Shown piece after piece: positions 1-64,000 of a stretch of 64,000 nucleotides of DNA (positions within the stretch are counted from its first letter, which is position 1; each line of letters opens with the position of its first letter). The notes beneath the pieces were generated by a model that was not told where the DNA came from, made no database searches, and saw only the letters and a program-made list of their open reading frames with translations. Origin of the DNA: Jiella marina (lineage in GTDB: Bacteria > Pseudomonadota > Alphaproteobacteria > Rhizobiales > Rhizobiaceae); contig NZ_JAKQZG010000002.1 of the NCBI RefSeq assembly GCF_024359545.1, forward strand, positions 372,001 through 436,000, written 5' to 3'. Position numbers and translations under genes: made by a program.

Positions 1-94
1 CGCAGCTCGTGTCGCTGCCGAACCGGGTGTTGGCCGCGGCCGGGGCGGGGATCGAGCCGCGCGCCCCCCAGACCGTCAGCTCGAAGCGGCTCAT
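1..94 (-). CDS. MBL-fold metallo-hydrolase, N-terminal fragment (runs off the left edge)
   Basis: Only the first 31 codons are inside the window. The ATG at 94 overlaps the TGA of the cyclic-nucleotide-binding gene upstream (ATGA), so the two are translationally coupled. The visible peptide starts MSRFELTVWGARGSIPAP and continues to a TSC near residue 31. The pattern V-x-WGxRGSIPxP followed by a TR-x-G-x-x-TSC stretch is the usual beginning of one branch of metallo-beta-lactamase-fold hydrolases. The metal-binding HxHxDH motif would lie beyond the edge and cannot be checked. Function is unknown; family assignment rests on this short N-terminus. Confidence 0.6.
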   Translation of the reverse strand, partial: MSRFELTVWGARGSIPAPAAANTRFGSDTSC

Positions 95-561
95 TGCGGT
101 GCGCCTCGCCCGGCTGCCAGATTGCGGGCCCGCGCCAGCTCCTCATTGGTGTGGGACAGGCGTTCGGCGAGCCCGCGCATCACTTCGGTAGCGATCTCCG
201 GAAACTGCCGGACGAGCTGCAGAAAGGCTTCCTTGCGCACCCTCAGCGCCGAAAGCTGCGAGGTGGCTGTGACGGTCGCGGTGCGCGGCACGTCGCACAG
301 GATCGAGATCTCGCCGACCACGTCGCCATTCTTCAGATTGGCGACGGTGAAATCGCCGCCTTCGGTGGCGATCGAGACGGCCGCCTCGCCCTCCATGATC
401 ACGAAGGCCGCATCGCCCGTCTCGCCCTGCCGGCACAGGATCTGGCCTTCCCGGTACGCCACGGTGTCGGCGGTATAGGCGATCAGCTTCAGCCGCTGGG
501 GCTCGATACCGGCGAACAGCGGCACGGCGCGCAACAGGCCGATCTCCGACTTCAGCAGCAC
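91..561 (-). CDS. Cyclic-nucleotide-binding domain protein
   Basis: A 156-residue, single-domain protein. I chose the GTG at 561 because a GGAGG lies just upstream at good spacing; the longer open frame has no such signal. Residues about 10-130 form a Crp-like cNMP-binding barrel: LFAGIEP at the start, the E-G-Q-x-L-C-R-Q-G-E-T-G strand, and the phosphate-binding cassette GEISILCDVPRTATV. The C-terminus is a short helix with no helix-turn-helix, so it is not a DNA-binding regulator; it probably acts as a ligand-sensing partner. It sits between a degenerate ABC protein upstream and an MBL-fold hydrolase downstream, overlapping the latter by 4 nt. Ligand and target are unknown. Confidence 0.8.
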   Translation of the reverse strand: MLLKSEIGLLRAVPLFAGIEPQRLKLIAYTADTVAYREGQILCRQGETGDAAFVIMEGEAAVSIATEGGDFTVANLKNGDVVGEISILCDVPRTATVTATSQLSALRVRKEAFLQLVRQFPEIATEVMRGLAERLSHTNEELARARNLAAGRGAPQ

Positions 562-742
562 CGTCCGCCACCTCCGTAGGCCGCGCGCCGCAGGGCGCCG
601 CGACGCCAGTTCTTCGTCTTTTCGGGCATGAGAACCCTGAAACTCCACACTTGGCCCTGCCGCCGGACCGTGAAGCAAGCTTGGCACGGCTTTGTGGAAA
701 GCATCAATAGCGCAAAGCGTCGAATTGTCGCCACGATCCGCC

Positions 743-3445
743 TCATGCCAGTTCCAGAGGTTCGGCGGGTTCGTTGCCCGCCTCGACCATCCGCCCCTCG
801 CGGAACTCGATCGTTCGGTCGAAGGCGGCGGCATGATCGGGATTGCCGAGCACCCAGAGCACGACCTGCTCCGGAACACCCAGGGTCTGCCGTGCCTTCA
901 GAACTGCCGCGATGATCCGCATCTGCGCCTCGCCATCGAGAGCGGCGAGGGGGCGATTGAGCACCAGGAGATCGGGACGCTTCAGCACGGCCCGGGCGAG
1001 TGTCAACTTCTGCTGCTGGCCGGAGGAGAGGCGCTTGGCGCCCGATCCGATATCGAAGGCGAGGCCAAGCTCGAAGACCAGCCCTGACAGCCCGGTCTCC
1101 TCCAGCGTTTCGGACAGGACCGTGTTGATGCGCGCCGGCGCTTCGGCATAGCGGGTGACGATACGCCCGAACAGGATGTTGTCCTGCAGGCTCGCTGACC
1201 GGTTGACGCCGTTCTCGTCATGGAGCGAGACCGCATCGGCGAGATCCGGATCGAGCCCGTCGGCGAAATGGGTTCGCGCCGCGACGATCGCCGTGCGCAG
1301 ATCGTCATCGAGAAGACCCAGGCGATCGCGCGGCTCGACATAGCCGAAAGCCAGAGTCTGGAATGCCTGGCGATCCGCCGGATCCATCTTGCCCTCGCCA
1401 TCGACCCGGCGGAGCGCCGAGCGGTAAACCTCGACTTCCTCCGGCGACATCAGGTCGATTTCGTCGAGAAGCGGATTGTCCGGCGCGAGATCACCGAAGA
1501 TCTCGATCAGCGTCTCGGCGATCTGCCGGCCCATCGTAAAGAGCCTCTCGTCGAGACCTGTCGCGGCCAGCACCTTCTGGACACCCGGGCGTGCGGCGAG
1601 CGGCCGTTCGGCTTCGGCCTCCTGATCGGCGATACCGAAGACCATGTTCTCGAAGACGGTGGCGTAGTCGGAATAACGGGTCTTGTCGAAACTCTCGAAA
1701 TAGTCCTCGTCGCCGCCTTCGATCAGGCGCTGGCGAAACCGTCTGCGCGCGGCAAGGATTTCCTCGACCGTCCCTTCCCCCACAGTCTCCGGCATGCGGC
1801 TCCTCAGGCCGAGGCGGGCGATCTCCGATTTCAGTTCGACGATCGAGAGAATCTCGGCAAGCCGCTCGTTCAATCTCGCGGGTTCGCTGACGCCGGCGGC
1901 CGTGTAGTCGTTCCAGTCGTCGCGAATATCGAGATCGATATTGCCCGCAAGTCGCGCCTCCATGAGCCGCGTTGCTTCGTCCTGCCCGCTGCGCTTCTGG
2001 CGGATCATCGGCACGTGCTTCAGCCCGTAGGTCAGGGCGTCCCGCACGCTCATCTGCGGCAGATAGAGGCCGGCGGCCGAATAGCCGAGACGGCGTCCGG
2101 CAAAGGCATCGTCGAGCCCGTCGAGCGGCCGGCCCGCAAAGGCAATGCGCCCGCCCGAGGGCTCCGCCAGCCGCACCAGCGCCTCGGCCAGATACTCGCC
2201 GCCACCCCCGAGCGGGCCCACCACCGCAACCGCCTCGCCGGGCTTCAGCCGCAGGGTCGTCGGCAGGAGAAGCTCGTTGCCGGATTCGTCGGAGATGCGG
2301 AGGCCGTTGACGGCGATCTCGCCGTCGAGGCGGGGCGGGGCATCGAAACTGACCCGCTGGACCTGCGGCGCGACCAGTCCCGGCATGACGAACTGTTCGC
2401 GGATCTGGGCGTATTTGGACTGCACATCGACCCGGTACTGGTCCCAGGCGATCAGCTCCTTCAGGGGCGAGGGCAGATCCTTGTAGGCGGCGATGACGGC
2501 GACGAGTTGGCCGATGTCGAGCCGGCCGGTGATGACGAAATAGCCGCCGGCGAGATAGAAGATGAAGGGCGTGGTCTGGGCGAGCAGATTGTTCAGGAAG
2601 TTCACGAAGAACTTCCATTGGAAGAAGTCGTAGCGGATCTTCAGGATCTTGCCGAGCCGGTCGCCCAGCTCCGCGCGCTCCCAGTTGGATGTATCGTTGG
2701 TGCGGATCGAGGGGATGCTCTCGACCACCTCGCCGATGCGCCCCGAAAGGAGCCGGGCGGTGAGCTGGCGCGCCCGCGCCAGCTTGACGAGGCGGCGGCG
2801 CATGCGCGGGATCAGGATGATCTGCACCGCGACGACCATGCCGGCCACGAGGCCGAGCCAGAAATTCTGCAGAACGATGAAGACAAGGGCCGTCAGCGCC
2901 TGGCTCATCAGCAGCGCGGGATCGGCGAAGGCCGAACCGCCGAAGCCACCGACGGGCTCAGTCTCGTCCTTGATCATCGAGGCGATTTCCGGCCCGCGCA
3001 CATGCTTGAATCGGTTGGTCGGAAAGCGCAGCACCCGGTCGACGAGCTGATAGCGCAGGCGCCGGAGCAACCGCTCGCCGAGCCGCCCCTTGTAGACGTT
3101 GAGATAGTATTTGAAGAGGCCGTTGACGACGACGAAGAACAGGAAGGTGAGCGAGAGCGCGACGAGAACGCCCAGGCGATCGAGCGTCAGGCCGTCGAAG
3201 ACCTGCCAGCTCCCTCCGCCGAGGAAATCCGGCAGGGGAACCGCGAAGTCGAAGACCGTCTGGGTTTCGCCCGGCTGCCATTCCCCCTGGATGGGTCCGT
3301 TGACGATGCGCTTCGGCAGGTCGAGCGTCAGATAATAGAGGGGCAGCGAGACCAGAAGCACGGCGAAGAGCCAAAGCTGCTGCCGGCGCGTGTGGCGCCA
3401 GACATAGCGGAAGATGCTCTCGTGGAGTTCGCCTGAACCGCTCAT
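743..3445 (-). CDS. ABC transporter-like membrane protein with degenerate nucleotide-binding domain
   Basis: A 900-residue half-transporter-like protein. Residues about 1-335 hold an exporter-type membrane domain with hydrophobic segments near 20-42, 88-110, 180-215 and 285-315. The nucleotide-binding half starts near 370, but every catalytic motif is altered. The Walker A position (about 408-416) reads GPLGGGGEY with no lysine. Walker B plus catalytic glutamate (about 822-832) reads [12 protein letters not shown] instead of LLLLDEPTSALD. The switch histidine region reads [11 protein letters not shown]. Only the signature LSSGQQQ (about 805) is intact. About 340 acidic residues are inserted between the Walker A and signature regions. 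It overlaps the tandem ATPase gene upstream (ATGA). It is probably a pseudo-ATPase; transport cargo, if any, is unknown. Confidence 0.75.
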
Positions 3446-5397
3446 CGACCCTTTCCGGCGCGGTCGAAATCGAGGTTCGCCGCGCGCACGAAATGTTCGG
3501 GCGAAGCTTCCAGGAGCGGCGGCAGCGGCTGATCCGGTGTGACCGTGAACGGCGCCGGCCAGTCGCGACGGCCGATCAGGCCCATCTCGGGAAGGTGGTC
3601 GAAATCAAGGGGCCGCGACAGATCGGCGTGCGGCACGGCCTGGATCAGAAGCCGGGTGTAGGGGTGGAGCGGATTGCGGAAGAGCTCCTTGCGCGGTGCC
3701 AGTTCGACGAGCGAACCGTCGCACATCACCGCGATCCGGTCGGCGATATGGTTCACCACCGCGAGATTGTGGGTGATGAACACATAGGTGAGGCCCGAAA
3801 TCTTCTGCAGATCCTTCAGGAGGTTGAGGATCTGCGCCTGGACGGAGACGTCGAGCGCCGCCACCGGCTCGTCGCAGATCAGGAGTTCGGGCTCGAGCGC
3901 CAGTGCCCGGGCGATGCCGATACGCTGGCGCTGACCGCCGGAAAAGCTGTGAGGGTAGCGCGAGGCGAAGCTCGGCTCGAGCCCGACTGCCGCGAGCAGC
4001 CGCTCCACCCTTTCGCGGCGCTCGCCCTTTTCGCAAAGCCCGTGGATCTCGAAGGGTTCGGCCAGGATCGCGCCGACCGTCATGCGTGGATCGAGGGAGG
4101 AAAACGGATCCTGGAAGACATACTGCATCCGCTTTCGCACTGAGAACATCGCGTCCTGATCGGCGGTGACGAGATCGACTGGAGCATCCGTCCCCTCCTG
4201 GCCATGAAACAGGATTTCGCCCTCATCCACCGGCACGGCGCGCATCAGGGCCCGGGCAAGGGTCGTCTTGCCGGAGCCGGACTCGCCGACGAGGCCGAGG
4301 CACTCGCCGCGGCGCACCGTCAGGGAGATGTCGTTCAAAGCCCGGATCGTGCGCAGGGGAGAGCGGCCGAAGAGCCGCCGGTCGCCGCGAAGCGTGAAGC
4401 TCTTCATCAGCCCGTTCACGGTGACGAGCGGTGCGCCAGCCGGCCCGCATATTTTCGGCTTCACCAGCGCATCGGGATCGATCCTTATCTCGCGGATCGG
4501 TTTCAGCCGGCGCTGCTCTTCATGGGCGAAATCCGGCACCGCTTTCATCAGCGAGACGAGATAGGGATGTTCGGGCTTTTCGAAAATCGTCCTGGCGGGG
4601 CCGGATTCGACGATCTTGCCGTGGTGCATGACCACGACCTCTTCGGCCAGATTGGCGACGACACCGAGATCATGGGTGATCAGCAGCACCGCCATGTCGA
4701 GTTCGGACTGGAGATCCTTGAGCAGCTTGAGGATCTGGGCCTGAAGCGTCACGTCGAGGGCCGTCGTCGGCTCGTCGGCGATCAGGAGCGGCGGCCGGCA
4801 CATCAGCGCCATGGCGATCATCGCGCGCTGGCGAAGGCCCCCGGACAGTTCGAACGGATACATGCGCAGCGCCCGCTCGGGTTCGGGAAAGCGCACGAGC
4901 CGCAGCGTATCGACGGTGAGTTCGCGGATTTCTGCGCTCGAGGCCCGGCGATGGGTGGCCGCCATCTCGCCGATCTGGTCGCCCAGCGTGTGAAGTGGCG
5001 AAAACGCCGTCATCGGCTCCTGAAAAACCATGGCGATGGAGCGGCCGCGCACCGAACGGAACTGTGGCGAGGTGCGGGGCAACTTCGCCAGATCGACATC
5101 GCCGAGCTTGGGATCGCGAAAGTCGATGCTGCCGCCGGTGATCACGCCGTTCTTCGGCAGGAGGCCGAGGATCGCCTGCGAGGTCACGGATTTGCCGGAG
5201 CCGGATTCACCGACCAGGGCGACGGTCCGCCCGGGGTGAATGGCCATGGTCATGCCGTTGACCGCCTTGGTGGTTCCCGCAAGCGAGCGGAACTCCACCG
5301 AAAGCCCGTCGACGGACAGGAGCGGGGCTGTCTGCCTCGCGGCCGGCGCCGTCCCGTCCGATGCCGGTCGATCCAGGATCGCTGCCTCACCCGCCAA
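3442..5397 (-). CDS. Dipeptide/oligopeptide ABC transporter, tandem ATP-binding protein
   Basis: About 651 residues with two complete nucleotide-binding domains of the Dpp/Opp/Gsi class. The first has Walker A GESGSGKS, signature LSGGLRQR and Walker [13 protein letters not shown]. The second has [16 protein letters not shown] and [12 protein letters not shown]. Each is followed by the C-terminal extension containing HPY ([13 protein letters not shown] and [13 protein letters not shown]) typical of this class. The start is taken as TTG at 5397, which has an AGGGGGAAG Shine-Dalgarno sequence. The open frame continues upstream, but that part resembles shadow sequence of the neighbouring gene. 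No cognate permease or periplasmic binding protein lies nearby. It is coupled by ATGA overlap to the degenerate ABC gene downstream. Confidence 0.85.
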
Positions 5398-5516
5398 GAC
5401 GCCTTCCCCCTGCTCATGTGCCGGTCTCGACCGGCTGGACGCTCGCGGTGCGATGCGTCGCCGCCCATTATTGCGGCAGAACGCGCCCGCCGCCAGAGAA
5501 ATCGGCGAGGGCGGCG

Positions 5517-6323
5517 CTATTCGTAGCCGTGACCGGCGCGCAGACCCTCGCGCACCTGATGGGCGATCTTCAGGAACTCCGGCGTGTCGCGGATGTCGAG
5601 CGGGCGGTCGGGACCGAGATCGCAATCGATGATCTCGTGAATCCGGCCGGGTCGCGGGCTCATCACCACGATGCGGGTCGAGAGGAACACCGCCTCGGGG
5701 ATCGAATGGGTGACGAAGACGATGGTCTTGTCGGTCTTGGCCCAGAGTTTCAGGAGTTCGGCGTTCAGATGATCGCGAACGATCTCGTCCAGCGCGCCGA
5801 AGGGCTCGTCCATCAGGAGAAGATCCGGGTCGAAGGAGAGCGCCCGGGCGATCGAGGCCCGCTGCTGCATGCCACCGGACAATTGCCAGGGAAATTTGCC
5901 GCCAAAGCCGGTGAGCCCCACGAGGTCGAGCCCCTGATCGATCCGCCGCTTCTGCTCGGCCCGGTCGATTCCCATGATTTCGAGCGGCAGCGCGATGTTC
6001 CGGGCGATGGTGCGCCAGGGATAGAGCGCGGCGGCCTGAAACACGTAGCCATAGGCCCGTGCTCGCCGCGCCTCGTCCGGCGACATGCCGTTCACGGTGA
6101 TCGACCCGCCCGTCGGCCGTTCCAGATCCGCGATCACCCGCAAGAGGGTGGTTTTTCCGCAACCCGACGGCCCGATCAGCGAAACGAATTCGCCGCGGCG
6201 GATCGAAAGGTCGACGTCCTTCAACGCATGCACCGGCGCATCGGCGGTCTCGAAGACGAGGTTGAGGCCCTCCGCCGCGATGACGGGGGCTTCGTCCCGG
6301 GATGTTTCAAGCGCAGCAGTCAT
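5517..6323 (-). CDS. ABC transporter ATP-binding protein, nitrate/sulfonate/taurine (SsuB/TauB) family
   Basis: A 268-residue ATPase with intact motifs: Walker [11 protein letters not shown]-loop [11 protein letters not shown], signature LSGGMQQR, Walker [13 protein letters not shown] and H-loop VTHSI. The FQ-x-x-x-L-x-PWRT and DEPFGALD wording is that of the SsuB/TauB/NrtD family, which energises uptake of sulfonates, nitrate or pyrimidine precursors. I chose ATG 6323 because GAGAG lies 7 nt upstream; an in-frame GTG two codons earlier is too close to it. No permease or binding-protein gene accompanies it in the window, so the substrate is not predictable. It is the first gene of the minus-strand run down to position 1. 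Confidence 0.85.
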
Positions 6324-6520
6324 GATCACACTCTCAACAATCCGGCAGGACAGACACGAGATTTCGTGAGAAATCAGTCAACCCTGATCTTCCGGAAAGT
6401 GCTGAAACACCACCACGGAGTCGACCGGTCTGCATGGGGCGATCTCTTTAGGTCTTCGACAGGGCCGCCCTGAACTCGATGGACCAAGGCCTGGCGATGC
6501 TTCCTAACCCGGGGCAACGG

Positions 6521-7450
6521 CTATTTGATCAGGTAATCATAGGTGGGTGCGATATATTCATCCATCGTCTTGCGGGCGATGTCCTTGGCACTGGCCGACA
6601 TCGGACTGGTCGTCTTCCGCAGCACGCACATGAAATCCATATGATAGGTTGGCTGGATTGCGACGAGTTCCATCTGGATCAGATCGAGATCGATCAAGTC
6701 CGCAACGATCTGCGGAAATGTGATGGGATCATAATGCCACTGATGAACGAACGAGTTCTTGGCATTCTCGCCTTCCGCCATGATCATCTGCTTCAAGACC
6801 TGGCGCCAGTTGGGAGTCTTGTGCTGGAGCGGAAGGGAGACCTCTGCGGGCGTCCATCCACCCACCTTGACACCCTCAGGCCGCGCACCGTAGCGGGTCT
6901 CGTCGACAAAGGAGCGGATCGTCCCCTGGGTCCGGCGCTGAAGAAACGCTTCGACGAACATGCCAAGGGTTGAGGCGGGTTTCAGGCAGTCGAAGCAGTA
7001 ATTGCGGTCCGGGATCAGCAGGGCGTAGACGCCGCCTTCCGAGAGGATCGAGGTCACGTCCCGCAAATGGGTGATCGTGTCCGGGATATGCTCAATGACG
7101 TGCGAAGAGACGACCCAGTCGAATGTCTCCCCTTCCACCATTTCGGAGAGCGACTTCTCCCTGTCCAGCAGAAAATCGATCTCTTCGACCACTTTCGGAT
7201 CGCGGCCCTGGTCGGTCATCAATTGTTTGAGTTCATCCGTCCCACGGCTTTCGAGATACTTGACCGAGTGGCCTTCGCTCTTGCGGAACATCGGGGCAAC
7301 ATGGGGGCCGAGCTCAAGCCCGGGCGTGCTCTTCGAATCGAAATGAGCGGCGAGAAGAGCGATTTTCTGTTTGCGGGTTAAAGGCACGTGGTCAAAGCTC
7401 TCGCTGAGAATGGATGGGGCACTTGGGGCAATTGATGGACGCGGAGTCAT
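6521..7450 (-). CDS. SAM-dependent methyltransferase, class I (methyltransf_11-like)
   Basis: A 309-residue protein. Residues about 45-160 form a Rossmann-like methyltransferase core: LELGPHVAP in place of the usual E-x-G-x-G-x-G motif I, then FDWVVSSHVIEHIPD, the motif IV/V signature of Methyltransf_11 proteins, followed by LRDVTSILSEGGVYALLIPDR. The C-terminal third has no domain I recognise. Such proteins often modify sugars or lipids in surface-polysaccharide clusters. It is transcribed divergently from a sulfotransferase-like gene with only 79 nt between, so the two probably share a promoter region and a pathway. Base composition of the pair looks lower in GC than the surroundings. Confidence 0.65.
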   Translation of the reverse strand: MTPRPSIAPSAPSILSESFDHVPLTRKQKIALLAAHFDSKSTPGLELGPHVAPMFRKSEGHSVKYLESRGTDELKQLMTDQGRDPKVVEEIDFLLDREKSLSEMVEGETFDWVVSSHVIEHIPDTITHLRDVTSILSEGGVYALLIPDRNYCFDCLKPASTLGMFVEAFLQRRTQGTIRSFVDETRYGARPEGVKVGGWTPAEVSLPLQHKTPNWRQVLKQMIMAEGENAKNSFVHQWHYDPITFPQIVADLIDLDLIQMELVAIQPTYHMDFMCVLRKTTSPMSASAKDIARKTMDEYIAPTYDYLIK

Positions 7451-7529
7451 CCCATAGCGTCATGCATCGCTTGTCTCAAGCTCTGCGAGGCGATATTGAG
7501 CGCTGAAAACCCGACACGATAGGCGATCG

Positions 7530-8135
7530 ATGAAAAGTCAAAGTACCCGTGATTCCGCGTCCGTTTGGTGGGGAGAGCCTGCGAAAGACAGCCCGCGCAA
7601 GACTTTTGTCTGTTTTGGTGTTCCCCGCGGCGGAACGAGTGCGATCGCCGGAGTCATGCGCAAGCTCGGGCTCTTCATGGGCGAGGACATCCCTGACAAT
7701 CACGAAGATCAGGAAATGGTCGGGCGCCCGAACCATCACCGGCTCAAGGTGATCGAGAAGCGCAATGCCGACCACAAGATCTGGGGCTGGAAAGATCCCA
7801 ACGCCGTCAATTATCTCCATCAGCTCGCACCGAAGCTGCATAACCCGCACTACGTCATTGTCAGCCGCGACGTGATCGCCACGACCAAGGGGCACATGCG
7901 CTGGCATGCCCGCGAGGCGAAGTTCGCCGTCGGCGACATTACCGTCCAGCAGCAGCGCAACATCATGTTCGCGCTTTCCGCCGGTGCACCGGTGATGCTG
8001 GTGTCTTACGAAAAGTCTGTCCTGAACCCCAAATCCCTGCTGATCGAGATGGCGGACTTCATGGGCGTCCCCTATCCCGAGGATGACAAGGCGTTCATCG
8101 AATTTCTCGCGCCAGGCTCCTACAAGAGCGTCTGA
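7530..8135 (+). CDS. Sulfotransferase family protein
   Basis: A 201-residue protein. The N-terminal FVCFGVPRGGTSAIAG (about 26-41) matches the PAPS 5'-phosphosulfate-binding loop of bacterial sulfotransferases. WGWKDPNA (about 89-96) is the usual KDP element, and VSRDVIATTKGH (about 112-123) resembles the 3'-phosphate-binding strand. It is short for the family (usually 250-300 residues) but looks complete, ending in PGSYKSV. It would transfer a sulfuryl group from PAPS to an acceptor, plausibly a glycan given the methyltransferase encoded divergently, but the acceptor is not shown by the sequence. A strong hairpin follows the stop. Confidence 0.7.
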   Translation: MKSQSTRDSASVWWGEPAKDSPRKTFVCFGVPRGGTSAIAGVMRKLGLFMGEDIPDNHEDQEMVGRPNHHRLKVIEKRNADHKIWGWKDPNAVNYLHQLAPKLHNPHYVIVSRDVIATTKGHMRWHAREAKFAVGDITVQQQRNIMFALSAGAPVMLVSYEKSVLNPKSLLIEMADFMGVPYPEDDKAFIEFLAPGSYKSV

Positions 8136-8148
8136 GGTTACTTGTGAT

Positions 8149-8177
8149 ACACCGCCTTACCATTGGTGAGGCGGTGT
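8149..8177 (+). terminator. Hairpin downstream of the sulfotransferase gene
   Basis: Thirteen-pair stem (ACACCGCCT...AGGCGGTGT, one G-T pair) with a three-base loop, beginning 13 nt after the sulfotransferase stop. There is no T-run after it, so it may be a weak terminator or an RNA-stabilising end. Confidence 0.55.
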
Positions 8178-8317
8178 CAACGGTATCGACCGCAAGGCTG
8201 CGATCGTGATGCGGTCGGGGAACTGGCATTGCGCGCAAGCGCGCGCCAAGAGCTGCCGAGCCGCATCGCCGGCGGGGCCCTTCGTTCCCTGTCGCCGCGA
8301 CACAGGAAAGAGCCGCA

Positions 8318-9550
8318 ATGACAACCGCTTCGCTTGCCGACCCGTCCCGCAGCGGTCCCTGGCTCGAGGATCCCGTCCATCGCGCCTTCCTGATGAACGA
8401 TGTGCGCCGGCAGTTGACGTTTTTCGACGGAAGCCTGCGCGCCGATGGCGGCTTCGACGTGCTCGACTGGGACGGCTCGGCCCTGCCCCGGGCGGGTCAG
8501 GAACTGCACACCACGACGCGACTCGTCCATTCCTACGCTCTTGGCCAGGCCGTGGGCCATCCCGGCGCGGAGCGGATCATCGACGCGGGGATGGCGTTTC
8601 TCTGGACCCGGCATCGCGACGTTCAGCATGGCGGCTATCTCTGGTCGGTCGACGAGACCGGGATCCATGACGATGTGAAGCTCGCCTATGGCCATGCCTT
8701 CGTCCTCCTTGCCGCCTCGAGCGCGAAGGTCGCGGGTCATCCCGACGCCGACCGGCTGTTCGCCGACGTGGCCGAAGTGCTCGACAGACACTATTGGGAC
8801 GAAGCGGCCGGCCTCTTCCGCGACGAGTTCGCCCGCGACTGGCAGCCCTTCTCCACCTATCGCGGCATGAACGCCAACATGCACGGCGTCGAAGCCATGC
8901 TCGCGGCCTTCGAAGCGACGGGGGAAGCGCTGTGGCTCCAGCGGGCCGGTCGCATCCTCGACTTCTTCACTGGGCGGATCGCGCCGGCCCATGGCTGGCG
9001 GTTGCCCGAGCACTACACCGAGGACTGGCAGGTCGATCCGGACTATGCCGGCAACCCGATGTTCCGCCCGGCCGGCAGCACGCCCGGCCATTCCTTTGAG
9101 CTCGGCCGGCTGCTGATCCAGCACTGGGACCTTTCCGGCCGCCCCCAAGGCGACGCGCCGGAGCGGGCCCGCCAGCTCATCGAGCAGGCGCTTGCCGACG
9201 CCTGGCTGCCCGAGGGCGGCTTCGCCTACACGCTGCGAAACGACGGGACCATCGACATCTCCGATCGCTACTGGTGGCCCGTGACGGAGGCGATCGGTGC
9301 GATAGCCACCCTTCAGAAGCTCGGCGCGACCGAGGAGGACGAGAGCCGGTATCGCCGGCTCTGGCAGTTCGCCGACGCCACACTGATCGATCACCAGCGG
9401 GGCGGCTGGTACCCGGAACTCGACGCGTCCGGCCGGCCCGTCGCCCGGCAGTTCCACGGCAAGCCGGACATCTACCACGCGCTTCAGGCCGTGCTGTTTC
9501 CCCTGGCGCCCGGGGTCTCGCGGCAGGCGACGCAGCTGCCCGCAGTCTGA
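8318..9550 (+). CDS. AGE-family sugar epimerase/isomerase
   Basis: A 410-residue protein of the N-acylglucosamine 2-epimerase (AGE) superfamily, an (alpha/alpha)6 barrel that interconverts sugars such as mannose/fructose or N-acyl-glucosamine/mannosamine. Family hallmarks seen: TTRLVHSYALG (about 65-75), HGGYLWSVD (about 106-114), KLAYGHAFVLLAAS (about 121-134), the His-containing PGHSFELGRLL (about 248-258), and the C-terminal HGKPDIYHALQA (about 383-394), which supplies active-site histidines. Length fits the family. An AGGAAAGAG Shine-Dalgarno sequence precedes the ATG. Mannose isomerase-like activity seems more likely than AGE proper, but substrate cannot be settled from sequence. It appears monocistronic. 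Confidence 0.8.
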   Translation: MTTASLADPSRSGPWLEDPVHRAFLMNDVRRQLTFFDGSLRADGGFDVLDWDGSALPRAGQELHTTTRLVHSYALGQAVGHPGAERIIDAGMAFLWTRHRDVQHGGYLWSVDETGIHDDVKLAYGHAFVLLAASSAKVAGHPDADRLFADVAEVLDRHYWDEAAGLFRDEFARDWQPFSTYRGMNANMHGVEAMLAAFEATGEALWLQRAGRILDFFTGRIAPAHGWRLPEHYTEDWQVDPDYAGNPMFRPAGSTPGHSFELGRLLIQHWDLSGRPQGDAPERARQLIEQALADAWLPEGGFAYTLRNDGTIDISDRYWWPVTEAIGAIATLQKLGATEEDESRYRRLWQFADATLIDHQRGGWYPELDASGRPVARQFHGKPDIYHALQAVLFPLAPGVSRQATQLPAV

Positions 9551-9592
9551 TCCCCTCCGTCGCTCCGGCGGAACAATTCGACAATTCCGGAT

Positions 9593-9617
9593 CGCGGGGC
9601 TTTCAAATCGCCCCGCG
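9593..9617 (+). terminator. Hairpin after the AGE-family gene
   Basis: Perfect 8-bp stem CGCGGGGC/GCCCCGCG with a nine-base loop, about 43 nt after the stop codon at 9550. No clear T-run follows, so terminator activity is inferred from position only. Confidence 0.45.
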
Positions 9618-9674
9618 GCGAACGGTGCCAACCAGCCAGACAAGGCCGGCATGGCGGCCGTCTGACAGACGGGC

Positions 9675-9704
9675 TTGAAAACCTGACTATTTTAGTCCTT
9701 TTAT
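9675..9704 (+). promoter_or_regulatory. hmu promoter with candidate iron-responsive operator
   Basis: TTGAAA (9675-9680) and TTTTAT (9699-9704), 18 nt apart, make a reasonable sigma-70-like promoter. Between them lies a perfect palindrome GACTA-TTT-TAGTC (9685-9697). With its flanks it reads TGA-N9-TCC (9684-9698), one base off the TGA-N9-TCA iron-responsive (IRO) box bound by RirA in rhizobia. A repressor bound here would block RNA polymerase, fitting iron-repressed haem uptake. RirA is inferred; Irr or a Fur-type protein is possible. Confidence 0.5.
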
Positions 9705-9794
9705 CGCCGGACATGAGACGGACGGGTCTCATCGGGATTCGCGGCCCGCGGCGGGCCGCTCCTCGAGCCAAGCGTAGTGAGAAGAAGCGACGAC

Positions 9795-10691
9795 ATGAAA
9801 ATCCATCAGATCTTCGGCATGATCGGGCTGGCTTTCGGCCTGATCGCCGCTTCCCCGAGTTTCGCTGACGAGGGGAGCGACCCCCAACGCATCGTCTCCG
9901 TTGGCGGAGCCGTCACCGAAATCGTCTATGCGTTGGGGCATGGCGACGCCATCGTCGGTGTGGACAGCACCAGCACCTATCCGCCCGAAGCCCGGGCCAA
10001 GCCCGATGTCGGCTACATGCGCCAGCTCTCGGCGGAGGGCGTGATCGCTCTGCAACCCGATCTGCTCCTGATCGAGCAGGGCTCCGGCCCGGCCGAAGCT
10101 CTGTCCTTGCTCAAAGCCTCCGGGGTTCCCGTCATCACGGTTCCGTCGGGGCATGAGGCGGGCGCGCTGCGCTCGAAGATCGCGACTGTGGCCGAGGCGC
10201 TCGGCGAGGAGGAGGCCGGGGCCGAACTCGGTCAGACCGTTATGGATGAATTGGCATCCCTGAAGGCGGATCTGGAAGCGATCGAGGATCGCAAGCGCGT
10301 GCTCTTCATCCTGTCGCTGGCGGATGGCCGGCCCACCGCGGGTGGCTCGGGAACCGGCGCCGACGCGATGATCGAGATGGCCGGCGGGCTCAACGTCTTT
10401 GCGGATGTCGAGGGATACAAGCGGTTGTCCTCGGAATCGGTGGCGACGCTCAGGCCGGAGGTGATCGTGATGATGGATCGCGGCACCGCCGCCGAACATG
10501 GCAGCACCGATCCCTTCGCGATCCCGGCGCTCGCCGCATCGCCTGCCGGTGAGGCGGAGGCGTTGATCCGCATGGACGCGCTCTTCCTTCTCGGCTTCGG
10601 CCCGCGCACGCCCGCCGCCGCCCGGGAACTTGCCGCCAAGCTCTATCCCGAGCGCATCGAAGCCGGCTCCAGCGAGTCCGCGTCGCAATGA
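9795..10691 (+). CDS. hmuT: Haemin ABC transporter, periplasmic binding protein HmuT
   Basis: A 298-residue secreted binding protein that captures haem in the periplasm and delivers it to HmuUV. Residues 1-25 are a signal peptide (basic start, hydrophobic run, cleavage near SFA-DEG). The mature part begins QRIVSVGGAVTEIVYALG, the class III binding-protein opening. VGYMRQLSAEGV (about 76-87) resembles the haem-ligand tyrosine region of HmuT proteins. I chose ATG 9795 over the in-frame GTG at 9777 because GAGAAG precedes the ATG. The stop overlaps the hmuU start (ATGA). No TonB-dependent receptor or hmuS is adjacent, so these must be elsewhere. Confidence 0.88.
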   Translation: MKIHQIFGMIGLAFGLIAASPSFADEGSDPQRIVSVGGAVTEIVYALGHGDAIVGVDSTSTYPPEARAKPDVGYMRQLSAEGVIALQPDLLLIEQGSGPAEALSLLKASGVPVITVPSGHEAGALRSKIATVAEALGEEEAGAELGQTVMDELASLKADLEAIEDRKRVLFILSLADGRPTAGGSGTGADAMIEMAGGLNVFADVEGYKRLSSESVATLRPEVIVMMDRGTAAEHGSTDPFAIPALAASPAGEAEALIRMDALFLLGFGPRTPAAARELAAKLYPERIEAGSSESASQ

Positions 10692-11770
10692 TTGAAGGCG
10701 GCACCATGCTTCGCGGCGCCGCCAATGGCGATCGCGCCGCCGCCGAACGCATGACACTGGCCGTTCTGGCAGGCCTTCTCCTGCTCGTCGCCGTGGTGGC
10801 GATCGGGGTCGGGCCTTCGGGCCTTTCCCCCGATCGTGTCGTCGCATTGCTGGCGGCCGGTCCCGGGACCGATCGGTTCCCGGTGAGCGAGAGCATCATC
10901 GTCTGGCAGATCCGGCTGCCCCGGGTGCTGATGGGCGCCATCATCGGCGCTGCGCTCGCCGTGGCGGGCGCGACCCTTCAGGGGCTGTTCCGCAACCCGC
11001 TTGCCGATCCCGGGCTCGTCGGCGTCTCGCCCGGTGCGGCGCTGGCGGCCGTCGCGGTGATCGTGCTCGGCAACGGCATTCTCGCGCCGCTCGTCCAGCC
11101 CCTCGGCATCTTCGCTCTGCCGATCGCGGCTTTCGTCGGCGCGCTTCTCTCGACTTTCCTTCTCTACACCATCGCGACGCGTGGCGGCCGCACATCCGTG
11201 GCGACGCTGCTCCTTGCAGGGATTGCGCTCGGCGCGTTCTCCGGCGCGATCACCGGCTTCTTCCTGTTCCTGTCCGACGACGACCAATTGCGCGACATCA
11301 CCTTCTGGACCCTCGGGGGGCTGGGCGGCACGACCTGGCTGAAGCTCTTTGCCTGCGGGCCGATCATGCTCGCGGCCGTTCTGGCCAGTCCGGTCCTTGC
11401 GCGCGGCCTGAACGCCCTGACCCTCGGCGAATCCGAAGCGTTTCATCTCGGCCTCGAGGTTCAGCGGATGAAGACGCTCGCCATCGTTCTCGTCGCGGGC
11501 GCGGTCGGCGCTTCCGTAGCGGCGGCGGGGATCATCGGCTTCGTCGGCATCATCGTGCCGCATCTCCTGCGGCTCGCCGTCGGAGCCGACCATCGATTCC
11601 TGCTCCCCGGTTCGGCCCTGCTCGGGGCCGCGCTGCTCGTGCTGGCCGACGCCCTCGCGCGGACTGTCGCCGCGCCCGCCGAACTGCCGATCGGGATCAT
11701 CACGGCGGCGATCGGAGCGCCCTTCTTCCTCTGGCTGCTGCTCAGACGTCGCGGTCTTCTGGGGGTGTGA
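10688..11770 (+). CDS. hmuU: Haemin ABC transporter permease HmuU
   Basis: A 360-residue FecCD-family inner-membrane permease. About nine or ten hydrophobic segments can be picked out, the first at residues 22-42. The family hallmark RLPRVLMGAIIGAALAVAGATLQGLFRNPLADPGLVGVSPG is split across residues about 77-117. GFVGIIVPHLLR (about 280-291) is the conserved coupling region of this family. It forms the channel with HmuV and receives haem from HmuT. It overlaps hmuT by four bases and ends 4-7 nt before hmuV, so the three genes are one transcript. Confidence 0.9.
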   Translation: MIEGGTMLRGAANGDRAAAERMTLAVLAGLLLLVAVVAIGVGPSGLSPDRVVALLAAGPGTDRFPVSESIIVWQIRLPRVLMGAIIGAALAVAGATLQGLFRNPLADPGLVGVSPGAALAAVAVIVLGNGILAPLVQPLGIFALPIAAFVGALLSTFLLYTIATRGGRTSVATLLLAGIALGAFSGAITGFFLFLSDDDQLRDITFWTLGGLGGTTWLKLFACGPIMLAAVLASPVLARGLNALTLGESEAFHLGLEVQRMKTLAIVLVAGAVGASVAAAGIIGFVGIIVPHLLRLAVGADHRFLLPGSALLGAALLVLADALARTVAAPAELPIGIITAAIGAPFFLWLLLRRRGLLGV

Positions 11771-11777
11771 GGCCGTG

Positions 11778-12566
11778 ATGCTGGAACTCGATGCGGTCGA
11801 AGTCCTTGCCGGAGAACGACGGATCCTCGGCCCCGTGAGCTTCGGCCTGCCGGCTGGCGGACTGGTCGCGATTGTCGGCCCCAACGGTGCCGGCAAGTCG
11901 ACGCTTCTCAAGGTGCTCGCCGGCGAGACCCCGCCGATGGGGGGCGAAGTCCGCTTCCAGGGTGAAGACATGGCGGCGTTTTCGGCCAGCCGTCTCGCCC
12001 GCCGTCGCGCGGTCCTGTCGCAATCCCTGGAGGTCGCCTTTCCGTTCACCGTCTTCGAAGTGGTGAGCCTCGGCTTCGATGGCGCGCCCCGAGCGCTGAC
12101 GGCCGGGCAGAAGGCGGCGCGGATCGAGGCGATGCTGGAGAGGGTCGATCTCGCCGGTTTCGGCTCGCGCAATGTCCAGACACTCTCCGGCGGCGAGCGC
12201 CAGCGCGCTCATCTCGCCCGGGTTCTGTGCCAGATCGGCGAGGCGGTGGACGAGGAAGGGCCGAAGCTCCTGCTCCTCGACGAACCGGTGTCGAGCCTCG
12301 ACATCCGCCATCAGGTCGACACGCTGCGCATGGCCCGCGACTTCGCGCGAGAGGGCGGTCTAGTCGTGGTCGTGCTCCACGATCTCAACCTTGCCGCTTC
12401 CTTTGCGGACCGGATGATCCTGATGCGAAACGGTCGGATCGCCGAGGATTGCGACCCCGCAGCGCTTCTGAACGGCCAGACCGTTGACGAGGTCTTCGCC
12501 ATCGCGATGACCCGGATCGATCGCGGCCCGGGCCGACCGCCGGTGGTCATGCCGCACGCGGTATGA
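11778..12566 (+). CDS. hmuV: Haemin ABC transporter ATP-binding protein HmuV
   Basis: A 262-residue ATPase with intact motifs: Walker A GPNGAGKST (about 36-44), signature LSGGERQRAHLARVL (about 138-152), Walker B LLLLDEPVSSLD, and an H-loop HDLNLAA. The insert CQIGEAVDEEGPK between signature and Walker B is typical of HmuV proteins. ATG 11778 is chosen; a GTG directly before it is an alternative first codon. It energises haem import through HmuU. Transcription runs toward the methyltransferase gene at 12623, which is convergent with a gap of only 56 nt. Confidence 0.9.
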   Translation: MLELDAVEVLAGERRILGPVSFGLPAGGLVAIVGPNGAGKSTLLKVLAGETPPMGGEVRFQGEDMAAFSASRLARRRAVLSQSLEVAFPFTVFEVVSLGFDGAPRALTAGQKAARIEAMLERVDLAGFGSRNVQTLSGGERQRAHLARVLCQIGEAVDEEGPKLLLLDEPVSSLDIRHQVDTLRMARDFAREGGLVVVVLHDLNLAASFADRMILMRNGRIAEDCDPAALLNGQTVDEVFAIAMTRIDRGPGRPPVVMPHAV

Positions 12567-12622
12567 CGAGTTCGCGCTGACTCATGCCGCGGCGTGCGGG
12601 TTGGGTGTGCTGCGCGTTGGGG

Positions 12623-13555
12623 TTACGCCGGCACAGGCTTGCCGTGAATGACGCCGACCAGATGGTAGATCGGCGTTTGCGGGTCCTGATCCAGGAGCTG
12701 CTGGGCCTCGCGAGCAGACAGGGGGGTCTCGCCCTTTTCGTCGGCAAAGAACTCGCAGACGAAGTCCCCCTCGACGCCGGTGCCCTTCAGGGCCTTCTCC
12801 AGCGTGACGAAGAAGGAGATGTCCGTACCGACGTCCTGACGCACGATCTGGGAGTGCAGGAGGCGCGGCGCGTATCCGTTGGCCTCGAACATTTCCATGA
12901 TGATCCGCGTGCCGATCCGACAGCCGAAATTCATCACGACGTCCGCTTCGGGCGCATGTTTGCGCACCCGCTGCAGCAGCGCCTCGTTCAGCCCGAGGCC
13001 GACCGAATTGAACGGATAGGTGTCGAACATCGCCCAGGGATAGTAGTGGGCGATATGATCCTCGGCCTTCGCTTCGGCCGTTTCGGCGAGGGGAACCGAC
13101 TGAGCCTCGCGGAAGGCCGAAAGATGCGGGTCGGTGGGATCGCCCACCTGCGGCAGACAGCCGATCACCACGTCCGACTGGGCGATCCTGGCGTGGGCCT
13201 CGTCCGTGTCGATCAGGCTGACCGGGCCCTTCACCGGGTGGAAGCGATCAGCCTGCTCGGGAGCCAGGCTGCGCACATTGCGCTCGGCCAGTTCGACGAG
13301 GCGCGGATCGAGATCGCTGCCATAGACCTCGGCCGCCTCGCACTGCCGCAACAGGAAGGCCGCGTTGATTCCCGTGCCGATCCCCACCTCGTAGACCTTC
13401 TTGCCCTTGAGACCCGCCAGTTCCAAGCCTCTCTGGAACGTCTGGGTCCACGGATCGGTCGGGTTGAAGGCGAAGCTGGGTGCCTCCGCTGTCAGCACAT
13501 GCTCATCGGCTCCGTGCGGCGATGAATTCGCCCTGGAGCTGGTGGGATTGAGCAT
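12623..13555 (-). CDS. Methionine S-methyltransferase-like protein (MmtN / plant MMT N-domain relative)
   Basis: A 310-residue SAM methyltransferase. Motif I is VYEVGIGTGIN (54-64), followed by the acidic VYGSDLDPR (77-85). The rest matches what I recall of the N-terminal domain of plant methionine S-methyltransferase rather than generic methyltransferases: VIGCLPQV (130-137; plant VGCIPQI), a glycine-rich VGLGLNEALL (185-194; plant FGLGLIARAV), NFGCRIGTRI (209-218; plant FNMGGRPGQG) and DVGTDISFFVTLEK (241-254; plant AADTDISALVEIEK). MmtN makes S-methylmethionine, the first step of one bacterial DMSP route; BurB is a related enzyme. AAGGA precedes the ATG. A TusA-like gene lies upstream on the same strand. 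The exact substrate is inferred. Confidence 0.62.
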   Translation of the reverse strand: MLNPTSSRANSSPHGADEHVLTAEAPSFAFNPTDPWTQTFQRGLELAGLKGKKVYEVGIGTGINAAFLLRQCEAAEVYGSDLDPRLVELAERNVRSLAPEQADRFHPVKGPVSLIDTDEAHARIAQSDVVIGCLPQVGDPTDPHLSAFREAQSVPLAETAEAKAEDHIAHYYPWAMFDTYPFNSVGLGLNEALLQRVRKHAPEADVVMNFGCRIGTRIIMEMFEANGYAPRLLHSQIVRQDVGTDISFFVTLEKALKGTGVEGDFVCEFFADEKGETPLSAREAQQLLDQDPQTPIYHLVGVIHGKPVPA

Positions 13556-13688
13556 CGAATTCCTTTCCAGAACTCTCGGTGATCAGCGACATGGGTTCGC
13601 CGCGGTCCCCATGGACGATCTCCACCACTGTCCGAAGACCCGCTGATGACACCGATCGTGATTCTCGGGCTCGGCCCGCTTCCGAAGC

Positions 13689-13919
13689 TTAGCGCTTCGC
13701 GCCCTCATAGATCGGCGTGCGCTTGGCCTGCGGGACGAAGCGGACGCTGCCAGCCCGGTCGCCGAGGCACGAGGCAAGCCGCTTGTGATCGCAATCGGCG
13801 TCGACCAGGACACCCAGCGGAGACGTCCTGTCGGACAGGCGCAGAAGCGCCTGCTTGATCCTCAGGACGGTCGGCGCGGCTGACAATCCGGTGCAGTTGA
13901 CCGTTTGCGATACATTCAT
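13689..13919 (-). CDS. Small TusA-like protein lacking the catalytic Cys-Pro motif
   Basis: A 76-residue protein with an AAGGAG Shine-Dalgarno sequence 7-8 nt before ATG 13919. The pattern V-x-CTGL-S-A-A-P-T-V-L-R-I-K-Q-A-L (residues 7-25) aligns with the TusA/SirA opening L-x-x-x-GL-x-CPxP-x-x-x-x-K-x-AL, and LGVLVDADCDHKRLASCLG (35-53) with its second half. The sulfur-carrying cysteine of CPxP is replaced by alanine (AAPT). Cys9, Cys43 and Cys51 remain. It therefore cannot act as a standard TusA persulfide carrier. It lies upstream of the MmtN-like gene on the same strand with a 133-nt gap, so co-transcription is possible. Confidence 0.55.
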   Translation of the reverse strand: MNVSQTVNCTGLSAAPTVLRIKQALLRLSDRTSPLGVLVDADCDHKRLASCLGDRAGSVRFVPQAKRTPIYEGAKR

Positions 13920-14582
13920 GAGGTCGCTCCTTCCTCGTAGCAAATCCGACCGGCGCCTTCGCCAGAACGATGGCCGGACCCAAAAATCTCGTTTCGCGTT
14001 TTTCACCGCTGCGACCGACGCAAGACCCCTAAAGTCTTGCACTGGCGCAAACCGTCGATCGTCCTGGTCCCCCGGGCGTCCTCAAGGAACATTGGAGCAG
14101 CCAGAGAACCCGATTTTCCTGGCCCATGCCGATCATGGTCCATGAGCGGACCCGATGATCTGCGTCCACTCCGGACGCCGTGCCAGGACCGGCTGGAGGC
14201 GGCGGTTTTCGCACTGCGGAAACGCCACGCTCCTTCCCTGTCGCACGATCAATCTGGGATCTGCCCCTGACCGTGTGACGATTCGTGATGGTCGGCTGGA
14301 ACATAACACTACGCACGACCGCTGCAACGAAAAAAAATTCTTCCATTCGTCCAGTTCGGGGTAGGCTAGGAAGGCATCGGAGGGCTGTCAAGAATAGATT
14401 GGCTAGTTGTTATGCGTGATGAAAAATTCACCATATTCGTCAGCGAGGCAGAGCGATCCAAGCCTTTGATGCAATGCAAAAAAAGCGGAGGGCTGTCGGT
14501 TTGTTGTGCTTTCGAAAAAACATGACCGACCGGTGCCGCGCACCCGACGAATCAGAGCGCGGCTCGGCCGATCAGGCCGGCA
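13920..14582 (+). other. Long intergenic stretch with AT-rich segments
   Basis: This 663-nt gap lies between the TusA-like start and the class II aldolase stop, both on the minus strand. The part around 14320-14530 has several A- and T-runs unlike the GC-rich surroundings. It holds an inverted repeat at 14020-14040 and a 12-nt direct repeat (CGGAGGGCTGTC) at 14378 and 14486. Short open frames occur, but none has both a ribosome-binding site and a recognisable product. Promoter elements for the TusA-like gene must be near its left end; I cannot place them precisely. Confidence 0.5.
14020..14040. repeat. 7-7-7 inverted repeat upstream of the TusA-like gene
   Basis: GCAAGAC-CCCTAAA-GTCTTGC, perfect seven-base arms with a seven-base centre, about 100 nt upstream of the TusA-like start. 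Spacing suits a dimeric repressor operator; no cognate regulator is evident. Confidence 0.4.
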
Positions 14583-15344
14583 TCAGTTCCTGAAGCCGGG
14601 GTCGAGCCGATCCGCGAGGCGCATCTGGGCCTCCCATTCGAGGGCGAGATCGCCGTCGGCGATGGAGGTCTGGTCGTACTGTTCCTTGGCATGCTGCGCG
14701 ATGGCGGGCGGGATATCCGCGAGCGGCCGGCCCATGGCGAGGGTCGATTCCTGAATTTCGCAGGCCCGGTTCAGATAGAACATGTTGGAGAACATCTGGC
14801 CGGCGGTCTCGCCCACAGTCAGCAGGCCATGGTTCTTGAGGATCAGGGCCGGATGGTCGGCAAGGCTCTGGGTGATGCGCTCGCGCTCGTCGAGGTCGAG
14901 TGCGATGCCCTCGTAGGCGTGGTAGCCGACCCGGCCATAGAATTGCAGCGCGATCTGATTGAGGGGCAGAAGCCCGTCCGCAAGACAGGACACCGCAACG
15001 CCCGAGCGGGTGTGGGTGTGCATGACCCAGGCGGCGTCGTGGCGGGTCATGTGGACGGCGCTGTGAATGGTGAAGCCAGCGGGGTTCACCGGATTCGGAT
15101 TGTCGCCGACCTTGTTTCCGTCGACATCGATCTTGACCAGCGAGGAGGCGGTGATCTCCTCCCACATGTAGCCATAGGGATTGATCAGGAAGTGCCCCGG
15201 CTCGCCCGGCACGCGGGCGGTGGTGTGGGTGTAGATGAGATCGGTCATCTTGTAGTGCGCCGCAAGCCGGTAGCAGGCGGCGAGTTCGACCCGGGTCTCG
15301 TATTCGGCGTCGCTGGCGGCGGAAATTGCTTTGACGTTCGACAT
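14583..15344 (-). CDS. Class II aldolase/adducin family protein
   Basis: A 253-residue protein. ATG 15344 is chosen because AGGGGA lies upstream; the open frame extends 39 codons further without such a signal. Family features: THTTARVPGEPGHFLINPYG (about 36-55), the metal-binding HTHTRSGVAVS (about 104-114), and NHGLLTVGETAGQMF (about 170-184). These enzymes bind a divalent metal and cleave or epimerise hydroxylated substrates, but many members have no known substrate. It is divergent from the 2-hydroxyacid dehydrogenase gene at 15545, with a 200-nt shared promoter region that holds one of two matching operators, so both are probably controlled by the TetR protein at 16674. Confidence 0.8.
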   Translation of the reverse strand: MSNVKAISAASDAEYETRVELAACYRLAAHYKMTDLIYTHTTARVPGEPGHFLINPYGYMWEEITASSLVKIDVDGNKVGDNPNPVNPAGFTIHSAVHMTRHDAAWVMHTHTRSGVAVSCLADGLLPLNQIALQFYGRVGYHAYEGIALDLDERERITQSLADHPALILKNHGLLTVGETAGQMFSNMFYLNRACEIQESTLAMGRPLADIPPAIAQHAKEQYDQTSIADGDLALEWEAQMRLADRLDPGFRN

Positions 15345-15427
15345 ATCCTCGTCCCCTTCTGCCCTTTGCCGCCCGGCGCGCTGCCTCGAAGAAGGAGATC
15401 TCCGTGCGGCGGGCGGCTTGCCGTGTT

Positions 15428-15445
15428 GATATACGATTGTATAAC
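15428..15445. promoter_or_regulatory. Operator 1 (TetR-type palindrome) in the aldolase/dehydrogenase divergent promoter
   Basis: GATATAC-GATT-GTATAAC. The arms are complementary at six of seven positions. The twelve bases CGATTGTATAAC recur exactly in the site at 16590-16607 before the TetR-type gene. Confidence 0.6.
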
Positions 15446-15544
15446 TAGGGCGAAGGCGCAAGCGCTAATTCGCGCCATGGACGGGTTCCCACGGGGGATC
15501 CGGCGCGCGCGGCGACAAACGAAGGACGGGGAGACAGGGCGATC

Positions 15545-16501
15545 ATGGCCGACCGAGGGACGATCTTTGGCGTTCTCCTGAGCGAGACGATGGATCTGAA
15601 GGGCTTTTACGGGCTCGATTTCGGCGATCGTGCGCCCGAAGTGCGCCTCCTCAACCCCGACGAGGTGGATGATCCGGCGGCGATCCGCTTCGCCGTGTGC
15701 TGGTTGCCCGGCTCCGACGCCTTCGCGGCCTATCCCAATCTCGAAATGGCCATGTCCATCGGGGCAGGCGTCGATGCCATGCTCGGCCATCCGGGGCTTG
15801 GCGAGGACGTGGCGATCTGCCGGGTGCGCGATCCCCATCAGGCCGATCTGATGGCGGGCTACGCGCTCCACGAGATCCTCCATGTCGAGCGCGGCTTTGC
15901 TCGGATGGACCGCAATCGGGCGGAAGCGAAATGGGTGCCGCTGCCGATGCGCCCGCCGGAGCAATGCCGGATCGCGGTGCTGGGCCACGGCACCATGGGG
16001 CGGGCGGTCGCCAAGGCGCTCGCCGCTGCGGGCTTCTCTGTCTCGGTCGCCTGCCGCAGCGAACCGGCCGAGCCGCTGCCGGGCGTGCGCTATTTTGCCG
16101 GCGCGGATGCGGTTCTCCAGGCGGCGGAGGGCGCGAATTTCGTCGTCAACATCCTGCCTCTGACGCCACAGACCGAGAACGTCCTGAACGCCGCGCTGTT
16201 CGACCGGCTCGCGGAGGGCGCATGGCTGGTCCAGATCGGCCGGGGCGAGCATCTCGACGAGGCGGATTTTCAGGCCGCGCTCGAGGCGGGGCGGCTGGCC
16301 GGCGCGAGCCTCGACGTGTTCCGCGAGGAGCCCTTGCCGCCGGACCATCCGTTCTGGCGCGACCCGCGCATCCGGATCACGCCGCATATCGCCAGCGATT
16401 CGACGCCGAGCGTGGTGACTGAGCAGGTTCTGACATCCGCGCGCGAGCTTCTGGAGGGCCGTCCCTTGACGCTTTCGGTCGACCGGAGCCAGGGCTACTG
16501 A
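15545..16501 (+). CDS. D-2-hydroxyacid dehydrogenase, GhrA-like (glyoxylate/hydroxypyruvate reductase)
   Basis: A 318-residue NAD(P)-dependent oxidoreductase. The nucleotide-binding loop is LGHGTMGRAVAKAL (about 144-157). The catalytic set is present: Arg in VQIGRGEHL (about 231-239), Glu in DVFREEPLP and His in RITPHIAS (about 278-285). The overall architecture and the catalytic spacing match GhrA, which reduces glyoxylate and hydroxypyruvate. It is divergent from the class II aldolase gene and 172 nt upstream of a TetR regulator. The neighbourhood (aldolase, reductase, aminotransferase) suggests breakdown of a hydroxylated or amino acid-derived compound; the substrate is unknown. Confidence 0.82.
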   Translation: MADRGTIFGVLLSETMDLKGFYGLDFGDRAPEVRLLNPDEVDDPAAIRFAVCWLPGSDAFAAYPNLEMAMSIGAGVDAMLGHPGLGEDVAICRVRDPHQADLMAGYALHEILHVERGFARMDRNRAEAKWVPLPMRPPEQCRIAVLGHGTMGRAVAKALAAAGFSVSVACRSEPAEPLPGVRYFAGADAVLQAAEGANFVVNILPLTPQTENVLNAALFDRLAEGAWLVQIGRGEHLDEADFQAALEAGRLAGASLDVFREEPLPPDHPFWRDPRIRITPHIASDSTPSVVTEQVLTSARELLEGRPLTLSVDRSQGY

Positions 16502-16589
16502 ACCGGACTGGTCGCGCGATGATCCGACCGGCCGGTCGGCCACCGGCCAAGCGGGCGGTTCAGACAGTCCCGCCCGTCGACGTCGAGGA

Positions 16590-16607
16590 GTTATTCGATT
16601 GTATAAC
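16590..16607. promoter_or_regulatory. Operator 2 (TetR-type palindrome) upstream of the TetR-family gene
   Basis: GTTATTC-GATT-GTATAAC, arms complementary at six of seven positions, 67 nt before the regulator start. It shares CGATTGTATAAC with the site at 15428-15445, which fits autoregulation by the adjacent TetR protein. Confidence 0.6.
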
Positions 16608-16673
16608 AGGCAGGTGTCCCGCCCATGCACTGGATCGGCCCGCACCCGCGCGTTGCCGTCTCGGCGATGAAGC

Positions 16674-17315
16674 ATGAGCAGAAAGGCCTTTCAGCGCCTC
16701 TCCCAGGACGACAGGCGGCGGGACCTCATCGAGGCAACGCTCGTCTGCATCGCGCAGCACGGGCTGCATGGTGCCACGGTGCGGCGGATCGCCGATCAGG
16801 CCGGAGTGACGCCCGGCCTCGTGCGGCATCATTTCGGCAGCAAGGAGGAGATGATCCGCAACGCCTACGCCTATCTGGTCGGCCAGCTGACCACGGAGGC
16901 GAGCGAGCGCGCCCGCCAGGCGCGGGGCGCCGCGGACGCGCAGCTGCGGCAGTTCCTCGTTGCCAACATGACGGCGCCCAATCTGTCCGAAGAGAAGGTC
17001 TCGCTCTGGGCGACCTTCGTCGGCCGGGTCCGGTACGAGGCGGATTTCGCCACGATCCATCGCGAAGGCTATCGCGAATTCCTGCATCTACTCGAAGCGC
17101 TGATCGAGCCGGTCCTGATCGATCATGGGCTGCCACACGACACCGCCACCTGCCGCCGCCACGCGATCGCGCTGAACGGGCTGATCGACGGTCTGTGGGT
17201 CGAAGGCTCCCTGAACTCGGGCCTCTACGGCCAAGCATTGCTGCCGGATCTTCTCCTGGACGCAAGCGAGCGCCTGCTGGGCCTTCCCGCCAACACGCTT
17301 TCCCGATCACACTGA
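16674..17315 (+). CDS. TetR-family transcriptional regulator (BetI-like)
   Basis: A 213-residue repressor-like protein. The N-terminal helix-turn-helix reads DLIEATLVCIAQHGLHGATV followed by RRIADQAGVTPGLVRHHFGSK (about residues 17-58), the classic TetR pattern. The ligand-binding part, with LWATFVGRVRYEADF and ALNGLIDGLWVEGSL, resembles the BetI-type C-terminal domain. The ligand is unknown. Two matching palindromes, one before this gene and one in the divergent promoter at 15345-15544, are the obvious binding sites. The aminotransferase gene follows 18 nt later, probably in the same transcript. Confidence 0.85.
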   Translation: MSRKAFQRLSQDDRRRDLIEATLVCIAQHGLHGATVRRIADQAGVTPGLVRHHFGSKEEMIRNAYAYLVGQLTTEASERARQARGAADAQLRQFLVANMTAPNLSEEKVSLWATFVGRVRYEADFATIHREGYREFLHLLEALIEPVLIDHGLPHDTATCRRHAIALNGLIDGLWVEGSLNSGLYGQALLPDLLLDASERLLGLPANTLSRSH

Positions 17316-17333
17316 CAAGCGAGTGACAACACC

Positions 17334-18527
17334 ATGCGCTATGCCGGAATCACCGAGCGCCTTGCCGATCTGGGCGGCGAGAAATGGGCCGTCCACAATG
17401 CGGCCCGCGAGAAAATGGCCCGGGGCGAGGCGATCATCGAACTGACGATCGGCGAGCCGGATGTCCCCGTCGACCCGGCCCTGATCGAAGTGTGCCACCA
17501 GTCCATGCTGCGCGGCCGGACCCATTATTCCAACGGCCGGGGGGAGGTGGGTCTCCTGAATGCGCTGGTCGAGAAGTACCGGCCGCGTCATCCGGGCATC
17601 ACGACCGACAACATCCTCTGTTTCCCGGGCACTCAGACGGCGCTCTACGCGGTGATCACCGCGCTCGTCGACGCGGGCGAGGGCGTTCTCGTCGGCGATC
17701 CCTATTATGCGACCTATGCCGGCGTCATCCAGGCGCCCGGCGCGGTGCTTCAACCGGTCCCGCTCAACATCGAGAACGGCTTCGTCATGCAGCCGGCGGA
17801 TCTACGGGCGGCGGTCACGCCGCAAAGCCGGGTTCTCCTCCTCAACACGCCGCACAATCCAACCGGCGCGCTTCTTGATGCGGACACGATCGCCGAGCTC
17901 GGCCAGATCGCGATCGAGCACGATCTCTGGATCGTCTGCGACGAGGTCTACGAGGATCTGATCTTCGAGGGGATCTTCGCCTCCCCGCTGGAATTCGCCG
18001 AACTGCGCGCGCGCACGATCGTCGTCTCCTCGATCTCCAAGACCTTCGCTGCGACGGGCTTTCGCAGCGGCTGGGCGGTGGGGCCGGCGGAGTTCTGCAC
18101 CAAGCTCCTGCCGATCTCGGAGACGATCCTCTTCGGCAACCAGCCCTTCATCGCCGACATGACCGAGGCGGCGCTGCGCGGCACCTTCGACACCGCCGAG
18201 CGCATGTGCCGGAGCTACGCCGCCCGCGTCGGCATGATCACCGACGAGCTGGCGACCTGTCCGAGCCTCAAGGCGGGCAAGGCGTCCGGAGGCATGTTCG
18301 TGATGATCGACGTCGAAGGGACGGGCCTCGACGGCGAGGCGTTCGCCTGGCGCCTCCTTGAGGAACAGGGCGTCGCGGTGATGCCGGGCGCGTCCTTCGG
18401 CGACAACACCAGAGACCTCATCCGCGTTGCCCTGACCAAGCCCGACGAGACCCTGCGCGAAGCCATGCGTCGCATCCACGCCTTCGCGAGCGCGCTGGCG
18501 ACAAAGTCGAAGGCCGCTGCGATGTGA
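17334..18527 (+). CDS. Class I/II aminotransferase (PLP-dependent)
   Basis: A 397-residue fold-type I aminotransferase of the AspC-like subgroup Igamma. Features: LTIGEPDVP (about 37-45), SNGRGEVGLLNAL, the pyridoxal-binding lysine in SSISKTFAATGFRSGW (Lys about 238), and NTPHNPTG (about 168-175), with the substrate-carboxylate arginine expected in IRVALTKP near the C-terminus. It transfers an amino group between an amino acid and a 2-oxoacid; specificity cannot be read from sequence. It follows the TetR gene by 18 nt and ends before a long inverted repeat. Confidence 0.85.
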   Translation: MRYAGITERLADLGGEKWAVHNAAREKMARGEAIIELTIGEPDVPVDPALIEVCHQSMLRGRTHYSNGRGEVGLLNALVEKYRPRHPGITTDNILCFPGTQTALYAVITALVDAGEGVLVGDPYYATYAGVIQAPGAVLQPVPLNIENGFVMQPADLRAAVTPQSRVLLLNTPHNPTGALLDADTIAELGQIAIEHDLWIVCDEVYEDLIFEGIFASPLEFAELRARTIVVSSISKTFAATGFRSGWAVGPAEFCTKLLPISETILFGNQPFIADMTEAALRGTFDTAERMCRSYAARVGMITDELATCPSLKAGKASGGMFVMIDVEGTGLDGEAFAWRLLEEQGVAVMPGASFGDNTRDLIRVALTKPDETLREAMRRIHAFASALATKSKAAAM

Positions 18528-18586
18528 GACCTTGCAGCCGAAGGCGTCTCCGCTCAAAGGCCGAACGACGCCAGGCGATGAGCCTT

Positions 18587-18738
18587 TCTCCCCCTCCTGA
18601 GCCTGTCGAAGGGGCGGGGGAGATGCCGGCAGGCAGAGGGGGATACGCCTGCGGTAAACCTTCGAGAGGCGGTGTCGCATCCCCCTCTGGGTTGCCACCC
18701 ATCTCCCCCGCCCCTTCGACAGGCTCAGGAGGGGGAGA
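18587..18738. repeat. Dispersed-type intergenic repeat with 39-bp perfect inverted arms
   Basis: The arms 18587-18625 and 18700-18738 are exact reverse complements over 39 nt and contain the core CCTGAGCCTGTCGAAGGGG. The 74-nt centre has an inner pair (AGAGGGGGAT/ATCCCCCTCT). It fills most of the 321-nt gap between the aminotransferase and the convergent stand-alone CheB gene. Part of the arm and inner sequence recurs at 46676-46722, so this is a repeat family, not only a terminator. It could also end transcription from both sides. Confidence 0.75.
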
Positions 18739-18848
18739 CCGGAGCTTCACTGCCGATATCTCGTCTCAAGCGACCGCATTCTTTGACAAACCTTGTCGAA
18801 CAGCTTCATTGAAGACCAGCGCCGCCGTAAATCCAATACGCGAACCGC

Positions 18849-19823
18849 TCAGCCCGAGCGCCGGTTCAAGATGACGCCTTCGATGAGCTCGGCGTCGGCG
18901 TCGTAGTCGGCGGCGCGGGTGAGCCACTGGTCGCGGAGCCTGGGCTCGCGCTCGCCGAGCTGGCGCAGAAGCGTTGCCTTCTCGCGATGGGCGCGCAGGC
19001 TCTCGTAGAGGCTGCGCTCCAGCATCTCGTCCTGCTTCACCCGCAGCGTCTTCTCCGTGTAGGCGTGGCCGGTATGGCAGCGAAAGCGCAGGATGGCGTT
19101 GTCGTCGATCTCCCAGAGAACGCCGTTGCAATCCGGGCAGTTGTAGGGGGTCAGCGATCCCAGCTTCTCTTCGGTCTTCATGGAGGACTTCTCCAATCCG
19201 GCAATGGACAGTTCCAGCCTGATCTTTTCGTCGGCCTCGATCGGTTCGGCGGCGGGCATGGTGGCGATCTCGGCGAGCTTGGCTCCCATATCCGCAGCCG
19301 TCTCGATCATGTCCGGCTCCCCGAGGGCGCTGATCGCGGCCCGGGGCATGTCGGGCGTCGTGGCCTCGGCCGGGCTCTGGACGCAGGTCGTGCCGCCGGT
19401 CGAGGCGATGGCTCTGAGGCCGGCCGAACCATCGTCGAGATAGCCTGACAGGATGACCCCGCTCGCCCGTGTCGAGGCAAAGACCGCCAGTGCCCGGAAC
19501 AGGGGGTCGATCGACGGGCGAAAATTGTTCTCGCGGGGACCGCGGCGCAGATGGACGTGGCGCGCGCCGATCAGCATGTGCCGGTCGCGCGGCGCGACAT
19601 AGACGTGGCCGGGCTCGATCGGCACGCCGTCCTCGGGCTCGATCACCTTGAGCGGCGTCGCCTTCTGCAGCAGTTCCGGCAGGTGATGCGAGCCTTCCGC
19701 GCGATGCACGACCACGAAGATCGCGGCCTCTTTCCGGTCGCCGAAGGCTTCGAGAAGCTGCATCAGGGGCTGCAGCGATCCGGCGCTGCCGCCGATCCCG
19801 ATGATGTTACGCGGATTCGCCAT
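18849..19823 (-). CDS. Stand-alone CheB-type methylesterase domain protein with C-terminal Cys motif
   Basis: A 324-residue protein without a receiver domain. The CheB esterase triad is visible: Ser in GGSAGS (about 10-15), His in VVVHRAEGSHH (about 37-47), Asp in SGYLDDGSAGL (about 125-135). HVYVAPRDRHMLI and RPSIDPLFRALA are standard CheB strands. After residue 215 comes a region with CPDCNGVLWE (about 229-238) and FRCHTGHAYT (about 249-258), a possible zinc ribbon that often follows such CheB proteins. It would demethylate a receptor or partner protein. Its start lies inside the 3' end of the large hybrid kinase gene (17-nt overlap), so they act together. Confidence 0.82.
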   Translation of the reverse strand: MANPRNIIGIGGSAGSLQPLMQLLEAFGDRKEAAIFVVVHRAEGSHHLPELLQKATPLKVIEPEDGVPIEPGHVYVAPRDRHMLIGARHVHLRRGPRENNFRPSIDPLFRALAVFASTRASGVILSGYLDDGSAGLRAIASTGGTTCVQSPAEATTPDMPRAAISALGEPDMIETAADMGAKLAEIATMPAAEPIEADEKIRLELSIAGLEKSSMKTEEKLGSLTPYNCPDCNGVLWEIDDNAILRFRCHTGHAYTEKTLRVKQDEMLERSLYESLRAHREKATLLRQLGEREPRLRDQWLTRAADYDADAELIEGVILNRRSG

Positions 19824-22800
19824 GGGGGGCCTTTCTGGCGAGCAGCGTCGCCGCCCGGTTCAGAACTGCCGTCAGACTGGCCGGCTTGTTCAGCACCATC
19901 TTGGCCGACACCGTCGCCGGCAGGTCCAGGCTCGAACCATAGGCCGTGACGATCAGGACGGGCACGCCCCGCTCGCCCAGCTTGTCGATGAGCCCGAGCG
20001 CGGCATTTCCGGCGATGTTGTAGTCCACGACCGCCAGATCGAGCGGCTCTGCGAGAACCTCGTCCTTCACCTGCTTGAGCTGGGTGAACGGCCCGACCAC
20101 CTGCGCCCCGACATCGGCGAGGGCTCCGGCATGTTGCTCTGCGACCAGCCATTCGTCGTCGATCACCAGAACCCGCTTGCCGCCCAGCACTTCGGCGGGG
20201 GAAACCGGCGCTTCCGCGCGCGGCGGTTCCCGGCGCTGGGGCGTCGCGACGAAATTGCGAAGCTGCGCGACCGGGATGGTGATGACCGCCTTGAGACCGG
20301 TTTCGCGAAAGTCCAGATCGACCGTGGCATCGAGCTGCGAGATCAGGATGCGTTCGAGAACGGTGGAGCCGAAGCCCTTTCGGGTGGGCTTTTCGACCTT
20401 CGGTCCGCCGCGCTCGATCCATTGCAGCGTCAGCCGGCGTTCGCCATTCGGCGCCTCGATCCGCCACAGGATGTCGAGCTCGCCGGATTCCACTGACAGG
20501 GACCCGTATTTCGCCGCGTTCGTGGCCAGCTCGTGGATCGCCATGGAGATCGACTGGGCCGCGGCCGGAGCGATGTCGATGTCGGGGCCGGAGAGCTGGA
20601 TCGCCTCGCCGAGACGATACTGGCGCACCTCGCTTTCGAGGATCGACCGGAGATCGGCCCCGTCCCACTGCTTCTCCGCGATCAGGCTGTGGGTTCGCCC
20701 CATGGCATTGAGACGTTCGGTGAACTCGTTGACGAACTGCCGCTTGTCCGACGTGCTGCCGGCGGTGATCTTGGTGATCGACAGGATGATGCTCAACAGG
20801 TTCTTCACCCGGTGGTCGAGCTCGCGCATCATGAACAGGGTGCGTTCCTGCACCTCCTTGTCCGCGGTGATGTCCGCGCTTACCCCGAGCACCGTTTTGC
20901 CCTGCTCCTCCTCGATCCGCACCGCGCGGCCGGAGAGCCAGCGTTCGTCGCCATCGGGGGTGACAAAGCGGAATTCCTCGTGGAAGGGCGCACCGGTGCG
21001 CAGGGTCCGCTCGAGGCCCGCCTCGACGCGCTCACGGTCGTCCGGCGCGATCATTTCGAGCGCCGCCTCGAAGGTCGGCTGCGTCAGCGTGTCCTGGACG
21101 CCCAGCATGTCCCGCAGCCGTTCGTCCCAATGGATCTTGCCCTTGGCTGCCTCGTAGCGCCAGACGCCCATATTGGCCGCCCGGATGATCAGTTCGAGCA
21201 TGATCTGCTCGCGGAACAGCGAGCGCTCGCGGGTGATCTGCATGACCGTTGCGGCGATGATGTTGGCCGCATTGACGATCACCGCCAGATCTTCCTCGCG
21301 GAAGGCGTTCTTTTCCCGGTCGTGCAGGCCGATCACCCCCCAGCAGCGGTCATGGATGAAGATGCCGGCGCTGATGCCCGAGACCACGTTGTGGTCGGTC
21401 AGGAGCTGCGGCAGCTCGAAGCGGCGTTCCTTCGCTCCGTCGGTCACGATCACGGCATCGCGGGTGCGGGCTGTGAAACCGGCCTGGCTCTTCACGCCCG
21501 CATCGACGCTGACCCGGCCGACCATGCCCGGCTTCCAGCCTATCCCGGCCCTCAGGTCGAAACGATCCTGTGCCTCGTCATAGACGAGAATCTTTGCATA
21601 ATCGCATTCGAGTGCCATGCGCAGGGCGCTGCAGACGTCTTCCAGGAAACGCTGTTCGTCGCGCGCCCCGATGGCGGTCTTGCCGAGTTCGGCGATGATG
21701 CGTTGCTGTCGCTCGCGGCCCTCGAGCCGGCGGGTCACCGTGGCCAGGGTGGTGATGTCGGTATAGGTGACGACGACGCCGTCGATCCGGTCGTTCCCCG
21801 TGCGATAGGGCTGGGCCCGGCGAAGATAGATGTGGCCGTCGGCGGAGTTGATCTCCACCTCGTTGGCATGAAGATCCTGGAGCACCGCCCGGCAGTCTTC
21901 CGTCAGGCTCCGGTCATCCACCTTCATGGCGAGATCGCTGAGCGGCCGGCCGATATCGCTTCCGCGCAGATCGATGATCGCCTTCATCGCCGGGGTGAAG
22001 CTGGCGATCTTGAATTCGCTGTTCAGAAACAGGACCGGCAGCCGCGTGCTGGCCAGAAGGTTGCGCAGGTCGTCGGTCGCCCTCTCGACTTCGCCGATCT
22101 TTTCCTGGAGCTGATTGTTGACCGTGATGAGTTCTTCATTGAGCGATTGCAGTTCTTCGCGCGAAGTCTCCAGCTCCTCGTTGGCCGATTGCAATTCCTC
22201 GTTTGCGGCCATCGCCTCTTCGTTCGAGGCCTTCAGTTCCTCGTTCGAGGTCTCCAGTTCCTCCACGGTGGTCTGCAGTTCCTCGCGGACCGTGGCAAGC
22301 TCGTTTTCCAGGAACTCGACCTGTTCGGACGTGTCGTCCGAAACCTCCGCGGCCTTGCTCGCCTTCCGCTTTCTTCCGGAGACCTCGCGTCCCGCTTCCG
22401 CCTGAAAGGAGACGAGAAACAGTTCGGAATCAGCATGATTGATGCGGACGCATTCGACCGAGACGTTGGTCTCGATGCCGTCGTTTGCGATGCGAGCCGT
22501 CCCCTGGCCGCGGTCCTCGCCATTCCTGACCGCGCGCAGGGTCTCGCGAACCCGGGCGCGCAGCGGCGGAGGCAGAAGGTCGAAGAGATTGGTCGAGGGC
22601 TCGCCTTCAGGGGTGTCGATGAATCGTCGAATCGAGCCGTGATAATAGGCGATCCGACCGTCGGCGTGGATGGCCGCCGCCGCCGGCGAGAAGCGCGTCA
22701 GGAGCGACTGTTTGACGATGTCGCCCAGTTCGCGCTGCCGTGCGCGCGGACGGTTTTCGACCGCGAAATTCGATGCCTGGTTCCGCGAGCCCTTGTCGAC

Positions 22801-24231
22801 TCCGACAGGAAAAGCTGCGGTCCCGCGTCCCGGCAGACGTTGATAGATGCGGGTCTTGGCCGAGACCGACTTGAACCCGGAATGACTGGCGCCAAGGGAT
22901 TCGGATGTCCCCAGCAGGAGATATCCGTCCTCGACCAGACCGAAATGGAAGGCGTCGAGGACGCGGCGCTGGTAGGAATTGTCCAGATAGATAAGGAAGT
23001 TGCGGCAACTCACCAGATCGAGTTTCGAAAAGGGCGGATCGGTGAGAAGGTTGTGGCGGGCAAAGACCACCTGCTCCCTCAGGCTCTTGCTGATCCGGTA
23101 ACTGCCGCCTTCCTTTTGAAAATATCGGCCGAGAATGTCGGAGGGAATGTCGGATTCGATCGATGCCGGGTAGAGGCCTTCGCGTCCCGTGAGCAGGGCA
23201 TCGGCGTCCAGATCGGAGGCGAAGATCTGCCAGTCCGTATCCGTCTTCCGGGCGATCTTCTCTTCCTCGAAGAGCATCGCCAGGCTATAGGGCTCCTCTC
23301 CGCTGGAACAGGCAGGAACCCAGATCCGGATCGGCTCGTCTCCGGCCTTCTCGATCATCGGTCGCACGACCGATGTCCTGATCGTCTCCCACACGTCCCG
23401 GTCGCGAAAGAAGCACGTGACGTTGATCAGCATGTCCTCGAACAGCTGCCGGACCTCGTTCTCGTTGGTCCGCAGATAGCCCGAATAGTCGGCGATATCG
23501 TCGAAGCCGAGCAGATTCATGCGCCGCAGGATGCGGCGGCCGATCGTTCCGGTCTTGTAGGCGGAAAAGTCTTGCCCGGTTCGAGCCTTGAGGACCGATA
23601 TCGGACCATTGAGGTCCTCGCGGGAGAACCCCTCCGTGCTGGATTTCGACTTGCGGGCCGTCACGGCGAGGAGTTCGCGGCAGATTTCCTCGATCGACCC
23701 TGTGAAATCCACGGCCCCGATCTCGATCGCCGCTTTCGGCATGCCGTCATAAAGCGCCGTCGAAGGGGACTGTGCGAAGGTGATGCCGCCCGCGCCCTTG
23801 ATTTCCCGGATGCCGATCGCCCCGTCCTGACCGGTCCCGGACAGGACGACGCCAATGGCGCGATTGCCGACGATATGGGCGAGCGAACGCATGAAGTGAT
23901 CGATCGGCATGCGCTGTCCGCGTGGTGCGGTCGGCTCCTCGGTGAACAGGCCGTGATCGATGATGCGCAGATAGCGGTCGGGCGGCAGGACGTAGATATG
24001 GCCCTTGTTGACCGACATCTCCCCGTGGGCTTCAAGCGTCGGCAGATGGGCCGAGCGCGACAGGATTTCGGTCAACTGGCTTTCGTGGTCGGGCGACAGG
24101 TGCTGCAGGACGACGAAACTCGCCTCGGTGTCTGAAGGAATGCCGGCGACGAACGCCTTCAGCGCTTCGATTCCTCCCGCGGACGCACCGATCGCGACCA
24201 CGGGATGTGAGAAATCTTCCGACATCGACAT
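19807..24231 (-). CDS. CheB-CheR-PAS-GAF hybrid histidine kinase with receiver domain
   Basis: About 1,474 residues. Domains in order: CheB esterase (about 10-190; GASAGG, QHLSPDH, SGTGQDGA), CheR methyltransferase (about 205-470; FFRD, PACSSGEEPYSLAM, SCRNFLIYLD), a linker PAS-like region, an Asn/Glu-rich coiled coil (about 635-730, repeats of EELQ/EELETSNEEL), PAS (about 735-850), GAF (about 865-1030), PAS (about 1040-1140), an HWE/HisKA_2 kinase with phospho-histidine in LDHRVKNLLS (about 1139) and ATP-binding HELATNAAKYGSLS, then a receiver with acceptor Asp in AVVDYNI (about 1402) and Lys in VLNKPAS. This is the known bacterial class of CheB/CheR-fused sensor kinases; the stimulus is unknown. 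ATG 24231 or 24225 may be the start. Confidence 0.85.
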   Translation of the reverse strand: MSMSEDFSHPVVAIGASAGGIEALKAFVAGIPSDTEASFVVLQHLSPDHESQLTEILSRSAHLPTLEAHGEMSVNKGHIYVLPPDRYLRIIDHGLFTEEPTAPRGQRMPIDHFMRSLAHIVGNRAIGVVLSGTGQDGAIGIREIKGAGGITFAQSPSTALYDGMPKAAIEIGAVDFTGSIEEICRELLAVTARKSKSSTEGFSREDLNGPISVLKARTGQDFSAYKTGTIGRRILRRMNLLGFDDIADYSGYLRTNENEVRQLFEDMLINVTCFFRDRDVWETIRTSVVRPMIEKAGDEPIRIWVPACSSGEEPYSLAMLFEEEKIARKTDTDWQIFASDLDADALLTGREGLYPASIESDIPSDILGRYFQKEGGSYRISKSLREQVVFARHNLLTDPPFSKLDLVSCRNFLIYLDNSYQRRVLDAFHFGLVEDGYLLLGTSESLGASHSGFKSVSAKTRIYQRLPGRGTAAFPVGVDKGSRNQASNFAVENRPRARQRELGDIVKQSLLTRFSPAAAAIHADGRIAYYHGSIRRFIDTPEGEPSTNLFDLLPPPLRARVRETLRAVRNGEDRGQGTARIANDGIETNVSVECVRINHADSELFLVSFQAEAGREVSGRKRKASKAAEVSDDTSEQVEFLENELATVREELQTTVEELETSNEELKASNEEAMAANEELQSANEELETSREELQSLNEELITVNNQLQEKIGEVERATDDLRNLLASTRLPVLFLNSEFKIASFTPAMKAIIDLRGSDIGRPLSDLAMKVDDRSLTEDCRAVLQDLHANEVEINSADGHIYLRRAQPYRTGNDRIDGVVVTYTDITTLATVTRRLEGRERQQRIIAELGKTAIGARDEQRFLEDVCSALRMALECDYAKILVYDEAQDRFDLRAGIGWKPGMVGRVSVDAGVKSQAGFTARTRDAVIVTDGAKERRFELPQLLTDHNVVSGISAGIFIHDRCWGVIGLHDREKNAFREEDLAVIVNAANIIAATVMQITRERSLFREQIMLELIIRAANMGVWRYEAAKGKIHWDERLRDMLGVQDTLTQPTFEAALEMIAPDDRERVEAGLERTLRTGAPFHEEFRFVTPDGDERWLSGRAVRIEEEQGKTVLGVSADITADKEVQERTLFMMRELDHRVKNLLSIILSITKITAGSTSDKRQFVNEFTERLNAMGRTHSLIAEKQWDGADLRSILESEVRQYRLGEAIQLSGPDIDIAPAAAQSISMAIHELATNAAKYGSLSVESGELDILWRIEAPNGERRLTLQWIERGGPKVEKPTRKGFGSTVLERILISQLDATVDLDFRETGLKAVITIPVAQLRNFVATPQRREPPRAEAPVSPAEVLGGKRVLVIDDEWLVAEQHAGALADVGAQVVGPFTQLKQVKDEVLAEPLDLAVVDYNIAGNAALGLIDKLGERGVPVLIVTAYGSSLDLPATVSAKMVLNKPASLTAVLNRAATLLARKAPHGESA

Positions 24232-24517
24232 GCCATTCCAAGCAGTCACGATTTTGCGAATGTTCCCCGAAGCGAACCGTCGCTGCGCACCGGACGTGGC
24301 GGTTCACCCTCGGCTGCCACAGGTCTGCCATATTTGGCCAAACCTATCAACTAAACCGATGATTGGTCAGCAAATCATGCCATCATCAGGAGGGCGGGGT
24401 CATCTGCCGGAAACGGGCACGGACCTCCTCTTTCAGGCCGGTCGATGGCACCGAAATAGCGATTGATTTCCTGCATGTTTCCGCAATTTGTGGCCGCGTC
24501 TGACTCCGGCCCGAGGA

Positions 24518-25006
24518 TCAGCCCTTGCGACCGGGCAGGGCCGTCTCCGGCAGGGTCGTCACGTCGCTCAGAAACCGGATGACGATCGCCGCCTCCTCGT
24601 CGGACAGGCGTTCGATGATCGCTTTCAGATGGTCTCGCCATTCGCGATTGGCGTCCAGAACCGGCCGCGCCCTCGCTTCGACCAGTCTGATGGTGATGCC
24701 GCGGCGATCCGCCGGGTTGGGCTGCCGCTCGACATAGCCTTCCCGTTCGAGACGGTCGAGCAGCGCCGTCGTCGCACCGGATGAGAGCCCGACATGTTCC
24801 GCGATCATCTTGGCGCTGACGGGCGGCGGCGCGTTTTCCAGAAACCCGAGACAGCTCAGATCGGTCAGGGCCAGGCCATGGCGGGAAGCCATTTCACGGT
24901 CGATGGTCTGGGCGATATGGCCGGTCTGCTTCAAGAGACGTGCCAACTCCAGAATGCGGGGACTCGCCGGTATGCCGGTCCCTGCGCTCCGCGTCTTCGA
25001 TCCCAT
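24518..25006 (-). CDS. MarR-family transcriptional regulator
   Basis: A 162-residue winged-helix protein. The recognition region VSAKMIAEHVGLSSGATTALLDRLEREGYVERQPNPADRRG (about 63-103, split here only for description) has the MarR pattern, ending in the wing motif NPADRR that contacts DNA. Flanking helices provide dimerisation. It is divergent from an RND efflux operon with a 70-nt intergenic region containing a perfect palindrome at 25032-25044. MarR proteins usually repress adjacent efflux genes and release DNA on binding aromatic or toxic ligands; that role is inferred here from position. Confidence 0.85.
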   Translation of the reverse strand: MGSKTRSAGTGIPASPRILELARLLKQTGHIAQTIDREMASRHGLALTDLSCLGFLENAPPPVSAKMIAEHVGLSSGATTALLDRLEREGYVERQPNPADRRGITIRLVEARARPVLDANREWRDHLKAIIERLSDEEAAIVIRFLSDVTTLPETALPGRKG

Positions 25007-25031
25007 TGACCACTCCGCCTGTTTGATATAC

Positions 25032-25044
25032 CTTTATCATAAAG
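25032..25044. promoter_or_regulatory. Candidate MarR operator between the marR-type gene and the RND operon
   Basis: CTTTAT-C-ATAAAG is a perfect 13-nt palindrome in the short AT-rich gap between the two divergent starts (25006 and 25077). A related imperfect direct repeat, AAGCAATTT and AAGCAAATT, lies next to it (25043-25066). Position and symmetry fit a MarR dimer site. Confidence 0.5.
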
Positions 25045-25076
25045 CAATTTTACGATGAAGCAAATTGGCCGAGCCC

Positions 25077-26264
25077 ATGCCGTTTCCGGGGATGAAGCGC
25101 TTCCATAAGGCGGGATGGTCCGCGGGACTTGTCGCGGTCGGTGCGCTCGTTAGTGCCTGTACGGCACAGGAGGAGGCGCTCGAGCGCCCGCTGGAGCCGG
25201 TGGCCTACGTCACCGTCGAGCCCGAGGACTACAGCGACACTGTCACCTTGACCGGGGAGATCGTCGCCCGCCACACCGCGACCTATTCCTTCAAGACCAG
25301 CGGCCGGGTCACCGACGTCTTCGTCGACGTCGGCAGTGAAGTCGAACCGGGCACCGCGCTTGCAAGGCTCGATCCGACGCAGCAGGAGGCGAGCGTCGCG
25401 GCGGCGGAGGCGGCTCTGCAATCGGCGAATGCGCGGCTGCGCCAGGCGACGGCCACCTATGAACGCCAGGAGCAGCTTCTCGCCAAGGGTTTCACCACCC
25501 AGGGCGAATTCGACTCCGCCGAGAATGCGCTTTCGGCCGCAAGGAGCGCCGTCAGTGCGGCGGAGGCCGATCTTTCCACCGCCCGCACGAACCTCGAAGA
25601 GACAACGTTGCGGGCCGATGCCGCCGGCGTCATTACGAGCCGAAGCGTCGATCCGGGCCAGGTGGTGAGTGCCGCGCAGACCGCCTTCGGCTTCGCGCGG
25701 CAGGGCGGGCGGGACGCCGTTTTCGACATCCAGGCGCAACTCCTCATTCCGGACAAGCAGCCCGAAACCGTCGAGGTCGCACTCGTCGGCAATCCCGGCG
25801 TCACCGCTAAGGGCCGCATCCGCGAAGTCTCCCCCCTCATCGACACCGCCACCGGCACGGTGGAGGTCAAGGTCGGCCTGGAGGACACCCCGCCTGACAT
25901 GACGCTTGGCTCGGCGGTCGTCGGGCGGGCGAGCGGCGTGACCCCGAAACGCGCGATCTTCGTGCCCTGGCAAGCCCTCATGGCAAAGAACGGCCGTCCG
26001 AGCGTCTGGATCGTCGGCGACGACGGGGCGGCCAGCCTCACCACGGTGGAGATCGGCGGTTACCAGACCGGCCGAATCCGCATCGCATCAGGGCTCGAGG
26101 CAGGCGATCGGGTGATCACCCGCGGCTCCCAGATCGTGCGGCCGGGCCAGGTGGTGGCGCTGCTCGATCCCTCGGACCCTGCTGCAGCGGATCCGCTGAC
26201 GCAGGACTCGCCGAATGAGGGGACTTCGATGCCAGACGCTTCGAAGGATGAGGCCGCGCAATGA
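25077..26264 (+). CDS. RND efflux periplasmic adaptor (membrane fusion protein) 1, lipoprotein
   Basis: About 395 residues from ATG 25077; ATG 25092 is an equally plausible start. A lipoprotein signal ends in the lipobox LVSA-C. The mature part has the adaptor order: half-lipoyl (VEPEDYSDTVTLTGEIVARHTATYSFKTSG), alpha-hairpin with LARLDPTQQEASVAAAEAALQSANARLRQA, second half-lipoyl, then the beta-barrel (VFDIQAQLLIPDKQ). It links the inner-membrane pump to an outer-membrane channel. It overlaps the second adaptor gene by four bases. No TolC-type gene follows. Confidence 0.85.
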   Translation: MPFPGMKRFHKAGWSAGLVAVGALVSACTAQEEALERPLEPVAYVTVEPEDYSDTVTLTGEIVARHTATYSFKTSGRVTDVFVDVGSEVEPGTALARLDPTQQEASVAAAEAALQSANARLRQATATYERQEQLLAKGFTTQGEFDSAENALSAARSAVSAAEADLSTARTNLEETTLRADAAGVITSRSVDPGQVVSAAQTAFGFARQGGRDAVFDIQAQLLIPDKQPETVEVALVGNPGVTAKGRIREVSPLIDTATGTVEVKVGLEDTPPDMTLGSAVVGRASGVTPKRAIFVPWQALMAKNGRPSVWIVGDDGAASLTTVEIGGYQTGRIRIASGLEAGDRVITRGSQIVRPGQVVALLDPSDPAAADPLTQDSPNEGTSMPDASKDEAAQ

Positions 26265-27367
26265 TCGCTCGTCTTGTTGTGCCGTTAGCCGTGGTCGCGG
26301 CCGGCCTTTTGATGGCGGCCTGCTCGCAATCGGAGGATACGGAAACGGCCCCCGCGCCGCCGCGTCCGGTCCTTTCCGTCGTCGTTTCGAAGGCCGACAC
26401 GCAGACGATCGGCTTCAGCGGTACTGTCGAGCCGCGTTTCGAGACGACGCTCGCCTTCAGGACCCTCGGCCGGATCGTCGCGCGCGAGGTGGATGTCGGC
26501 GACCGGGTCGAGAAGGGGCAGATGCTGGCGGCGATCGATGCCGAGAGTCTCGCCGCCGACCTGCGCTCCGCCCAGGCGCAGCTGTCCAACGCCCGCATCC
26601 AGGCGGAAACCGCCGAGGCGAGCGCCCGGCGCACCCGGCAGCTCTTCGAGGAGAACACCGCCTCCCAGTCGGAGCTCGACCGGGTGGAGCAGAACCTTGC
26701 CTCCGCCGAGGCCGAACTCGTCAATGCGCGCGCCCAGGTCGACAAGGCCGAGAATGCCTTGTCATACACGGTCCTGACGGCGCCCTTTGCCGGCGTCATC
26801 ACCGACCGCGAGGCCGATGTCGGCCAGGTGGTGGCGGCCGGCGCCACAGTGATGACGCTCGCCCGGACCGATCAGCGCGAGGCGGTGGTGGACATCCCGG
26901 CCGCCGAGACGTCGCGGATGGAGAAGGGTTCGCCCTTCCGCGTCGTCCTGCAGATCGAGCCTTCCCTGACCGCCAGTGGTGCAATCCGCGAGATCGCGCC
27001 CCAGGCCGATGCCCTGACCCGCACGAACCGGGTGCGCATCCTCCTCGACGATCCGCCGGAAGCGTTCCGGATCGGCGCCCTCGTCACCGCCGTGCCGCTC
27101 GATCCCGAAGCGCAATCCTCGATCTTCCTGCCGGCCTCGGCGGTCTTTCGTGAAGACGGCGAGACGAAAGCCTGGGTGGTCGATCCTGACACGCAAACGG
27201 TCCACAAGCGGGCGGTCACGCTTTCCGACGGCGTCCCTCTCTCCGCCGAGACGGGTCAGGTCACGGTCGCAAAGGGTCTGACGCCCGGCGACCGGGTGGT
27301 GACCGCCGGCGTCAACGAACTCGAAGAGGCGCAGGCCGTCTCGATCCCTACCGATGGTGCCGCGTGA
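26261..27367 (+). CDS. RND efflux periplasmic adaptor 2, lipoprotein
   Basis: A 368-residue second adaptor. The signal peptide ends in the lipobox LMAA-C (Cys about 21). Half-lipoyl motifs flank the hairpin: FRTLGRIVAREVDVGDRVEKG (start about 68) and LSYTVLTAPFAGVITDREADVGQVV (about 165-190). It differs clearly from adaptor 1, so it is not a recent duplication. Two adaptors before one RND pump is the arrangement of TriABC in Pseudomonas, where both are needed. It overlaps its neighbours by ATGA upstream and GTGA downstream. Confidence 0.85.
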   Translation: MIARLVVPLAVVAAGLLMAACSQSEDTETAPAPPRPVLSVVVSKADTQTIGFSGTVEPRFETTLAFRTLGRIVAREVDVGDRVEKGQMLAAIDAESLAADLRSAQAQLSNARIQAETAEASARRTRQLFEENTASQSELDRVEQNLASAEAELVNARAQVDKAENALSYTVLTAPFAGVITDREADVGQVVAAGATVMTLARTDQREAVVDIPAAETSRMEKGSPFRVVLQIEPSLTASGAIREIAPQADALTRTNRVRILLDDPPEAFRIGALVTAVPLDPEAQSSIFLPASAVFREDGETKAWVVDPDTQTVHKRAVTLSDGVPLSAETGQVTVAKGLTPGDRVVTAGVNELEEAQAVSIPTDGAA

Positions 27368-30300
27368 CGTCCTTCAATCTTTCCGACTGGGCCCTCAGAC
27401 ATCGCTCGCTGATCTGGTTCTTCATGGCGATCGCCTGCGTGGCGGGGATCCTGTCCTACCTCAATCTCGGCCGCGAGGAAGACCCGGACTTCGCCATCAA
27501 GACCATGGTGGTCTCCGGTGCGATGCCGGGCGCGACGGTGCGCGAGATGACCGAACAGGTCACCGACCGCATCGAGAAGAAGCTCCAGGAACTCGATAGC
27601 CTCGATTACACCCGCTCGATCACCACGCCGGGCCAGTCGGTGATCTTCGTCAATCTGCTTCCCACCACGCCGGCCGGCCGGATCGACGAGATCTGGACCC
27701 GCGTGCGCCACATGATGACGGATATCCGCGCCGATTTTCCCAGCGAGTTCAGGGGATTTGCCTTCAACGACCAGTTCGGCGACGTGTTCGGCAACATCTA
27801 TGCCTTCACCGCCGACGGCCTGAGCCACCGGCAATTGCGCGACTATGTCGAAGAAGTGCGCACGGAAGTGCTGCAATTGGAGGAGGCGGGCAAGGTCGAA
27901 CTCGTCGGCGCACAGGACGAGGTGATCTATCTGGAGTTCTCGCTCCGCAAGACCGCCAGTCTCGGCATCGACCAGCAGTCGATCATCAATACGCTCCAGT
28001 CCCAGAACGCGATCGCCCCGTCCGGCGTGATCCAGTCCGGGCCGGAGCGCATCTTCGTCCGGGTCTCCGGCCAGTATACGTCCGAGGAGAGCCTTCGCGA
28101 GGTCAACCTCAGGGTCAACGACCGCTTCTTCCGCCTCAGCGACGTCGCGACCATCACCAGGGGCTATGAAGACCCGCCCCAGAGCCTGTTCCGCTACAAT
28201 GGCGAACCAGCGATCGGGCTTGCCATCGGCATGCGCGAAAACGGCAACATCCTCGATTTCGGCGAGGCGCTGAACGAGAAGATGACCGAGGTCGGGAACG
28301 AGCTTCCCGTCGGCATCGACATTCACCGCGTGGCCGACCAGTCGGCGGTGGTGGAGGAATCGGTCGGCGGCTTCACCCGCGCCCTGTTCGAGGCGGTCGC
28401 CATCGTGCTGGCCGTCAGCTTCGTCAGCCTCGGCTTCCGGGCGGGCCTCGTCGTCACCCTGTCGATCCCGCTCGTGCTCGCGCTCACCTTCGTCGGCATG
28501 GAGATGTACGGGCTGACGCTCCAGCGCATCTCGCTGGGCGCGCTGATCATCGCGCTCGGTCTCCTCGTCGACGACGCCATGATCGCCATCGAGACCATGG
28601 TCTCGCGGCTGGAGGCCGGCGACAGCCGCGAGAAGGCGGCGAGCTTTGCCTGGACCTCGATCGCCTTTCCGATGCTCTCGGGCACCCTGGTGACGGTCGC
28701 CGGCTTCCTGCCGATCGGTTTCAACAACTCGAACGCCGGCGAATACACCTTCTCGCTCTTCGTGGTGATCGCGCTGTCGCTGCTCCTGTCGTGGGTCGTC
28801 GCCGTCCTGTTCACGCCGCTGATCGGGGTGAAGCTTCTGCCGCGCACCATGCATCAGCACGACGCCAAGCCGGGCTTCGTCCGTCGCGCCTTCTCGAAGA
28901 TGCTGCGGGCGGTGATGCGTTTCCGCTGGCTGACGATCCTCGTCACGGTCGCGCTCTTCGCCCTGTCGCTCTACGGCATGCGCTTCGTGCAGCAGCAGTT
29001 CTTCCCGACCTCTGACCGGCCGGAACTGGTGGTCGACTTCACCCTCCGCCACAACGCCTCGATCGCCGAGACGCGAGCCCAGATGGACAAGCTCGAGGCG
29101 ACGCTCGTCGGCGACGAGGATGTCGACCACTGGAGCTCCTATGTCGGCCGTTCGGCCCAGCGCTTCATCCTGGCCTATGACGTCCAGCCCGCCAATCCGT
29201 TCTTCGGCCAGGTGGTCATCGTCAACAAGAGTCTGGAAGCCCGCGACCGGGTCCGCGAGAAGCTTCAGGCTTTCGCCCGCGAGGAACTCGTCGGCACCGA
29301 CGTCTATGTGAAGAACCTCGAACTCGGTCCGCCGGTCGGTCGTCCGGTGCAGTACCGCATCGGCGGACCGGACATCGAGACGGTGCGCACGAAGGCGCGG
29401 GAACTGGCCGCTCTCGTCGCCGAGGACGAGCGGCTGCGTTCGATCGTCATGGACTGGAACGAACCGGCCCGCGAGCTGAAGGTCGAGATCCTTCAGGACA
29501 AGGCGCGACAGCTCGGCGTTTCGTCGCAGCAAATCGCCTCCAACCTCAATCTCATCCTCGACGGTTCCACCATCACCCAGATCCGCGACGGCATCTATCT
29601 CATCGACGTGGTGGCGCGCGGCCGGCAGTCGGACCGCGACACGATCGAGGCGATCGAGAACCTGCAGCTCACCAGTTCCAGCGGTCAGGCGATCCCCCTC
29701 GCAACACTCGCGAGCTATCGCTACGAATATGAAGACCCGATCCTCTATTCGCGTTCGCGCGTGCCGACCATCACGGTCAAGGCGGCGATCGCCGGGTCGG
29801 CCCAGCCTGCGACCATCGTCACCGATCTTCAGCCCCAGATCGACGCGTTCCGCGAGGATCTGCCGCCGGAATACTCCGTCGAGGTCGGCGGTGCGGTGGA
29901 ATCGAGCGCCGAAAGCCAGGGGCCGATCGCGGCCGTCGTGCCGGTGATGCTCGTCGCGATGCTGACTTTGATCATGGTCCAGATGCAGAGCTTCCGCTCC
30001 ATGCTCGTGGTGCTCAGCGCAGCGCCGCTCGGCCTCATCGGCGTCGTCGCGGCGCTGGTGCCCTCCGGCGCCCCGCTCGGCTTCGTGGCCATCCTCGGCG
30101 TTCTGGCCCTGGTCGGCATCCTCATCCGCAACTCGATCATCCTCGTCCATCAGGTCGACGTGTTGCGCGAGGAGGGGCTGCATCCCTGGGTCGCCGTCTA
30201 CAAGGCGAGCGAGATGCGCGCCCGGCCGATCCTGCTGACGGCCGCTGCCGCGTCTCTGGCGCTGATCCCGATCGCCCGCGAGGTGTTCTGGGGGCCGATG

Positions 30301-30450
30301 GCCTATGCCATGATGGGCGGCATCATCGCCGGAACGCTGATCACGCTCCTCTTCGTGCCGGCGCTCTACCTCGCCGTCTTCCGGATCAAGAGGCCGGATG
30401 ATGTCGATGCGGAGCTGGCCGCGGCGGATGCCAAGCTGCCCAATATGTAA
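27364..30450 (+). CDS. RND efflux transporter, inner-membrane pump
   Basis: A 1,028-residue pump with a GTG start overlapping the previous stop (GTGA). Twelve membrane segments are expected; the first (about 17-34) follows the short cytoplasmic start MTSFNLSDWALRHRS. The proton-relay aspartates are seen in GLLVDDAMIAIE (about 398-409). Two large periplasmic loops (about 35-335 and 560-860) and GAPLGFVAILGVLALVGILIRNSI near TM10/11 are typical. It expels toxic hydrophobic compounds driven by protons. The divergent MarR gene is its probable regulator. Substrate is unknown; features fit multidrug (HAE1-like) rather than metal pumps. Confidence 0.9.
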   Translation: MTSFNLSDWALRHRSLIWFFMAIACVAGILSYLNLGREEDPDFAIKTMVVSGAMPGATVREMTEQVTDRIEKKLQELDSLDYTRSITTPGQSVIFVNLLPTTPAGRIDEIWTRVRHMMTDIRADFPSEFRGFAFNDQFGDVFGNIYAFTADGLSHRQLRDYVEEVRTEVLQLEEAGKVELVGAQDEVIYLEFSLRKTASLGIDQQSIINTLQSQNAIAPSGVIQSGPERIFVRVSGQYTSEESLREVNLRVNDRFFRLSDVATITRGYEDPPQSLFRYNGEPAIGLAIGMRENGNILDFGEALNEKMTEVGNELPVGIDIHRVADQSAVVEESVGGFTRALFEAVAIVLAVSFVSLGFRAGLVVTLSIPLVLALTFVGMEMYGLTLQRISLGALIIALGLLVDDAMIAIETMVSRLEAGDSREKAASFAWTSIAFPMLSGTLVTVAGFLPIGFNNSNAGEYTFSLFVVIALSLLLSWVVAVLFTPLIGVKLLPRTMHQHDAKPGFVRRAFSKMLRAVMRFRWLTILVTVALFALSLYGMRFVQQQFFPTSDRPELVVDFTLRHNASIAETRAQMDKLEATLVGDEDVDHWSSYVGRSAQRFILAYDVQPANPFFGQVVIVNKSLEARDRVREKLQAFAREELVGTDVYVKNLELGPPVGRPVQYRIGGPDIETVRTKARELAALVAEDERLRSIVMDWNEPARELKVEILQDKARQLGVSSQQIASNLNLILDGSTITQIRDGIYLIDVVARGRQSDRDTIEAIENLQLTSSSGQAIPLATLASYRYEYEDPILYSRSRVPTITVKAAIAGSAQPATIVTDLQPQIDAFREDLPPEYSVEVGGAVESSAESQGPIAAVVPVMLVAMLTLIMVQMQSFRSMLVVLSAAPLGLIGVVAALVPSGAPLGFVAILGVLALVGILIRNSIILVHQVDVLREEGLHPWVAVYKASEMRARPILLTAAAASLALIPIAREVFWGPMAYAMMGGIIAGTLITLLFVPALYLAVFRIKRPDDVDAELAAADAKLPNM

Positions 30451-30495
30451 GGATGGCCGCGCCCCGAAGATGGCGTTGGGGGCGAAGATTGAGCG

Positions 30496-30909
30496 CTACA
30501 GCCCCCGCTCGCCTTCGCCGACGCGCCCGACCGCGGGCGGTGGCTCGATGCTCGATCCGAACGGCCCGGCGCGGGTCAGGTAGTCCGACAGCGTCAGGCC
30601 GAAGAGGATCGTCAGCCAGACGATTCCAGCCATCCCCGACAGCACCACGACGGTCATCGCCCGCCGCATGTGCATGAAGAAGATCAGCACCAGCGCGGCC
30701 ATGACCGCGGCGATCAGGAGCGAGACGAGAAGGCTGAGCGAGCCGAAGAGCGGCAGGAGGGCGAGGATCAGTGACAGGGCGGCGAGGCCGACGAGGGCCG
30801 CAAAGACGGTCACTTCGGGAAAGAGGTCGAGCCCTTCGAAGGCCCGCTTTGCCCGCGCCGACATCGTATCCTTCGCGGCGGCACCCGCTTTTTCGCTCTG
30901 GGCGCTCAT
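30496..30909 (-). CDS. Cytochrome c oxidase subunit IV, caa3 type
   Basis: A 137-residue membrane protein with three hydrophobic segments (about 33-55, 60-82 and 92-112). The motif LIFFMHMRRAM followed by WLTILFGLTLSDYLTR is the signature of bacterial subunit IV of caa3/aa3 oxidases (COX4_pro). The start at 30909 overlaps the coxC stop (ATGA). It is the last gene of the ACIII-caa3 run. Its function is stabilisation of the oxidase. The RND pump gene is convergent, with a 45-nt gap. Confidence 0.82.
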   Translation of the reverse strand: MSAQSEKAGAAAKDTMSARAKRAFEGLDLFPEVTVFAALVGLAALSLILALLPLFGSLSLLVSLLIAAVMAALVLIFFMHMRRAMTVVVLSGMAGIVWLTILFGLTLSDYLTRAGPFGSSIEPPPAVGRVGEGERGL

Positions 30910-31580
30910 CCGGCCCTCCCGGCGAGATAGAGAAGCGGCCACAGGAACAGCCACATCAGATCGACGAAGGCCCAGTACAGCCCGGCGATGCGAACCCTGG
31001 AATTGTCGGACAGCGAGAAGTTGCGCCGCCGCGCCATCTCCCAGATGACCGCCCAGATGCCGAGCCCCACCGTCATGTGCACCGCATGGAGGCCGGTCAT
31101 CACCCAGTAGAGTGACCAGAACAGCTTCGCCGCCGGCGCTTCGAGCGGAAAGTCGGGGCTGGTCGGGTAGAGGTGATGGTGGATGTCGAGCCAGTACTCG
31201 AAACCCTTGGCTGCCAGGAAGGCGAGGCCGAGAAGGATGGTGATCCCGATCAGGAGAAGAACGGCATCATGCCGGTTCTGGCCCGCCGCCTTCACCGCCA
31301 GCGCCGCCGTCAGGCCCGAGGTGAGCAGGATCGCGGTGTTGATCGTGCCGATGAGGATCTCGGTCTCGGCCGCCGCCTCGAAGAACGGTCCGGGATGGAG
31401 CAGCGCATAGACCAGATAGGCCGCGAACAGCCCACCGAAGAACAGGATTTCGGTCGCAAGGAAGATCCACAGGCCGAGATCGTGAGCGGCCTTCTGCTGG
31501 GAGAGATCGTGAAAGTGGGAGGCGAGGGCGCGGGGCGGCAGGGCCGCCGCCTCCTGTCCGGGAAAAGGGGTCTTACTCAT
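30906..31580 (-). CDS. ctaE: Cytochrome c oxidase subunit III, caa3 type
   Basis: A 224-residue protein with about five to seven hydrophobic segments. The opening [29 protein letters not shown] is the classic heme-copper subunit III start, with the conserved Glu in ATEILFF. The middle [15 protein letters not shown] and [17 protein letters not shown] (His pair) are conserved, and the end [18 protein letters not shown] closes the family pattern. It is shorter than mitochondrial-type subunit III, as usual in caa3 oxidases. It overlaps coxA by 8 nt and coxD by 4 nt. Confidence 0.9.
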
Positions 31581-33231
31581 CGCGCGGATTCCGTCGCGGA
31601 TGATAGGCGTAGACGTCGCCGGAGACGTCCGGATTGGCCAGGAAATTATGCTTGGGCGGCGGCGAGGTGGTCTGCCATTCGAGCCCGTGGGCGCGCCAGG
31701 GATTGCGACCCGCCTTGCGACCCCAGATCAGCGACCAGGCGAGATAGAAGAGCGGCATCAGATAGGCCGCCGCCAGGATCACCGCGCCCGCCGACGACAG
31801 GACGTGCCAGACCTGAAACTCGTCCGGATAGGCGTGGTAGCGTCGCGGCATGCCGATATTGCCGAGGATGAACTGGGGGAAGAAGGTCAGGTTGAAGCCG
31901 AAGAACATCAGCATCGCCGCGATCCGCGCCGCCGTCTCGGGATACATCCGACCGGTGATCTTCGGCCACCAGAAATGCAGGCCGGCGAAGAAGGCCGATA
32001 CCATGCCGCCCACCATGATGTAGTGGAAATGGGCGACGACGAAATAGGTGTCGTGCATGTGAAGATCGACGGGCACCGAGGCGAGGAACAGCCCGGTCAG
32101 TCCGCCCATGGTGAACAGGCCGACGAAGCCCATGGCATAGAGCATCGAGGCCTCGAAGGTGATCTGGCCGCGATAGAGCGTCGCCGTCCAGTTGAACACC
32201 TTGATCGCCGAGGGCACCGCCACGATGAAGGACAGGAAGGAAAAGGTCAGCGAGGCGTACATGGACTGCCCGCTCGTGAACATGTGGTGGCCCCAGACGA
32301 AGAAGCCGATCACCGCGATCGCCAGCAGCGCATAGACCATCGCCTTGTAACCGAAGACCCGGCGCCGCGCGAAGCAGGTGATCACCTCGGTCACCACGCC
32401 CATGCCGGGCAGGATCATGATGTAGACGGCCGGATGGGAGTAGAACCAGAACAGGTGCTGGAACAGGATAGGGTCGCCGCCATACTCCGGATTGAAGATG
32501 CCGAGCCCGAGCAGGCGTTCCGTGATCAGGAGCGTCAGCACGATGGCGAGCACCGGCGTCGACAGAAGCATGATCAGGCTGGTCGCATAGATCGCCCAGA
32601 CGAAGAGCGGCATGCGGAACCAGCCCATGCCGGCCGGGCGCATCGTATGGACGGTGACGATCATGTTGACGCCGGTGGCGATCGTCGAGAAGCCCGAAAT
32701 AAACACGCCGATCGCCGTCAGCGAGACGTGGGAATTTGCGAAAGCCGTCGAATAGGGGGTGTAGAAGGTCCAGCCGGTGTCGACGCCGCCGGCCAGCATC
32801 GCCCAGACGGCGAAGCCGCCGCCGATGATGTTGAGATACCAGGAGGCGAGATTGAGCCGGGGGAAGGCGAGGTCCTTCGCCCCCAGCATCAAGGGAATGA
32901 GGAAGTTGCCGAGCACCGAGGGGATCACCGGCACCAGGAAGAACCAGACCATGACCACGCCGTGGAGCGTGAACACCTTGTTGTAGCCGTCGTCGGTCAG
33001 AAGGTCGCCGGCGGGGGTGAAGAGCTCCAGCCGGATCAACACCGCCGCCGCGCCACCGATGAAGAAGAAGAACGTCGTCGAGATCAGATAGAGAATGCCG
33101 ATGCGTTTGTGGTCGGTGGTCGTCAGCCAGGACCAGAGCGAGAAGCGCTCCTCCAGATAGTTCGCCTCGGCGGTGCTCGGGCCCGCCTCGTCCTCTTCGA
33201 GGTCGACGTCTCTAAACGGAATGTCGCTCAT
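31573..33231 (-). CDS. ctaD: Cytochrome c oxidase subunit I, A2-type (caa3 oxidase)
   Basis: A 552-residue catalytic subunit that reduces oxygen to water and pumps protons. Heme and copper ligands are present: low-spin heme His in [10 protein letters not shown] (about 88), CuB His and cross-linked Tyr in YSHPAVY (about 263-269), CuB His pair in WGHHMFTSG, and heme a3/a His in [11 protein letters not shown]. The proton-channel Glu of A1 oxidases (HPEVY) is absent; the YSHPAVY form defines A2-type enzymes such as those of Thermus and Rhodothermus. About twelve membrane segments. It overlaps coxB by 4 nt. Confidence 0.93.
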
Positions 33232-34187
33232 GGCGTCCCCCCGGTTGCGGTGGCGTCGCGACGGCCCAGGCTGCGGATATAGGCGGTGAGGGCGACGAGT
33301 TCGCCTTCGTCGAGGGCGCCGGCAAAGCTCGGCATGATCGGCGCAAACCCGGCCACAACGTCCTTCTTCGGCTGCAGGATGGAATCGCGGATATAGGCGT
33401 CGTCTGCCGTCACCGTGCGCCCATCGGCCAGCGGTACGGGCCCGCCGAACACCCCTTCGAGCCGCGGCGCCCGCACCTTGGACGAGCCCTCATGGCAGCC
33501 GGCACAACCGCGCGAAACGAAGAGCTGCCGTCCTTCGGTACTCAGATCGTCGCCCTCCGGCTGTATCGACAGCCAGTCGGCATAGGCTTCCTTGGAAAGG
33601 ACCACGACCCGGCCGATCATCGCCGAATGCTCCGAGCCGCAATATTCGGCGCAGAACAGCCGGTAGGTGCCGGTGCGGGTAGGGCGGATGCGCATCCGCG
33701 TCGTATGGCCGGGCACCACGTCCTGCTTCAGCCGGAAGGCCGGAATGTAGAAGGAATGGATCACGTCCTGGCTGTTGAGCACGAGGTCGATCGTTTCGCC
33801 GACAGGCAGGTGCAGCTCGTTGATCTCGCGCTGGCCGCCGGGATGCTCGATCTTCCACATCCATTGCTTGCCGACGGCATGCACCTCGGTGGCCCGCTGT
33901 GGCGGCACGGCGAGGGCGAAATCTTGCGAGGCCGCCCAGGCGAAGATCGCGACGAAGAGACCACCGGTGGCGAGCGTCCAGCCGAGTTCGAGGTCGCTGT
34001 CGAACCAGGCCGGCAGGCGTCCGCGGCTCGCCTTCGAGCCCTTGCGGTAGCGGATGGCGAAGATGCCGACGAGGCCCGCGACCAGGAGTGTGATCAGGCT
34101 CGAAATGATGATGAGGCCCAAAAGCTTGCCGTCGGTGGAACCGGCCTCGACGCTCGCCTGCGGCAGGATGATCTCGATCTCACCCAT
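33228..34187 (-). CDS. ctaC: Cytochrome c oxidase subunit II with fused cytochrome c domain (caa3)
   Basis: About 319 residues from ATG 34187 (GGGGAGAA upstream). Two membrane segments (about 22-48 and 67-88) precede the CuA domain: [10 protein letters not shown] supplies a His ligand and [12 protein letters not shown] the Cys-Cys-His-Met set (about 181-192). A cytochrome c domain follows, with heme motif CAGCH (about 231-235) and a likely Met ligand in PIMPSF near the end. The covalently attached cytochrome c makes this a caa3 oxidase. It overlaps the SCO gene by 8 nt and coxA by 4 nt. Electrons would arrive from the adjacent ActE/ACIII. Confidence 0.92.
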
Positions 34188-35049
34188 GGCCGTTCTCCCC
34201 GGCCGGGAGGGGCGTGATGCCAGCCTGTCGCTCCGGTCGGGACCGGCGCCTTTCGCGAAGAAGCATGAGGCCGACGAAGCCGGCGACCAGCGCCACCGTA
34301 CCGCCGCATCCCGCCAGAAGCATCCGGTCGACGAGCGGCGTATAGCGGCCGGTCTCCGCATCCCAACCGTAGCAGGAGAGGATCGCCCGTTCGATGATCG
34401 TGCCGGCCTTGCCGCCCGACGCCTCGATCAGGGCGAAGCGGAGCGTTTCGGGCTCGAGCGAGACGAGATCGAGGGCGCGGACGATCCGCCCATTCGCCCC
34501 GACGAGCAGTGCCCCGGCAGGGTGGGCGAACTGGTCGCGCGTGTCGTCATAGGAGGTCTTCAGCCCGGCCGCGTCGATCAGACGGGCGGTGTCGGTGGCC
34601 GAGGTCGACAGGAACGCGGCCTCGCCGAGCGATGCGGCCTGCGGATTGCCGGCGAGCCAGGCGGCGCGGTCCTCGGCGTTGTCCCGCGGATCGAAACCGA
34701 TGACGAGGATGCGATGGTCGATGCCGCCCTCCTTCAACGCGGCTTCGGCCGCCGCGAGGGCATTGACCGCGACGCCACAGACGGTCTCGCAGGTATAGTC
34801 GACGAAGGCGACGAGGCCGGCTTCGCCCCCGAGCCGGGCACCGAGGTTTGCCGTCTTCCCCGCCGCGTCGTCGAAGGGGATGTCGGCAGGGAGCGTCCGG
34901 CCTGCCCGGTCGGCAAAACCGACATCACTCAATTCGGCGCGCGTGAGTCCGGCCTGAGCCGGTCCTGACAGGGTGGCAGCAATCGTCCAGACAGCGAGCA
35001 TCAGGGTCGCAGCGCCGCGGCGGATGGAGATGCGCAACCGGCCGGTCAT
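34180..35049 (-). CDS. SCO-family copper chaperone with C-terminal membrane anchor
   Basis: A 289-residue protein. An N-terminal signal or anchor (about 10-33) leads to a thioredoxin-like SCO domain. Copper ligands are CETVC (C-x3-C, about 90-94) and a His in FAHPAGALLV (about 172). The 90-residue C-terminal part has SCYGWDAETGRY, then a hydrophobic segment (about 243-265) and a basic tail. This extended form is typical of SCO proteins encoded with alternative complex III. It would load the CuA site of the oxidase encoded directly downstream. Overlaps: ATGA with the gene before, 8 nt with coxB. Confidence 0.85.
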   Translation of the reverse strand: MTGRLRISIRRGAATLMLAVWTIAATLSGPAQAGLTRAELSDVGFADRAGRTLPADIPFDDAAGKTANLGARLGGEAGLVAFVDYTCETVCGVAVNALAAAEAALKEGGIDHRILVIGFDPRDNAEDRAAWLAGNPQAASLGEAAFLSTSATDTARLIDAAGLKTSYDDTRDQFAHPAGALLVGANGRIVRALDLVSLEPETLRFALIEASGGKAGTIIERAILSCYGWDAETGRYTPLVDRMLLAGCGGTVALVAGFVGLMLLRERRRSRPERQAGITPLPAGENGHG

Positions 35050-35660
35050 CCGCCGCCCCCCGTCTGGCTCTGCGATCCGGGATCGGGTGTGCGATAGGTC
35101 GGCGTGCCGGAAAGCTCCGAGGCCGGGACCCGCGTGTCTTCGCCTTCGAGCCCCGGCATGGCCGGTCCGCTTTCGCCAGCCTCTGTTTCGCCGGCCGTCG
35201 GTGCCATCGCGCCGGTGCCAGCCCCGGCGGTGAAGCCGGCGGGCGCCAGCGTGCCGCCGCTCGCCCTTCCTGCCGCGATCTGCGCCGCCATGGCGCGTTT
35301 GGAGGGCGAATCCGGAACGTCGGCGGGGTCGAGAAGCGGCGCGAGCGGATCGCCGCGTTCGAGCAGCCGCTCCATCGCCGCCTCGATCGGCATCGCTCCC
35401 TCGATCAGCGCCTTCTGCTGACGGCGTTCGGCTTCCAGGAGGTCCACCGCCGGGTTCACTTGGAGCCGAGGCGCAGGAAACTCGGAAGCTTGTTCCTCCG
35501 CCATCTCGGTCGGCCAGATGCCGAGCATGTACTGAAACGCCCCGGCGAGAAGCGCCATGACGAGAATCGCCGTGCCGAGGGCGACCAGAACCGGAAGGAC
35601 GACCCGGCGGGCGGGAACGTCGGCGTCGGCCTGGATCGGGGTCGCGAGTTCCTCGCTCAC
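35046..35660 (-). CDS. Unassigned single-pass membrane protein in the ACIII-caa3 operon
   Basis: A 204-residue protein I do not recognise. It has a GTG start overlapping the actF stop (GTGA). One hydrophobic segment (about 20-46) follows a short N-terminus with RR, which suggests a periplasmic C-terminal part. Residues about 58-120 look ordered (FPAPRLQVNPAVDLLEAERR, with ERLLERGDPLAPLL later). The end is rich in Gly, Ala, Pro and Ser and probably disordered. Similar small anchored proteins occur between ActF and SCO in other ACIII operons as I recall, sometimes labelled ActG-like, but I cannot confirm the match. A structural subunit or assembly factor is the best guess. Confidence 0.6.
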   Translation of the reverse strand: MSEELATPIQADADVPARRVVLPVLVALGTAILVMALLAGAFQYMLGIWPTEMAEEQASEFPAPRLQVNPAVDLLEAERRQQKALIEGAMPIEAAMERLLERGDPLAPLLDPADVPDSPSKRAMAAQIAAGRASGGTLAPAGFTAGAGTGAMAPTAGETEAGESGPAMPGLEGEDTRVPASELSGTPTYRTPDPGSQSQTGGGG

Positions 35661-36757
35661 GGAGCGCCTCCCGTGGCTCGGGCGGCAGTGCTGCGCCGGC
35701 TTTCATCGCTTGAGCGCGAGCGGCTCCGTCCGCCGCCCTTCGCCGCGGCGATCATTGCCATGGCCGCGGCGGCAAGGGCAATGAGTGAGAAGACCACGCC
35801 CAGCGCATTGTCAAAGGTCGGCGCCATTTCCCACCAGAGGAACAGAAGTGCCGCGACGAGGGTGACGAGCCCGGCGAAGCGGGTGGCACTGCGGCTTTGC
35901 CTGAGCGCGGTGCGGCTGAGGATGACGAAGGCGAGCGCCGCCGCGCCGAGTGAAAGGATCAGGACCCCCTGCCAGAGAACCGAACCGCGCAGGAGATAAT
36001 ACTCGACCTTCTCCGGCAGATTGCCCGACCATTGGACGAGAAACTGCATGAATGTCATGTAGACCACGCCGAGAATCGAGGCGAGCGTGAGCTTGGCAAG
36101 GTCGTCGCGGGGACGGGCCTCGCCGCCCGCATCGACCCAGAGAAGCAGCGCCAGAGCGATGGCGATCTGGGTGATGGCGAAGAGCGCGCCAAAGGTGGTG
36201 GAGGCCCAATGGGGCTCCAGCGACATGATCCAGTCGATCGCGGCGAAATTCACGGTGAAGGCGTAAAGCGCGAGAAAGAGGCCGCTGGCGATGCGATTGA
36301 CGAAGGCGAGCCCCGCCGCCGAGACCGCCATTGCCGACCAGAGCGCCAGGATGAAGACGAGGCGGATGCCGAAACCGAGCGGGTTGAGATAAAGGCTTGC
36401 AACCGCCGGCCGCTCGGAGAGGGCTCCTTCGCCGATCCAGGGATAGATGGCGAACTGCAAGACGATCAGAGCCAGACCGGCGATTGACACGAAGGGAACT
36501 GTCGCCGCCAAGCCTTCCAGGGTGGGCCGCGCCGCCTCGCCCCAGAAGCCGCCGGTCAGCCGGTGGGCGTGCAACAGGACGCTCGCCCCCATGCCGGCCG
36601 AGATCGCGAGCACGAAGGCGGCGAGATAGGCCTCTGCCATCGCTTCGGCCGCCAGAATGACGAGGATGACCGCCGCCAGCGCCAGGATCGCGAAGAGCCG
36701 CTGGGATTGCGGAGGCTGCGCCCGGACATGTCTGAGGAAACGACCGGCAAGGCTCAT
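35657..36757 (-). CDS. actF: Alternative complex III subunit ActF (quinol-side membrane subunit)
   Basis: A 366-residue integral membrane protein with about ten hydrophobic segments, starting at ATG 36757 inside the actE stop (ATGA). FAAIDWIMSLEPHWASTTFG (about 170-189) is the characteristic stretch of ActF/NrfD-like proteins, as is LNPLGFGIRL before it and VEYYLLRGSVLWQG after. ActF pairs with ActC in the membrane part of the complex. The C-terminal tail is basic and Ser/Arg-rich. Next gene overlaps by GTGA. Confidence 0.85.
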   Translation of the reverse strand: MSLAGRFLRHVRAQPPQSQRLFAILALAAVILVILAAEAMAEAYLAAFVLAISAGMGASVLLHAHRLTGGFWGEAARPTLEGLAATVPFVSIAGLALIVLQFAIYPWIGEGALSERPAVASLYLNPLGFGIRLVFILALWSAMAVSAAGLAFVNRIASGLFLALYAFTVNFAAIDWIMSLEPHWASTTFGALFAITQIAIALALLLWVDAGGEARPRDDLAKLTLASILGVVYMTFMQFLVQWSGNLPEKVEYYLLRGSVLWQGVLILSLGAAALAFVILSRTALRQSRSATRFAGLVTLVAALLFLWWEMAPTFDNALGVVFSLIALAAAAMAMIAAAKGGGRSRSRSSDESRRSTAARATGGAP

Positions 36758-37344
36758 CGGCCGGCCTCCCCGCCTGCGTCCGCCATCTCGCCGGCGCCGG
36801 CGAGCTGCAGCGCGCGGATATAGGCCGCGATCGCCCAGCGGTCGCGCGGCTCGACGCGGGCGGCGTAGGAGTACATCACTCCCCAGCCATTGGTGATGAC
36901 GTCGACGAAATGCTCGGCCGGCGCGGCCCGGAGGCGTGGCTCCATGTAGGAAGGCGGCGGCGGAAAGCCGCGCTCGACGATGATCCCGTCGCCCCGGCCA
37001 GCGAGTCCGTGGCAGGGCGTGCAGTAGATCTCGTATTGCGCGCGCCCCCGATCGAGCAGCGCGGCGTCGACTTTCGGCGGCGTCCGCAGGGCGGCGATCC
37101 GCTCGGGCTCGTCGCGCGCCACCGTGCCGAAGGGAATGGCGCGCGCCTCGGCATTCTGGTCGAATGCTTCGGCCGAGGAATAGGGCTTCAGCTTGGGTTG
37201 CTCGACCATGTCGTTGCAGGCGGAGACGAGGCCGGCGCAGAGGAGGAGTGCGAGGATGCGTGCAGCACGAGCGCACGGCCACTGACCCCCGGACAACAGG
37301 GCGACAAGAGCGGGAGCGGGAGGAGAGTCAGATGGCTGTCGCAT
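36754..37344 (-). CDS. actE: Alternative complex III subunit ActE, mono-haem cytochrome c lipoprotein
   Basis: About 196 residues. A signal peptide with the lipobox LVSA-C (Cys near 43) anchors it to the membrane. It holds one haem-binding CTPCH (about 108-112) in YEIYCTPCHGLAGRGDG, with the likely Met ligand in GVMYSYAARV. This is the electron exit of the complex, handing electrons to the cytochrome c domain of CoxB. ATG 37344 lies inside the 3' end of actD (17-nt overlap), with a GGAGAGGGG sequence before it. Confidence 0.87.
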   Translation of the reverse strand: MRQPSDSPPAPALVALLSGGQWPCARAARILALLLCAGLVSACNDMVEQPKLKPYSSAEAFDQNAEARAIPFGTVARDEPERIAALRTPPKVDAALLDRGRAQYEIYCTPCHGLAGRGDGIIVERGFPPPPSYMEPRLRAAPAEHFVDVITNGWGVMYSYAARVEPRDRWAIAAYIRALQLAGAGEMADAGGEAGR

Positions 37345-37879
37345 CGCCCCTCTCCTGTATCGTGATCGGCCGGTACCGGTCGAGAACCGCCCGCACTTCG
37401 CCATCGGCTTCCTGGTCGCCGCGAAGCTCGATCTCGAGAAAGAAGCGGTCGTCGCTCGCGCGCTCGAAACCCTCCCAGTCGAAGACGCGATGGTTGAGCC
37501 TCGGCAGGTTCGAGCCGATGATCATGGTGAGGAAGCCGCCGATCGCCGCCGAGATGATGGTGATCTCGAAGGTCACCATCATGAAGGCCGGCCAGGCGTT
37601 ATAGGGCCTGCCGCCGGAATTGAACGGATAGGCGACGACCGAACTCCAATATTGCAGGAAGAAGGCGGCGAGCGCCCCGCATATCGCGGCCACGACCATG
37701 ATCGTCCGCACCTTCGAGGGTCCGGCGCCTCGCGCCGAAAGCACGTCATCGATCTCCGACAGGGCATAGGGCGAATAGGTCTCGAAGCGATGCGGGCCTT
37801 TGGTGCCCACGAGTTCGCGCACGGCCGAAACCAGCGCGTCTGCGGTCGAAAACTCGGCCATGATCATCCGCACAGTCAT
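37328..37879 (-). CDS. actD: Alternative complex III subunit ActD
   Basis: A 183-residue protein starting at ATG 37879 within the actC stop (ATGA). The N-terminal 55 residues are soluble (AEFSTADALVSAVRELVGTKG, with FETYSPYALSEIDDVL). Two membrane segments follow (about 60-80 and 98-120), including YPFNSGGRPYNAWPAF between them, the recognisable ActD stretch (DUF3341). The C-terminal part, DDRFFLEIELRGDQ, returns to the cytoplasm. ActD helps hold the membrane and peripheral parts together; it binds no cofactor. Confidence 0.87.
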   Translation of the reverse strand: MTVRMIMAEFSTADALVSAVRELVGTKGPHRFETYSPYALSEIDDVLSARGAGPSKVRTIMVVAAICGALAAFFLQYWSSVVAYPFNSGGRPYNAWPAFMMVTFEITIISAAIGGFLTMIIGSNLPRLNHRVFDWEGFERASDDRFFLEIELRGDQEADGEVRAVLDRYRPITIQERGDATAI

Positions 37880-39264
37880 CGCGCCGCGCCCTCCTTGTGG
37901 GCGAGTTCGCGAATCTCGTGGATCGAGGCGGCCGGGATCACTTTGGCGAAAAGGAAGAACAGGAAGCAGAACAGGCCGAAGGAGCCGAGGAACATCAGCC
38001 AGTCCCAGATGGTCGGGACGTAGAAGGAGAAGGTCGATGGCAGATGGCCGTGGGCGAGCGTGTTCATGTTGATGAGAATACGCTCGAGCCACATGCCGAC
38101 ATTGACCAGCACGCCGACGATGAACAGCGGCACGAGGCCGCGCCGGAAGCGGCGCCACCAGAAGAGCTGCGGCGCCAGACCGTTACAGGCGAGCATCATC
38201 CAGTATAGCCAGCCATAGGGCCCGAAGAACTGGAAGGCGATCAGGCTGCGCTCGGCCTCGCCGCCGGAATACCAGCCGGCGAACCATTCGAACGAGTACG
38301 AGAAGCTCATGATGATCCCGCCGAGAAGCAGGATCTTCGCCATCGCGTCGAGATGATCGAGGGTGATGATCGACTGAAGGCCGAGGGCCCAGCGGATCGG
38401 GATCGTCAGTGTCACCACCATGGCGAAGCCGGAGAACATCGCGCCGACGACGAAATAGGGAGGAAAGATCGTCTCCTGCCAGCCGGGCATCAGCGTCGCG
38501 GCATAGTCGAGGCCGACGACGGAGTGGATCGAGACGACCAGCGGCACGCCAAGGGCTGCCATCGCGTAGTAATAGGAATTGTAGTTCTTCCACTGGCGGG
38601 ACGAGCCGTTCCAGCCGAGGGCGAAGATGCCATAGGCGACCTTGGTGAAGCGGTGTTTGGCCTTGTCGCGCAGGGTGGCGAGGTCGGGGATGAGGCCGGT
38701 GTACCAGAACAGGATCGAGAACAGGATGTAGCAGGCGATCGCGAACATGTCCCAGACGAGTGGCGAGCGCCATTGCGGCCACAAGGTCATGGTGTTCGGA
38801 TAAGGCGCCAGCCAATAGGCGAGCCACGGCCGCCCCACGTGAAGCAGCGGGAAGATGCCGGCGATCGCCGCCGCAAACAGCGTCATCGCCTCGGCATAGC
38901 GGTTGATCGAGGCGCGCCAGCGCTGGCGGGTCAGAAGCAGCATGCAGGAGATCAGCGTGCCGGCATTGCCGATGCCGATCCACCAGACGTAGTTCGCGAC
39001 CGCAAAGCCCCAGACCACCTCGGAATTGACGCCCCAGATGCCGGTGCCTTCGACGAGAAGCACGAGGATCGAGATGCCGAAGAGGATGACGCCGAGAAAC
39101 GACACGCCGACCAGCACCAGCCACAGGCGCGAGGGCTTCCGGAAGATCGCCGCGGCCACCTCGTCGGTGATCGTGCCATAGGGCATTTCGGCGGGCATCA
39201 GCCCGTCGCGCGTGCGCCCGTGATTGGCGATCAGTTCGCGGCCGGTGAGGGTTGCGTCGCTCAT
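37876..39264 (-). CDS. actC: Alternative complex III subunit ActC (NrfD/PsrC-like, quinol-binding)
   Basis: A 462-residue membrane protein with about ten segments, of the NrfD/PsrC family. Typical stretches: WGVNSEVVWGFAVANYVWWIGIGNAG (about 75-100), RYAEAMTLFAAAIAGIFPLLHVGRPW (about 121-146) and SHSVVGLDYA-like HSVVGLDYAATLMPGW (about 240-255). It carries the quinol oxidation site in known ACIII structures, passing electrons to ActB. Overlaps actB and actD by ATGA on both sides. Confidence 0.92.
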   Translation of the reverse strand: MSDATLTGRELIANHGRTRDGLMPAEMPYGTITDEVAAAIFRKPSRLWLVLVGVSFLGVILFGISILVLLVEGTGIWGVNSEVVWGFAVANYVWWIGIGNAGTLISCMLLLTRQRWRASINRYAEAMTLFAAAIAGIFPLLHVGRPWLAYWLAPYPNTMTLWPQWRSPLVWDMFAIACYILFSILFWYTGLIPDLATLRDKAKHRFTKVAYGIFALGWNGSSRQWKNYNSYYYAMAALGVPLVVSIHSVVGLDYAATLMPGWQETIFPPYFVVGAMFSGFAMVVTLTIPIRWALGLQSIITLDHLDAMAKILLLGGIIMSFSYSFEWFAGWYSGGEAERSLIAFQFFGPYGWLYWMMLACNGLAPQLFWWRRFRRGLVPLFIVGVLVNVGMWLERILINMNTLAHGHLPSTFSFYVPTIWDWLMFLGSFGLFCFLFFLFAKVIPAASIHEIRELAHKEGAAR

Positions 39265-42251
39265 GTCGCGTCGCCCTCCTCGTCTGGGGCCTTTGCCGCG
39301 CCGAGCTCGGGCTGGACATGGGCCAGATAGGTGGTGCGCGGCCGCGTGCCGAGCTCCGCCAGCAGCGCGTAATGATGCGGCTCTTCGCGCAGCCGGTTCA
39401 CCGCCGAACCCTTCTCGGACAGATTGCCGAAGCTGATCGCCTCGGTCGGGCAAGCCTGCTGGCAGGCGGTGACGACCTCGCCCTCGGCGATGATCCGCCC
39501 CTCGCGCGTCGCCTCGCGGCGGGCGCCGGAAATCCGCTGGACGCAATAGGTGCATTTTTCCATGACGCCGCGCGCCCGGACGGTCACATCCGGGTTCTGC
39601 AGGGCATTCAGCATCGGGTCGCCGAGATCGGCATATTCCTGGCCGGCCGCATAGCCGAAGAAATTGAACCGGCGCACCTTGTAGGGACAGTTCGACTGGC
39701 AGTCGCGCGTGCCGACACAGCGATTGTAGACTTGGACGTTCAGCCCTTCGGAATCATGGATCGCCGCCTCGACCGGGCACATCGGCTCGCAGGGCGCCTT
39801 TTCGCAATGCATGCAGGGCACCGGCTGCGTTGCGACCCTTGGCGCATCCTCCTCGCCCTCGAAATAGCTGTCGATGCGCAGCCAGTGCATGTCCCGGCCG
39901 CGGCGGATCTCCTCCGGCCCGACGACCGGCACGTTGTTCTCGGCCTGGCAGGCGACGACACAGGCATTGCAGGCGATGCAGAGCGTCTGGTCGATCACCA
40001 TCGCCCATTCATAGGGACCGCGCTCGAATTCCGGGAAGAGCGTCGGCGGTTCGCCTTCGAAATGCGCGCCGGTCTCGTGACCTTCGTCGAGATCGCCGAG
40101 CGGCACGGTGCGCACGATCTCGCGGCCCTCCATCTGATGCGACCCTTGCGTTGTCGCCAGCGTGACATGGGCGCCGATGGGCGTCGCGGTCGCCTCAGTG
40201 AACCACAGGCTGTCCCTCGTGCGCAGCGGATAGACGTCGGTGCCGATGCCGCGGGCGATCGAGCCGATCGTGCGGCCATAGCCGAGTGTCACGCCGATCG
40301 TGCCGCGCGCCTGACCGGGCACGGCCATGGTCGGGATGGTGATGCGCTGCTCGTCCGCCGTGTCGAGGGCGATGAGCGAGCCGTCGCGAAGCCCCAGCGC
40401 GCGATGATCCGCCGGGTGCATCGCCGCCGCATTTCCCCAGACCTCGGAGGTGATCGGCCGCGGCGTTTCCTGCAGCCACGCATTGTTGGAGAACCGACCG
40501 TCCCAGACGCTGGTGTCGGGGTTGAACACGATCTCGAAGGCGCCGTCGCCCGGCGGGGCGTCGGAGAGCGGTGGGAGATCGAAAGCGCCGGGTTGCGAGA
40601 AGTCGCTCGAAGGGGCTCCGTCGGCTCCCTCGACCCCGGTGTCGGGGACGAGGCCGGTTGCGAGGACGTTTCGCCAGAAATCCTCGAAACCGCCTTGGGC
40701 CGCCTCGTCGGAGCCGCCGCCGCTGCGGCGCTGGCTCCAGGTTTCGTAGACCGCCTGATGGCTGCTGACCGCATAGTCGCCGGCAAGGGCCGCCAGAAGC
40801 GACAGCGGCGAATGGCCTTCATAGAGCGGCGAGACCAGCGGCTGGACGATCGAGACGAGCCCGGACTTCGCCCGCGTGTCCCCCCACTCCTCCAGGGGAT
40901 GAAGCTGCGGGATCTGCCAGCGGCACGCTTCGCTCGTCTCGTCCTGATAGAGCGAGAGATGAACGCTCGTCGGCACCGCTTCGAGCGCGCCGGCAAAATC
41001 GAGGTCGGCCGGGGCCGTATAGACCGGGTTCGCGCCGAAGATGACGAGTTCCTGGACGGCCTCATCCCGCATGCGTTCGGTGAGGCTGGCCAGTGCTTCG
41101 GCTGACGTTCCGGCGGTCTGTTCGATGATCGGCGGCAGAATCCGGACGGTCTCGCCCAGCGCGCCGAGATGGGCGTTGATCCGGTGCGCGAGCGCGTGGA
41201 CATGCGGCGGCTGCGCCTCGCCCACCATGACGAGCGCGGCTTGTCCGGCGCCGCGAAGCTCGGCGGCGAGCGTTTCGACAAAGGCCTCTTCCCGTCCCTT
41301 GAGCCCATCGGGGGCCACGATGCCGGGCACGCCCAGCGCGGCGGCCGTCGCGCGGAGTAGCCGGTCACCGCGCGAGCGGGGAAGCGGCAGCCGCAGATCG
41401 GCGGTGGCGCCGGTGCCGGACATCACCGGCTCGGCGACGGCGAGCCGCGTCATGGTTCGGCTGCCGGTGCGGACCTTGCGCCCTTGTGCGAAGGCGCGGG
41501 CGAGCCCGACCTGTTGCGGGCCCGGTCCGAGGAAGTCGGCGTCGAGGGCGAAGATCGCCTTCGCCCGATCAGGGTGCCAGGCGAGGGCTCCGTCGTCGCC
41601 GAAGGCCAGACGAACGCCCGCCCGCTCATTGTCCCGGCCGACCGGCTCGAAGACGGTGTGCCGCAGCTTCGGAAAGCTCTCTTTCAGCGCCGCCATCAGG
41701 CGTTGGAATGTCGGCGAGGAGACCGCGCCGGTCAGGATTTCGAGCCCGTCGCCCTCGCTCTCCTGCCAGCGCGCCCGCATGCGGGTCAGGTCGCCGAGGA
41801 AATCGTCATAGGTCGAAAAGCGTCGGTCCTTCCTCACCAGCGAGGCGCGGCCGGGATCGTAGAGCGAGAGCACCATCGCCTGATGGAAGGCGTCGGTGCC
41901 GCCGAGCGAGGCCGGATGGTCGGGATTGCCGTCGATCTTGGTGGGCCGGCCTTCGTGGCTTTCGGCGAGGAGGCCGGTGGCGATGCCTTCGAGTTCGAAG
42001 GCCGTGGCGAAATAGCGCGGCTTGCCGGCGACGAGCCCTTCCGGCATCGTCACATAGGGCACGATCTCCTCCGCCGGCGCCGAACAGGCGGTGAGCGGGA
42101 TCGCGGCCGAAAGCCCCATCAGTTTCAGGACGCTGCGCCGGTCGAACGTCGTGGATCGCGCCTCGGGCAGAAGCTCCTCGCCGGAGGGAGCCGGCCAGCT
42201 GTCCGAAACGAAGGCCTCGCGCGGCCGGAAGGGGGTGGGAGACGAACTCAT
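39261..42251 (-). CDS. actB: Alternative complex III subunit ActB (molybdopterin-enzyme-like plus iron-sulfur domain)
   Basis: A 996-residue fusion. An N-terminal Tat-like motif DRRSVLKLMG (about 37-46) directs export. Residues about 60-740 resemble a molybdopterin oxidoreductase, which in ACIII carries no Mo cofactor. Residues about 750-950 are a ferredoxin domain with four cysteine groups: CIACNACVVAC, CMHCEKAPCEPMC, CVGTRDCQSNC and CTYC...ACQQACP, enough for a 3Fe-4S and three 4Fe-4S clusters in this family. It relays electrons from ActC to ActA. Overlaps actA and actC by ATGA. Confidence 0.93.
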   Translation of the reverse strand: MSSSPTPFRPREAFVSDSWPAPSGEELLPEARSTTFDRRSVLKLMGLSAAIPLTACSAPAEEIVPYVTMPEGLVAGKPRYFATAFELEGIATGLLAESHEGRPTKIDGNPDHPASLGGTDAFHQAMVLSLYDPGRASLVRKDRRFSTYDDFLGDLTRMRARWQESEGDGLEILTGAVSSPTFQRLMAALKESFPKLRHTVFEPVGRDNERAGVRLAFGDDGALAWHPDRAKAIFALDADFLGPGPQQVGLARAFAQGRKVRTGSRTMTRLAVAEPVMSGTGATADLRLPLPRSRGDRLLRATAAALGVPGIVAPDGLKGREEAFVETLAAELRGAGQAALVMVGEAQPPHVHALAHRINAHLGALGETVRILPPIIEQTAGTSAEALASLTERMRDEAVQELVIFGANPVYTAPADLDFAGALEAVPTSVHLSLYQDETSEACRWQIPQLHPLEEWGDTRAKSGLVSIVQPLVSPLYEGHSPLSLLAALAGDYAVSSHQAVYETWSQRRSGGGSDEAAQGGFEDFWRNVLATGLVPDTGVEGADGAPSSDFSQPGAFDLPPLSDAPPGDGAFEIVFNPDTSVWDGRFSNNAWLQETPRPITSEVWGNAAAMHPADHRALGLRDGSLIALDTADEQRITIPTMAVPGQARGTIGVTLGYGRTIGSIARGIGTDVYPLRTRDSLWFTEATATPIGAHVTLATTQGSHQMEGREIVRTVPLGDLDEGHETGAHFEGEPPTLFPEFERGPYEWAMVIDQTLCIACNACVVACQAENNVPVVGPEEIRRGRDMHWLRIDSYFEGEEDAPRVATQPVPCMHCEKAPCEPMCPVEAAIHDSEGLNVQVYNRCVGTRDCQSNCPYKVRRFNFFGYAAGQEYADLGDPMLNALQNPDVTVRARGVMEKCTYCVQRISGARREATREGRIIAEGEVVTACQQACPTEAISFGNLSEKGSAVNRLREEPHHYALLAELGTRPRTTYLAHVQPELGAAKAPDEEGDAT

Positions 42252-42904
42252 CGATGGCACACGGAGCAATCGGTGAGGTGGTCCTTGCGGATGCCGTAAT
42301 GGGCCAGAAGCGCGCGTCCCTTTCGTCGCTGATCGGCGGGTTTTTCCCAGGCCGTGTTGTAGATTTCGGATTCCGGGCGAAGGTTCTTCGCCGGGTCGCG
42401 ATGGCAATCCAGGCACCAGCCCATGGTCAGCGGTTCGGCCTTGGCCATCAGCGGCATGTCGGCGACGTCGCCATGGCAGGAGGAGCAGCCGACGCCATTG
42501 GTCACATGCACCGAATGGTCGAAATAGACGTAGTCCGCCAGGTCGTGCACCCGGTTCCAGCGGATCGGCGTGTTGGTGGCGAGACTCGCGCGGATCGGCG
42601 CCAGCATCTCGGCATTGGTCCAGATCTGCGAATGGCAGGTCATGCAGGTCTCGGTGGGCGGCAGGCCGGCGAAGGCGGCCTTTTCCACCTGGGTGTGGCA
42701 ATAGCGGCAGTCGATCCCGAGTTCACCGGCGTGATGGCGATGGGAGAAGGGCACCGGCTGCTGCACATAGGCGCCGACGCCGGTGTAGTAGCTGGAGCGG
42801 TAATAGGCGAAGCCGCTGACCGCCATGGTGAGGGGAAGGACGACGAGGGCGAGGAGGCCCAGTCGGAGGAAAAGGTCTGCCCGGGCGGAAAAGAGCTGCG
42901 CCAA
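42248..42904 (-). CDS. actA: Alternative complex III subunit ActA, pentahaem cytochrome c
   Basis: About 218 residues with one N-terminal membrane segment (about 12-36) and five CxxCH haem sites: CRYCH, CMTCH, CSSCH, CLDCH and CSVCH. The number and the spacing fit ActA, the haem-wire subunit of ACIII. No in-frame ATG is usable. I chose TTG 42904 because AAGGGA lies 7 nt upstream; the open frame reaches TTG 42946 but has no such site. It is the first gene of the ACIII-caa3 run; the promoter should lie in 42905-43030. Confidence 0.9.
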   Translation of the reverse strand: MAQLFSARADLFLRLGLLALVVLPLTMAVSGFAYYRSSYYTGVGAYVQQPVPFSHRHHAGELGIDCRYCHTQVEKAAFAGLPPTETCMTCHSQIWTNAEMLAPIRASLATNTPIRWNRVHDLADYVYFDHSVHVTNGVGCSSCHGDVADMPLMAKAEPLTMGWCLDCHRDPAKNLRPESEIYNTAWEKPADQRRKGRALLAHYGIRKDHLTDCSVCHR

Positions 42905-43032
42905 TCCCGATTCCCTTCGACGGTTTCCTATTCCATGCTCGACCAAAAGCTTAGAGGCGGTCCAATCGGCGGCAATGCAATTTCGTCAGGCTCGGTGAAA
43001 TTTTCTCGGATGGCAACCCGCCACGAGGTCAT

Positions 43033-43071
43033 GAAAAGCGAAGACCCCGATTGTTCGGGCACCGGGGTCTT
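43033..43071 (-). terminator. Terminator of the small secreted protein gene at 43099
   Basis: Nine-bp stem AAGACCCCG/CGGGGTCTT (43041-43049 and 43063-43071) followed on the minus strand by CGCTTTTC. It lies 27 nt after the stop and separates this gene from actA. Confidence 0.65.
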
Positions 43072-43098
43072 GGCCATGCCCGCCATTCGCGGCGCGGC

Positions 43099-43326
43099 TC
43101 AATCGCAGACCTTGTAGCGCTTCCACTCGTAGATCGGCTGACCATAAAGGTCGCGGCCGATGACGATCTTCTTTCTCATCCAGCGGCAGTGCTTCTTCTG
43201 GCCGGCGAACTTGTAGTCGCCGAGAAACATGGTGCCGCTGCCATAATGGCTCGCAGCCGCGCCCGAGGCCGTGGCCATTGCGGCAACAGTGAGGGTGGCG
43301 AAGGTGATCAGCGTCTTCTTGAACAT
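43099..43326 (-). CDS. Small secreted basic protein, paralogue of the 43524 gene
   Basis: A 75-residue protein with signal peptide MFKKTLITFATLTVAAMATASGAAA, cut near residue 25. The mature 50 residues end in KKHCRWMRKKIVIGRDLYGQ-PIYEWKRYKVCD, with two cysteines that could form a disulfide. The same C-terminal pattern, KKHCxWxxKKIxIGxDxYGxPIxxWKRxxVC, is shared with the gene at 43524, so the two are tandem duplicates. I do not recognise the family. Both sit between a Crp/Fnr regulator and the ACIII operon on the same strand but have their own terminators. Confidence 0.65.
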   Translation of the reverse strand: MFKKTLITFATLTVAAMATASGAAASHYGSGTMFLGDYKFAGQKKHCRWMRKKIVIGRDLYGQPIYEWKRYKVCD

Positions 43327-43459
43327 GGGGCTTTCCTTGGTTTCCGGATGAAGCCTCGTGCCTCAGCCGATGCGATGAAGCCCTATCGGGACGGCCCGAA
43401 CGCCGCTGTGTCGCGCGTCACAGGCCCGCAATCGCCCGGCGCCTGGTCGCAACGCGCGC

Positions 43460-43493
43460 AAAAAAGCCCCCGACGTCTTGTAACGTCGAGGGC
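43460..43493 (-). terminator. Intrinsic terminator of the His-rich small protein gene
   Basis: Stem GCCCTCGACGT/ACGTCGGGGGC (one mismatch) with a six-base loop, followed on the minus strand by six T. It starts 31 nt after the stop codon at 43524, a textbook rho-independent terminator. Confidence 0.85.
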
Positions 43494-43523
43494 CGTGGTC
43501 TGCTGGTCGAACCGGGGCACTGC

Positions 43524-43772
43524 TCAGTGGCAGACCCGGAAACGCTTCCACTTGAAGATCGGCTTGCCGTAGTAGTCGTAGCCGATGAAGATCTTCTTCT
43601 TGATCCAGTTGCAGTGCTTCTTGTAGCCGACGAACTTGTGGAAGCCGTGCGACTTGTGAAAGCCGTGCGACTTGTGAAAGCCGTGCGACTTGTAGCCGGC
43701 ATTCGCGGTCGAGGCCGTAGCGGTTGCGACGACGGCGAGGGTGGCAAGGCCGATCAGGGTCTTCTTGAACAT
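43524..43772 (-). CDS. Small secreted His-rich protein with KSHGFH repeats
   Basis: An 82-residue protein. Signal peptide MFKKTLIGLATLAVVATATAS-TANA, cut near residue 25. The mature protein begins GYKSHGFHKSHGFHKSHGFHKF, three copies of K-S-H-G-F-H, then the C-terminal domain shared with the 43099 gene (KKHCNWIKKKIFIGYDYYGK, PIFKWKRFRVC). The histidine repeat is absent from the paralogue and could bind metal. Lysine and histidine make it very basic. An export role in the periplasm, perhaps metal or haem related, is only a guess. Strong terminator downstream. Confidence 0.65.
   Translation of the reverse strand: MFKKTLIGLATLAVVATATASTANAGYKSHGFHKSHGFHKSHGFHKFVGYKKHCNWIKKKIFIGYDYYGKPIFKWKRFRVCH
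43635..43688. repeat. Three 18-bp tandem repeats inside the His-rich gene
   Basis: Units CTTGTGAAAGCCGTGCGA at 43635, 43653 and 43671 (the first has one change), in frame, each coding six residues of the KSHGFH repeat. A partial fourth unit follows at 43689. Copy number could vary by slippage. Confidence 0.9.
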
Positions 43773-43930
43773 GGTCTCTTCTCCTTGGGTTGGCGGGTGA
43801 GGCCTCTTGCCTCGCCCGATGAGAAGGACCCTACCGAGACGGCCGTCCGGTCGCTGTGTCGCGTGTCACAGGGTGAACAGGACGGTTCTTGTCGTGCTGC
43901 TGCGATGAAGAGAAGGGCGGGAGCTCCGCC

Positions 43931-44641
43931 TCACTCCGTGGAGGCGATCGCCTCCAGGATTGCCGGATCGGGAATGATCAGCCAGCCGTCCTTGAGATCG
44001 ATGATCTGGCGCTTCTGCCACCCCTTGAGGCACCGGTTCACATTCTCCCGCGAACCGCCGATCATGTCGGCGAGTTCGCTCTGGGAGAGCGCGAGCCGCG
44101 TGCCGGAGGGACCGCGGCGGCTGGCCGGCGAATCGATCACCCGAAGAAGCGCTTTGGCCAGACGTTTGGAAATGTCGAGGAAGGCGAGCTCGGCCATGCG
44201 TTCGTCGGAGCGTCGCAGCCGCTTGCACAGGAGTTCGAGCAGTTTCAGCGCCCCTTCCGGGTGGCGCATCAGATTCTGCAGCACGTCGCGGCGGTCGAGC
44301 ACGAGCAGCGTCACATTGGTCATCGCGCGGGCATCTGCCGAGCGCTCCCCGCCGTCGAGCAGCGCGACCTCGCCGAAGACGTCGCCGGCATGGAGATCGG
44401 CGAGGACCACATCGCGGGCGCTTGGCGTCGTGATGCCGATCCGCACCTGACCTTGAACGATCGCCATCATGCTCTGGCCTTCCGACCCGGCCGCGAAGAT
44501 CAGGTCGCCGGACTTGTGCTGGCGCAGATAGGCGTGCGCAGCGAGGTCTTCCTGGGCTTCGGGAGCGAGCGCCTGGAAGATCAGGCATTTCGAAAGCAGC
44601 TTCTGCTTTTCCGGGATTTCGATCCCTTGCGGCGCGTTCAT
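43931..44641 (-). CDS. Crp/Fnr-family transcriptional regulator
   Basis: A 236-residue regulator. AAGGAG lies 9 nt before ATG 44641; the longer open frame lacks such a site. Residues about 20-135 are the cyclic-nucleotide-like sensor barrel, with GDVFGEVALLDGGERSADARA as the phosphate-binding cassette region. The C-terminal winged helix includes LALSQSELADMIGGSRENVNRCLKGW (about 186-211). It lacks the N-terminal cysteine cluster of oxygen-sensing Fnr, so its signal is unknown. It lies upstream of the two small secreted genes and the ACIII-caa3 run on the same strand and could control them. It is divergent from the GGT gene. Confidence 0.85.
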   Translation of the reverse strand: MNAPQGIEIPEKQKLLSKCLIFQALAPEAQEDLAAHAYLRQHKSGDLIFAAGSEGQSMMAIVQGQVRIGITTPSARDVVLADLHAGDVFGEVALLDGGERSADARAMTNVTLLVLDRRDVLQNLMRHPEGALKLLELLCKRLRRSDERMAELAFLDISKRLAKALLRVIDSPASRRGPSGTRLALSQSELADMIGGSRENVNRCLKGWQKRQIIDLKDGWLIIPDPAILEAIASTE

Positions 44642-44798
44642 CGGCTGTCTCTCCTTGGGGCATGAGAGGGGCGGCGCCGATCCTGACGCATTCGGGGGGA
44701 AAAGTCTTCGCCATTTGCCGGCTTCGGCGGTGTCCGACCCGCGCGGTTTCTGCTCTATTGTCTCGTCACACACGCAACCATCGGGCCGGGGGTAAGGC

Positions 44799-46385
44799 AT
44801 GTTGCACAGCGCCAAGGGATTGAACGGCTGCGTCACCGCGCCCCATCTGGCGGCCTCGCTCGCCGGGCGGGATGTGCTTGCGGCAGGTGGCACGGCGATC
44901 GAGGCGATGGTCGCGGCGGCGGCCACCATCGCCGTCACCTATCCCCACATGAACGGGATCGGTGGCGACGGCTTCTGGCTCGTCGAAAGGCCCGGCGAAA
45001 AGCCCGTCGGCATCTCCGCCTGCGGGCGCGCGGCGGGGCTGGCAACGCCGGATTATTATGCCGAGCGCGGCCATGGGGAGGCGATCCCCTCGCGCGGGGC
45101 CCTGGCTGCGCTCACCGTTCCCGGCACGATCTCCGGTTGGGCGAAGGCGCTGGAGATGGTGGCGCCCGAGCGGCGCCTGCCGCTTTCGGATCTCCTCGCA
45201 CCGGCCATCAGCTACGCCCGCGACGGAATTGTCGTGACGGGCAACCAGACCGACTGCACGAAAGCCAAGAGCGACGGGCTCAAGGACGTCCCGGGCTTCG
45301 CCGGGATCTTCCTGCCCGGCGGCGCCCCGCCCGAGGAGGGCAGCGTTCTGAAGCAGGGAGCTCTCGCGAGGACCTTCGAGGCCCTGGTCGCGGAAGGCCT
45401 CGACAGCTTCTATCGCGGCAGTCTCGCCGAGACCCATGCGCTCTTCTTCGAGGAGACCGGCTCGCCGCTCCGGCTTTCCGATTTCCGCATGTACGAGGCC
45501 GAGATCGTCGAGCCCCTGTCTGTGGACTTGTCGGTCGGCACGGTCTTCAACATGCCGCCGCCGACGCAAGGAGTCTCGTCCCTGATGATCCTGGCACTGT
45601 TCGACCGGCTGAAGGTCGAAACCGGCGAAGGCTTCGACCATCTGCACGGGCTGATCGAGGCGACCAAACAGGCCTTCATCCGCCGCAATGCCGAACTGGG
45701 CGACCCGGACTTCATGGATCCCCCCGCGATGGATTGGCTGGCGAACAAGGCTTTGGCGCCCCTTCTCGACCGGATCGACCGCAGACAGGCGCTCACCTGG
45801 CCCCACGAGGCGATGGCCGGCGATACGATCTGGATGGGCGCGGCCGATCGTGACGGAACCGTCGTCAGTTTCATCCAGAGCGTCTTCTGGGAATTCGGAT
45901 CGGGACTCACCTGCCCCGAGACGGGCGTCGTCTTCCAGAACCGCGGCGCGGGATTCTCGCTCGGGCCCGGGCCGAACCAGCTCGGTCCCTTCCGTCGGCC
46001 TTTCCACACGCTGAACCCGGCGCTCGCCCATCTCGAGGACGGCCGCGTCATGGCCTATGGCACCATGGGCGGCGAGGGCCAGCCCCAGACCCAGGCGGCG
46101 ATCTTCTCGCGCTATTCCTTCTACGGCCAGGGCCTCCAACAGGCGGTGACCGCGCCGCGCTGGCTGCTCGGCAAGACCTGGGGCGATGCGACCACGACCC
46201 TCAAGCTCGAAGACCGCTTCCCCGGCGCGCTGATCGACGATCTGCGCGCTGGCGGCCACCAGGTCGAGATGATCGCCCCCTTTTCCGATCTTGCCGGTCA
46301 TGCCGGCGCTGTCGTCCGGCACCCCTCGGGCGTGATCGAAGGCGCCTCCGATCCTCGCGCCGATGGGGCGGCGCTGGCGTTTTGA
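44799..46385 (+). CDS. Gamma-glutamyltransferase family protein
   Basis: A 528-residue Ntn-hydrolase-type protein. It begins with the family opening APHLAASLAGRDVLAAGGTAIEAMVAAAA and MNGIGGDGFWLV (about 52-63). The autoprocessing nucleophile is Thr343 in AGDTIWMGAADRDGTVVS, aligning with the DTTH motif of GGT. FHTLNPALAHLEDGRVMAYGTMGG follows in the small subunit. There is no signal peptide, so it is cytoplasmic, unlike classic GGT; such members act on unusual gamma-glutamyl or acyl-amide compounds. The substrate is not known. Divergent from the Crp/Fnr gene. Confidence 0.8.
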   Translation: MLHSAKGLNGCVTAPHLAASLAGRDVLAAGGTAIEAMVAAAATIAVTYPHMNGIGGDGFWLVERPGEKPVGISACGRAAGLATPDYYAERGHGEAIPSRGALAALTVPGTISGWAKALEMVAPERRLPLSDLLAPAISYARDGIVVTGNQTDCTKAKSDGLKDVPGFAGIFLPGGAPPEEGSVLKQGALARTFEALVAEGLDSFYRGSLAETHALFFEETGSPLRLSDFRMYEAEIVEPLSVDLSVGTVFNMPPPTQGVSSLMILALFDRLKVETGEGFDHLHGLIEATKQAFIRRNAELGDPDFMDPPAMDWLANKALAPLLDRIDRRQALTWPHEAMAGDTIWMGAADRDGTVVSFIQSVFWEFGSGLTCPETGVVFQNRGAGFSLGPGPNQLGPFRRPFHTLNPALAHLEDGRVMAYGTMGGEGQPQTQAAIFSRYSFYGQGLQQAVTAPRWLLGKTWGDATTTLKLEDRFPGALIDDLRAGGHQVEMIAPFSDLAGHAGAVVRHPSGVIEGASDPRADGAALAF

Positions 46386-46497
46386 ACGGCCGGAAACGAA
46401 CGAGTTCGGTGCGCCACCTGCCGATTGGCCCCGAGTGAGCGAAATCCCCGCATTCTCTCGGGCACGAACCGCGTCACAGGATTGACTCGCTCAACGC

Positions 46498-46631
46498 GTC
46501 GTCATCCTCGGGCTCGTCCCGAGGATCTACTGCCGGTCACGCACCAGAAGCCTCGCCAAGTGTCCTTCCTCGCATGGAGTGCCGTGGGATCACCGCCGGT
46601 AGATCCTCGGGACGAGCCCGAGGATGACGAC
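46498..46631. repeat. Intergenic repeat with 33-bp perfect inverted arms
   Basis: Arms 46498-46530 and 46599-46631 are exact reverse complements with core CATCCTCGGGCTCGTCCCGA; the inner flanks also nearly pair. It lies in the 402-nt gap between the GGT-like gene and the symporter gene. Its sequence is unrelated to the 18587 repeat. The arm itself is partly self-complementary (CCTCGGGCTCGTCCCGAGG), a feature of dispersed palindromic elements. Confidence 0.75.
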
Positions 46632-46675
46632 GTCGAGGGGTAGGGACCTGAAAGATCGGCCGTTTGTGTAGCGCA

Positions 46676-46722
46676 CCTCATCCCCCTTGCGGGGGAGATG
46701 CCCGGCAGGGCAGAGGGGGGTG
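46676..46722. repeat. Partial copy of the 18587 repeat family
   Basis: ATCCCCCTTGCGGGGGAGAT is a hairpin, followed by GCCCGGCAGGGCAGAGGGGG. The stretch GGGGGAGATGCCCGGCAGGGCAGAGG matches GGGGGAGATGCCGGCAGGCAGAGG at 18616 with two single-base indels. It sits 66 nt before the symporter start. Confidence 0.6.
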
Positions 46723-46787
46723 AGAGCGCCAAGGCGATGAGAATGGCCCGCCAGCAACATATGGCCGCAACGTATGGAGAATCCGCA

Positions 46788-47807
46788 ATGCGGCTTGTGA
46801 CGATCGACAAGTTCGTGGTGGGTCTGGCACTGGCCGTCATTCTCGCCATCCTTTGGCCCGAGGGCGGGCGCACAGGCGGGCTGCTGCATTGGGAGTATGT
46901 GACGACCTACGGCATTTGCGGGGTCTTCTTCCTCTACGGCCTGACGCTCGCGCCGGAGCGCATGCGTGAGGGGTTGACCAAGTGGAAGGCCCATATCGCC
47001 GTGGTGCTGGCGACCTTCGGCCTGTTTCCGGCCGTTGTGTTGGCGGGCGAGGCACTGGCGCCGGATCTCCTGCCGCAGGCGGCCGATATCGGCTTCTTCT
47101 ATGTCGCGGCGCTTCCTTCGACGGTCTCCTCGGCGGTCGCGATGGTCTCGCTGGCGCGGGGCGACGTGCCGGTGGCGATCTTCAACGCGACGCTTTCGAG
47201 CCTTCTGGGCGTCTTCGTCACGCCGGCGCTGATGGCCTGGTATCTCCAGTCGAGCGGGGCGCCGGTGCCGCTTCTGCCGACGATCATGAAGGTCGTGCTG
47301 CTGGTGCTCTTGCCGATCGTCGTCGGGCAGGTGGCGCGGCGCTGGCTCGGTGGCTGGGCGAAACGGCACTCGCGCTTCGTCAAGCTCGCCGATCGGGGCA
47401 TCATCCTGGCGATCGTCTATGGCGCCTTCTCCAACTCCATGGCCGAAGGCGTGTGGAGCGAGCACGACCCGCTGGTGGTGGTGGAGATCGCGATCGGGGC
47501 GATCCTGCTTTTCGTCGCGGTCTACGGGCTGACCGTTCTGATGGCGCGGGCCCAGCGCATGCCGCGCGCCGAGCGGATCGCCGTTCAGTTCTGCGGCTCG
47601 AAGAAGTCGCTGGCCACCGGCGTGCCGCTCGCCCCGGTGATCTTCGCCGGTCGCGGCGATATCGGTCTGATCATCCTGCCGATCATGCTGTTTCACTTCT
47701 TCCAGCTTCTGATCGTCAGCTTCCTGGCCGCGCGGCTGGCCCGGGAAAAGGAGGCGGGGTCTTCCGACAGAAAAGGCCCCGGCGCGGGCGCCGGGGCCGA
47801 GGCATGA
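46788..47807 (+). CDS. Bile acid:sodium symporter (SBF-like) family transporter
   Basis: A 339-residue inner-membrane protein. ATG 46788 has GGAG eight bases upstream; the open frame extends 30 codons further without one. About nine or ten hydrophobic segments are seen, from FVVGLALAVILAILWPEGG (about 8-26) to FHFFQLLIVSFLAARLA. The family marks are the proline-containing ALPSTVSSAVAMVSLARGDVPVAIFNATLSSLLGVFVTP (about 107-145) and SKKSLATGVPLAPVIF (about 270-285). This SBF-like branch (PSE-type, DUF4137) transports unknown organic anions. The C-terminal tail codons also encode a terminator for the opposite strand. Confidence 0.8.
   Translation: MRLVTIDKFVVGLALAVILAILWPEGGRTGGLLHWEYVTTYGICGVFFLYGLTLAPERMREGLTKWKAHIAVVLATFGLFPAVVLAGEALAPDLLPQAADIGFFYVAALPSTVSSAVAMVSLARGDVPVAIFNATLSSLLGVFVTPALMAWYLQSSGAPVPLLPTIMKVVLLVLLPIVVGQVARRWLGGWAKRHSRFVKLADRGIILAIVYGAFSNSMAEGVWSEHDPLVVVEIAIGAILLFVAVYGLTVLMARAQRMPRAERIAVQFCGSKKSLATGVPLAPVIFAGRGDIGLIILPIMLFHFFQLLIVSFLAARLAREKEAGSSDRKGPGAGAGAEA
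47771..47798 (-). terminator. Minus-strand terminator embedded in the symporter's last codons
   Basis: GGCCCCGGCGC-GG-GCGCCGGGGCC (47775-47798), an 11-bp perfect stem, followed on the minus strand by TTTT. It lies 32 nt past the stop of the operon ending at 47830 and inside the convergent symporter gene. Confidence 0.75.
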
Positions 47808-47829
47808 TGGCGAGTGGTCCGAGCGTCGA

Positions 47830-48618
47830 TCAGGCGAAGACGTCGGCGAGATCGGAGAAGCCGACTCCGTCCTTGATCTCGCGCAGCCGGGCATAGGCGA
47901 CCGCCACCGCGACCGACGCGATGGCCGCGGTGATGCCGCCGGCAACACCCTGCAGGACCAGGAAGACCATCGGCATGTCGGCAGCGACCAGCGCGCCCAG
48001 GATGCCGATGGCGAAGCTCGCGGCGTAGAAGATCAGATAGATGACGATCATGAAGCCTATGATCGGCCAGCGGTATTCCTTGGTCAGCTGGGCGCTGCGC
48101 TTCAGGGCACCGAAGCCCGCACCCTCGACCATGATCGCCGGAACGATCACCGAGAAGACGCCGAGCAGCCAGATGCCGGGAATGACGAGCAGCGCGAATC
48201 CGACGCCGATCAGGAGCCAGGCGACGATGGCGGTTCCGATCAGCGGCAGGAGGTTCTTGAACGCTGCGCCCACATAGGAGCCGACGCCTGCCGAGCGGCC
48301 CGCCTTGGCGTCGTAGGCAGCGGCTACCAGCATGCCGGTCATGATGGAGTAGAGAAGCAGCGGCACGAGGACCGCAGCGACCATGAACAGGACCGGGTTC
48401 TGGGCCACGAGCTGGGCGTTCGGATCCTGAGCGGTCGGGTCGAAGGCGGTCGGGCCGAGGATCAAGAAGTTCGGCAACTGCATCAACAGGCCGACGGCGA
48501 TGCCGATCACGGCAAAGACGCCGAAGCGGCTGAAGAAGATCGAAAAGGTCTCGCCGATCCGGCTGCCGACGCCGAAGCTCGGCTTCGGCATGGCGGTGCT
48601 TGCGTCAATCGCTGTCAT
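47830..48618 (-). CDS. Multi-pass membrane protein, last gene of the MoxR/DUF58 operon
   Basis: A 262-residue protein with five to six hydrophobic segments (about 30-50, 75-100, 125-150, 150-172, 188-212, 215-240). The pattern FKNLLPLIGTAIVAWLLIGVG-FALLVIPGIWLLGVFSVIVPAIMVEG followed by GALKRSAQLTKEYRWPIIG resembles the membrane domain seen with glycerophosphodiester phosphodiesterases (YciC/UPF0259-like). No enzymatic residues are seen. It overlaps the RDD gene (ATGA), so it belongs to the operon starting at 54987, which ends here at the terminator. Confidence 0.7.
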   Translation of the reverse strand: MTAIDASTAMPKPSFGVGSRIGETFSIFFSRFGVFAVIGIAVGLLMQLPNFLILGPTAFDPTAQDPNAQLVAQNPVLFMVAAVLVPLLLYSIMTGMLVAAAYDAKAGRSAGVGSYVGAAFKNLLPLIGTAIVAWLLIGVGFALLVIPGIWLLGVFSVIVPAIMVEGAGFGALKRSAQLTKEYRWPIIGFMIVIYLIFYAASFAIGILGALVAADMPMVFLVLQGVAGGITAAIASVAVAVAYARLREIKDGVGFSDLADVFA

Positions 48619-49613
48619 GGTCTCGTCCCTTTCTCCTGTGTGGGGGCGCTTGCGGTGGTGTGGGAGGCTGCATCAATTCGGGGCGTGTCGTCCTCCCGGT
48701 GGAACTTGTCGGCGCGGGCTTCGCCCATCAGCTTCTTCTGTTCGAGATAGCTGCGCTGGGCGACGTAGAAGCTCTGGAGGAAGGCCTCCTCCTCGGCCGG
48801 GGAAACCGTCTCCTCATAGCCGATCTTGGCCCGGATGCTCTGGCCGATCTTGGCGAGACCGGCATAGCGTTCCGGGCCCGGGCGCGATGCCTCGCCGCCG
48901 CGCAAGAGACGCTCCAGGACCTGGAGTTCGTAGGCACCATAGAGATCGAGCTGGGCGCTGGAAAACACGAAGCGCTCGCGCGCGGTCGCGTCCGCCTGCC
49001 CGGCGACATCGGCGAGGAGCAGGGGTTTCGGGGTCAGGACAACGGCGGTGTCGGCGATCAGATCGCCGATCCGCTGATTGGCCTTGTTGCGGATGGGGAC
49101 CGCGAAGACGAAGACGAGCCAGGCGAGCATCGCCACGACGAACCATGGCGAGGCGCCCTGTCCGGTCATGAGAAACGATACCGGCACGAAGACCTCCACC
49201 TCCTTGGTCAGATTGCGCACGACGATCTGATGGGTGGAAAGGCCAGAGCCATCCTTGGAGACGACGCGCAGGCCGAGCATGCGCTTGCCGAAGGTGCGGC
49301 CGTTCATCAAGAGCTCAGTGATGATGTAGTAGGGCGCGCCGATCAGGAGCAGGAGAAAGGCCGAGATCGCCCCGAGCGCGTCGGGGCTCGCGAAGCCGGC
49401 GTAGACGAAGGCGAGAAGGACGAGGACCAGGCCGATCGTGGTGATGACCAGATCGACGAACTGCGCGCCGAAGCGGGCGCCGAGACTGGCGATGTCGAGG
49501 TGAAGCGGCACGCCTTCCGGCGGCGTCAGGGTCAGTCGCTTTCTCCGGTCCTTGACGCGTTGCGGGCGTCCAGCCGTCGCCTGCGCCTTGCGCCGGAGCC
49601 TGAGCGCGGCCAT
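48615..49613 (-). CDS. RDD-family membrane protein
   Basis: A 332-residue protein. The RDD domain (about 40-195) has its N-terminal arginine/aspartate signature in LGARFGAQFVDLVI (about 44-57), then YYIITELLMNGRTFGKRMLGLRVV (about 94-117) and NQRIGDLIADTAVVL. The C-terminal 120 residues are soluble and charged. RDD proteins are small membrane proteins of mixed or unknown function; some are ion transporters. It overlaps the SpoIIM-like gene by one base (TGATG) and the next gene by ATGA. Confidence 0.8.
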   Translation of the reverse strand: MAALRLRRKAQATAGRPQRVKDRRKRLTLTPPEGVPLHLDIASLGARFGAQFVDLVITTIGLVLVLLAFVYAGFASPDALGAISAFLLLLIGAPYYIITELLMNGRTFGKRMLGLRVVSKDGSGLSTHQIVVRNLTKEVEVFVPVSFLMTGQGASPWFVVAMLAWLVFVFAVPIRNKANQRIGDLIADTAVVLTPKPLLLADVAGQADATARERFVFSSAQLDLYGAYELQVLERLLRGGEASRPGPERYAGLAKIGQSIRAKIGYEETVSPAEEEAFLQSFYVAQRSYLEQKKLMGEARADKFHREDDTPRIDAASHTTASAPTQEKGTRP

Positions 49614-50650
49614 CAGTGCGCCACCGCAAGGTTGGGGGATTGCGCCGGAGCGGCGTTTCGCCCGGCGAGAGCGAACCAGGCGAGCCAGAGGAGGCCGATC
49701 CCCCAGCCGATCGCAATCCGCGCCCAGAAATCGGTGACGAGCTGGCGGCCGAAGCCTTCGAGAAGCCCTGCCGCGATCAGCATCAGGGCGGCGACGATCG
49801 CAAGCTTCACCGCGTCGCGGCCGGCATGGCGCAGAGCCGCCCCGCGGGTCCGTCGGCCGGGAAACAGCATCGCATAGCCGAGCGACAGCCCGCCCGCGGT
49901 CGCGATCGCCACCGCCGAAAGCTCGGTCACGCCGTGGATCGACAGCCAGCCGAAGAAGTCGACCCCCAGCCCCTTGGCCGCGTGGATCTCGACGAAGGCT
50001 CCGAGGACTGCGCCATTGTAGAGGATGAGAAGCACGCTCGGCACGCAGAAGACGACGCCGAGCGCGAAGGCGAACAGGCTGACCTTGGTGTTGTGGGAGA
50101 AGAGATAGGCCGCGAAGGCCCCGAGCTGGCCGAGCTGATTGTCGCCCTCGCCATAGATCATCTTCTCCAGCGCCTCGGCGCTGGCGCGGGGCCCGCGACC
50201 ACCGGCCAGATCCCCGGGCACGAAGGCGTAGAACCAGTTGGGATCGTTCTGCGTCAGCAGATAGGCGGCGACGGCGCCGGCCGCCAGCAGGAGATAAGCG
50301 ACCAGGATCGCCCGATACGAACGGCGCACCGCCGCCGGGCCCGAGCGGGTGAAGAAGCGCGAGAACAGCCCGGCGAGGCTTGCGCGCGGCGCGTAGATGA
50401 CGAGATAAGCGCGCGCGCAGAGGCTCTCCAGATAGGTCGCGACGGCCGAATCGAGCGAGATCTCCCGTGCGACGGAGAGCGAGTTGGTCGCCTGGCGGTA
50501 AAGCAGCACGAGGTCGCGCGCGTCGTCGAAGTCGAGCCGCGACAGGCCCAGTGTCTCGGCCCGCTCGACGATCTCGCCGAGGCGCTTCCAGTCGGCCTCG
50601 CGCTCGGCCCTAAAGCGGCTGGAACGGATGAGGTCGGCGCGCTCGCTCAT
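49613..50650 (-). CDS. SpoIIM-like (stage II sporulation protein M family) membrane protein
   Basis: A 345-residue protein. The N-terminal 100 residues are soluble helices (DWKRLGEIVERAETLGLSRL). The membrane part (from about 110) has about six segments with LFSHNTKVSLFAFALGVVFCVPSVLLILYNGAVLGAFVE (about 187-225) and the conserved IHGVTELSAVAIA (about 240-252), the SpoIIM signature. In non-sporulating bacteria this family is found with MoxR, DUF58 and RDD genes, as here. The role is unknown, perhaps in cell-envelope processes. Overlaps DUF58 gene by ATGA. Confidence 0.82.
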   Translation of the reverse strand: MSERADLIRSSRFRAEREADWKRLGEIVERAETLGLSRLDFDDARDLVLLYRQATNSLSVAREISLDSAVATYLESLCARAYLVIYAPRASLAGLFSRFFTRSGPAAVRRSYRAILVAYLLLAAGAVAAYLLTQNDPNWFYAFVPGDLAGGRGPRASAEALEKMIYGEGDNQLGQLGAFAAYLFSHNTKVSLFAFALGVVFCVPSVLLILYNGAVLGAFVEIHAAKGLGVDFFGWLSIHGVTELSAVAIATAGGLSLGYAMLFPGRRTRGAALRHAGRDAVKLAIVAALMLIAAGLLEGFGRQLVTDFWARIAIGWGIGLLWLAWFALAGRNAAPAQSPNLAVAH

Positions 50651-51960
50651 ATCAGTTCCCGGGCCTTGATGGTGAGATAGGTGGAGACGAGCCGGGCGGT
50701 GATGCCGCCGGGGTCGGTGTCGATGACGAAGACGCCGATCCGCGCCAGCCGTTCGAGCACCAGCCGGCGCTCGCGTTCGAGGCCGGCGGCGGCAACCGCC
50801 GCGGCGACGGCGCCGAGATCCTCGGCCGCATGGCGCTGATAGGCGACGATCAGCGGATCGCGGATCGAGACGAAGACGACCACGTGGTGCCGGTTCAGGA
50901 CCTGGACGTTCTCCACCAGAAGCTCGGCCGTGGTGGTGTCGACGAAGTCGGAGAAGACGACGACCAGGCTCCGACGGGAGAGACGCTGGCCGAGATGGGT
51001 CATGGCGAGGGTGTGGTTGGTCTCGATCGCCCGATAGGAGAGTTCGGCGGCGCGGGCGCGCAGCTGGGCGAAGGCGCGGCGCCCGCCGCCGGGCGGCAGG
51101 TAAAGCCGCGGCCGCGCGTCGAAGGCGAAGAGCCCGACCAGATCGCCGCCCTGAATGCCGGCCCAGCCGAGGGCGAGCGCCGAATTGATCATATGGTCGA
51201 TCTTGGCGAGGCCGGCGATCTCCTCGCGCATGAGATGGCCGTTATCAAGGGCGAGCACGATGTTGTGGTTCTTCTCCGCCCGCATCTCCCGGGCGACCAG
51301 CGCCCCGTGCCGGGCCGAGCGCTTGTAGTCGATCGTGCGGCTGTCCATCCCGGCGACGAAGTCTCGAAGCTGGTGGAACTCCGAGCCTTCGCCGCGCGAC
51401 AGGGCGGCGCGCGATCCGAAGGCCTCGGTTGCGATCTGGACGTCGATGTCGCCCGAGGTGATGGCGCGGACGTTGGGCACCACCACGAGCCGCGTCGGGC
51501 AGGGATAGGATGCCACCATGTCCAGAAGTTTCAGCCGGCTGCGGCGCAGGATGGCGACTTCCTCCAGCGCGAAATTTCCCCGGCGCGCGCCAGTGACCTC
51601 GATATCGGCGACGGCCGTCCGGTTCTCGGGCGCAAGCGCGAATTCGGCCGGTCCGTTGAGGCCGAGAGGCCAGGCGAGCCGGGCGAGTGCGGTGCCGGCG
51701 GCCGGCCCGTTCTCGCGGCGGGGGACGAGGCGAAAACGCAGCCCAGCCGTTTCGCCGACGAAGATTTCCCGGGTCGCCGGTGCGTCGAGGGTGAAGCGTT
51801 TCGCGCCCGGGGTCGCCAGAAGATCGAACAGGATCGCGGCGGCCAGAAGCGCCCAGGCGACCGGGATCGTCTCGACCGGCAGGGCCGGGATCGCCACCAC
51901 CGCCAGGGACAGGATGGCGATCACGGTGGCAGTCAGGAGGAGACGTTGCGAAGGGCGCAT
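50647..51960 (-). CDS. DUF58 domain protein
   Basis: A 437-residue protein. Two N-terminal membrane segments (about 8-45) lead into a beta-rich region and then a von Willebrand A-like part. GEGSEFHQLRDFVAGMDSRTIDYKRSARHGALVAREM (about 193-229) contains the DUF58 signature. SLVVVFSDFVDTTTAELL (about 325-342) resembles the VWA metal-binding strand. DUF58 proteins are partners of MoxR AAA ATPases, encoded next downstream-upstream here (13-nt gap). Probably anchored in the inner membrane and assembled or activated by MoxR. Confidence 0.88.
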   Translation of the reverse strand: MRPSQRLLLTATVIAILSLAVVAIPALPVETIPVAWALLAAAILFDLLATPGAKRFTLDAPATREIFVGETAGLRFRLVPRRENGPAAGTALARLAWPLGLNGPAEFALAPENRTAVADIEVTGARRGNFALEEVAILRRSRLKLLDMVASYPCPTRLVVVPNVRAITSGDIDVQIATEAFGSRAALSRGEGSEFHQLRDFVAGMDSRTIDYKRSARHGALVAREMRAEKNHNIVLALDNGHLMREEIAGLAKIDHMINSALALGWAGIQGGDLVGLFAFDARPRLYLPPGGGRRAFAQLRARAAELSYRAIETNHTLAMTHLGQRLSRRSLVVVFSDFVDTTTAELLVENVQVLNRHHVVVFVSIRDPLIVAYQRHAAEDLGAVAAAVAAAGLERERRLVLERLARIGVFVIDTDPGGITARLVSTYLTIKARELI

Positions 51961-51972
51961 GGGCGGCGGGAC

Positions 51973-52929
51973 CTAACGCGGTGCCGGCGTCTGCTCGACG
52001 ATCGAAGCCAGCACCGCGTCCGGGCTGCGGCCTTCGATCTCGGCGGTGGGCGACAGGACGATGCGGTGGCGCATGGCAGGGCCGAACAAGAGCTTGACGT
52101 CGTCGGGAATGGCGTAGTCGCGGCCGTCGAGCGCGGCGCGTGCCCGGACGGCGCCGCAGAGCCCGTCGGCGGCGCGCGTCGAGACGCCGAAGGCGATGTC
52201 GACATCGGCGCGGGTCGCCCGCGACAGGGCAAGCACGTAGCGCAGGATTTCCTCGTCCAGGCGGATGCCGTCGACCACGGCCTGGCCGGCGCGGATCTCC
52301 TCAAGCGCCGCGACCGGTTCGATCGCCGCGCGGCGCGCGTCCTGGTCGAGCGGCTGGCCGGCATGGCGTCTGAGGATCGAAAGCTCCGATTCCTCCTCGG
52401 GGAAATCGATCTGCAGCTTGAACAGGAAGCGGTCGAGCTGGGCTTCGGGCAGGGGATAGGTGCCCTGCTGCTCGATCGGGTTCTGGGTCGCGACGACGAA
52501 GAAGACGTCGCCCACCGAATGATCGGTGCCGTCGATCGTCACCCGCCGCTCGTTCATCACCTGCAGGAGCGCCGCCTGGGTCTTGGGCGGGGCTCGGTTG
52601 ATCTCGTCGGACAAGAGGATGTCGGTGAAGATCGGGCCCTTCACCAGCTCGAAGCGGCGGGCGCCGAAATCGTAGATGTTCGAGCCGATCACGTCGCCCG
52701 GCATCAGGTCCGGGGTGAACTGGATGCGCTTGAAGTCCAGCGACAGGGCCGAGGCGAGGCTCTGGGCGAGCAGCGTCTTGGCGGTGCCCGGCGGCCCTTC
52801 GAGCAGGCAGTGACCGCGGGCGAACAGCGAGACCAGAAGAAGCTCGACGATTGCCGCCTGGCCCTGCACCGCCTTTTCGATCTCAGCGGCGATCCTGTCG
52901 CGCAGGGCCCGCAAGCCGTCCAAATTCAT
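51973..52929 (-). CDS. MoxR-family AAA+ ATPase
   Basis: A 318-residue ATPase with Walker A LEGPPGTAKT (about 43-52), Walker B ILLSDEINRAPPKTQAALLQVM (about 104-125), sensor 1 VVATQNPIEQQGTYPLPEAQLDRF with its arginine finger, and sensor 2 region SPDAVLAS. These chaperone-like ATPases activate DUF58/VWA partner proteins. The start lies within the 3' end of the DUF4350 gene (47-nt overlap). It precedes the DUF58 gene by 12 nt. Confidence 0.9.
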   Translation of the reverse strand: MNLDGLRALRDRIAAEIEKAVQGQAAIVELLLVSLFARGHCLLEGPPGTAKTLLAQSLASALSLDFKRIQFTPDLMPGDVIGSNIYDFGARRFELVKGPIFTDILLSDEINRAPPKTQAALLQVMNERRVTIDGTDHSVGDVFFVVATQNPIEQQGTYPLPEAQLDRFLFKLQIDFPEEESELSILRRHAGQPLDQDARRAAIEPVAALEEIRAGQAVVDGIRLDEEILRYVLALSRATRADVDIAFGVSTRAADGLCGAVRARAALDGRDYAIPDDVKLLFGPAMRHRIVLSPTAEIEGRSPDAVLASIVEQTPAPR

Positions 52930-54286
52930 GCCATGTCTCCTGAATGACGGATTCGAAGGCGGCCAGCGCCTCGAAGCGTGAGCGTTCGCCGGCCACCGGT
53001 TCGATCACCGCCCGGTACGCCTCCGCAAGGCGAGTGGAAAGGCCGGGCTGTCGTCGATACAGAAATTTCGTCAGGGCGGTCAGATCGTCGCTCTCGGACC
53101 GTCCCTTGCGGCGGGGGCCGAGCAGGCCGGAGGCGAGCGCTTCCAGCCGGTCGCGCACATGCATGTCGATCAGCGCCCGGTCGGCCTTGGCAAGGAGCAG
53201 GATGCGCTGCGAGGCTTCGATCGTGCGGCGTTTCGAGGCGTCGGCGGGTTCCGCCTCCTCGTCGGGCCGGCCAAACCGGCGGCTGCCGCGCCACAGTGCC
53301 AGCCCGGTGGCGAGCGCCGCACCGATCCAGAACAGCGAGAACGGATAGGCGAAGAAGCGCTCCAGATCGGAAATCGTGCGCTCGCGGGTGTCGCGGCCGG
53401 CGATCTCCTCGGTCCGTGGCGCCGCCCCCGGCTCGTTGTCGATGAAGACGGGCTGGCCGCCGGCCAGATCGCGGAGGATCGTCAGCGCCAGCGCGGGGTT
53501 GGCCCCGTTGGCGAGGCCGTGATTGTTGACGAGATCCGGGTCGGAGAGGAGATAAAACGGGGCTGTCTGGCCTTCCGCCTCAAAGAAAGCACCCGTGCAA
53601 TCGGCGAGGAGTGTGCCGCGACCGGGGATCGTCAGCAGCGGCCGGCACAGTTCGTCGAACCTCTCGGACAACACCTGGGCCGAATAGAGCTTGCCACGGT
53701 CTTGCAGCACCGTGCCGGTTCGCCGGTCCGCCACCGAATAGTCGGCGAGGCCCGCCTCGGAGAGGCGTCGGATCGGACGCTCTTCGAAGAACCTCATGCG
53801 CACCGGGGAGACCAGGAGATCGGGGTGCACACGGCCGCGATCGATCACGCCGCCCCGCCATTTCGGCAAGACGGCGAGTGTCGGGCCGGAGCGCGCCTTG
53901 GTCGCGATGGCATCCTCGGTGATCTGGCGCAGAGAGAGGGGTCCGCGTTCCTCTTCGAGATAGTCGCGTTCCCGCTCTTCGGTCGACAGGGCGGCGATGT
54001 TGATGTCGTAGATCGGCAGGATCCGCAGAGCCTTGCCGACCTCATCCGCGTTCTGCGAAATCAGCGGCAGCGTCTCGACGCCGTTCTCCTCGAGCCACAG
54101 ACCGAGACCGTCCATTCCGATCGCGCTCTTCTCCAGCCGCCGCGCGCCGCCGAGATAGATCAGGAGCCCGATCAGAGCCGCGACGCCGACGATGATGGCG
54201 ATCTGCTTCATCGAATCGCCGCGCGCCGCTCCGCGTTCGGATGATCCTCCCGATGTCGCCGCCTCGGTCGCGTTCGCCATGGTCAT
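52883..54286 (-). CDS. DUF4350 domain membrane protein
   Basis: A 467-residue protein. One N-terminal membrane segment (about 27-45, IAIIVGVAALIGLLIYLGG) precedes a periplasmic part with the DUF4350 start (GLGLWLEENGVETLPL) and LLSDPDLVNNHGLANGANPALAL (about 275-297). A second membrane segment (about 340-360, YPFSLFWIGAALATGLALW) leads to a cytoplasmic C-terminus. Function unknown; consistently linked to MoxR operons. ATG 54286 overlaps the DUF4129 gene's stop (ATGA). Confidence 0.75.
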   Translation of the reverse strand: MTMANATEAATSGGSSERGAARGDSMKQIAIIVGVAALIGLLIYLGGARRLEKSAIGMDGLGLWLEENGVETLPLISQNADEVGKALRILPIYDINIAALSTEERERDYLEEERGPLSLRQITEDAIATKARSGPTLAVLPKWRGGVIDRGRVHPDLLVSPVRMRFFEERPIRRLSEAGLADYSVADRRTGTVLQDRGKLYSAQVLSERFDELCRPLLTIPGRGTLLADCTGAFFEAEGQTAPFYLLSDPDLVNNHGLANGANPALALTILRDLAGGQPVFIDNEPGAAPRTEEIAGRDTRERTISDLERFFAYPFSLFWIGAALATGLALWRGSRRFGRPDEEAEPADASKRRTIEASQRILLLAKADRALIDMHVRDRLEALASGLLGPRRKGRSESDDLTALTKFLYRRQPGLSTRLAEAYRAVIEPVAGERSRFEALAAFESVIQETWHEFGRLAGPARQDRR

Positions 54287-54987
54287 GTCGCCGTCCTCTT
54301 CAGGAAGGGCGCGGCGAGGTCGAGGCATTCGCGATAGTCGTCGCGGCTGATCTCGCGACCGCCGAACAGGACGAGCTCGGTGCGGCGGGCCAGAAGCTCC
54401 AGCGCTTCGCGATGGGCCCAGCCGCCGGGCAGTCGCTGCACCAGTTCGCGGGTGGTGAGGCTGCGTTTCAGGACGATGGCGTTGTCTTGCGCTGCCAGGG
54501 CCAGAAAGCGTTCGAGCACCATTCTGAGCCCGACGCGCGGATCGTCCTCGCGCTTCAGCCGGGCGATCAGATCGTGGTCGAGATCGGCATGAGACAGATC
54601 GGGGGTGCGCAGGACCCGATGGCGCGGGGTGAGTTTGCGGTTTTTCGGGCCGACGAGATCGGCGAGTTGCCCGCGCCCCAGCCAGAGGAGCAGGCAGAGA
54701 AGCAGGAAAAGCAGCACCAGCACCCCCGTGGCGCCCCATTCCACGGTTTCCGATCGTCCGGGCGCGGCGTCGGGTTCCGGCTCTTCCGGTTCGGCGTCGA
54801 GCGGGGCGTCGGGCGGGAGATAGAGGATCGGCACCTGCAGCCCGTTCGCCGTGGCGGTCTTCAGATAGGTTTCCGCCGCCTCGGAACGCTGCGGCGTGAG
54901 TGGTGCGGCGGTGGGCGGCGTCGTCTGCGCGACGGCGAGCGCGGGCGCGGTGCAAAGGGCCGCCGCAAGGCCGAGCCGTCCGCTCAT
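54283..54987 (-). CDS. DUF4129 domain protein with signal peptide
   Basis: About 234 residues from ATG 54987. A signal peptide (MSGRLGLAAALCTAPALAVAQ) is followed by a Pro/Glu-rich linker, one membrane segment (about 85-106, GVLVLLFLLLCLLLWLG), then a C-terminal soluble domain with ARLKREDDPRVGLRMVLERFLALAA and LTTRELVQRLPGG (about 180-192), which fits DUF4129. Such proteins sit with transglutaminase or MoxR/DUF58 clusters. It is the first gene of this operon. Confidence 0.7.
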   Translation of the reverse strand: MSGRLGLAAALCTAPALAVAQTTPPTAAPLTPQRSEAAETYLKTATANGLQVPILYLPPDAPLDAEPEEPEPDAAPGRSETVEWGATGVLVLLFLLLCLLLWLGRGQLADLVGPKNRKLTPRHRVLRTPDLSHADLDHDLIARLKREDDPRVGLRMVLERFLALAAQDNAIVLKRSLTTRELVQRLPGGWAHREALELLARRTELVLFGGREISRDDYRECLDLAAPFLKRTAT

Positions 54988-55239
54988 CAGGCACCAGCAA
55001 ATTGATTTCACGACGAAACGCCCGGGCTTGCCCTTAGGGAATGTGTTTGGTGGCACAGTTTGCTGAAAACCGCCAGCCCGACCTGCCGTCATTCCAAGGC
55101 AGGCTTATGACGACGCGTTGAACGAAGCGACTGGGGCGGCTTGCCTTCGCCGTTCCCATTCAAGCGATCGGGGGGTCTTGCCGCCGGCGGTGTCGAAAGG
55201 ATCCTGCAACGCTCGCTGCAGCGGCGACAGCGTGCTCGC

Positions 55240-56049
55240 TCAACGCCTTGCCGTCAGGGCGGGATCGATGTCCATCTGGGTCGCGGCCAGGATCCGGCCG
55301 GGGCTGCCGTCCTCGTTGACCGCCTGGATCATCGCCGCACAGCCATGAATGGTGCCGTCATCGGTGAGGATCGAGGACATGGGGAGTTCGACCTCCATGC
55401 CGTCCGCACCCACCATGCCCATCACCTGCCAACTGCGGACGGGATGGGTATTGACGAGGGTGCGGCCTTCGTTCTCGCCGCGATCCACTTGGGTCTCCAT
55501 CCGGTCGGCGAAGGTGACGAAGACGAGCATCGGCCGCTTCTTTCCGGGACGGCGGGGGATGCCGCTCGTTATCACGTGCAGATTCTCGCCGTCCCGGTGG
55601 ATCCGGACGCTGACGCCGCTATCGGGCTCGATCCGGCTTTGGGCCATCAGCTTCTCGATCTTGCCGCGATGGGAGCCGACGACGTCTTGCGCTCCATTGA
55701 TCACGAGTTGCGGCGTGTAGACCGTCTTGTTGGAAAAACTGCGCGCATAGGCGCGCTGCCGTTCGGTGTTGTGGCTGGAGCCGAAGACGTCGCGCCAGCC
55801 GATATAGTCCCAATAGTCCACGTGATAGGACAGGCCCAGCACATGCGGCCGGTCGGCGAGCGCGCTCAGAGTCTCGTCGGCCGGCGGACAGCTCGAGCAG
55901 CCCTGGCTGGTGAAAAGCTCCAGCACATGGGTGATCTCGGTCTTCGCCTTGTCGCCGCCCTGTGCCGGCACCGGCAGGAACGTGAACAGGCAGACGAGCG
56001 CGAACAGTGGCCGGCAAGCGCACAGGATACTGGTTGCGGAAGCTTCCAT
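55240..56049 (-). CDS. DUF1223 family protein, thioredoxin-like, secreted
   Basis: A 269-residue protein. N-terminal signal peptide (about 1-30, FALVCLFTFLPVPAQG). The DUF1223 start ELFTSQGCSSCPPADETLSAL (about 44-64) holds the CSSC pair at a thioredoxin-like active-site position. VLGLSYHVDYWDYIGWRDVFGS and YTPQLVINGAQDVVGS are the next conserved stretches of the family. It is probably a periplasmic redox protein, function unproven. It stands alone: 252 nt to the DUF4129 gene and 318 nt to aconitase. Confidence 0.83.
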   Translation of the reverse strand: MEASATSILCACRPLFALVCLFTFLPVPAQGGDKAKTEITHVLELFTSQGCSSCPPADETLSALADRPHVLGLSYHVDYWDYIGWRDVFGSSHNTERQRAYARSFSNKTVYTPQLVINGAQDVVGSHRGKIEKLMAQSRIEPDSGVSVRIHRDGENLHVITSGIPRRPGKKRPMLVFVTFADRMETQVDRGENEGRTLVNTHPVRSWQVMGMVGADGMEVELPMSSILTDDGTIHGCAAMIQAVNEDGSPGRILAATQMDIDPALTARR

Positions 56050-56367
56050 CAGGGCCGGTCCACCCCTGGGCCCTGCCGGAAGAGCGGCGGGACGGGCACG
56101 ATAGACGCGGTGCTGCCGGAGCGATGCTCTGACCTCTGGCGTCTGCGGGCGGACGATTCCCGATGCCGGAATTTATCTGTTTGACTGACAATCATGAACC
56201 ATGCCTTTCCCGCGCACGACACTACGCAATCCGAGGTGCCACGGGCTACTCAATTGCGGGTGAAAGACGAGTGACGAAATCTGTGGCCGGCAAAAAGACG
56301 AGCCGCCGGAGTGACCGGCGGCTCGCGTCATGTCGAAAGCGGGCGCTGAGACTCCAGCGCCCCCCGA
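56050..56367 (+). other. Intergenic region between the DUF1223 and aconitase genes
   Basis: This 318-nt gap contains the aconitase terminator (56292-56325) and presumably the promoter of the DUF1223 gene near its left end. I see no gene in it. Confidence 0.6.
56292..56325 (-). terminator. Intrinsic terminator of acnA
   Basis: Perfect 11-bp stem CGAGCCGCCGG/CCGGCGGCTCG with a five-base loop, followed on the minus strand by TCTTTTT. It starts about 42 nt after the acnA stop. Confidence 0.88.
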
Positions 56368-59136
<2,769 letters not shown>

Positions 59137-59316
59137 ATTCCTTCTCGAACCGGATGAGTCCGAAGGGCGAACGGCCTTCATGCGCCGCGGAAAAGCGCTC
59201 GAAGATGCGGGTGCGACCATTTCCGCTGTCCGCCCTGACGCCCGCCGGTGCCGTGCGGGGGTCATAAGATCGGCGCTTGATGATATCCACGCCGGTCGCT
59301 GGAGTGGTTGGGGCCG

Positions 59317-59343
59317 TTATAGGCAAGTTTGTAATGCCTATAA
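59317..59343. promoter_or_regulatory. Perfect inverted repeat in the acnA/59446 divergent promoter region
   Basis: TTATAGGCA-AGTTTGTAA-TGCCTATAA, nine-base perfect arms around a nine-base centre, in the 309-nt gap between the divergent starts. The pattern fits a dimeric regulator site. Neither the protein nor the regulated gene is known. Confidence 0.5.
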
Positions 59344-59445
59344 AGGGTGTGCGGTGCAAACTGCTGCGGAAAATGCATGCGGGTAAGGGCTTGCAAGTGA
59401 TCGTGAGCCCGGCCATTGCGGGCGGGTGAGGAAAAAGGACAGCCG

Positions 59446-60060
59446 ATGAGCGCGATTACGACGATCGAGGAATTGCGGGCCCTTTACGGCGAACCGGGCG
59501 TCCGCTCGCTCCAGAAGCAGATGCCGATGCTCGACCGGCACGCCCGGGCGTTTCTTAAAAAGAGCCCCTTTGTCCTGATCGGATCCTCTGCCCCCGGAAA
59601 GCTGCCCGACGTCAGCCCCAAAGGCGATCATCCGGGCTTCACCCACGTCGTCGACGACCGGACGCTGGTGATTCCCGACCGGCCGGGCAACAAGCGCCTC
59701 GATACCTTCGAGAATGTCATCTTGAACCCGATGGTCGGCCTTCTCTTCCTCCTGCCCGGCATGGACGAAACCCTGCGCGTCAACGGGCGGGCCGAGATCC
59801 GCACGGATCCCGAGCTTCTGGAAGCGACCACCCATGAGGGCAAGGCGCCGATCAGCGTTCTGCTGGTCAAAGCCGAAGAGGTCTACATGCATTGCGCCAA
59901 GGCGTTCATGCGCTCAAAGCTCTGGAACCCGGAAACCTTCATCGACCGCAAGACCATGCCGACGCTCGGCGCCATGCTGAAGGACCAGATCGGGCTCGCC
60001 GGCGAGGTGGCCGAGATCGATCGGGAGATGGAAGAGCGCTACAAGGTCACGCTCTACTAG
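59446..60060 (+). CDS. Pyridoxamine 5'-phosphate oxidase-like FMN-binding protein
   Basis: A 204-residue protein of the MSMEG_1061-type PNPOx-like family. AAAGGA precedes ATG 59446. Typical stretches: FLKKSPFVLIGSSAP (about 36-50), DVSPKGDHPGFTHVVDDRTLVIPDRPGN (about 55-82, split barrel and flavin pocket), NPMVGLLFLLPG and LRVNGRA. The C-terminal HCAKAFMRSKLWNP is conserved in this branch. It probably binds FMN; substrate unknown. Two bases after its stop begins ccmA, so these may be co-transcribed. Confidence 0.82.
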   Translation: MSAITTIEELRALYGEPGVRSLQKQMPMLDRHARAFLKKSPFVLIGSSAPGKLPDVSPKGDHPGFTHVVDDRTLVIPDRPGNKRLDTFENVILNPMVGLLFLLPGMDETLRVNGRAEIRTDPELLEATTHEGKAPISVLLVKAEEVYMHCAKAFMRSKLWNPETFIDRKTMPTLGAMLKDQIGLAGEVAEIDREMEERYKVTLY

Positions 60061-60062
60061 AC

Positions 60063-60785
60063 ATGGATCGCCGCATGCTGACCGTCAGGGCGAGCGGCCT
60101 CCATGTGGGTCGCGGCAACGCCGCCATCGCCGGGCCGTTCGACTTCGAGTTGACGGGCGGCACGGCGCTGGTCGTCACCGGCCCGAACGGGGCGGGCAAG
60201 TCGACGCTTCTGAGGACGCTCGCCGGCCTGTTGCGGCCGATCGCCGGCGAGATCGCGCTCTCCGGCGTGAACGCCGCCGATGGCGAACCGGCCGAGCGTC
60301 TGGCCGAGGTCGCCCATTATGTCGGCCATCGCCACGGCATGAAGACGGCAATCACCGTGGGCGAGAATCTCGCTTTCTGGCAGCGCTATCTCGGAGGCCA
60401 GAGCCAGCCGGGATTGGCTGGCGTATCGCCGGCGGCCGCGCTCGCCGCCGTCGGCCTGCCGGGTCTCGAACGCATTCCCTTCGCCTATCTCTCCGCCGGC
60501 CAGCAGCGCCGCGCGAGCCTCGCCCGGCTCCTGGTGGCCAAACGACCTGTCTGGCTCCTGGACGAGCCGACCTCGGCCCTCGACGTGGCCTCACAGGCGC
60601 GGTTCGCCGCGCTGGTTCATGAACACTTGGCCGAAGGCGGCGTGGTGATCGCCGCGACCCACCAGCCGCTCGGGCTGGAAACGGCCGAGACCCTGCAGAT
60701 CGCGTCGAGGGGGGCGCAAGAAGCCGGCGTCCCCGGCGTCGAAATCGACGAGGCGGATCTGGCCGCCGCCGAGGGCTGGCTGTGA
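60063..60785 (+). CDS. ccmA: Haem exporter ATP-binding protein CcmA
   Basis: A 240-residue ATPase. Motifs: Walker A TGPNGAGKST (about 38-47), signature LSAGQQRRASLARLL (about 142-156), Walker B VWLLDEPTSALD (about 161-172). Its short length and VGHRHGMKTAITVGENLAFW are typical for CcmA. With CcmB it supports haem delivery to CcmE for cytochrome c maturation, releasing holo-CcmE. ActA, ActE and CoxB in this window are the kind of protein that needs it. The stop overlaps the ccmB GTG start (GTGA). Confidence 0.92.
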   Translation: MDRRMLTVRASGLHVGRGNAAIAGPFDFELTGGTALVVTGPNGAGKSTLLRTLAGLLRPIAGEIALSGVNAADGEPAERLAEVAHYVGHRHGMKTAITVGENLAFWQRYLGGQSQPGLAGVSPAAALAAVGLPGLERIPFAYLSAGQQRRASLARLLVAKRPVWLLDEPTSALDVASQARFAALVHEHLAEGGVVIAATHQPLGLETAETLQIASRGAQEAGVPGVEIDEADLAAAEGWL

Positions 60786-61441
60786 CGGCGCTGTTTCTTC
60801 GCGATCTCAAGCTTGCGCTGACCGGCGGGGGCGGGGCGATGACCGGGGTCATCTTCTTCCTCGCCGTCGTCGCGACGATCCCCTTCGGCATCGGGCCGGA
60901 CCTCAATCTCCTGTCACGGATCGGCCCGGCGATCCTGTGGATCGGCGCGCTGCTCTCGACGCTGCTCACCCTCGACCGCCTGTTTCAGGCCGATCGCGAG
61001 GACGGCACGCTCGATCTCCTGATCGCCGGCCCCTTGCCCATGCCGCTGGTGGTGCTGGCCAAATGCTTCGCCCTCTGGGCCGCCTCCTGCCTGCCGCTGG
61101 TCGCAGCCTCGCCCCTCCTCGGCCTGTTCCTGGCGCTCGAGCCGGCGGCCTTGTTCGCGGTGATGGCCACCCTCTTCGTCGGCACGCCGGCGATCGTCTT
61201 CATCGGCGCCGTCGGCGCGGCCGTCGCCGTCGCCCTGCCGCGTGGCGGCCTCCTCGTCTCCGTTCTCGTTCTGCCGCTGGCGATCCCGGTCCTGATCTTC
61301 GGCGTGATGGCGACCTATGGCGCCGTCAACGAGCCCGACCCCTTCCTGCCGCCCTTCCTCGTCCTTTGCGCCCTGACCCTGTTCTTCGGCGCGCTGGGGC
61401 CGGTGGCCGCGGGCGCGGCGTTGAAGGCGAGTGGAGATTGA
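60782..61441 (+). CDS. ccmB: Haem exporter membrane protein CcmB
   Basis: A 219-residue membrane protein with six hydrophobic segments (about 22-36, 46-62, 95-115, 122-142, 153-175, 190-212). The CcmB opening LFLRDLKLALTGGGGAMTGVIFFL and the FQADREDGTLDLLIAGPLPMPLVVLAK stretch (about 68-94) are clear. It starts with GTG overlapping ccmA. Unusually, ccmC and ccmD do not follow: a hairpin and the convergent brnTA genes come next, so ccmC must be elsewhere. Confidence 0.92.
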   Translation: MTALFLRDLKLALTGGGGAMTGVIFFLAVVATIPFGIGPDLNLLSRIGPAILWIGALLSTLLTLDRLFQADREDGTLDLLIAGPLPMPLVVLAKCFALWAASCLPLVAASPLLGLFLALEPAALFAVMATLFVGTPAIVFIGAVGAAVAVALPRGGLLVSVLVLPLAIPVLIFGVMATYGAVNEPDPFLPPFLVLCALTLFFGALGPVAAGAALKASGD

Positions 61442-61462
61442 GGGGCCTTCTGCAGCCGGGGT

Positions 61463-61494
61463 AGTGAAACAGAATACAATGATTCTGTTTCACT
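61463..61494. terminator. Bidirectional terminator-like hairpin between ccmB and brnA
   Basis: Perfect 13-bp stem AGTGAAACAGAAT/ATTCTGTTTCACT with a six-base loop, 22 nt after ccmB and touching the brnA stop. The T-rich right arm would act on RNA from either side. A regulator site is less likely at this position. Confidence 0.75.
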
Positions 61495-61760
61495 CACGGC
61501 TTCGGCTCATGGGCCTGCACATAGGCAGAAAGAACGGCCGCCATCCGCGACGTGTAACCTTTCGGGCTCTCGGCCTTGAAGAAGTTCAGGACCTCTTCCG
61601 GCAGCCGCAGAGAGACATTTGGTTTCGTTCGCGGAGGCGAGACCTTGGCGTTTTTCCAGAAGGTCTCGTCCAGTGCCGCGATGTCGCTCGTGTCGATCTC
61701 GCTGTCCGGCAGGGCGGCCATGTCTTCAGGCGTCAAGGGCTCTTCGTATTTCCTGTTCAT
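61494..61760 (-). CDS. brnA: Antitoxin BrnA
   Basis: An 88-residue protein. The C-terminal half, KPNVSLRLPEEVLNFFKAESPKGYTSRMAAVLSAYVQAH, is the ribbon-helix-helix DNA-binding domain of BrnA; the N-terminus (about 1-45) with DIAALDETFWKNAK is the toxin-binding part. BrnA neutralises the BrnT ribonuclease and represses the operon. It overlaps the brnT 3' end by 35 nt, the usual toxin-first order of this system. Chromosomal context (between ccmB and DUF2189) shows no sign of a mobile element. Confidence 0.88.
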   Translation of the reverse strand: MNRKYEEPLTPEDMAALPDSEIDTSDIAALDETFWKNAKVSPPRTKPNVSLRLPEEVLNFFKAESPKGYTSRMAAVLSAYVQAHEPKP

Positions 61761-62016
61761 AGCGCTTCCTTTCGTGTCTGAGGGCCGGTCGCGCCGAGAT
61801 GATCCGGCAATTTCCGTTTCGATCCGTGTGAACGACTACGAGAACCGCGGCTCCGTTGATCATGCCGAGGCTGACTTCACGGAGTTCGCCATAGGTAAAG
61901 CGTTCATCGATCCAGTTGACGGTGAAACCGTCGAAGATTTGTGCCGCCTGCTCGAAACTCACACCATGCTTGGCAACGTTTTGGCGGCTCTTCTCGTCAT
62001 CCCATTCGAATTCCAT
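61726..62016 (-). CDS. brnT: Ribonuclease toxin BrnT
   Basis: A 96-residue RelE-like ribonuclease. The family opening MEFEWDDEKSRQNVAKHGVSFEQAAQIFDG is present; ERFTYGELREVSLGMINGAAVLVVVHTDR and IISARPALRHERKRYEQ complete the pattern. Catalytic-type charged residues (Lys, His, Arg) are kept, so it looks active. I chose ATG 62016, which begins the family's usual N-terminus; the open frame extends 50 codons upstream without similarity. It is followed by the overlapping antitoxin gene. Confidence 0.88.
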   Translation of the reverse strand: MEFEWDDEKSRQNVAKHGVSFEQAAQIFDGFTVNWIDERFTYGELREVSLGMINGAAVLVVVHTDRNGNCRIISARPALRHERKRYEQEIRRALDA

Positions 62017-62216
62017 GCCGCGCCGCTTCCACCGCTCGAAATGTATGACGTTTTGTATGACGTCGCAATGAGAGAGATCCTTTGCAGGCGAGTGGGTCGG
62101 GAAAAGCGCCCCGGGGGACTTTGCGCGCCCAAAGCGATCAGAGTGCTTCCGCTCTTCTCTCAGCATCGTCTACCGGTGCGCCACGCTCGTAACCGCATGC
62201 CAACAGGTCTCCCCCC

Positions 62217-63020
62217 TCACACCACCGCCTTGCGATAGATGTGCCACGTCGCATGGCCCAGCACCGGCAGGACGACGAGCAGGCCGAGGAAGGCCGGAAC
62301 GGCCGCGAGGATCACCGACAGGGTCACGAACACGCCCCAGCCGAGCATCACCACCGGGCTGGCGAGAACCGTGCGCACGGAGGTGATCATCGCCGTGACG
62401 AAATCGACGTCGCGCTCCAGGAGGAGGGGGATCGAGGTAAGCGTCACCGAGAACAGGACGGTGGCGAGCACCGCACCGACCACATGGCCGACGGCGAGGA
62501 AGATCCAGCCCTGCTCGGTCGTGAACACGACCTCCGCGAACCGCTCGAAGGTGGAAAACGACATCCGCCCCAGGATGATCGCGACGAGAAGGCGCACTTG
62601 GTAGATCCAGATCCAGAAGATGAAGAGGATGACGAAGGCCATCCAGGAGAGCTCGCGCCGGGACTGGGCGCGCACCAGAGAGAGGATCTCGCTCCAGACG
62701 AGCGGTTCGCCATTCTCCAGCCGTTTCGAGACGCTGTAGAGCCCGACGGCCGCGAACGGCCCGATCAGCGGAAAGCCGATGATGACCGGATAGATCAGCC
62801 AGCCCTGATTGGCCGACGTCAGCGCGGCCACGATCACCAGGCCGCCCAGCGTGTAGAACCCTGCGAAGAACAGGCCGAACAGGGGCGCCCGCCGGAAATC
62901 GGCAAGGCCTCGCGAGAAGGCGTCCTGGAGGTCGGCCAGGCCGAGTGCGCGAACCTGCGGCATGCTGGACCGGGGCTCGCTCGTCTGGTGAATGTGCGTC
63001 TCGCCATTATCCGACGACAT
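62217..63020 (-). CDS. DUF2189 family membrane protein
   Basis: About 267 residues from ATG 63020 (GGAGGAAGG upstream). Six hydrophobic segments can be seen (about 45-70, 78-100, 125-150, 170-195, 205-230, 235-255). MPQVRALGLADLQDAFSRGLADFRRAPLFGLFFAGFYTLGG (about 20-60) is the DUF2189 start, and FPLIGPFAAVGLYSVSKRLENGEPL is the next block. Function unknown. It is monocistronic; upstream is the EamA transporter on the same strand, 210 nt away. Confidence 0.83.
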   Translation of the reverse strand: MSSDNGETHIHQTSEPRSSMPQVRALGLADLQDAFSRGLADFRRAPLFGLFFAGFYTLGGLVIVAALTSANQGWLIYPVIIGFPLIGPFAAVGLYSVSKRLENGEPLVWSEILSLVRAQSRRELSWMAFVILFIFWIWIYQVRLLVAIILGRMSFSTFERFAEVVFTTEQGWIFLAVGHVVGAVLATVLFSVTLTSIPLLLERDVDFVTAMITSVRTVLASPVVMLGWGVFVTLSVILAAVPAFLGLLVVLPVLGHATWHIYRKAVV

Positions 63021-63229
63021 TGCTGCCTTCCTCCCATTCGTCGAGGCGGCCCGCGACATGATTGCGCGCGACGGGCGCCGCTTTCACTCCCCTTGTCGAA
63101 TCCATCATGCCTCGAAAAACACCGCCCGCGAAGACTTCCGATATTTCCGCAGGCGGCCGATCGGGGAGATGGCATGGCTGTCCCGGTGTTGCAGAAGGTT
63201 TTCAGCGTCTGCGATCGGTGAGACCGCGG

Positions 63230-64000
63230 CTATCGGAGAGCCGCCGGCTCACGTTTCCGTCCTTGCTCCAGCAGCACGATGGCCGCGCCGCTCCCGCAGA
63301 TCAGGGCAATTCCGGCGAGGGCAGGTCCGTTAGGGGCCGTACCCCAGACGACGATCCCGGCCAAGACTCCCCAAAGCGCGAAACTGTAGAAGAACGGGGC
63401 GACCGAGGCGGGACGGCCGAGCCGATAGGCCAGGAGAAGGCCGACATGGCCCAGGGCGACCAGCATCCCCGCGAGACCGAGGGACGCAACATGCCCGATT
63501 TTCGGCGGCGTCCAGGTCTCGACGCTGAGCGACATGGCGCCTGCTGCCGCGGAGAGTATCACCAGGGTCGAAAGATTCACCACCGACACCGGAATACGGG
63601 CCGGCACGTTGCGTCCGGCCAAATCGCGCACGGCCCCGAGGGTCGCGGCGCCGAAGGCGAGAAGGATTGCCGGGTTGACTCCCGTCGCGCCGGGTTGAGC
63701 CACGAGGAGGGCGCCTGAAAATCCGACCAATGCAAGGCTGGTGCGGGTGGCACCGATCCGCTCGCGCAGAAGGAGCGCCGCTCCGAGGACGACGAGCAGC
63801 GGTGTCGTCTGGATGATCGCGATCATGTCGGCGATCGGCAGGAGAGCAAGGGCGAGCACATAGCACAGCGTGCAGAGCGTTTCTCCCATCGCCCGCAGAA
63901 GCGCGTTGAGATCGAAGACGCCGGAGATCGATCCCCATTCTCCGCGCACGGTCACCAGGACCGCGCAGGTGAGACTGGCGGCGACGCTCCGCAGGAACAG
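63230..64000 (-). CDS. EamA/DMT-superfamily transporter (5' end beyond the right edge)
   Basis: The open frame runs without a stop to the window edge, giving 256 residues of C-terminal and middle part. A GTG at 63955 starts a shorter frame, but the preceding in-frame codons (LFLRSVAASLTC) look like coding sequence, so the true start is outside. About eight hydrophobic segments with a duplicated EamA pattern are seen: LPIADMIAIIQTTPLLVVLGAALLLRERIG (first repeat end) and RPASVAPFFYSFALWGVLAGIVVWG (second). DMT proteins export metabolites; substrate unknown. Confidence 0.85.
   Translation of the reverse strand: MFLRSVAASLTCAVLVTVRGEWGSISGVFDLNALLRAMGETLCTLCYVLALALLPIADMIAIIQTTPLLVVLGAALLLRERIGATRTSLALVGFSGALLVAQPGATGVNPAILLAFGAATLGAVRDLAGRNVPARIPVSVVNLSTLVILSAAAGAMSLSVETWTPPKIGHVASLGLAGMLVALGHVGLLLAYRLGRPASVAPFFYSFALWGVLAGIVVWGTAPNGPALAGIALICGSGAAIVLLEQGRKREPAALR

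What the first reader, a model, noticed from the sequence alone, without database searches (positions are those of the whole stretch)
30496..42904. Alternative complex III and A2-type caa3 oxidase encoded as one 12-gene run in an alphaproteobacterium
ActABCDEF, an unassigned protein, SCO and CoxBACD follow each other with overlaps of 4-17 nt at every junction, so they are very likely one transcript. ACIII replaces cytochrome bc1. It is well known in Rhodothermus, Chloroflexus and Flavobacterium but, as far as I know, uncommon in alphaproteobacteria, which normally have bc1. A linked ACIII-caa3 supercomplex would move electrons from quinol to oxygen without a soluble cytochrome c. The operon may be transferred or a conditional second respiratory branch.
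Basis: partly seen in the sequence, partly recalled or inferred. Interest (0 to 1): 0.75.

Follow-up and report, generated by a model that had tools for sequence, protein, structure and literature searches.

The report
Alternative respiratory operon beside cytochrome bc1
Twelve overlapping genes encode a known alternative respiratory complex and its partner oxidase, carried in addition to the usual complex; the system is already described, but in this bacterium it probably works with ubiquinone, whereas the laboratory-studied versions I read about use menaquinone.

Summary
Twelve minus-strand genes (42904 to 30496) overlap at all 11 junctions by 4-17 nt: actABCDEF, a small gene, sco, coxBACD. 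The small "unassigned" gene is actG: two profiles pick out Chloroflexus ActG in the PDB (E 5e-4 and 9e-7), and a family member sits there in 71 of the 71 readable relatives. The oxidase is an A2-type caa3 (YSHPAVY).

The interpretation needs correcting. ACIII does not replace bc1: this genome has Rieske, cytochrome b and c1, and cytochrome b occurs in all 15 ACIII genomes checked. ACIII is uncommon in alphaproteobacteria (4 of 384 other sampled genomes; 6% of species in PMC8076601), but Act-linked A2 operons are in print there as "COX operon type a-I". ActB, ActC and CoxA all group with Jiella, Aurantimonas and Mangrovicella, against recent transfer into this strain. Patchy presence, two Aurantimonadaceae lineages and plasmid copies suggest older transfer and loss.

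Open point: UbiG is over its cut-off in 16 of 16 genomes, MenD and MqnE in none, so this ACIII most likely oxidises ubiquinol.

The parts
42248..42904 (-). actA, pentahaem cytochrome c with one N-terminal membrane helix; TTG start
   Evidence: 5 CxxCH; PDB ACIII chain A hits, best E 6e-74, start aligned to Chloroflexus Met1
39261..42251 (-). actB, fused molybdopterin-enzyme-like and 4Fe-4S protein
   Evidence: Roseiflexus ACIII chain B E 1.3e-253 over 56-980; Fer4 domains
37876..39264 (-). actC, NrfD-like quinol-binding membrane subunit
   Evidence: PF03916; four ACIII ActC chains E 4e-144 to 5e-124; His139, Asp169, Asp253, Ser245 equivalents kept
37328..37879 (-). actD
   Evidence: PF11821 159.7 bits, cut-off 25.7; Glu122 equivalent kept, read by eye
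36754..37344 (-). actE, monohaem cytochrome c
   Evidence: 1 CxxCH; PF13442
35657..36757 (-). actF, second NrfD-like membrane subunit
   Evidence: four ACIII ActF chains E 1.8e-15 to 2.5e-7; Tyr284 equivalent kept, read by eye; no Pfam hit
   Evidence: Profile of 30 members hits Chloroflexus ActG 8k9e_G, E 5.4e-4 for the whole chain, 0.0086 for the best stretch; second profile without the window E 8.8e-7, next hit 0.7; member in 71 of 71 readable relatives
34180..35049 (-). SCO/SenC copper chaperone
   Evidence: PF02630 25.0 bits, cut-off 22.8; CxxxC
33228..34187 (-). coxB, oxidase subunit II with CuA and fused cytochrome c
   Evidence: TIGR02866 over cut-off; CuA motif and CxxCH
31573..33231 (-). 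coxA, A2-type subunit I
   Evidence: TIGR02891 over cut-off; YSHPAVY, as in 75 of 75 relatives whose CoxA frame has 400 or more residues
30906..31580 (-). coxC, subunit III
   Evidence: PF00510 over cut-off
30496..30909 (-). coxD, subunit IV
   Evidence: PF03626 26.3 bits, just under cut-off 28.9; position

Best explanation
This is the alphaproteobacterial form of a known unit, actABCDEFG-sco-coxBACD. ActC takes electrons from ubiquinol at the periplasmic face and passes them through ActB's first Fe-S cluster, then the ActA and ActE haems. They go directly, inside an ACIII-caa3 supercomplex, to the cytochrome c domain of CoxB, CuA and CoxA, which reduces O2. It is a second route beside bc1, which would feed the aa3, cbb3 and other oxidases of this genome. 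The operon was probably held by the common ancestor of this strain and the Jiella/Aurantimonas/Mangrovicella group and lost by some relatives; deeper in the tree it has moved between lineages, with copies on plasmids. Shown by sequence: gene content, residues, coexistence with bc1, quinone-pathway genes, tree placement. Inferred: single transcript, electron path, supercomplex, proton pumping, conditional use, gain and loss.
For: Subunits and cofactor motifs. ActG, in the position it has in Chloroflexus actABCDEFG (PMC3150298). Gene order in 68 of 70 complete loci. Rieske, cytochrome b and c1 here; cytochrome b in 15 of 15 ACIII genomes. UbiG over cut-off in 16 of 16, MenD in 0 of 16, MqnE in 0 of 16; the 16 are 15 ACIII genomes plus G020. 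Trees and AU test. Direct transfer to caa3 and a supercomplex map are reported for R. marinus (PMC5928083, passages).
Against: No expression or biochemical data. The flanking genes are not shared with the 80 relatives in the flanks held, so descent in place is not shown. The only other genome of the genus in the family sample lacks ACIII. ActB is only 62-66% identical to the nearest relatives L009-L013, while ActC is 77-81% and CoxA 85-90%, and the ActB tree pairs the window with L013 (support 70) rather than with the Jiella group. CoxB-like proteins of other operons in this genome also carry haem c, so ActE might serve other oxidases too.
Confidence: 0.82

Rival explanations
1. Recent horizontal transfer of the whole operon into this strain.
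For: Patchy presence: 10 of 120 other family genomes and 4 of 384 other class genomes. Genus-mate G020 lacks ActD, and the 40 kb that hold its RND and GGT orthologues show no blastn match to the operon. No shared flanking genes with relatives in the flanks held. Plasmid copies in other taxa.
Against: ActC, CoxA and ActB place the window with Jiella, Aurantimonas and Mangrovicella (7-row set, support 99, 100 and 100; joined tree). CoxA identity falls roughly with CtaD: Jiella 89-90% against 95%, Mangrovicella 83% against 90%. GC is like the rest of the window.
Confidence: 0.12
2. ACIII here hands electrons to soluble cytochrome c and the other oxidases rather than to its own caa3.
For: ACIII can reduce soluble carriers (PMC5928083). 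F. johnsoniae ActE is dispensable for transfer to aa3 and is speculated to serve other acceptors (PMC8552683, passages). This genome has five further haem-copper subunit I genes.
Against: Fixed linkage with one A2 caa3 in 68 of 70 complete loci; haem c fused to CoxB.
Confidence: 0.2
3. The small gene is an unrelated protein and not ActG.
For: The window protein alone has no Pfam hit; identity to the 29 aligned members is 21-44%; in the first profile the best matched stretch alone has only E 0.0086; the two profiles share one sequence (L081).
Against: Both profiles give ActG as the best PDB hit, far ahead of the next; same position, one helix, same IPIxxAMxxxxxRG motif.
Confidence: 0.07

Closest known systems
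Alternative complex III (R. marinus, F. johnsoniae, C. aurantiacus, R. castenholzii)
   Same: ActA-F all present with cofactor motifs and quinol-site residues; ActG as in Chloroflexus
   Different: Coexists with bc1 (reported for some species in PMC5928083); genome has UbiG and no MenD or MqnE over cut-off; pocket Phe89 is Tyr here and in 74 of 82 proteobacterial sequences, the window included
COX operon type a-I / A2 subtype a-I (PMC4013037; PMC6431628)
   Same: Act (Nrf-like) cluster attached to COX genes, COX2 fused to a c-type cytochrome, A2-type COX1; reported in Azospirillum brasilense and Inquilinus limosus
   Different: Nothing essential seen; a further taxon, near Jiella/Aurantimonas. 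The figure with the gene order was not available to me
Rhodothermus marinus ACIII-caa3 supercomplex (PMC5928083)
   Same: Same two enzymes encoded together
   Different: Physical association untested here; ActH not looked for (the paper found no homologues outside R. marinus and close relatives)

Membership tests
Alternative complex III | Pentahaem ActA and monohaem ActE | tested here: met
   5 and 1 CxxCH
Alternative complex III | ActB fused B1+B2, homologous to solved ActB | tested here: met
   cluster cysteines not counted
Alternative complex III | ActC with His139, Asp169, Asp253 quinol-site residues | tested here: met
   all three kept
Alternative complex III | ActD (PF11821) with conserved Glu; ActF with conserved Tyr | tested here: met
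   residues read by eye from the alignments
Alternative complex III | ActG (not in all clusters) | tested here: met
Alternative complex III | Quinol:cytochrome c oxidoreductase activity, proton pumping | not testable with these tools
   needs membranes or purified enzyme
A2-type caa3 oxidase | YSHPxV helix VI motif in place of GHPEV (rule recalled) | tested here: met
   YSHPAVY
A2-type caa3 oxidase | Subunit II with CuA and fused cytochrome c | tested here: met
   CuA motif and CAGCH
COX operon type a-I | Act cluster joined to A2 COX genes, COX2 fused to cytochrome c | tested here: met
   definition from passages of PMC4013037 and PMC6431628
ACIII-caa3 supercomplex | Physical association and direct electron transfer | not testable with these tools
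   no structure or BN-PAGE possible

The most novel reading that the evidence does not exclude
A ubiquinol-oxidising ACIII. Bacteria with ubiquinone genes and no recognised menaquinone pathway run ACIII beside bc1, although ubiquinol gives roughly half the driving force of menaquinol (ubiquinol potential recalled). Such enzymes should show a lower proton yield or a retuned haem chain, and the recurrent Phe89-to-Tyr change in the ActC quinol pocket may be part of the adaptation. Tyr is found in 74 of 82 sequences of the main proteobacterial set and in 2 of 2 of the Rhizobium/Martelella plasmid lineage, but 8 of 82 keep Phe, so it is not required.
Probability: 0.7. Interest if true: 0.5.

Novelty: new member of a known kind. 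Interest (0 to 1): 0.35.

Why it matters
It gives a natural setting in which bc1 and ACIII share one ubiquinone pool, so their energy yields can be compared in one cell. It ties a gene called 'hypothetical protein' in 7 of 7 annotated plasmid copies, and present in 71 of 71 readable relatives, to ActG, which suggests that ActG is a regular part of the proteobacterial complex.

Tried and rejected
Recent transfer into this strain: rejected as main reading on trees, identity trend and GC. 'ACIII instead of bc1': rejected. A clean empty site in genus-mate G020: not found. RND and GGT orthologues lie about 20 kb apart in another arrangement, with no blastn match to window 30388-44797 in the 40 kb compared. 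Shared flanking genes in relatives: RND, MFP, CRP and GGT were sought in the flanks held of 80 loci (up to 10 kb on each side of actC, less where contigs end); the only hit was a 25%-identical RND in L079. A strict ubiquinone/menaquinone residue signature in ActC: only a trend at Phe89, with 8 of 82 exceptions. A terminator after coxD: folding no better than shuffles (z 0.09). MenD: all 16 genomes have weak hits (at most 94 bits, cut-off 244). MqnE: 3 of 16 have hits of 289-301 bits under the cut-off of 435; they sit in 896-1076-residue frames with two or three matched parts and look like fused FO synthase (my reading, not tested). The CoxA tree's three outgroup rows are very long, so its root is unsure.

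Full report
WHAT IS THERE. The window belongs to an unnamed 5.08 Mb genome (G000, contig C12, 99.08% complete). On the minus strand, twelve genes run from 42904 to 30496 and overlap by 4, 4, 4, 17, 4, 4, 4, 8, 4, 8 and 4 nt (my arithmetic). Family and PDB searches give actA-F, a small gene, SCO, and CoxB, A, C, D. ActA has five CxxCH, ActE one; CoxB has a CuA site and one CxxCH; CoxA has YSHPAVY, the A2 form (the A1/A2 rule is recalled). The ActC residues proposed for quinol binding in R. marinus (His139, Asp169, Asp253; PMC5928083, passages) are kept, as are, read by eye, the ActD Glu and ActF Tyr proposed for coupling.

THE UNASSIGNED GENE IS ACTG. The genome-contig scan found 124 relatives of ActC and kept the best 80, so the set leans to close kin. 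Nine of the 80 could not be read between actF and sco/coxB, because the contig ends there, actF is missing, or the cox genes lie upstream. In the other 71 of 71 a member of one single-helix family sits there (the model was built from the window and part of these same loci, and searched only in their candidate frames). A profile of 30 members finds Chloroflexus ActG (8k9e_G) at E 5.4e-4 for the whole chain, 0.0086 for the best stretch, next hit 0.29. A profile of eight members (seven plasmid loci and L081, which is also in the first profile), without the window, finds it at E 8.8e-7, next hit 0.7. The shared part is the C-terminal IPIxxAMxxxxxRG motif. PMC3150298 (passages) gives the order actABCDEFG in Chloroflexus, and ActG-SCO-four COX genes in its second cluster. 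In 7 of 7 annotated plasmid loci the gene is called hypothetical (L091 and L107 carry no annotation). R. marinus ActG is described as a one-helix subunit not present in all clusters (PMC5928083). A search for papers holding ActG, Proteobacteria, quinol and cytochrome c oxidoreductase gave 0; five papers hold ActG with alternative complex III, of which I read passages of two and saw three only as listings.

RESPIRATORY SETTING. A Rieske protein, cytochrome b and cytochrome c1 lie together on contig C34 of this genome. The cytochrome b marker PF00032 is in 15 of 15 ACIII genomes checked, and in ACIII-less G020. The genome has six haem-copper subunit I genes: an aa3-type with GHPEVY, the window's A2, two further A-family copies (FAHPWVY in an 851-residue frame, GHPEVY in an 885-residue protein), and two cbb3. 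UbiG is over cut-off in 16 of 16 genomes, MenD in 0 of 16, MqnE in 0 of 16 (of 14 named control genomes 2, 7 and 2 are over cut-off). Weaker hits exist: MenD in all 16, MqnE in 3. So this ACIII most likely oxidises ubiquinol. Menaquinol is given as the natural ACIII substrate in PMC8552683 (passages), and the energy budget in PMC5928083 starts from menaquinol at -70 mV with an acceptor at +250 mV. With ubiquinol near +100 mV (recalled) the drop is roughly halved. Of nine papers holding 'alternative complex III', ubiquinol and menaquinol, I read passages of four; in those passages I saw no test of a ubiquinol-linked ACIII.

A WEAK LEAD ON QUINONE CHOICE. At R. marinus ActC Phe89, a pocket residue, six sequences from groups taken to use menaquinone (recalled) have Phe (6 of 6). 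Of 82 sequences in the main proteobacterial set, window included, 74 have Tyr and 8 Phe; two of two in the Rhizobium/Martelella plasmid lineage have Tyr. The eight exceptions are five Acetobacterales and three plasmids of Cupriavidus, Paraburkholderia and Mesorhizobium. Four of 89 loci (L080, L083, L087, L091) were left out for length. This is a trend, not a rule; that the named species use ubiquinone is recalled, not tested. The plasmid lineage also lacks the Asp253 equivalent (2 of 2), though L109 aligns poorly there.

DISTRIBUTION AND HISTORY. ActD (PF11821) occurs in 11 of 121 family genomes and 5 of 385 class genomes, own included; genus-mate G020 lacks it. PMC8076601 (section on taxonomic distribution read) reports ActC/ActF in 46 alphaproteobacterial species, 6%. 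So 'uncommon' is right, but the system is known there: PMC4013037 and PMC6431628 (passages) describe the Act-linked A2 operon as type a-I, the second paper in Azospirillum brasilense and Inquilinus limosus, and the first already suggests a compact quinol-to-oxygen chain.

Quick trees of ActC (90 rows), CoxA (79) and ActB (77) all put the window in one set with L009-L014 (three Jiella, two Aurantimonas, Mangrovicella), support 99, 100 and 100. A joined tree of the window and 37 loci picked by hand agrees (100). The trees differ inside the set: ActC and CoxA put the window next to the Jiella group (99, 99), ActB next to L013 (70). A second Aurantimonadaceae group (three Aureimonas, Consotaella, Aurantimonas sp. 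CSK15Z-1) lies apart in all three; one clade for both is rejected (p-AU 2.5e-8; I chose this test after seeing the ActC tree, and the family labels are NCBI's). In the ActC tree Acetobacterales, Rhodobacterales and Caulobacterales each form one group. The Rhizobium and Martelella plasmid copies fall apart from the main set, beside the Chloroflexi, with support 88, not starred, on a long branch; the four PDB rows meant as outgroup are not one side of any branch, so deep placement is unsure.

CtaD is 95% identical in Jiella and in G020 and 90% in Mangrovicella and Consotaella. CoxA of the operon is 89-90% in Jiella, 83% in Mangrovicella, but 67% in Consotaella, in line with two lineages. ActB is less alike (60-66% in L009-L014). 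The flanks are not shared with relatives as far as held, and G020 shows no clean empty site. Plasmid search: 30 records match ActC, 19 over at least 80% of it; I looked at nine. I conclude: inherited within the Jiella-Aurantimonas-Mangrovicella group with losses, and older transfers among Proteobacteria, some copies being on plasmids. Gain against loss is inference.

OPERON. In the 89 loci compared (80 relatives and nine plasmid loci), 70 hold nine core genes and 68 keep the same order; in L060 and L072 the cox genes lie upstream of the act genes. No promoter-like site was found in 30300-44000, and terminator-like sites are near chance. One transcript is likely but unproven.

VERDICT. A real and well-built operon, a new member of a known kind. 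The bc1-replacement statement does not apply here, and a recent transfer is not supported. The part worth following is ACIII working on ubiquinol beside bc1.

Noticed in passing
window 43524-43772 and 43099-43326 (minus strand): Two related small, apparently secreted Lys/Tyr-rich proteins just upstream of actA; the first holds three SHGFHK repeats. No Pfam hit and no tblastn hit in the loci of the 80 relatives at E 1e-5.
   Followed up: partly
window 43931-44641 (minus strand): CRP-type regulator (cNMP_binding, HTH_Crp_2) upstream of the operon, not found in the flanks held of the 80 relatives.
   Followed up: partly
L101:6834-9389 (own genome C1, about 48.8-51.4 kb): A-family oxidase subunit I with helix VI motif FAHPWVY, neither the A1 GHPEV nor the A2 YSHPxV form; next to a frame with a CuA motif and CxxCH and two small cytochrome c proteins. 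The changed residue at the usual Glu position is unexplained.
   Followed up: partly
L104:5321-10878 (own genome C15): Second cbb3-type oxidase beside a flavohaemoglobin-like protein (globin, FAD and NAD domains) on a 31 kb contig.
   Followed up: no
L089, L106 (Planctomycetota plasmids): The same 12-gene operon with actG sits on roughly 100 kb plasmids of Planctomyces sp. SH-PL62 and Paludisphaera borealis.
   Followed up: partly
L093, L109 (Rhizobium leguminosarum and Martelella mediterranea plasmids): A divergent ACIII lineage whose ActC lacks the Asp253 equivalent of the quinol site (2 of 2; L109 aligns poorly there).
   Followed up: no
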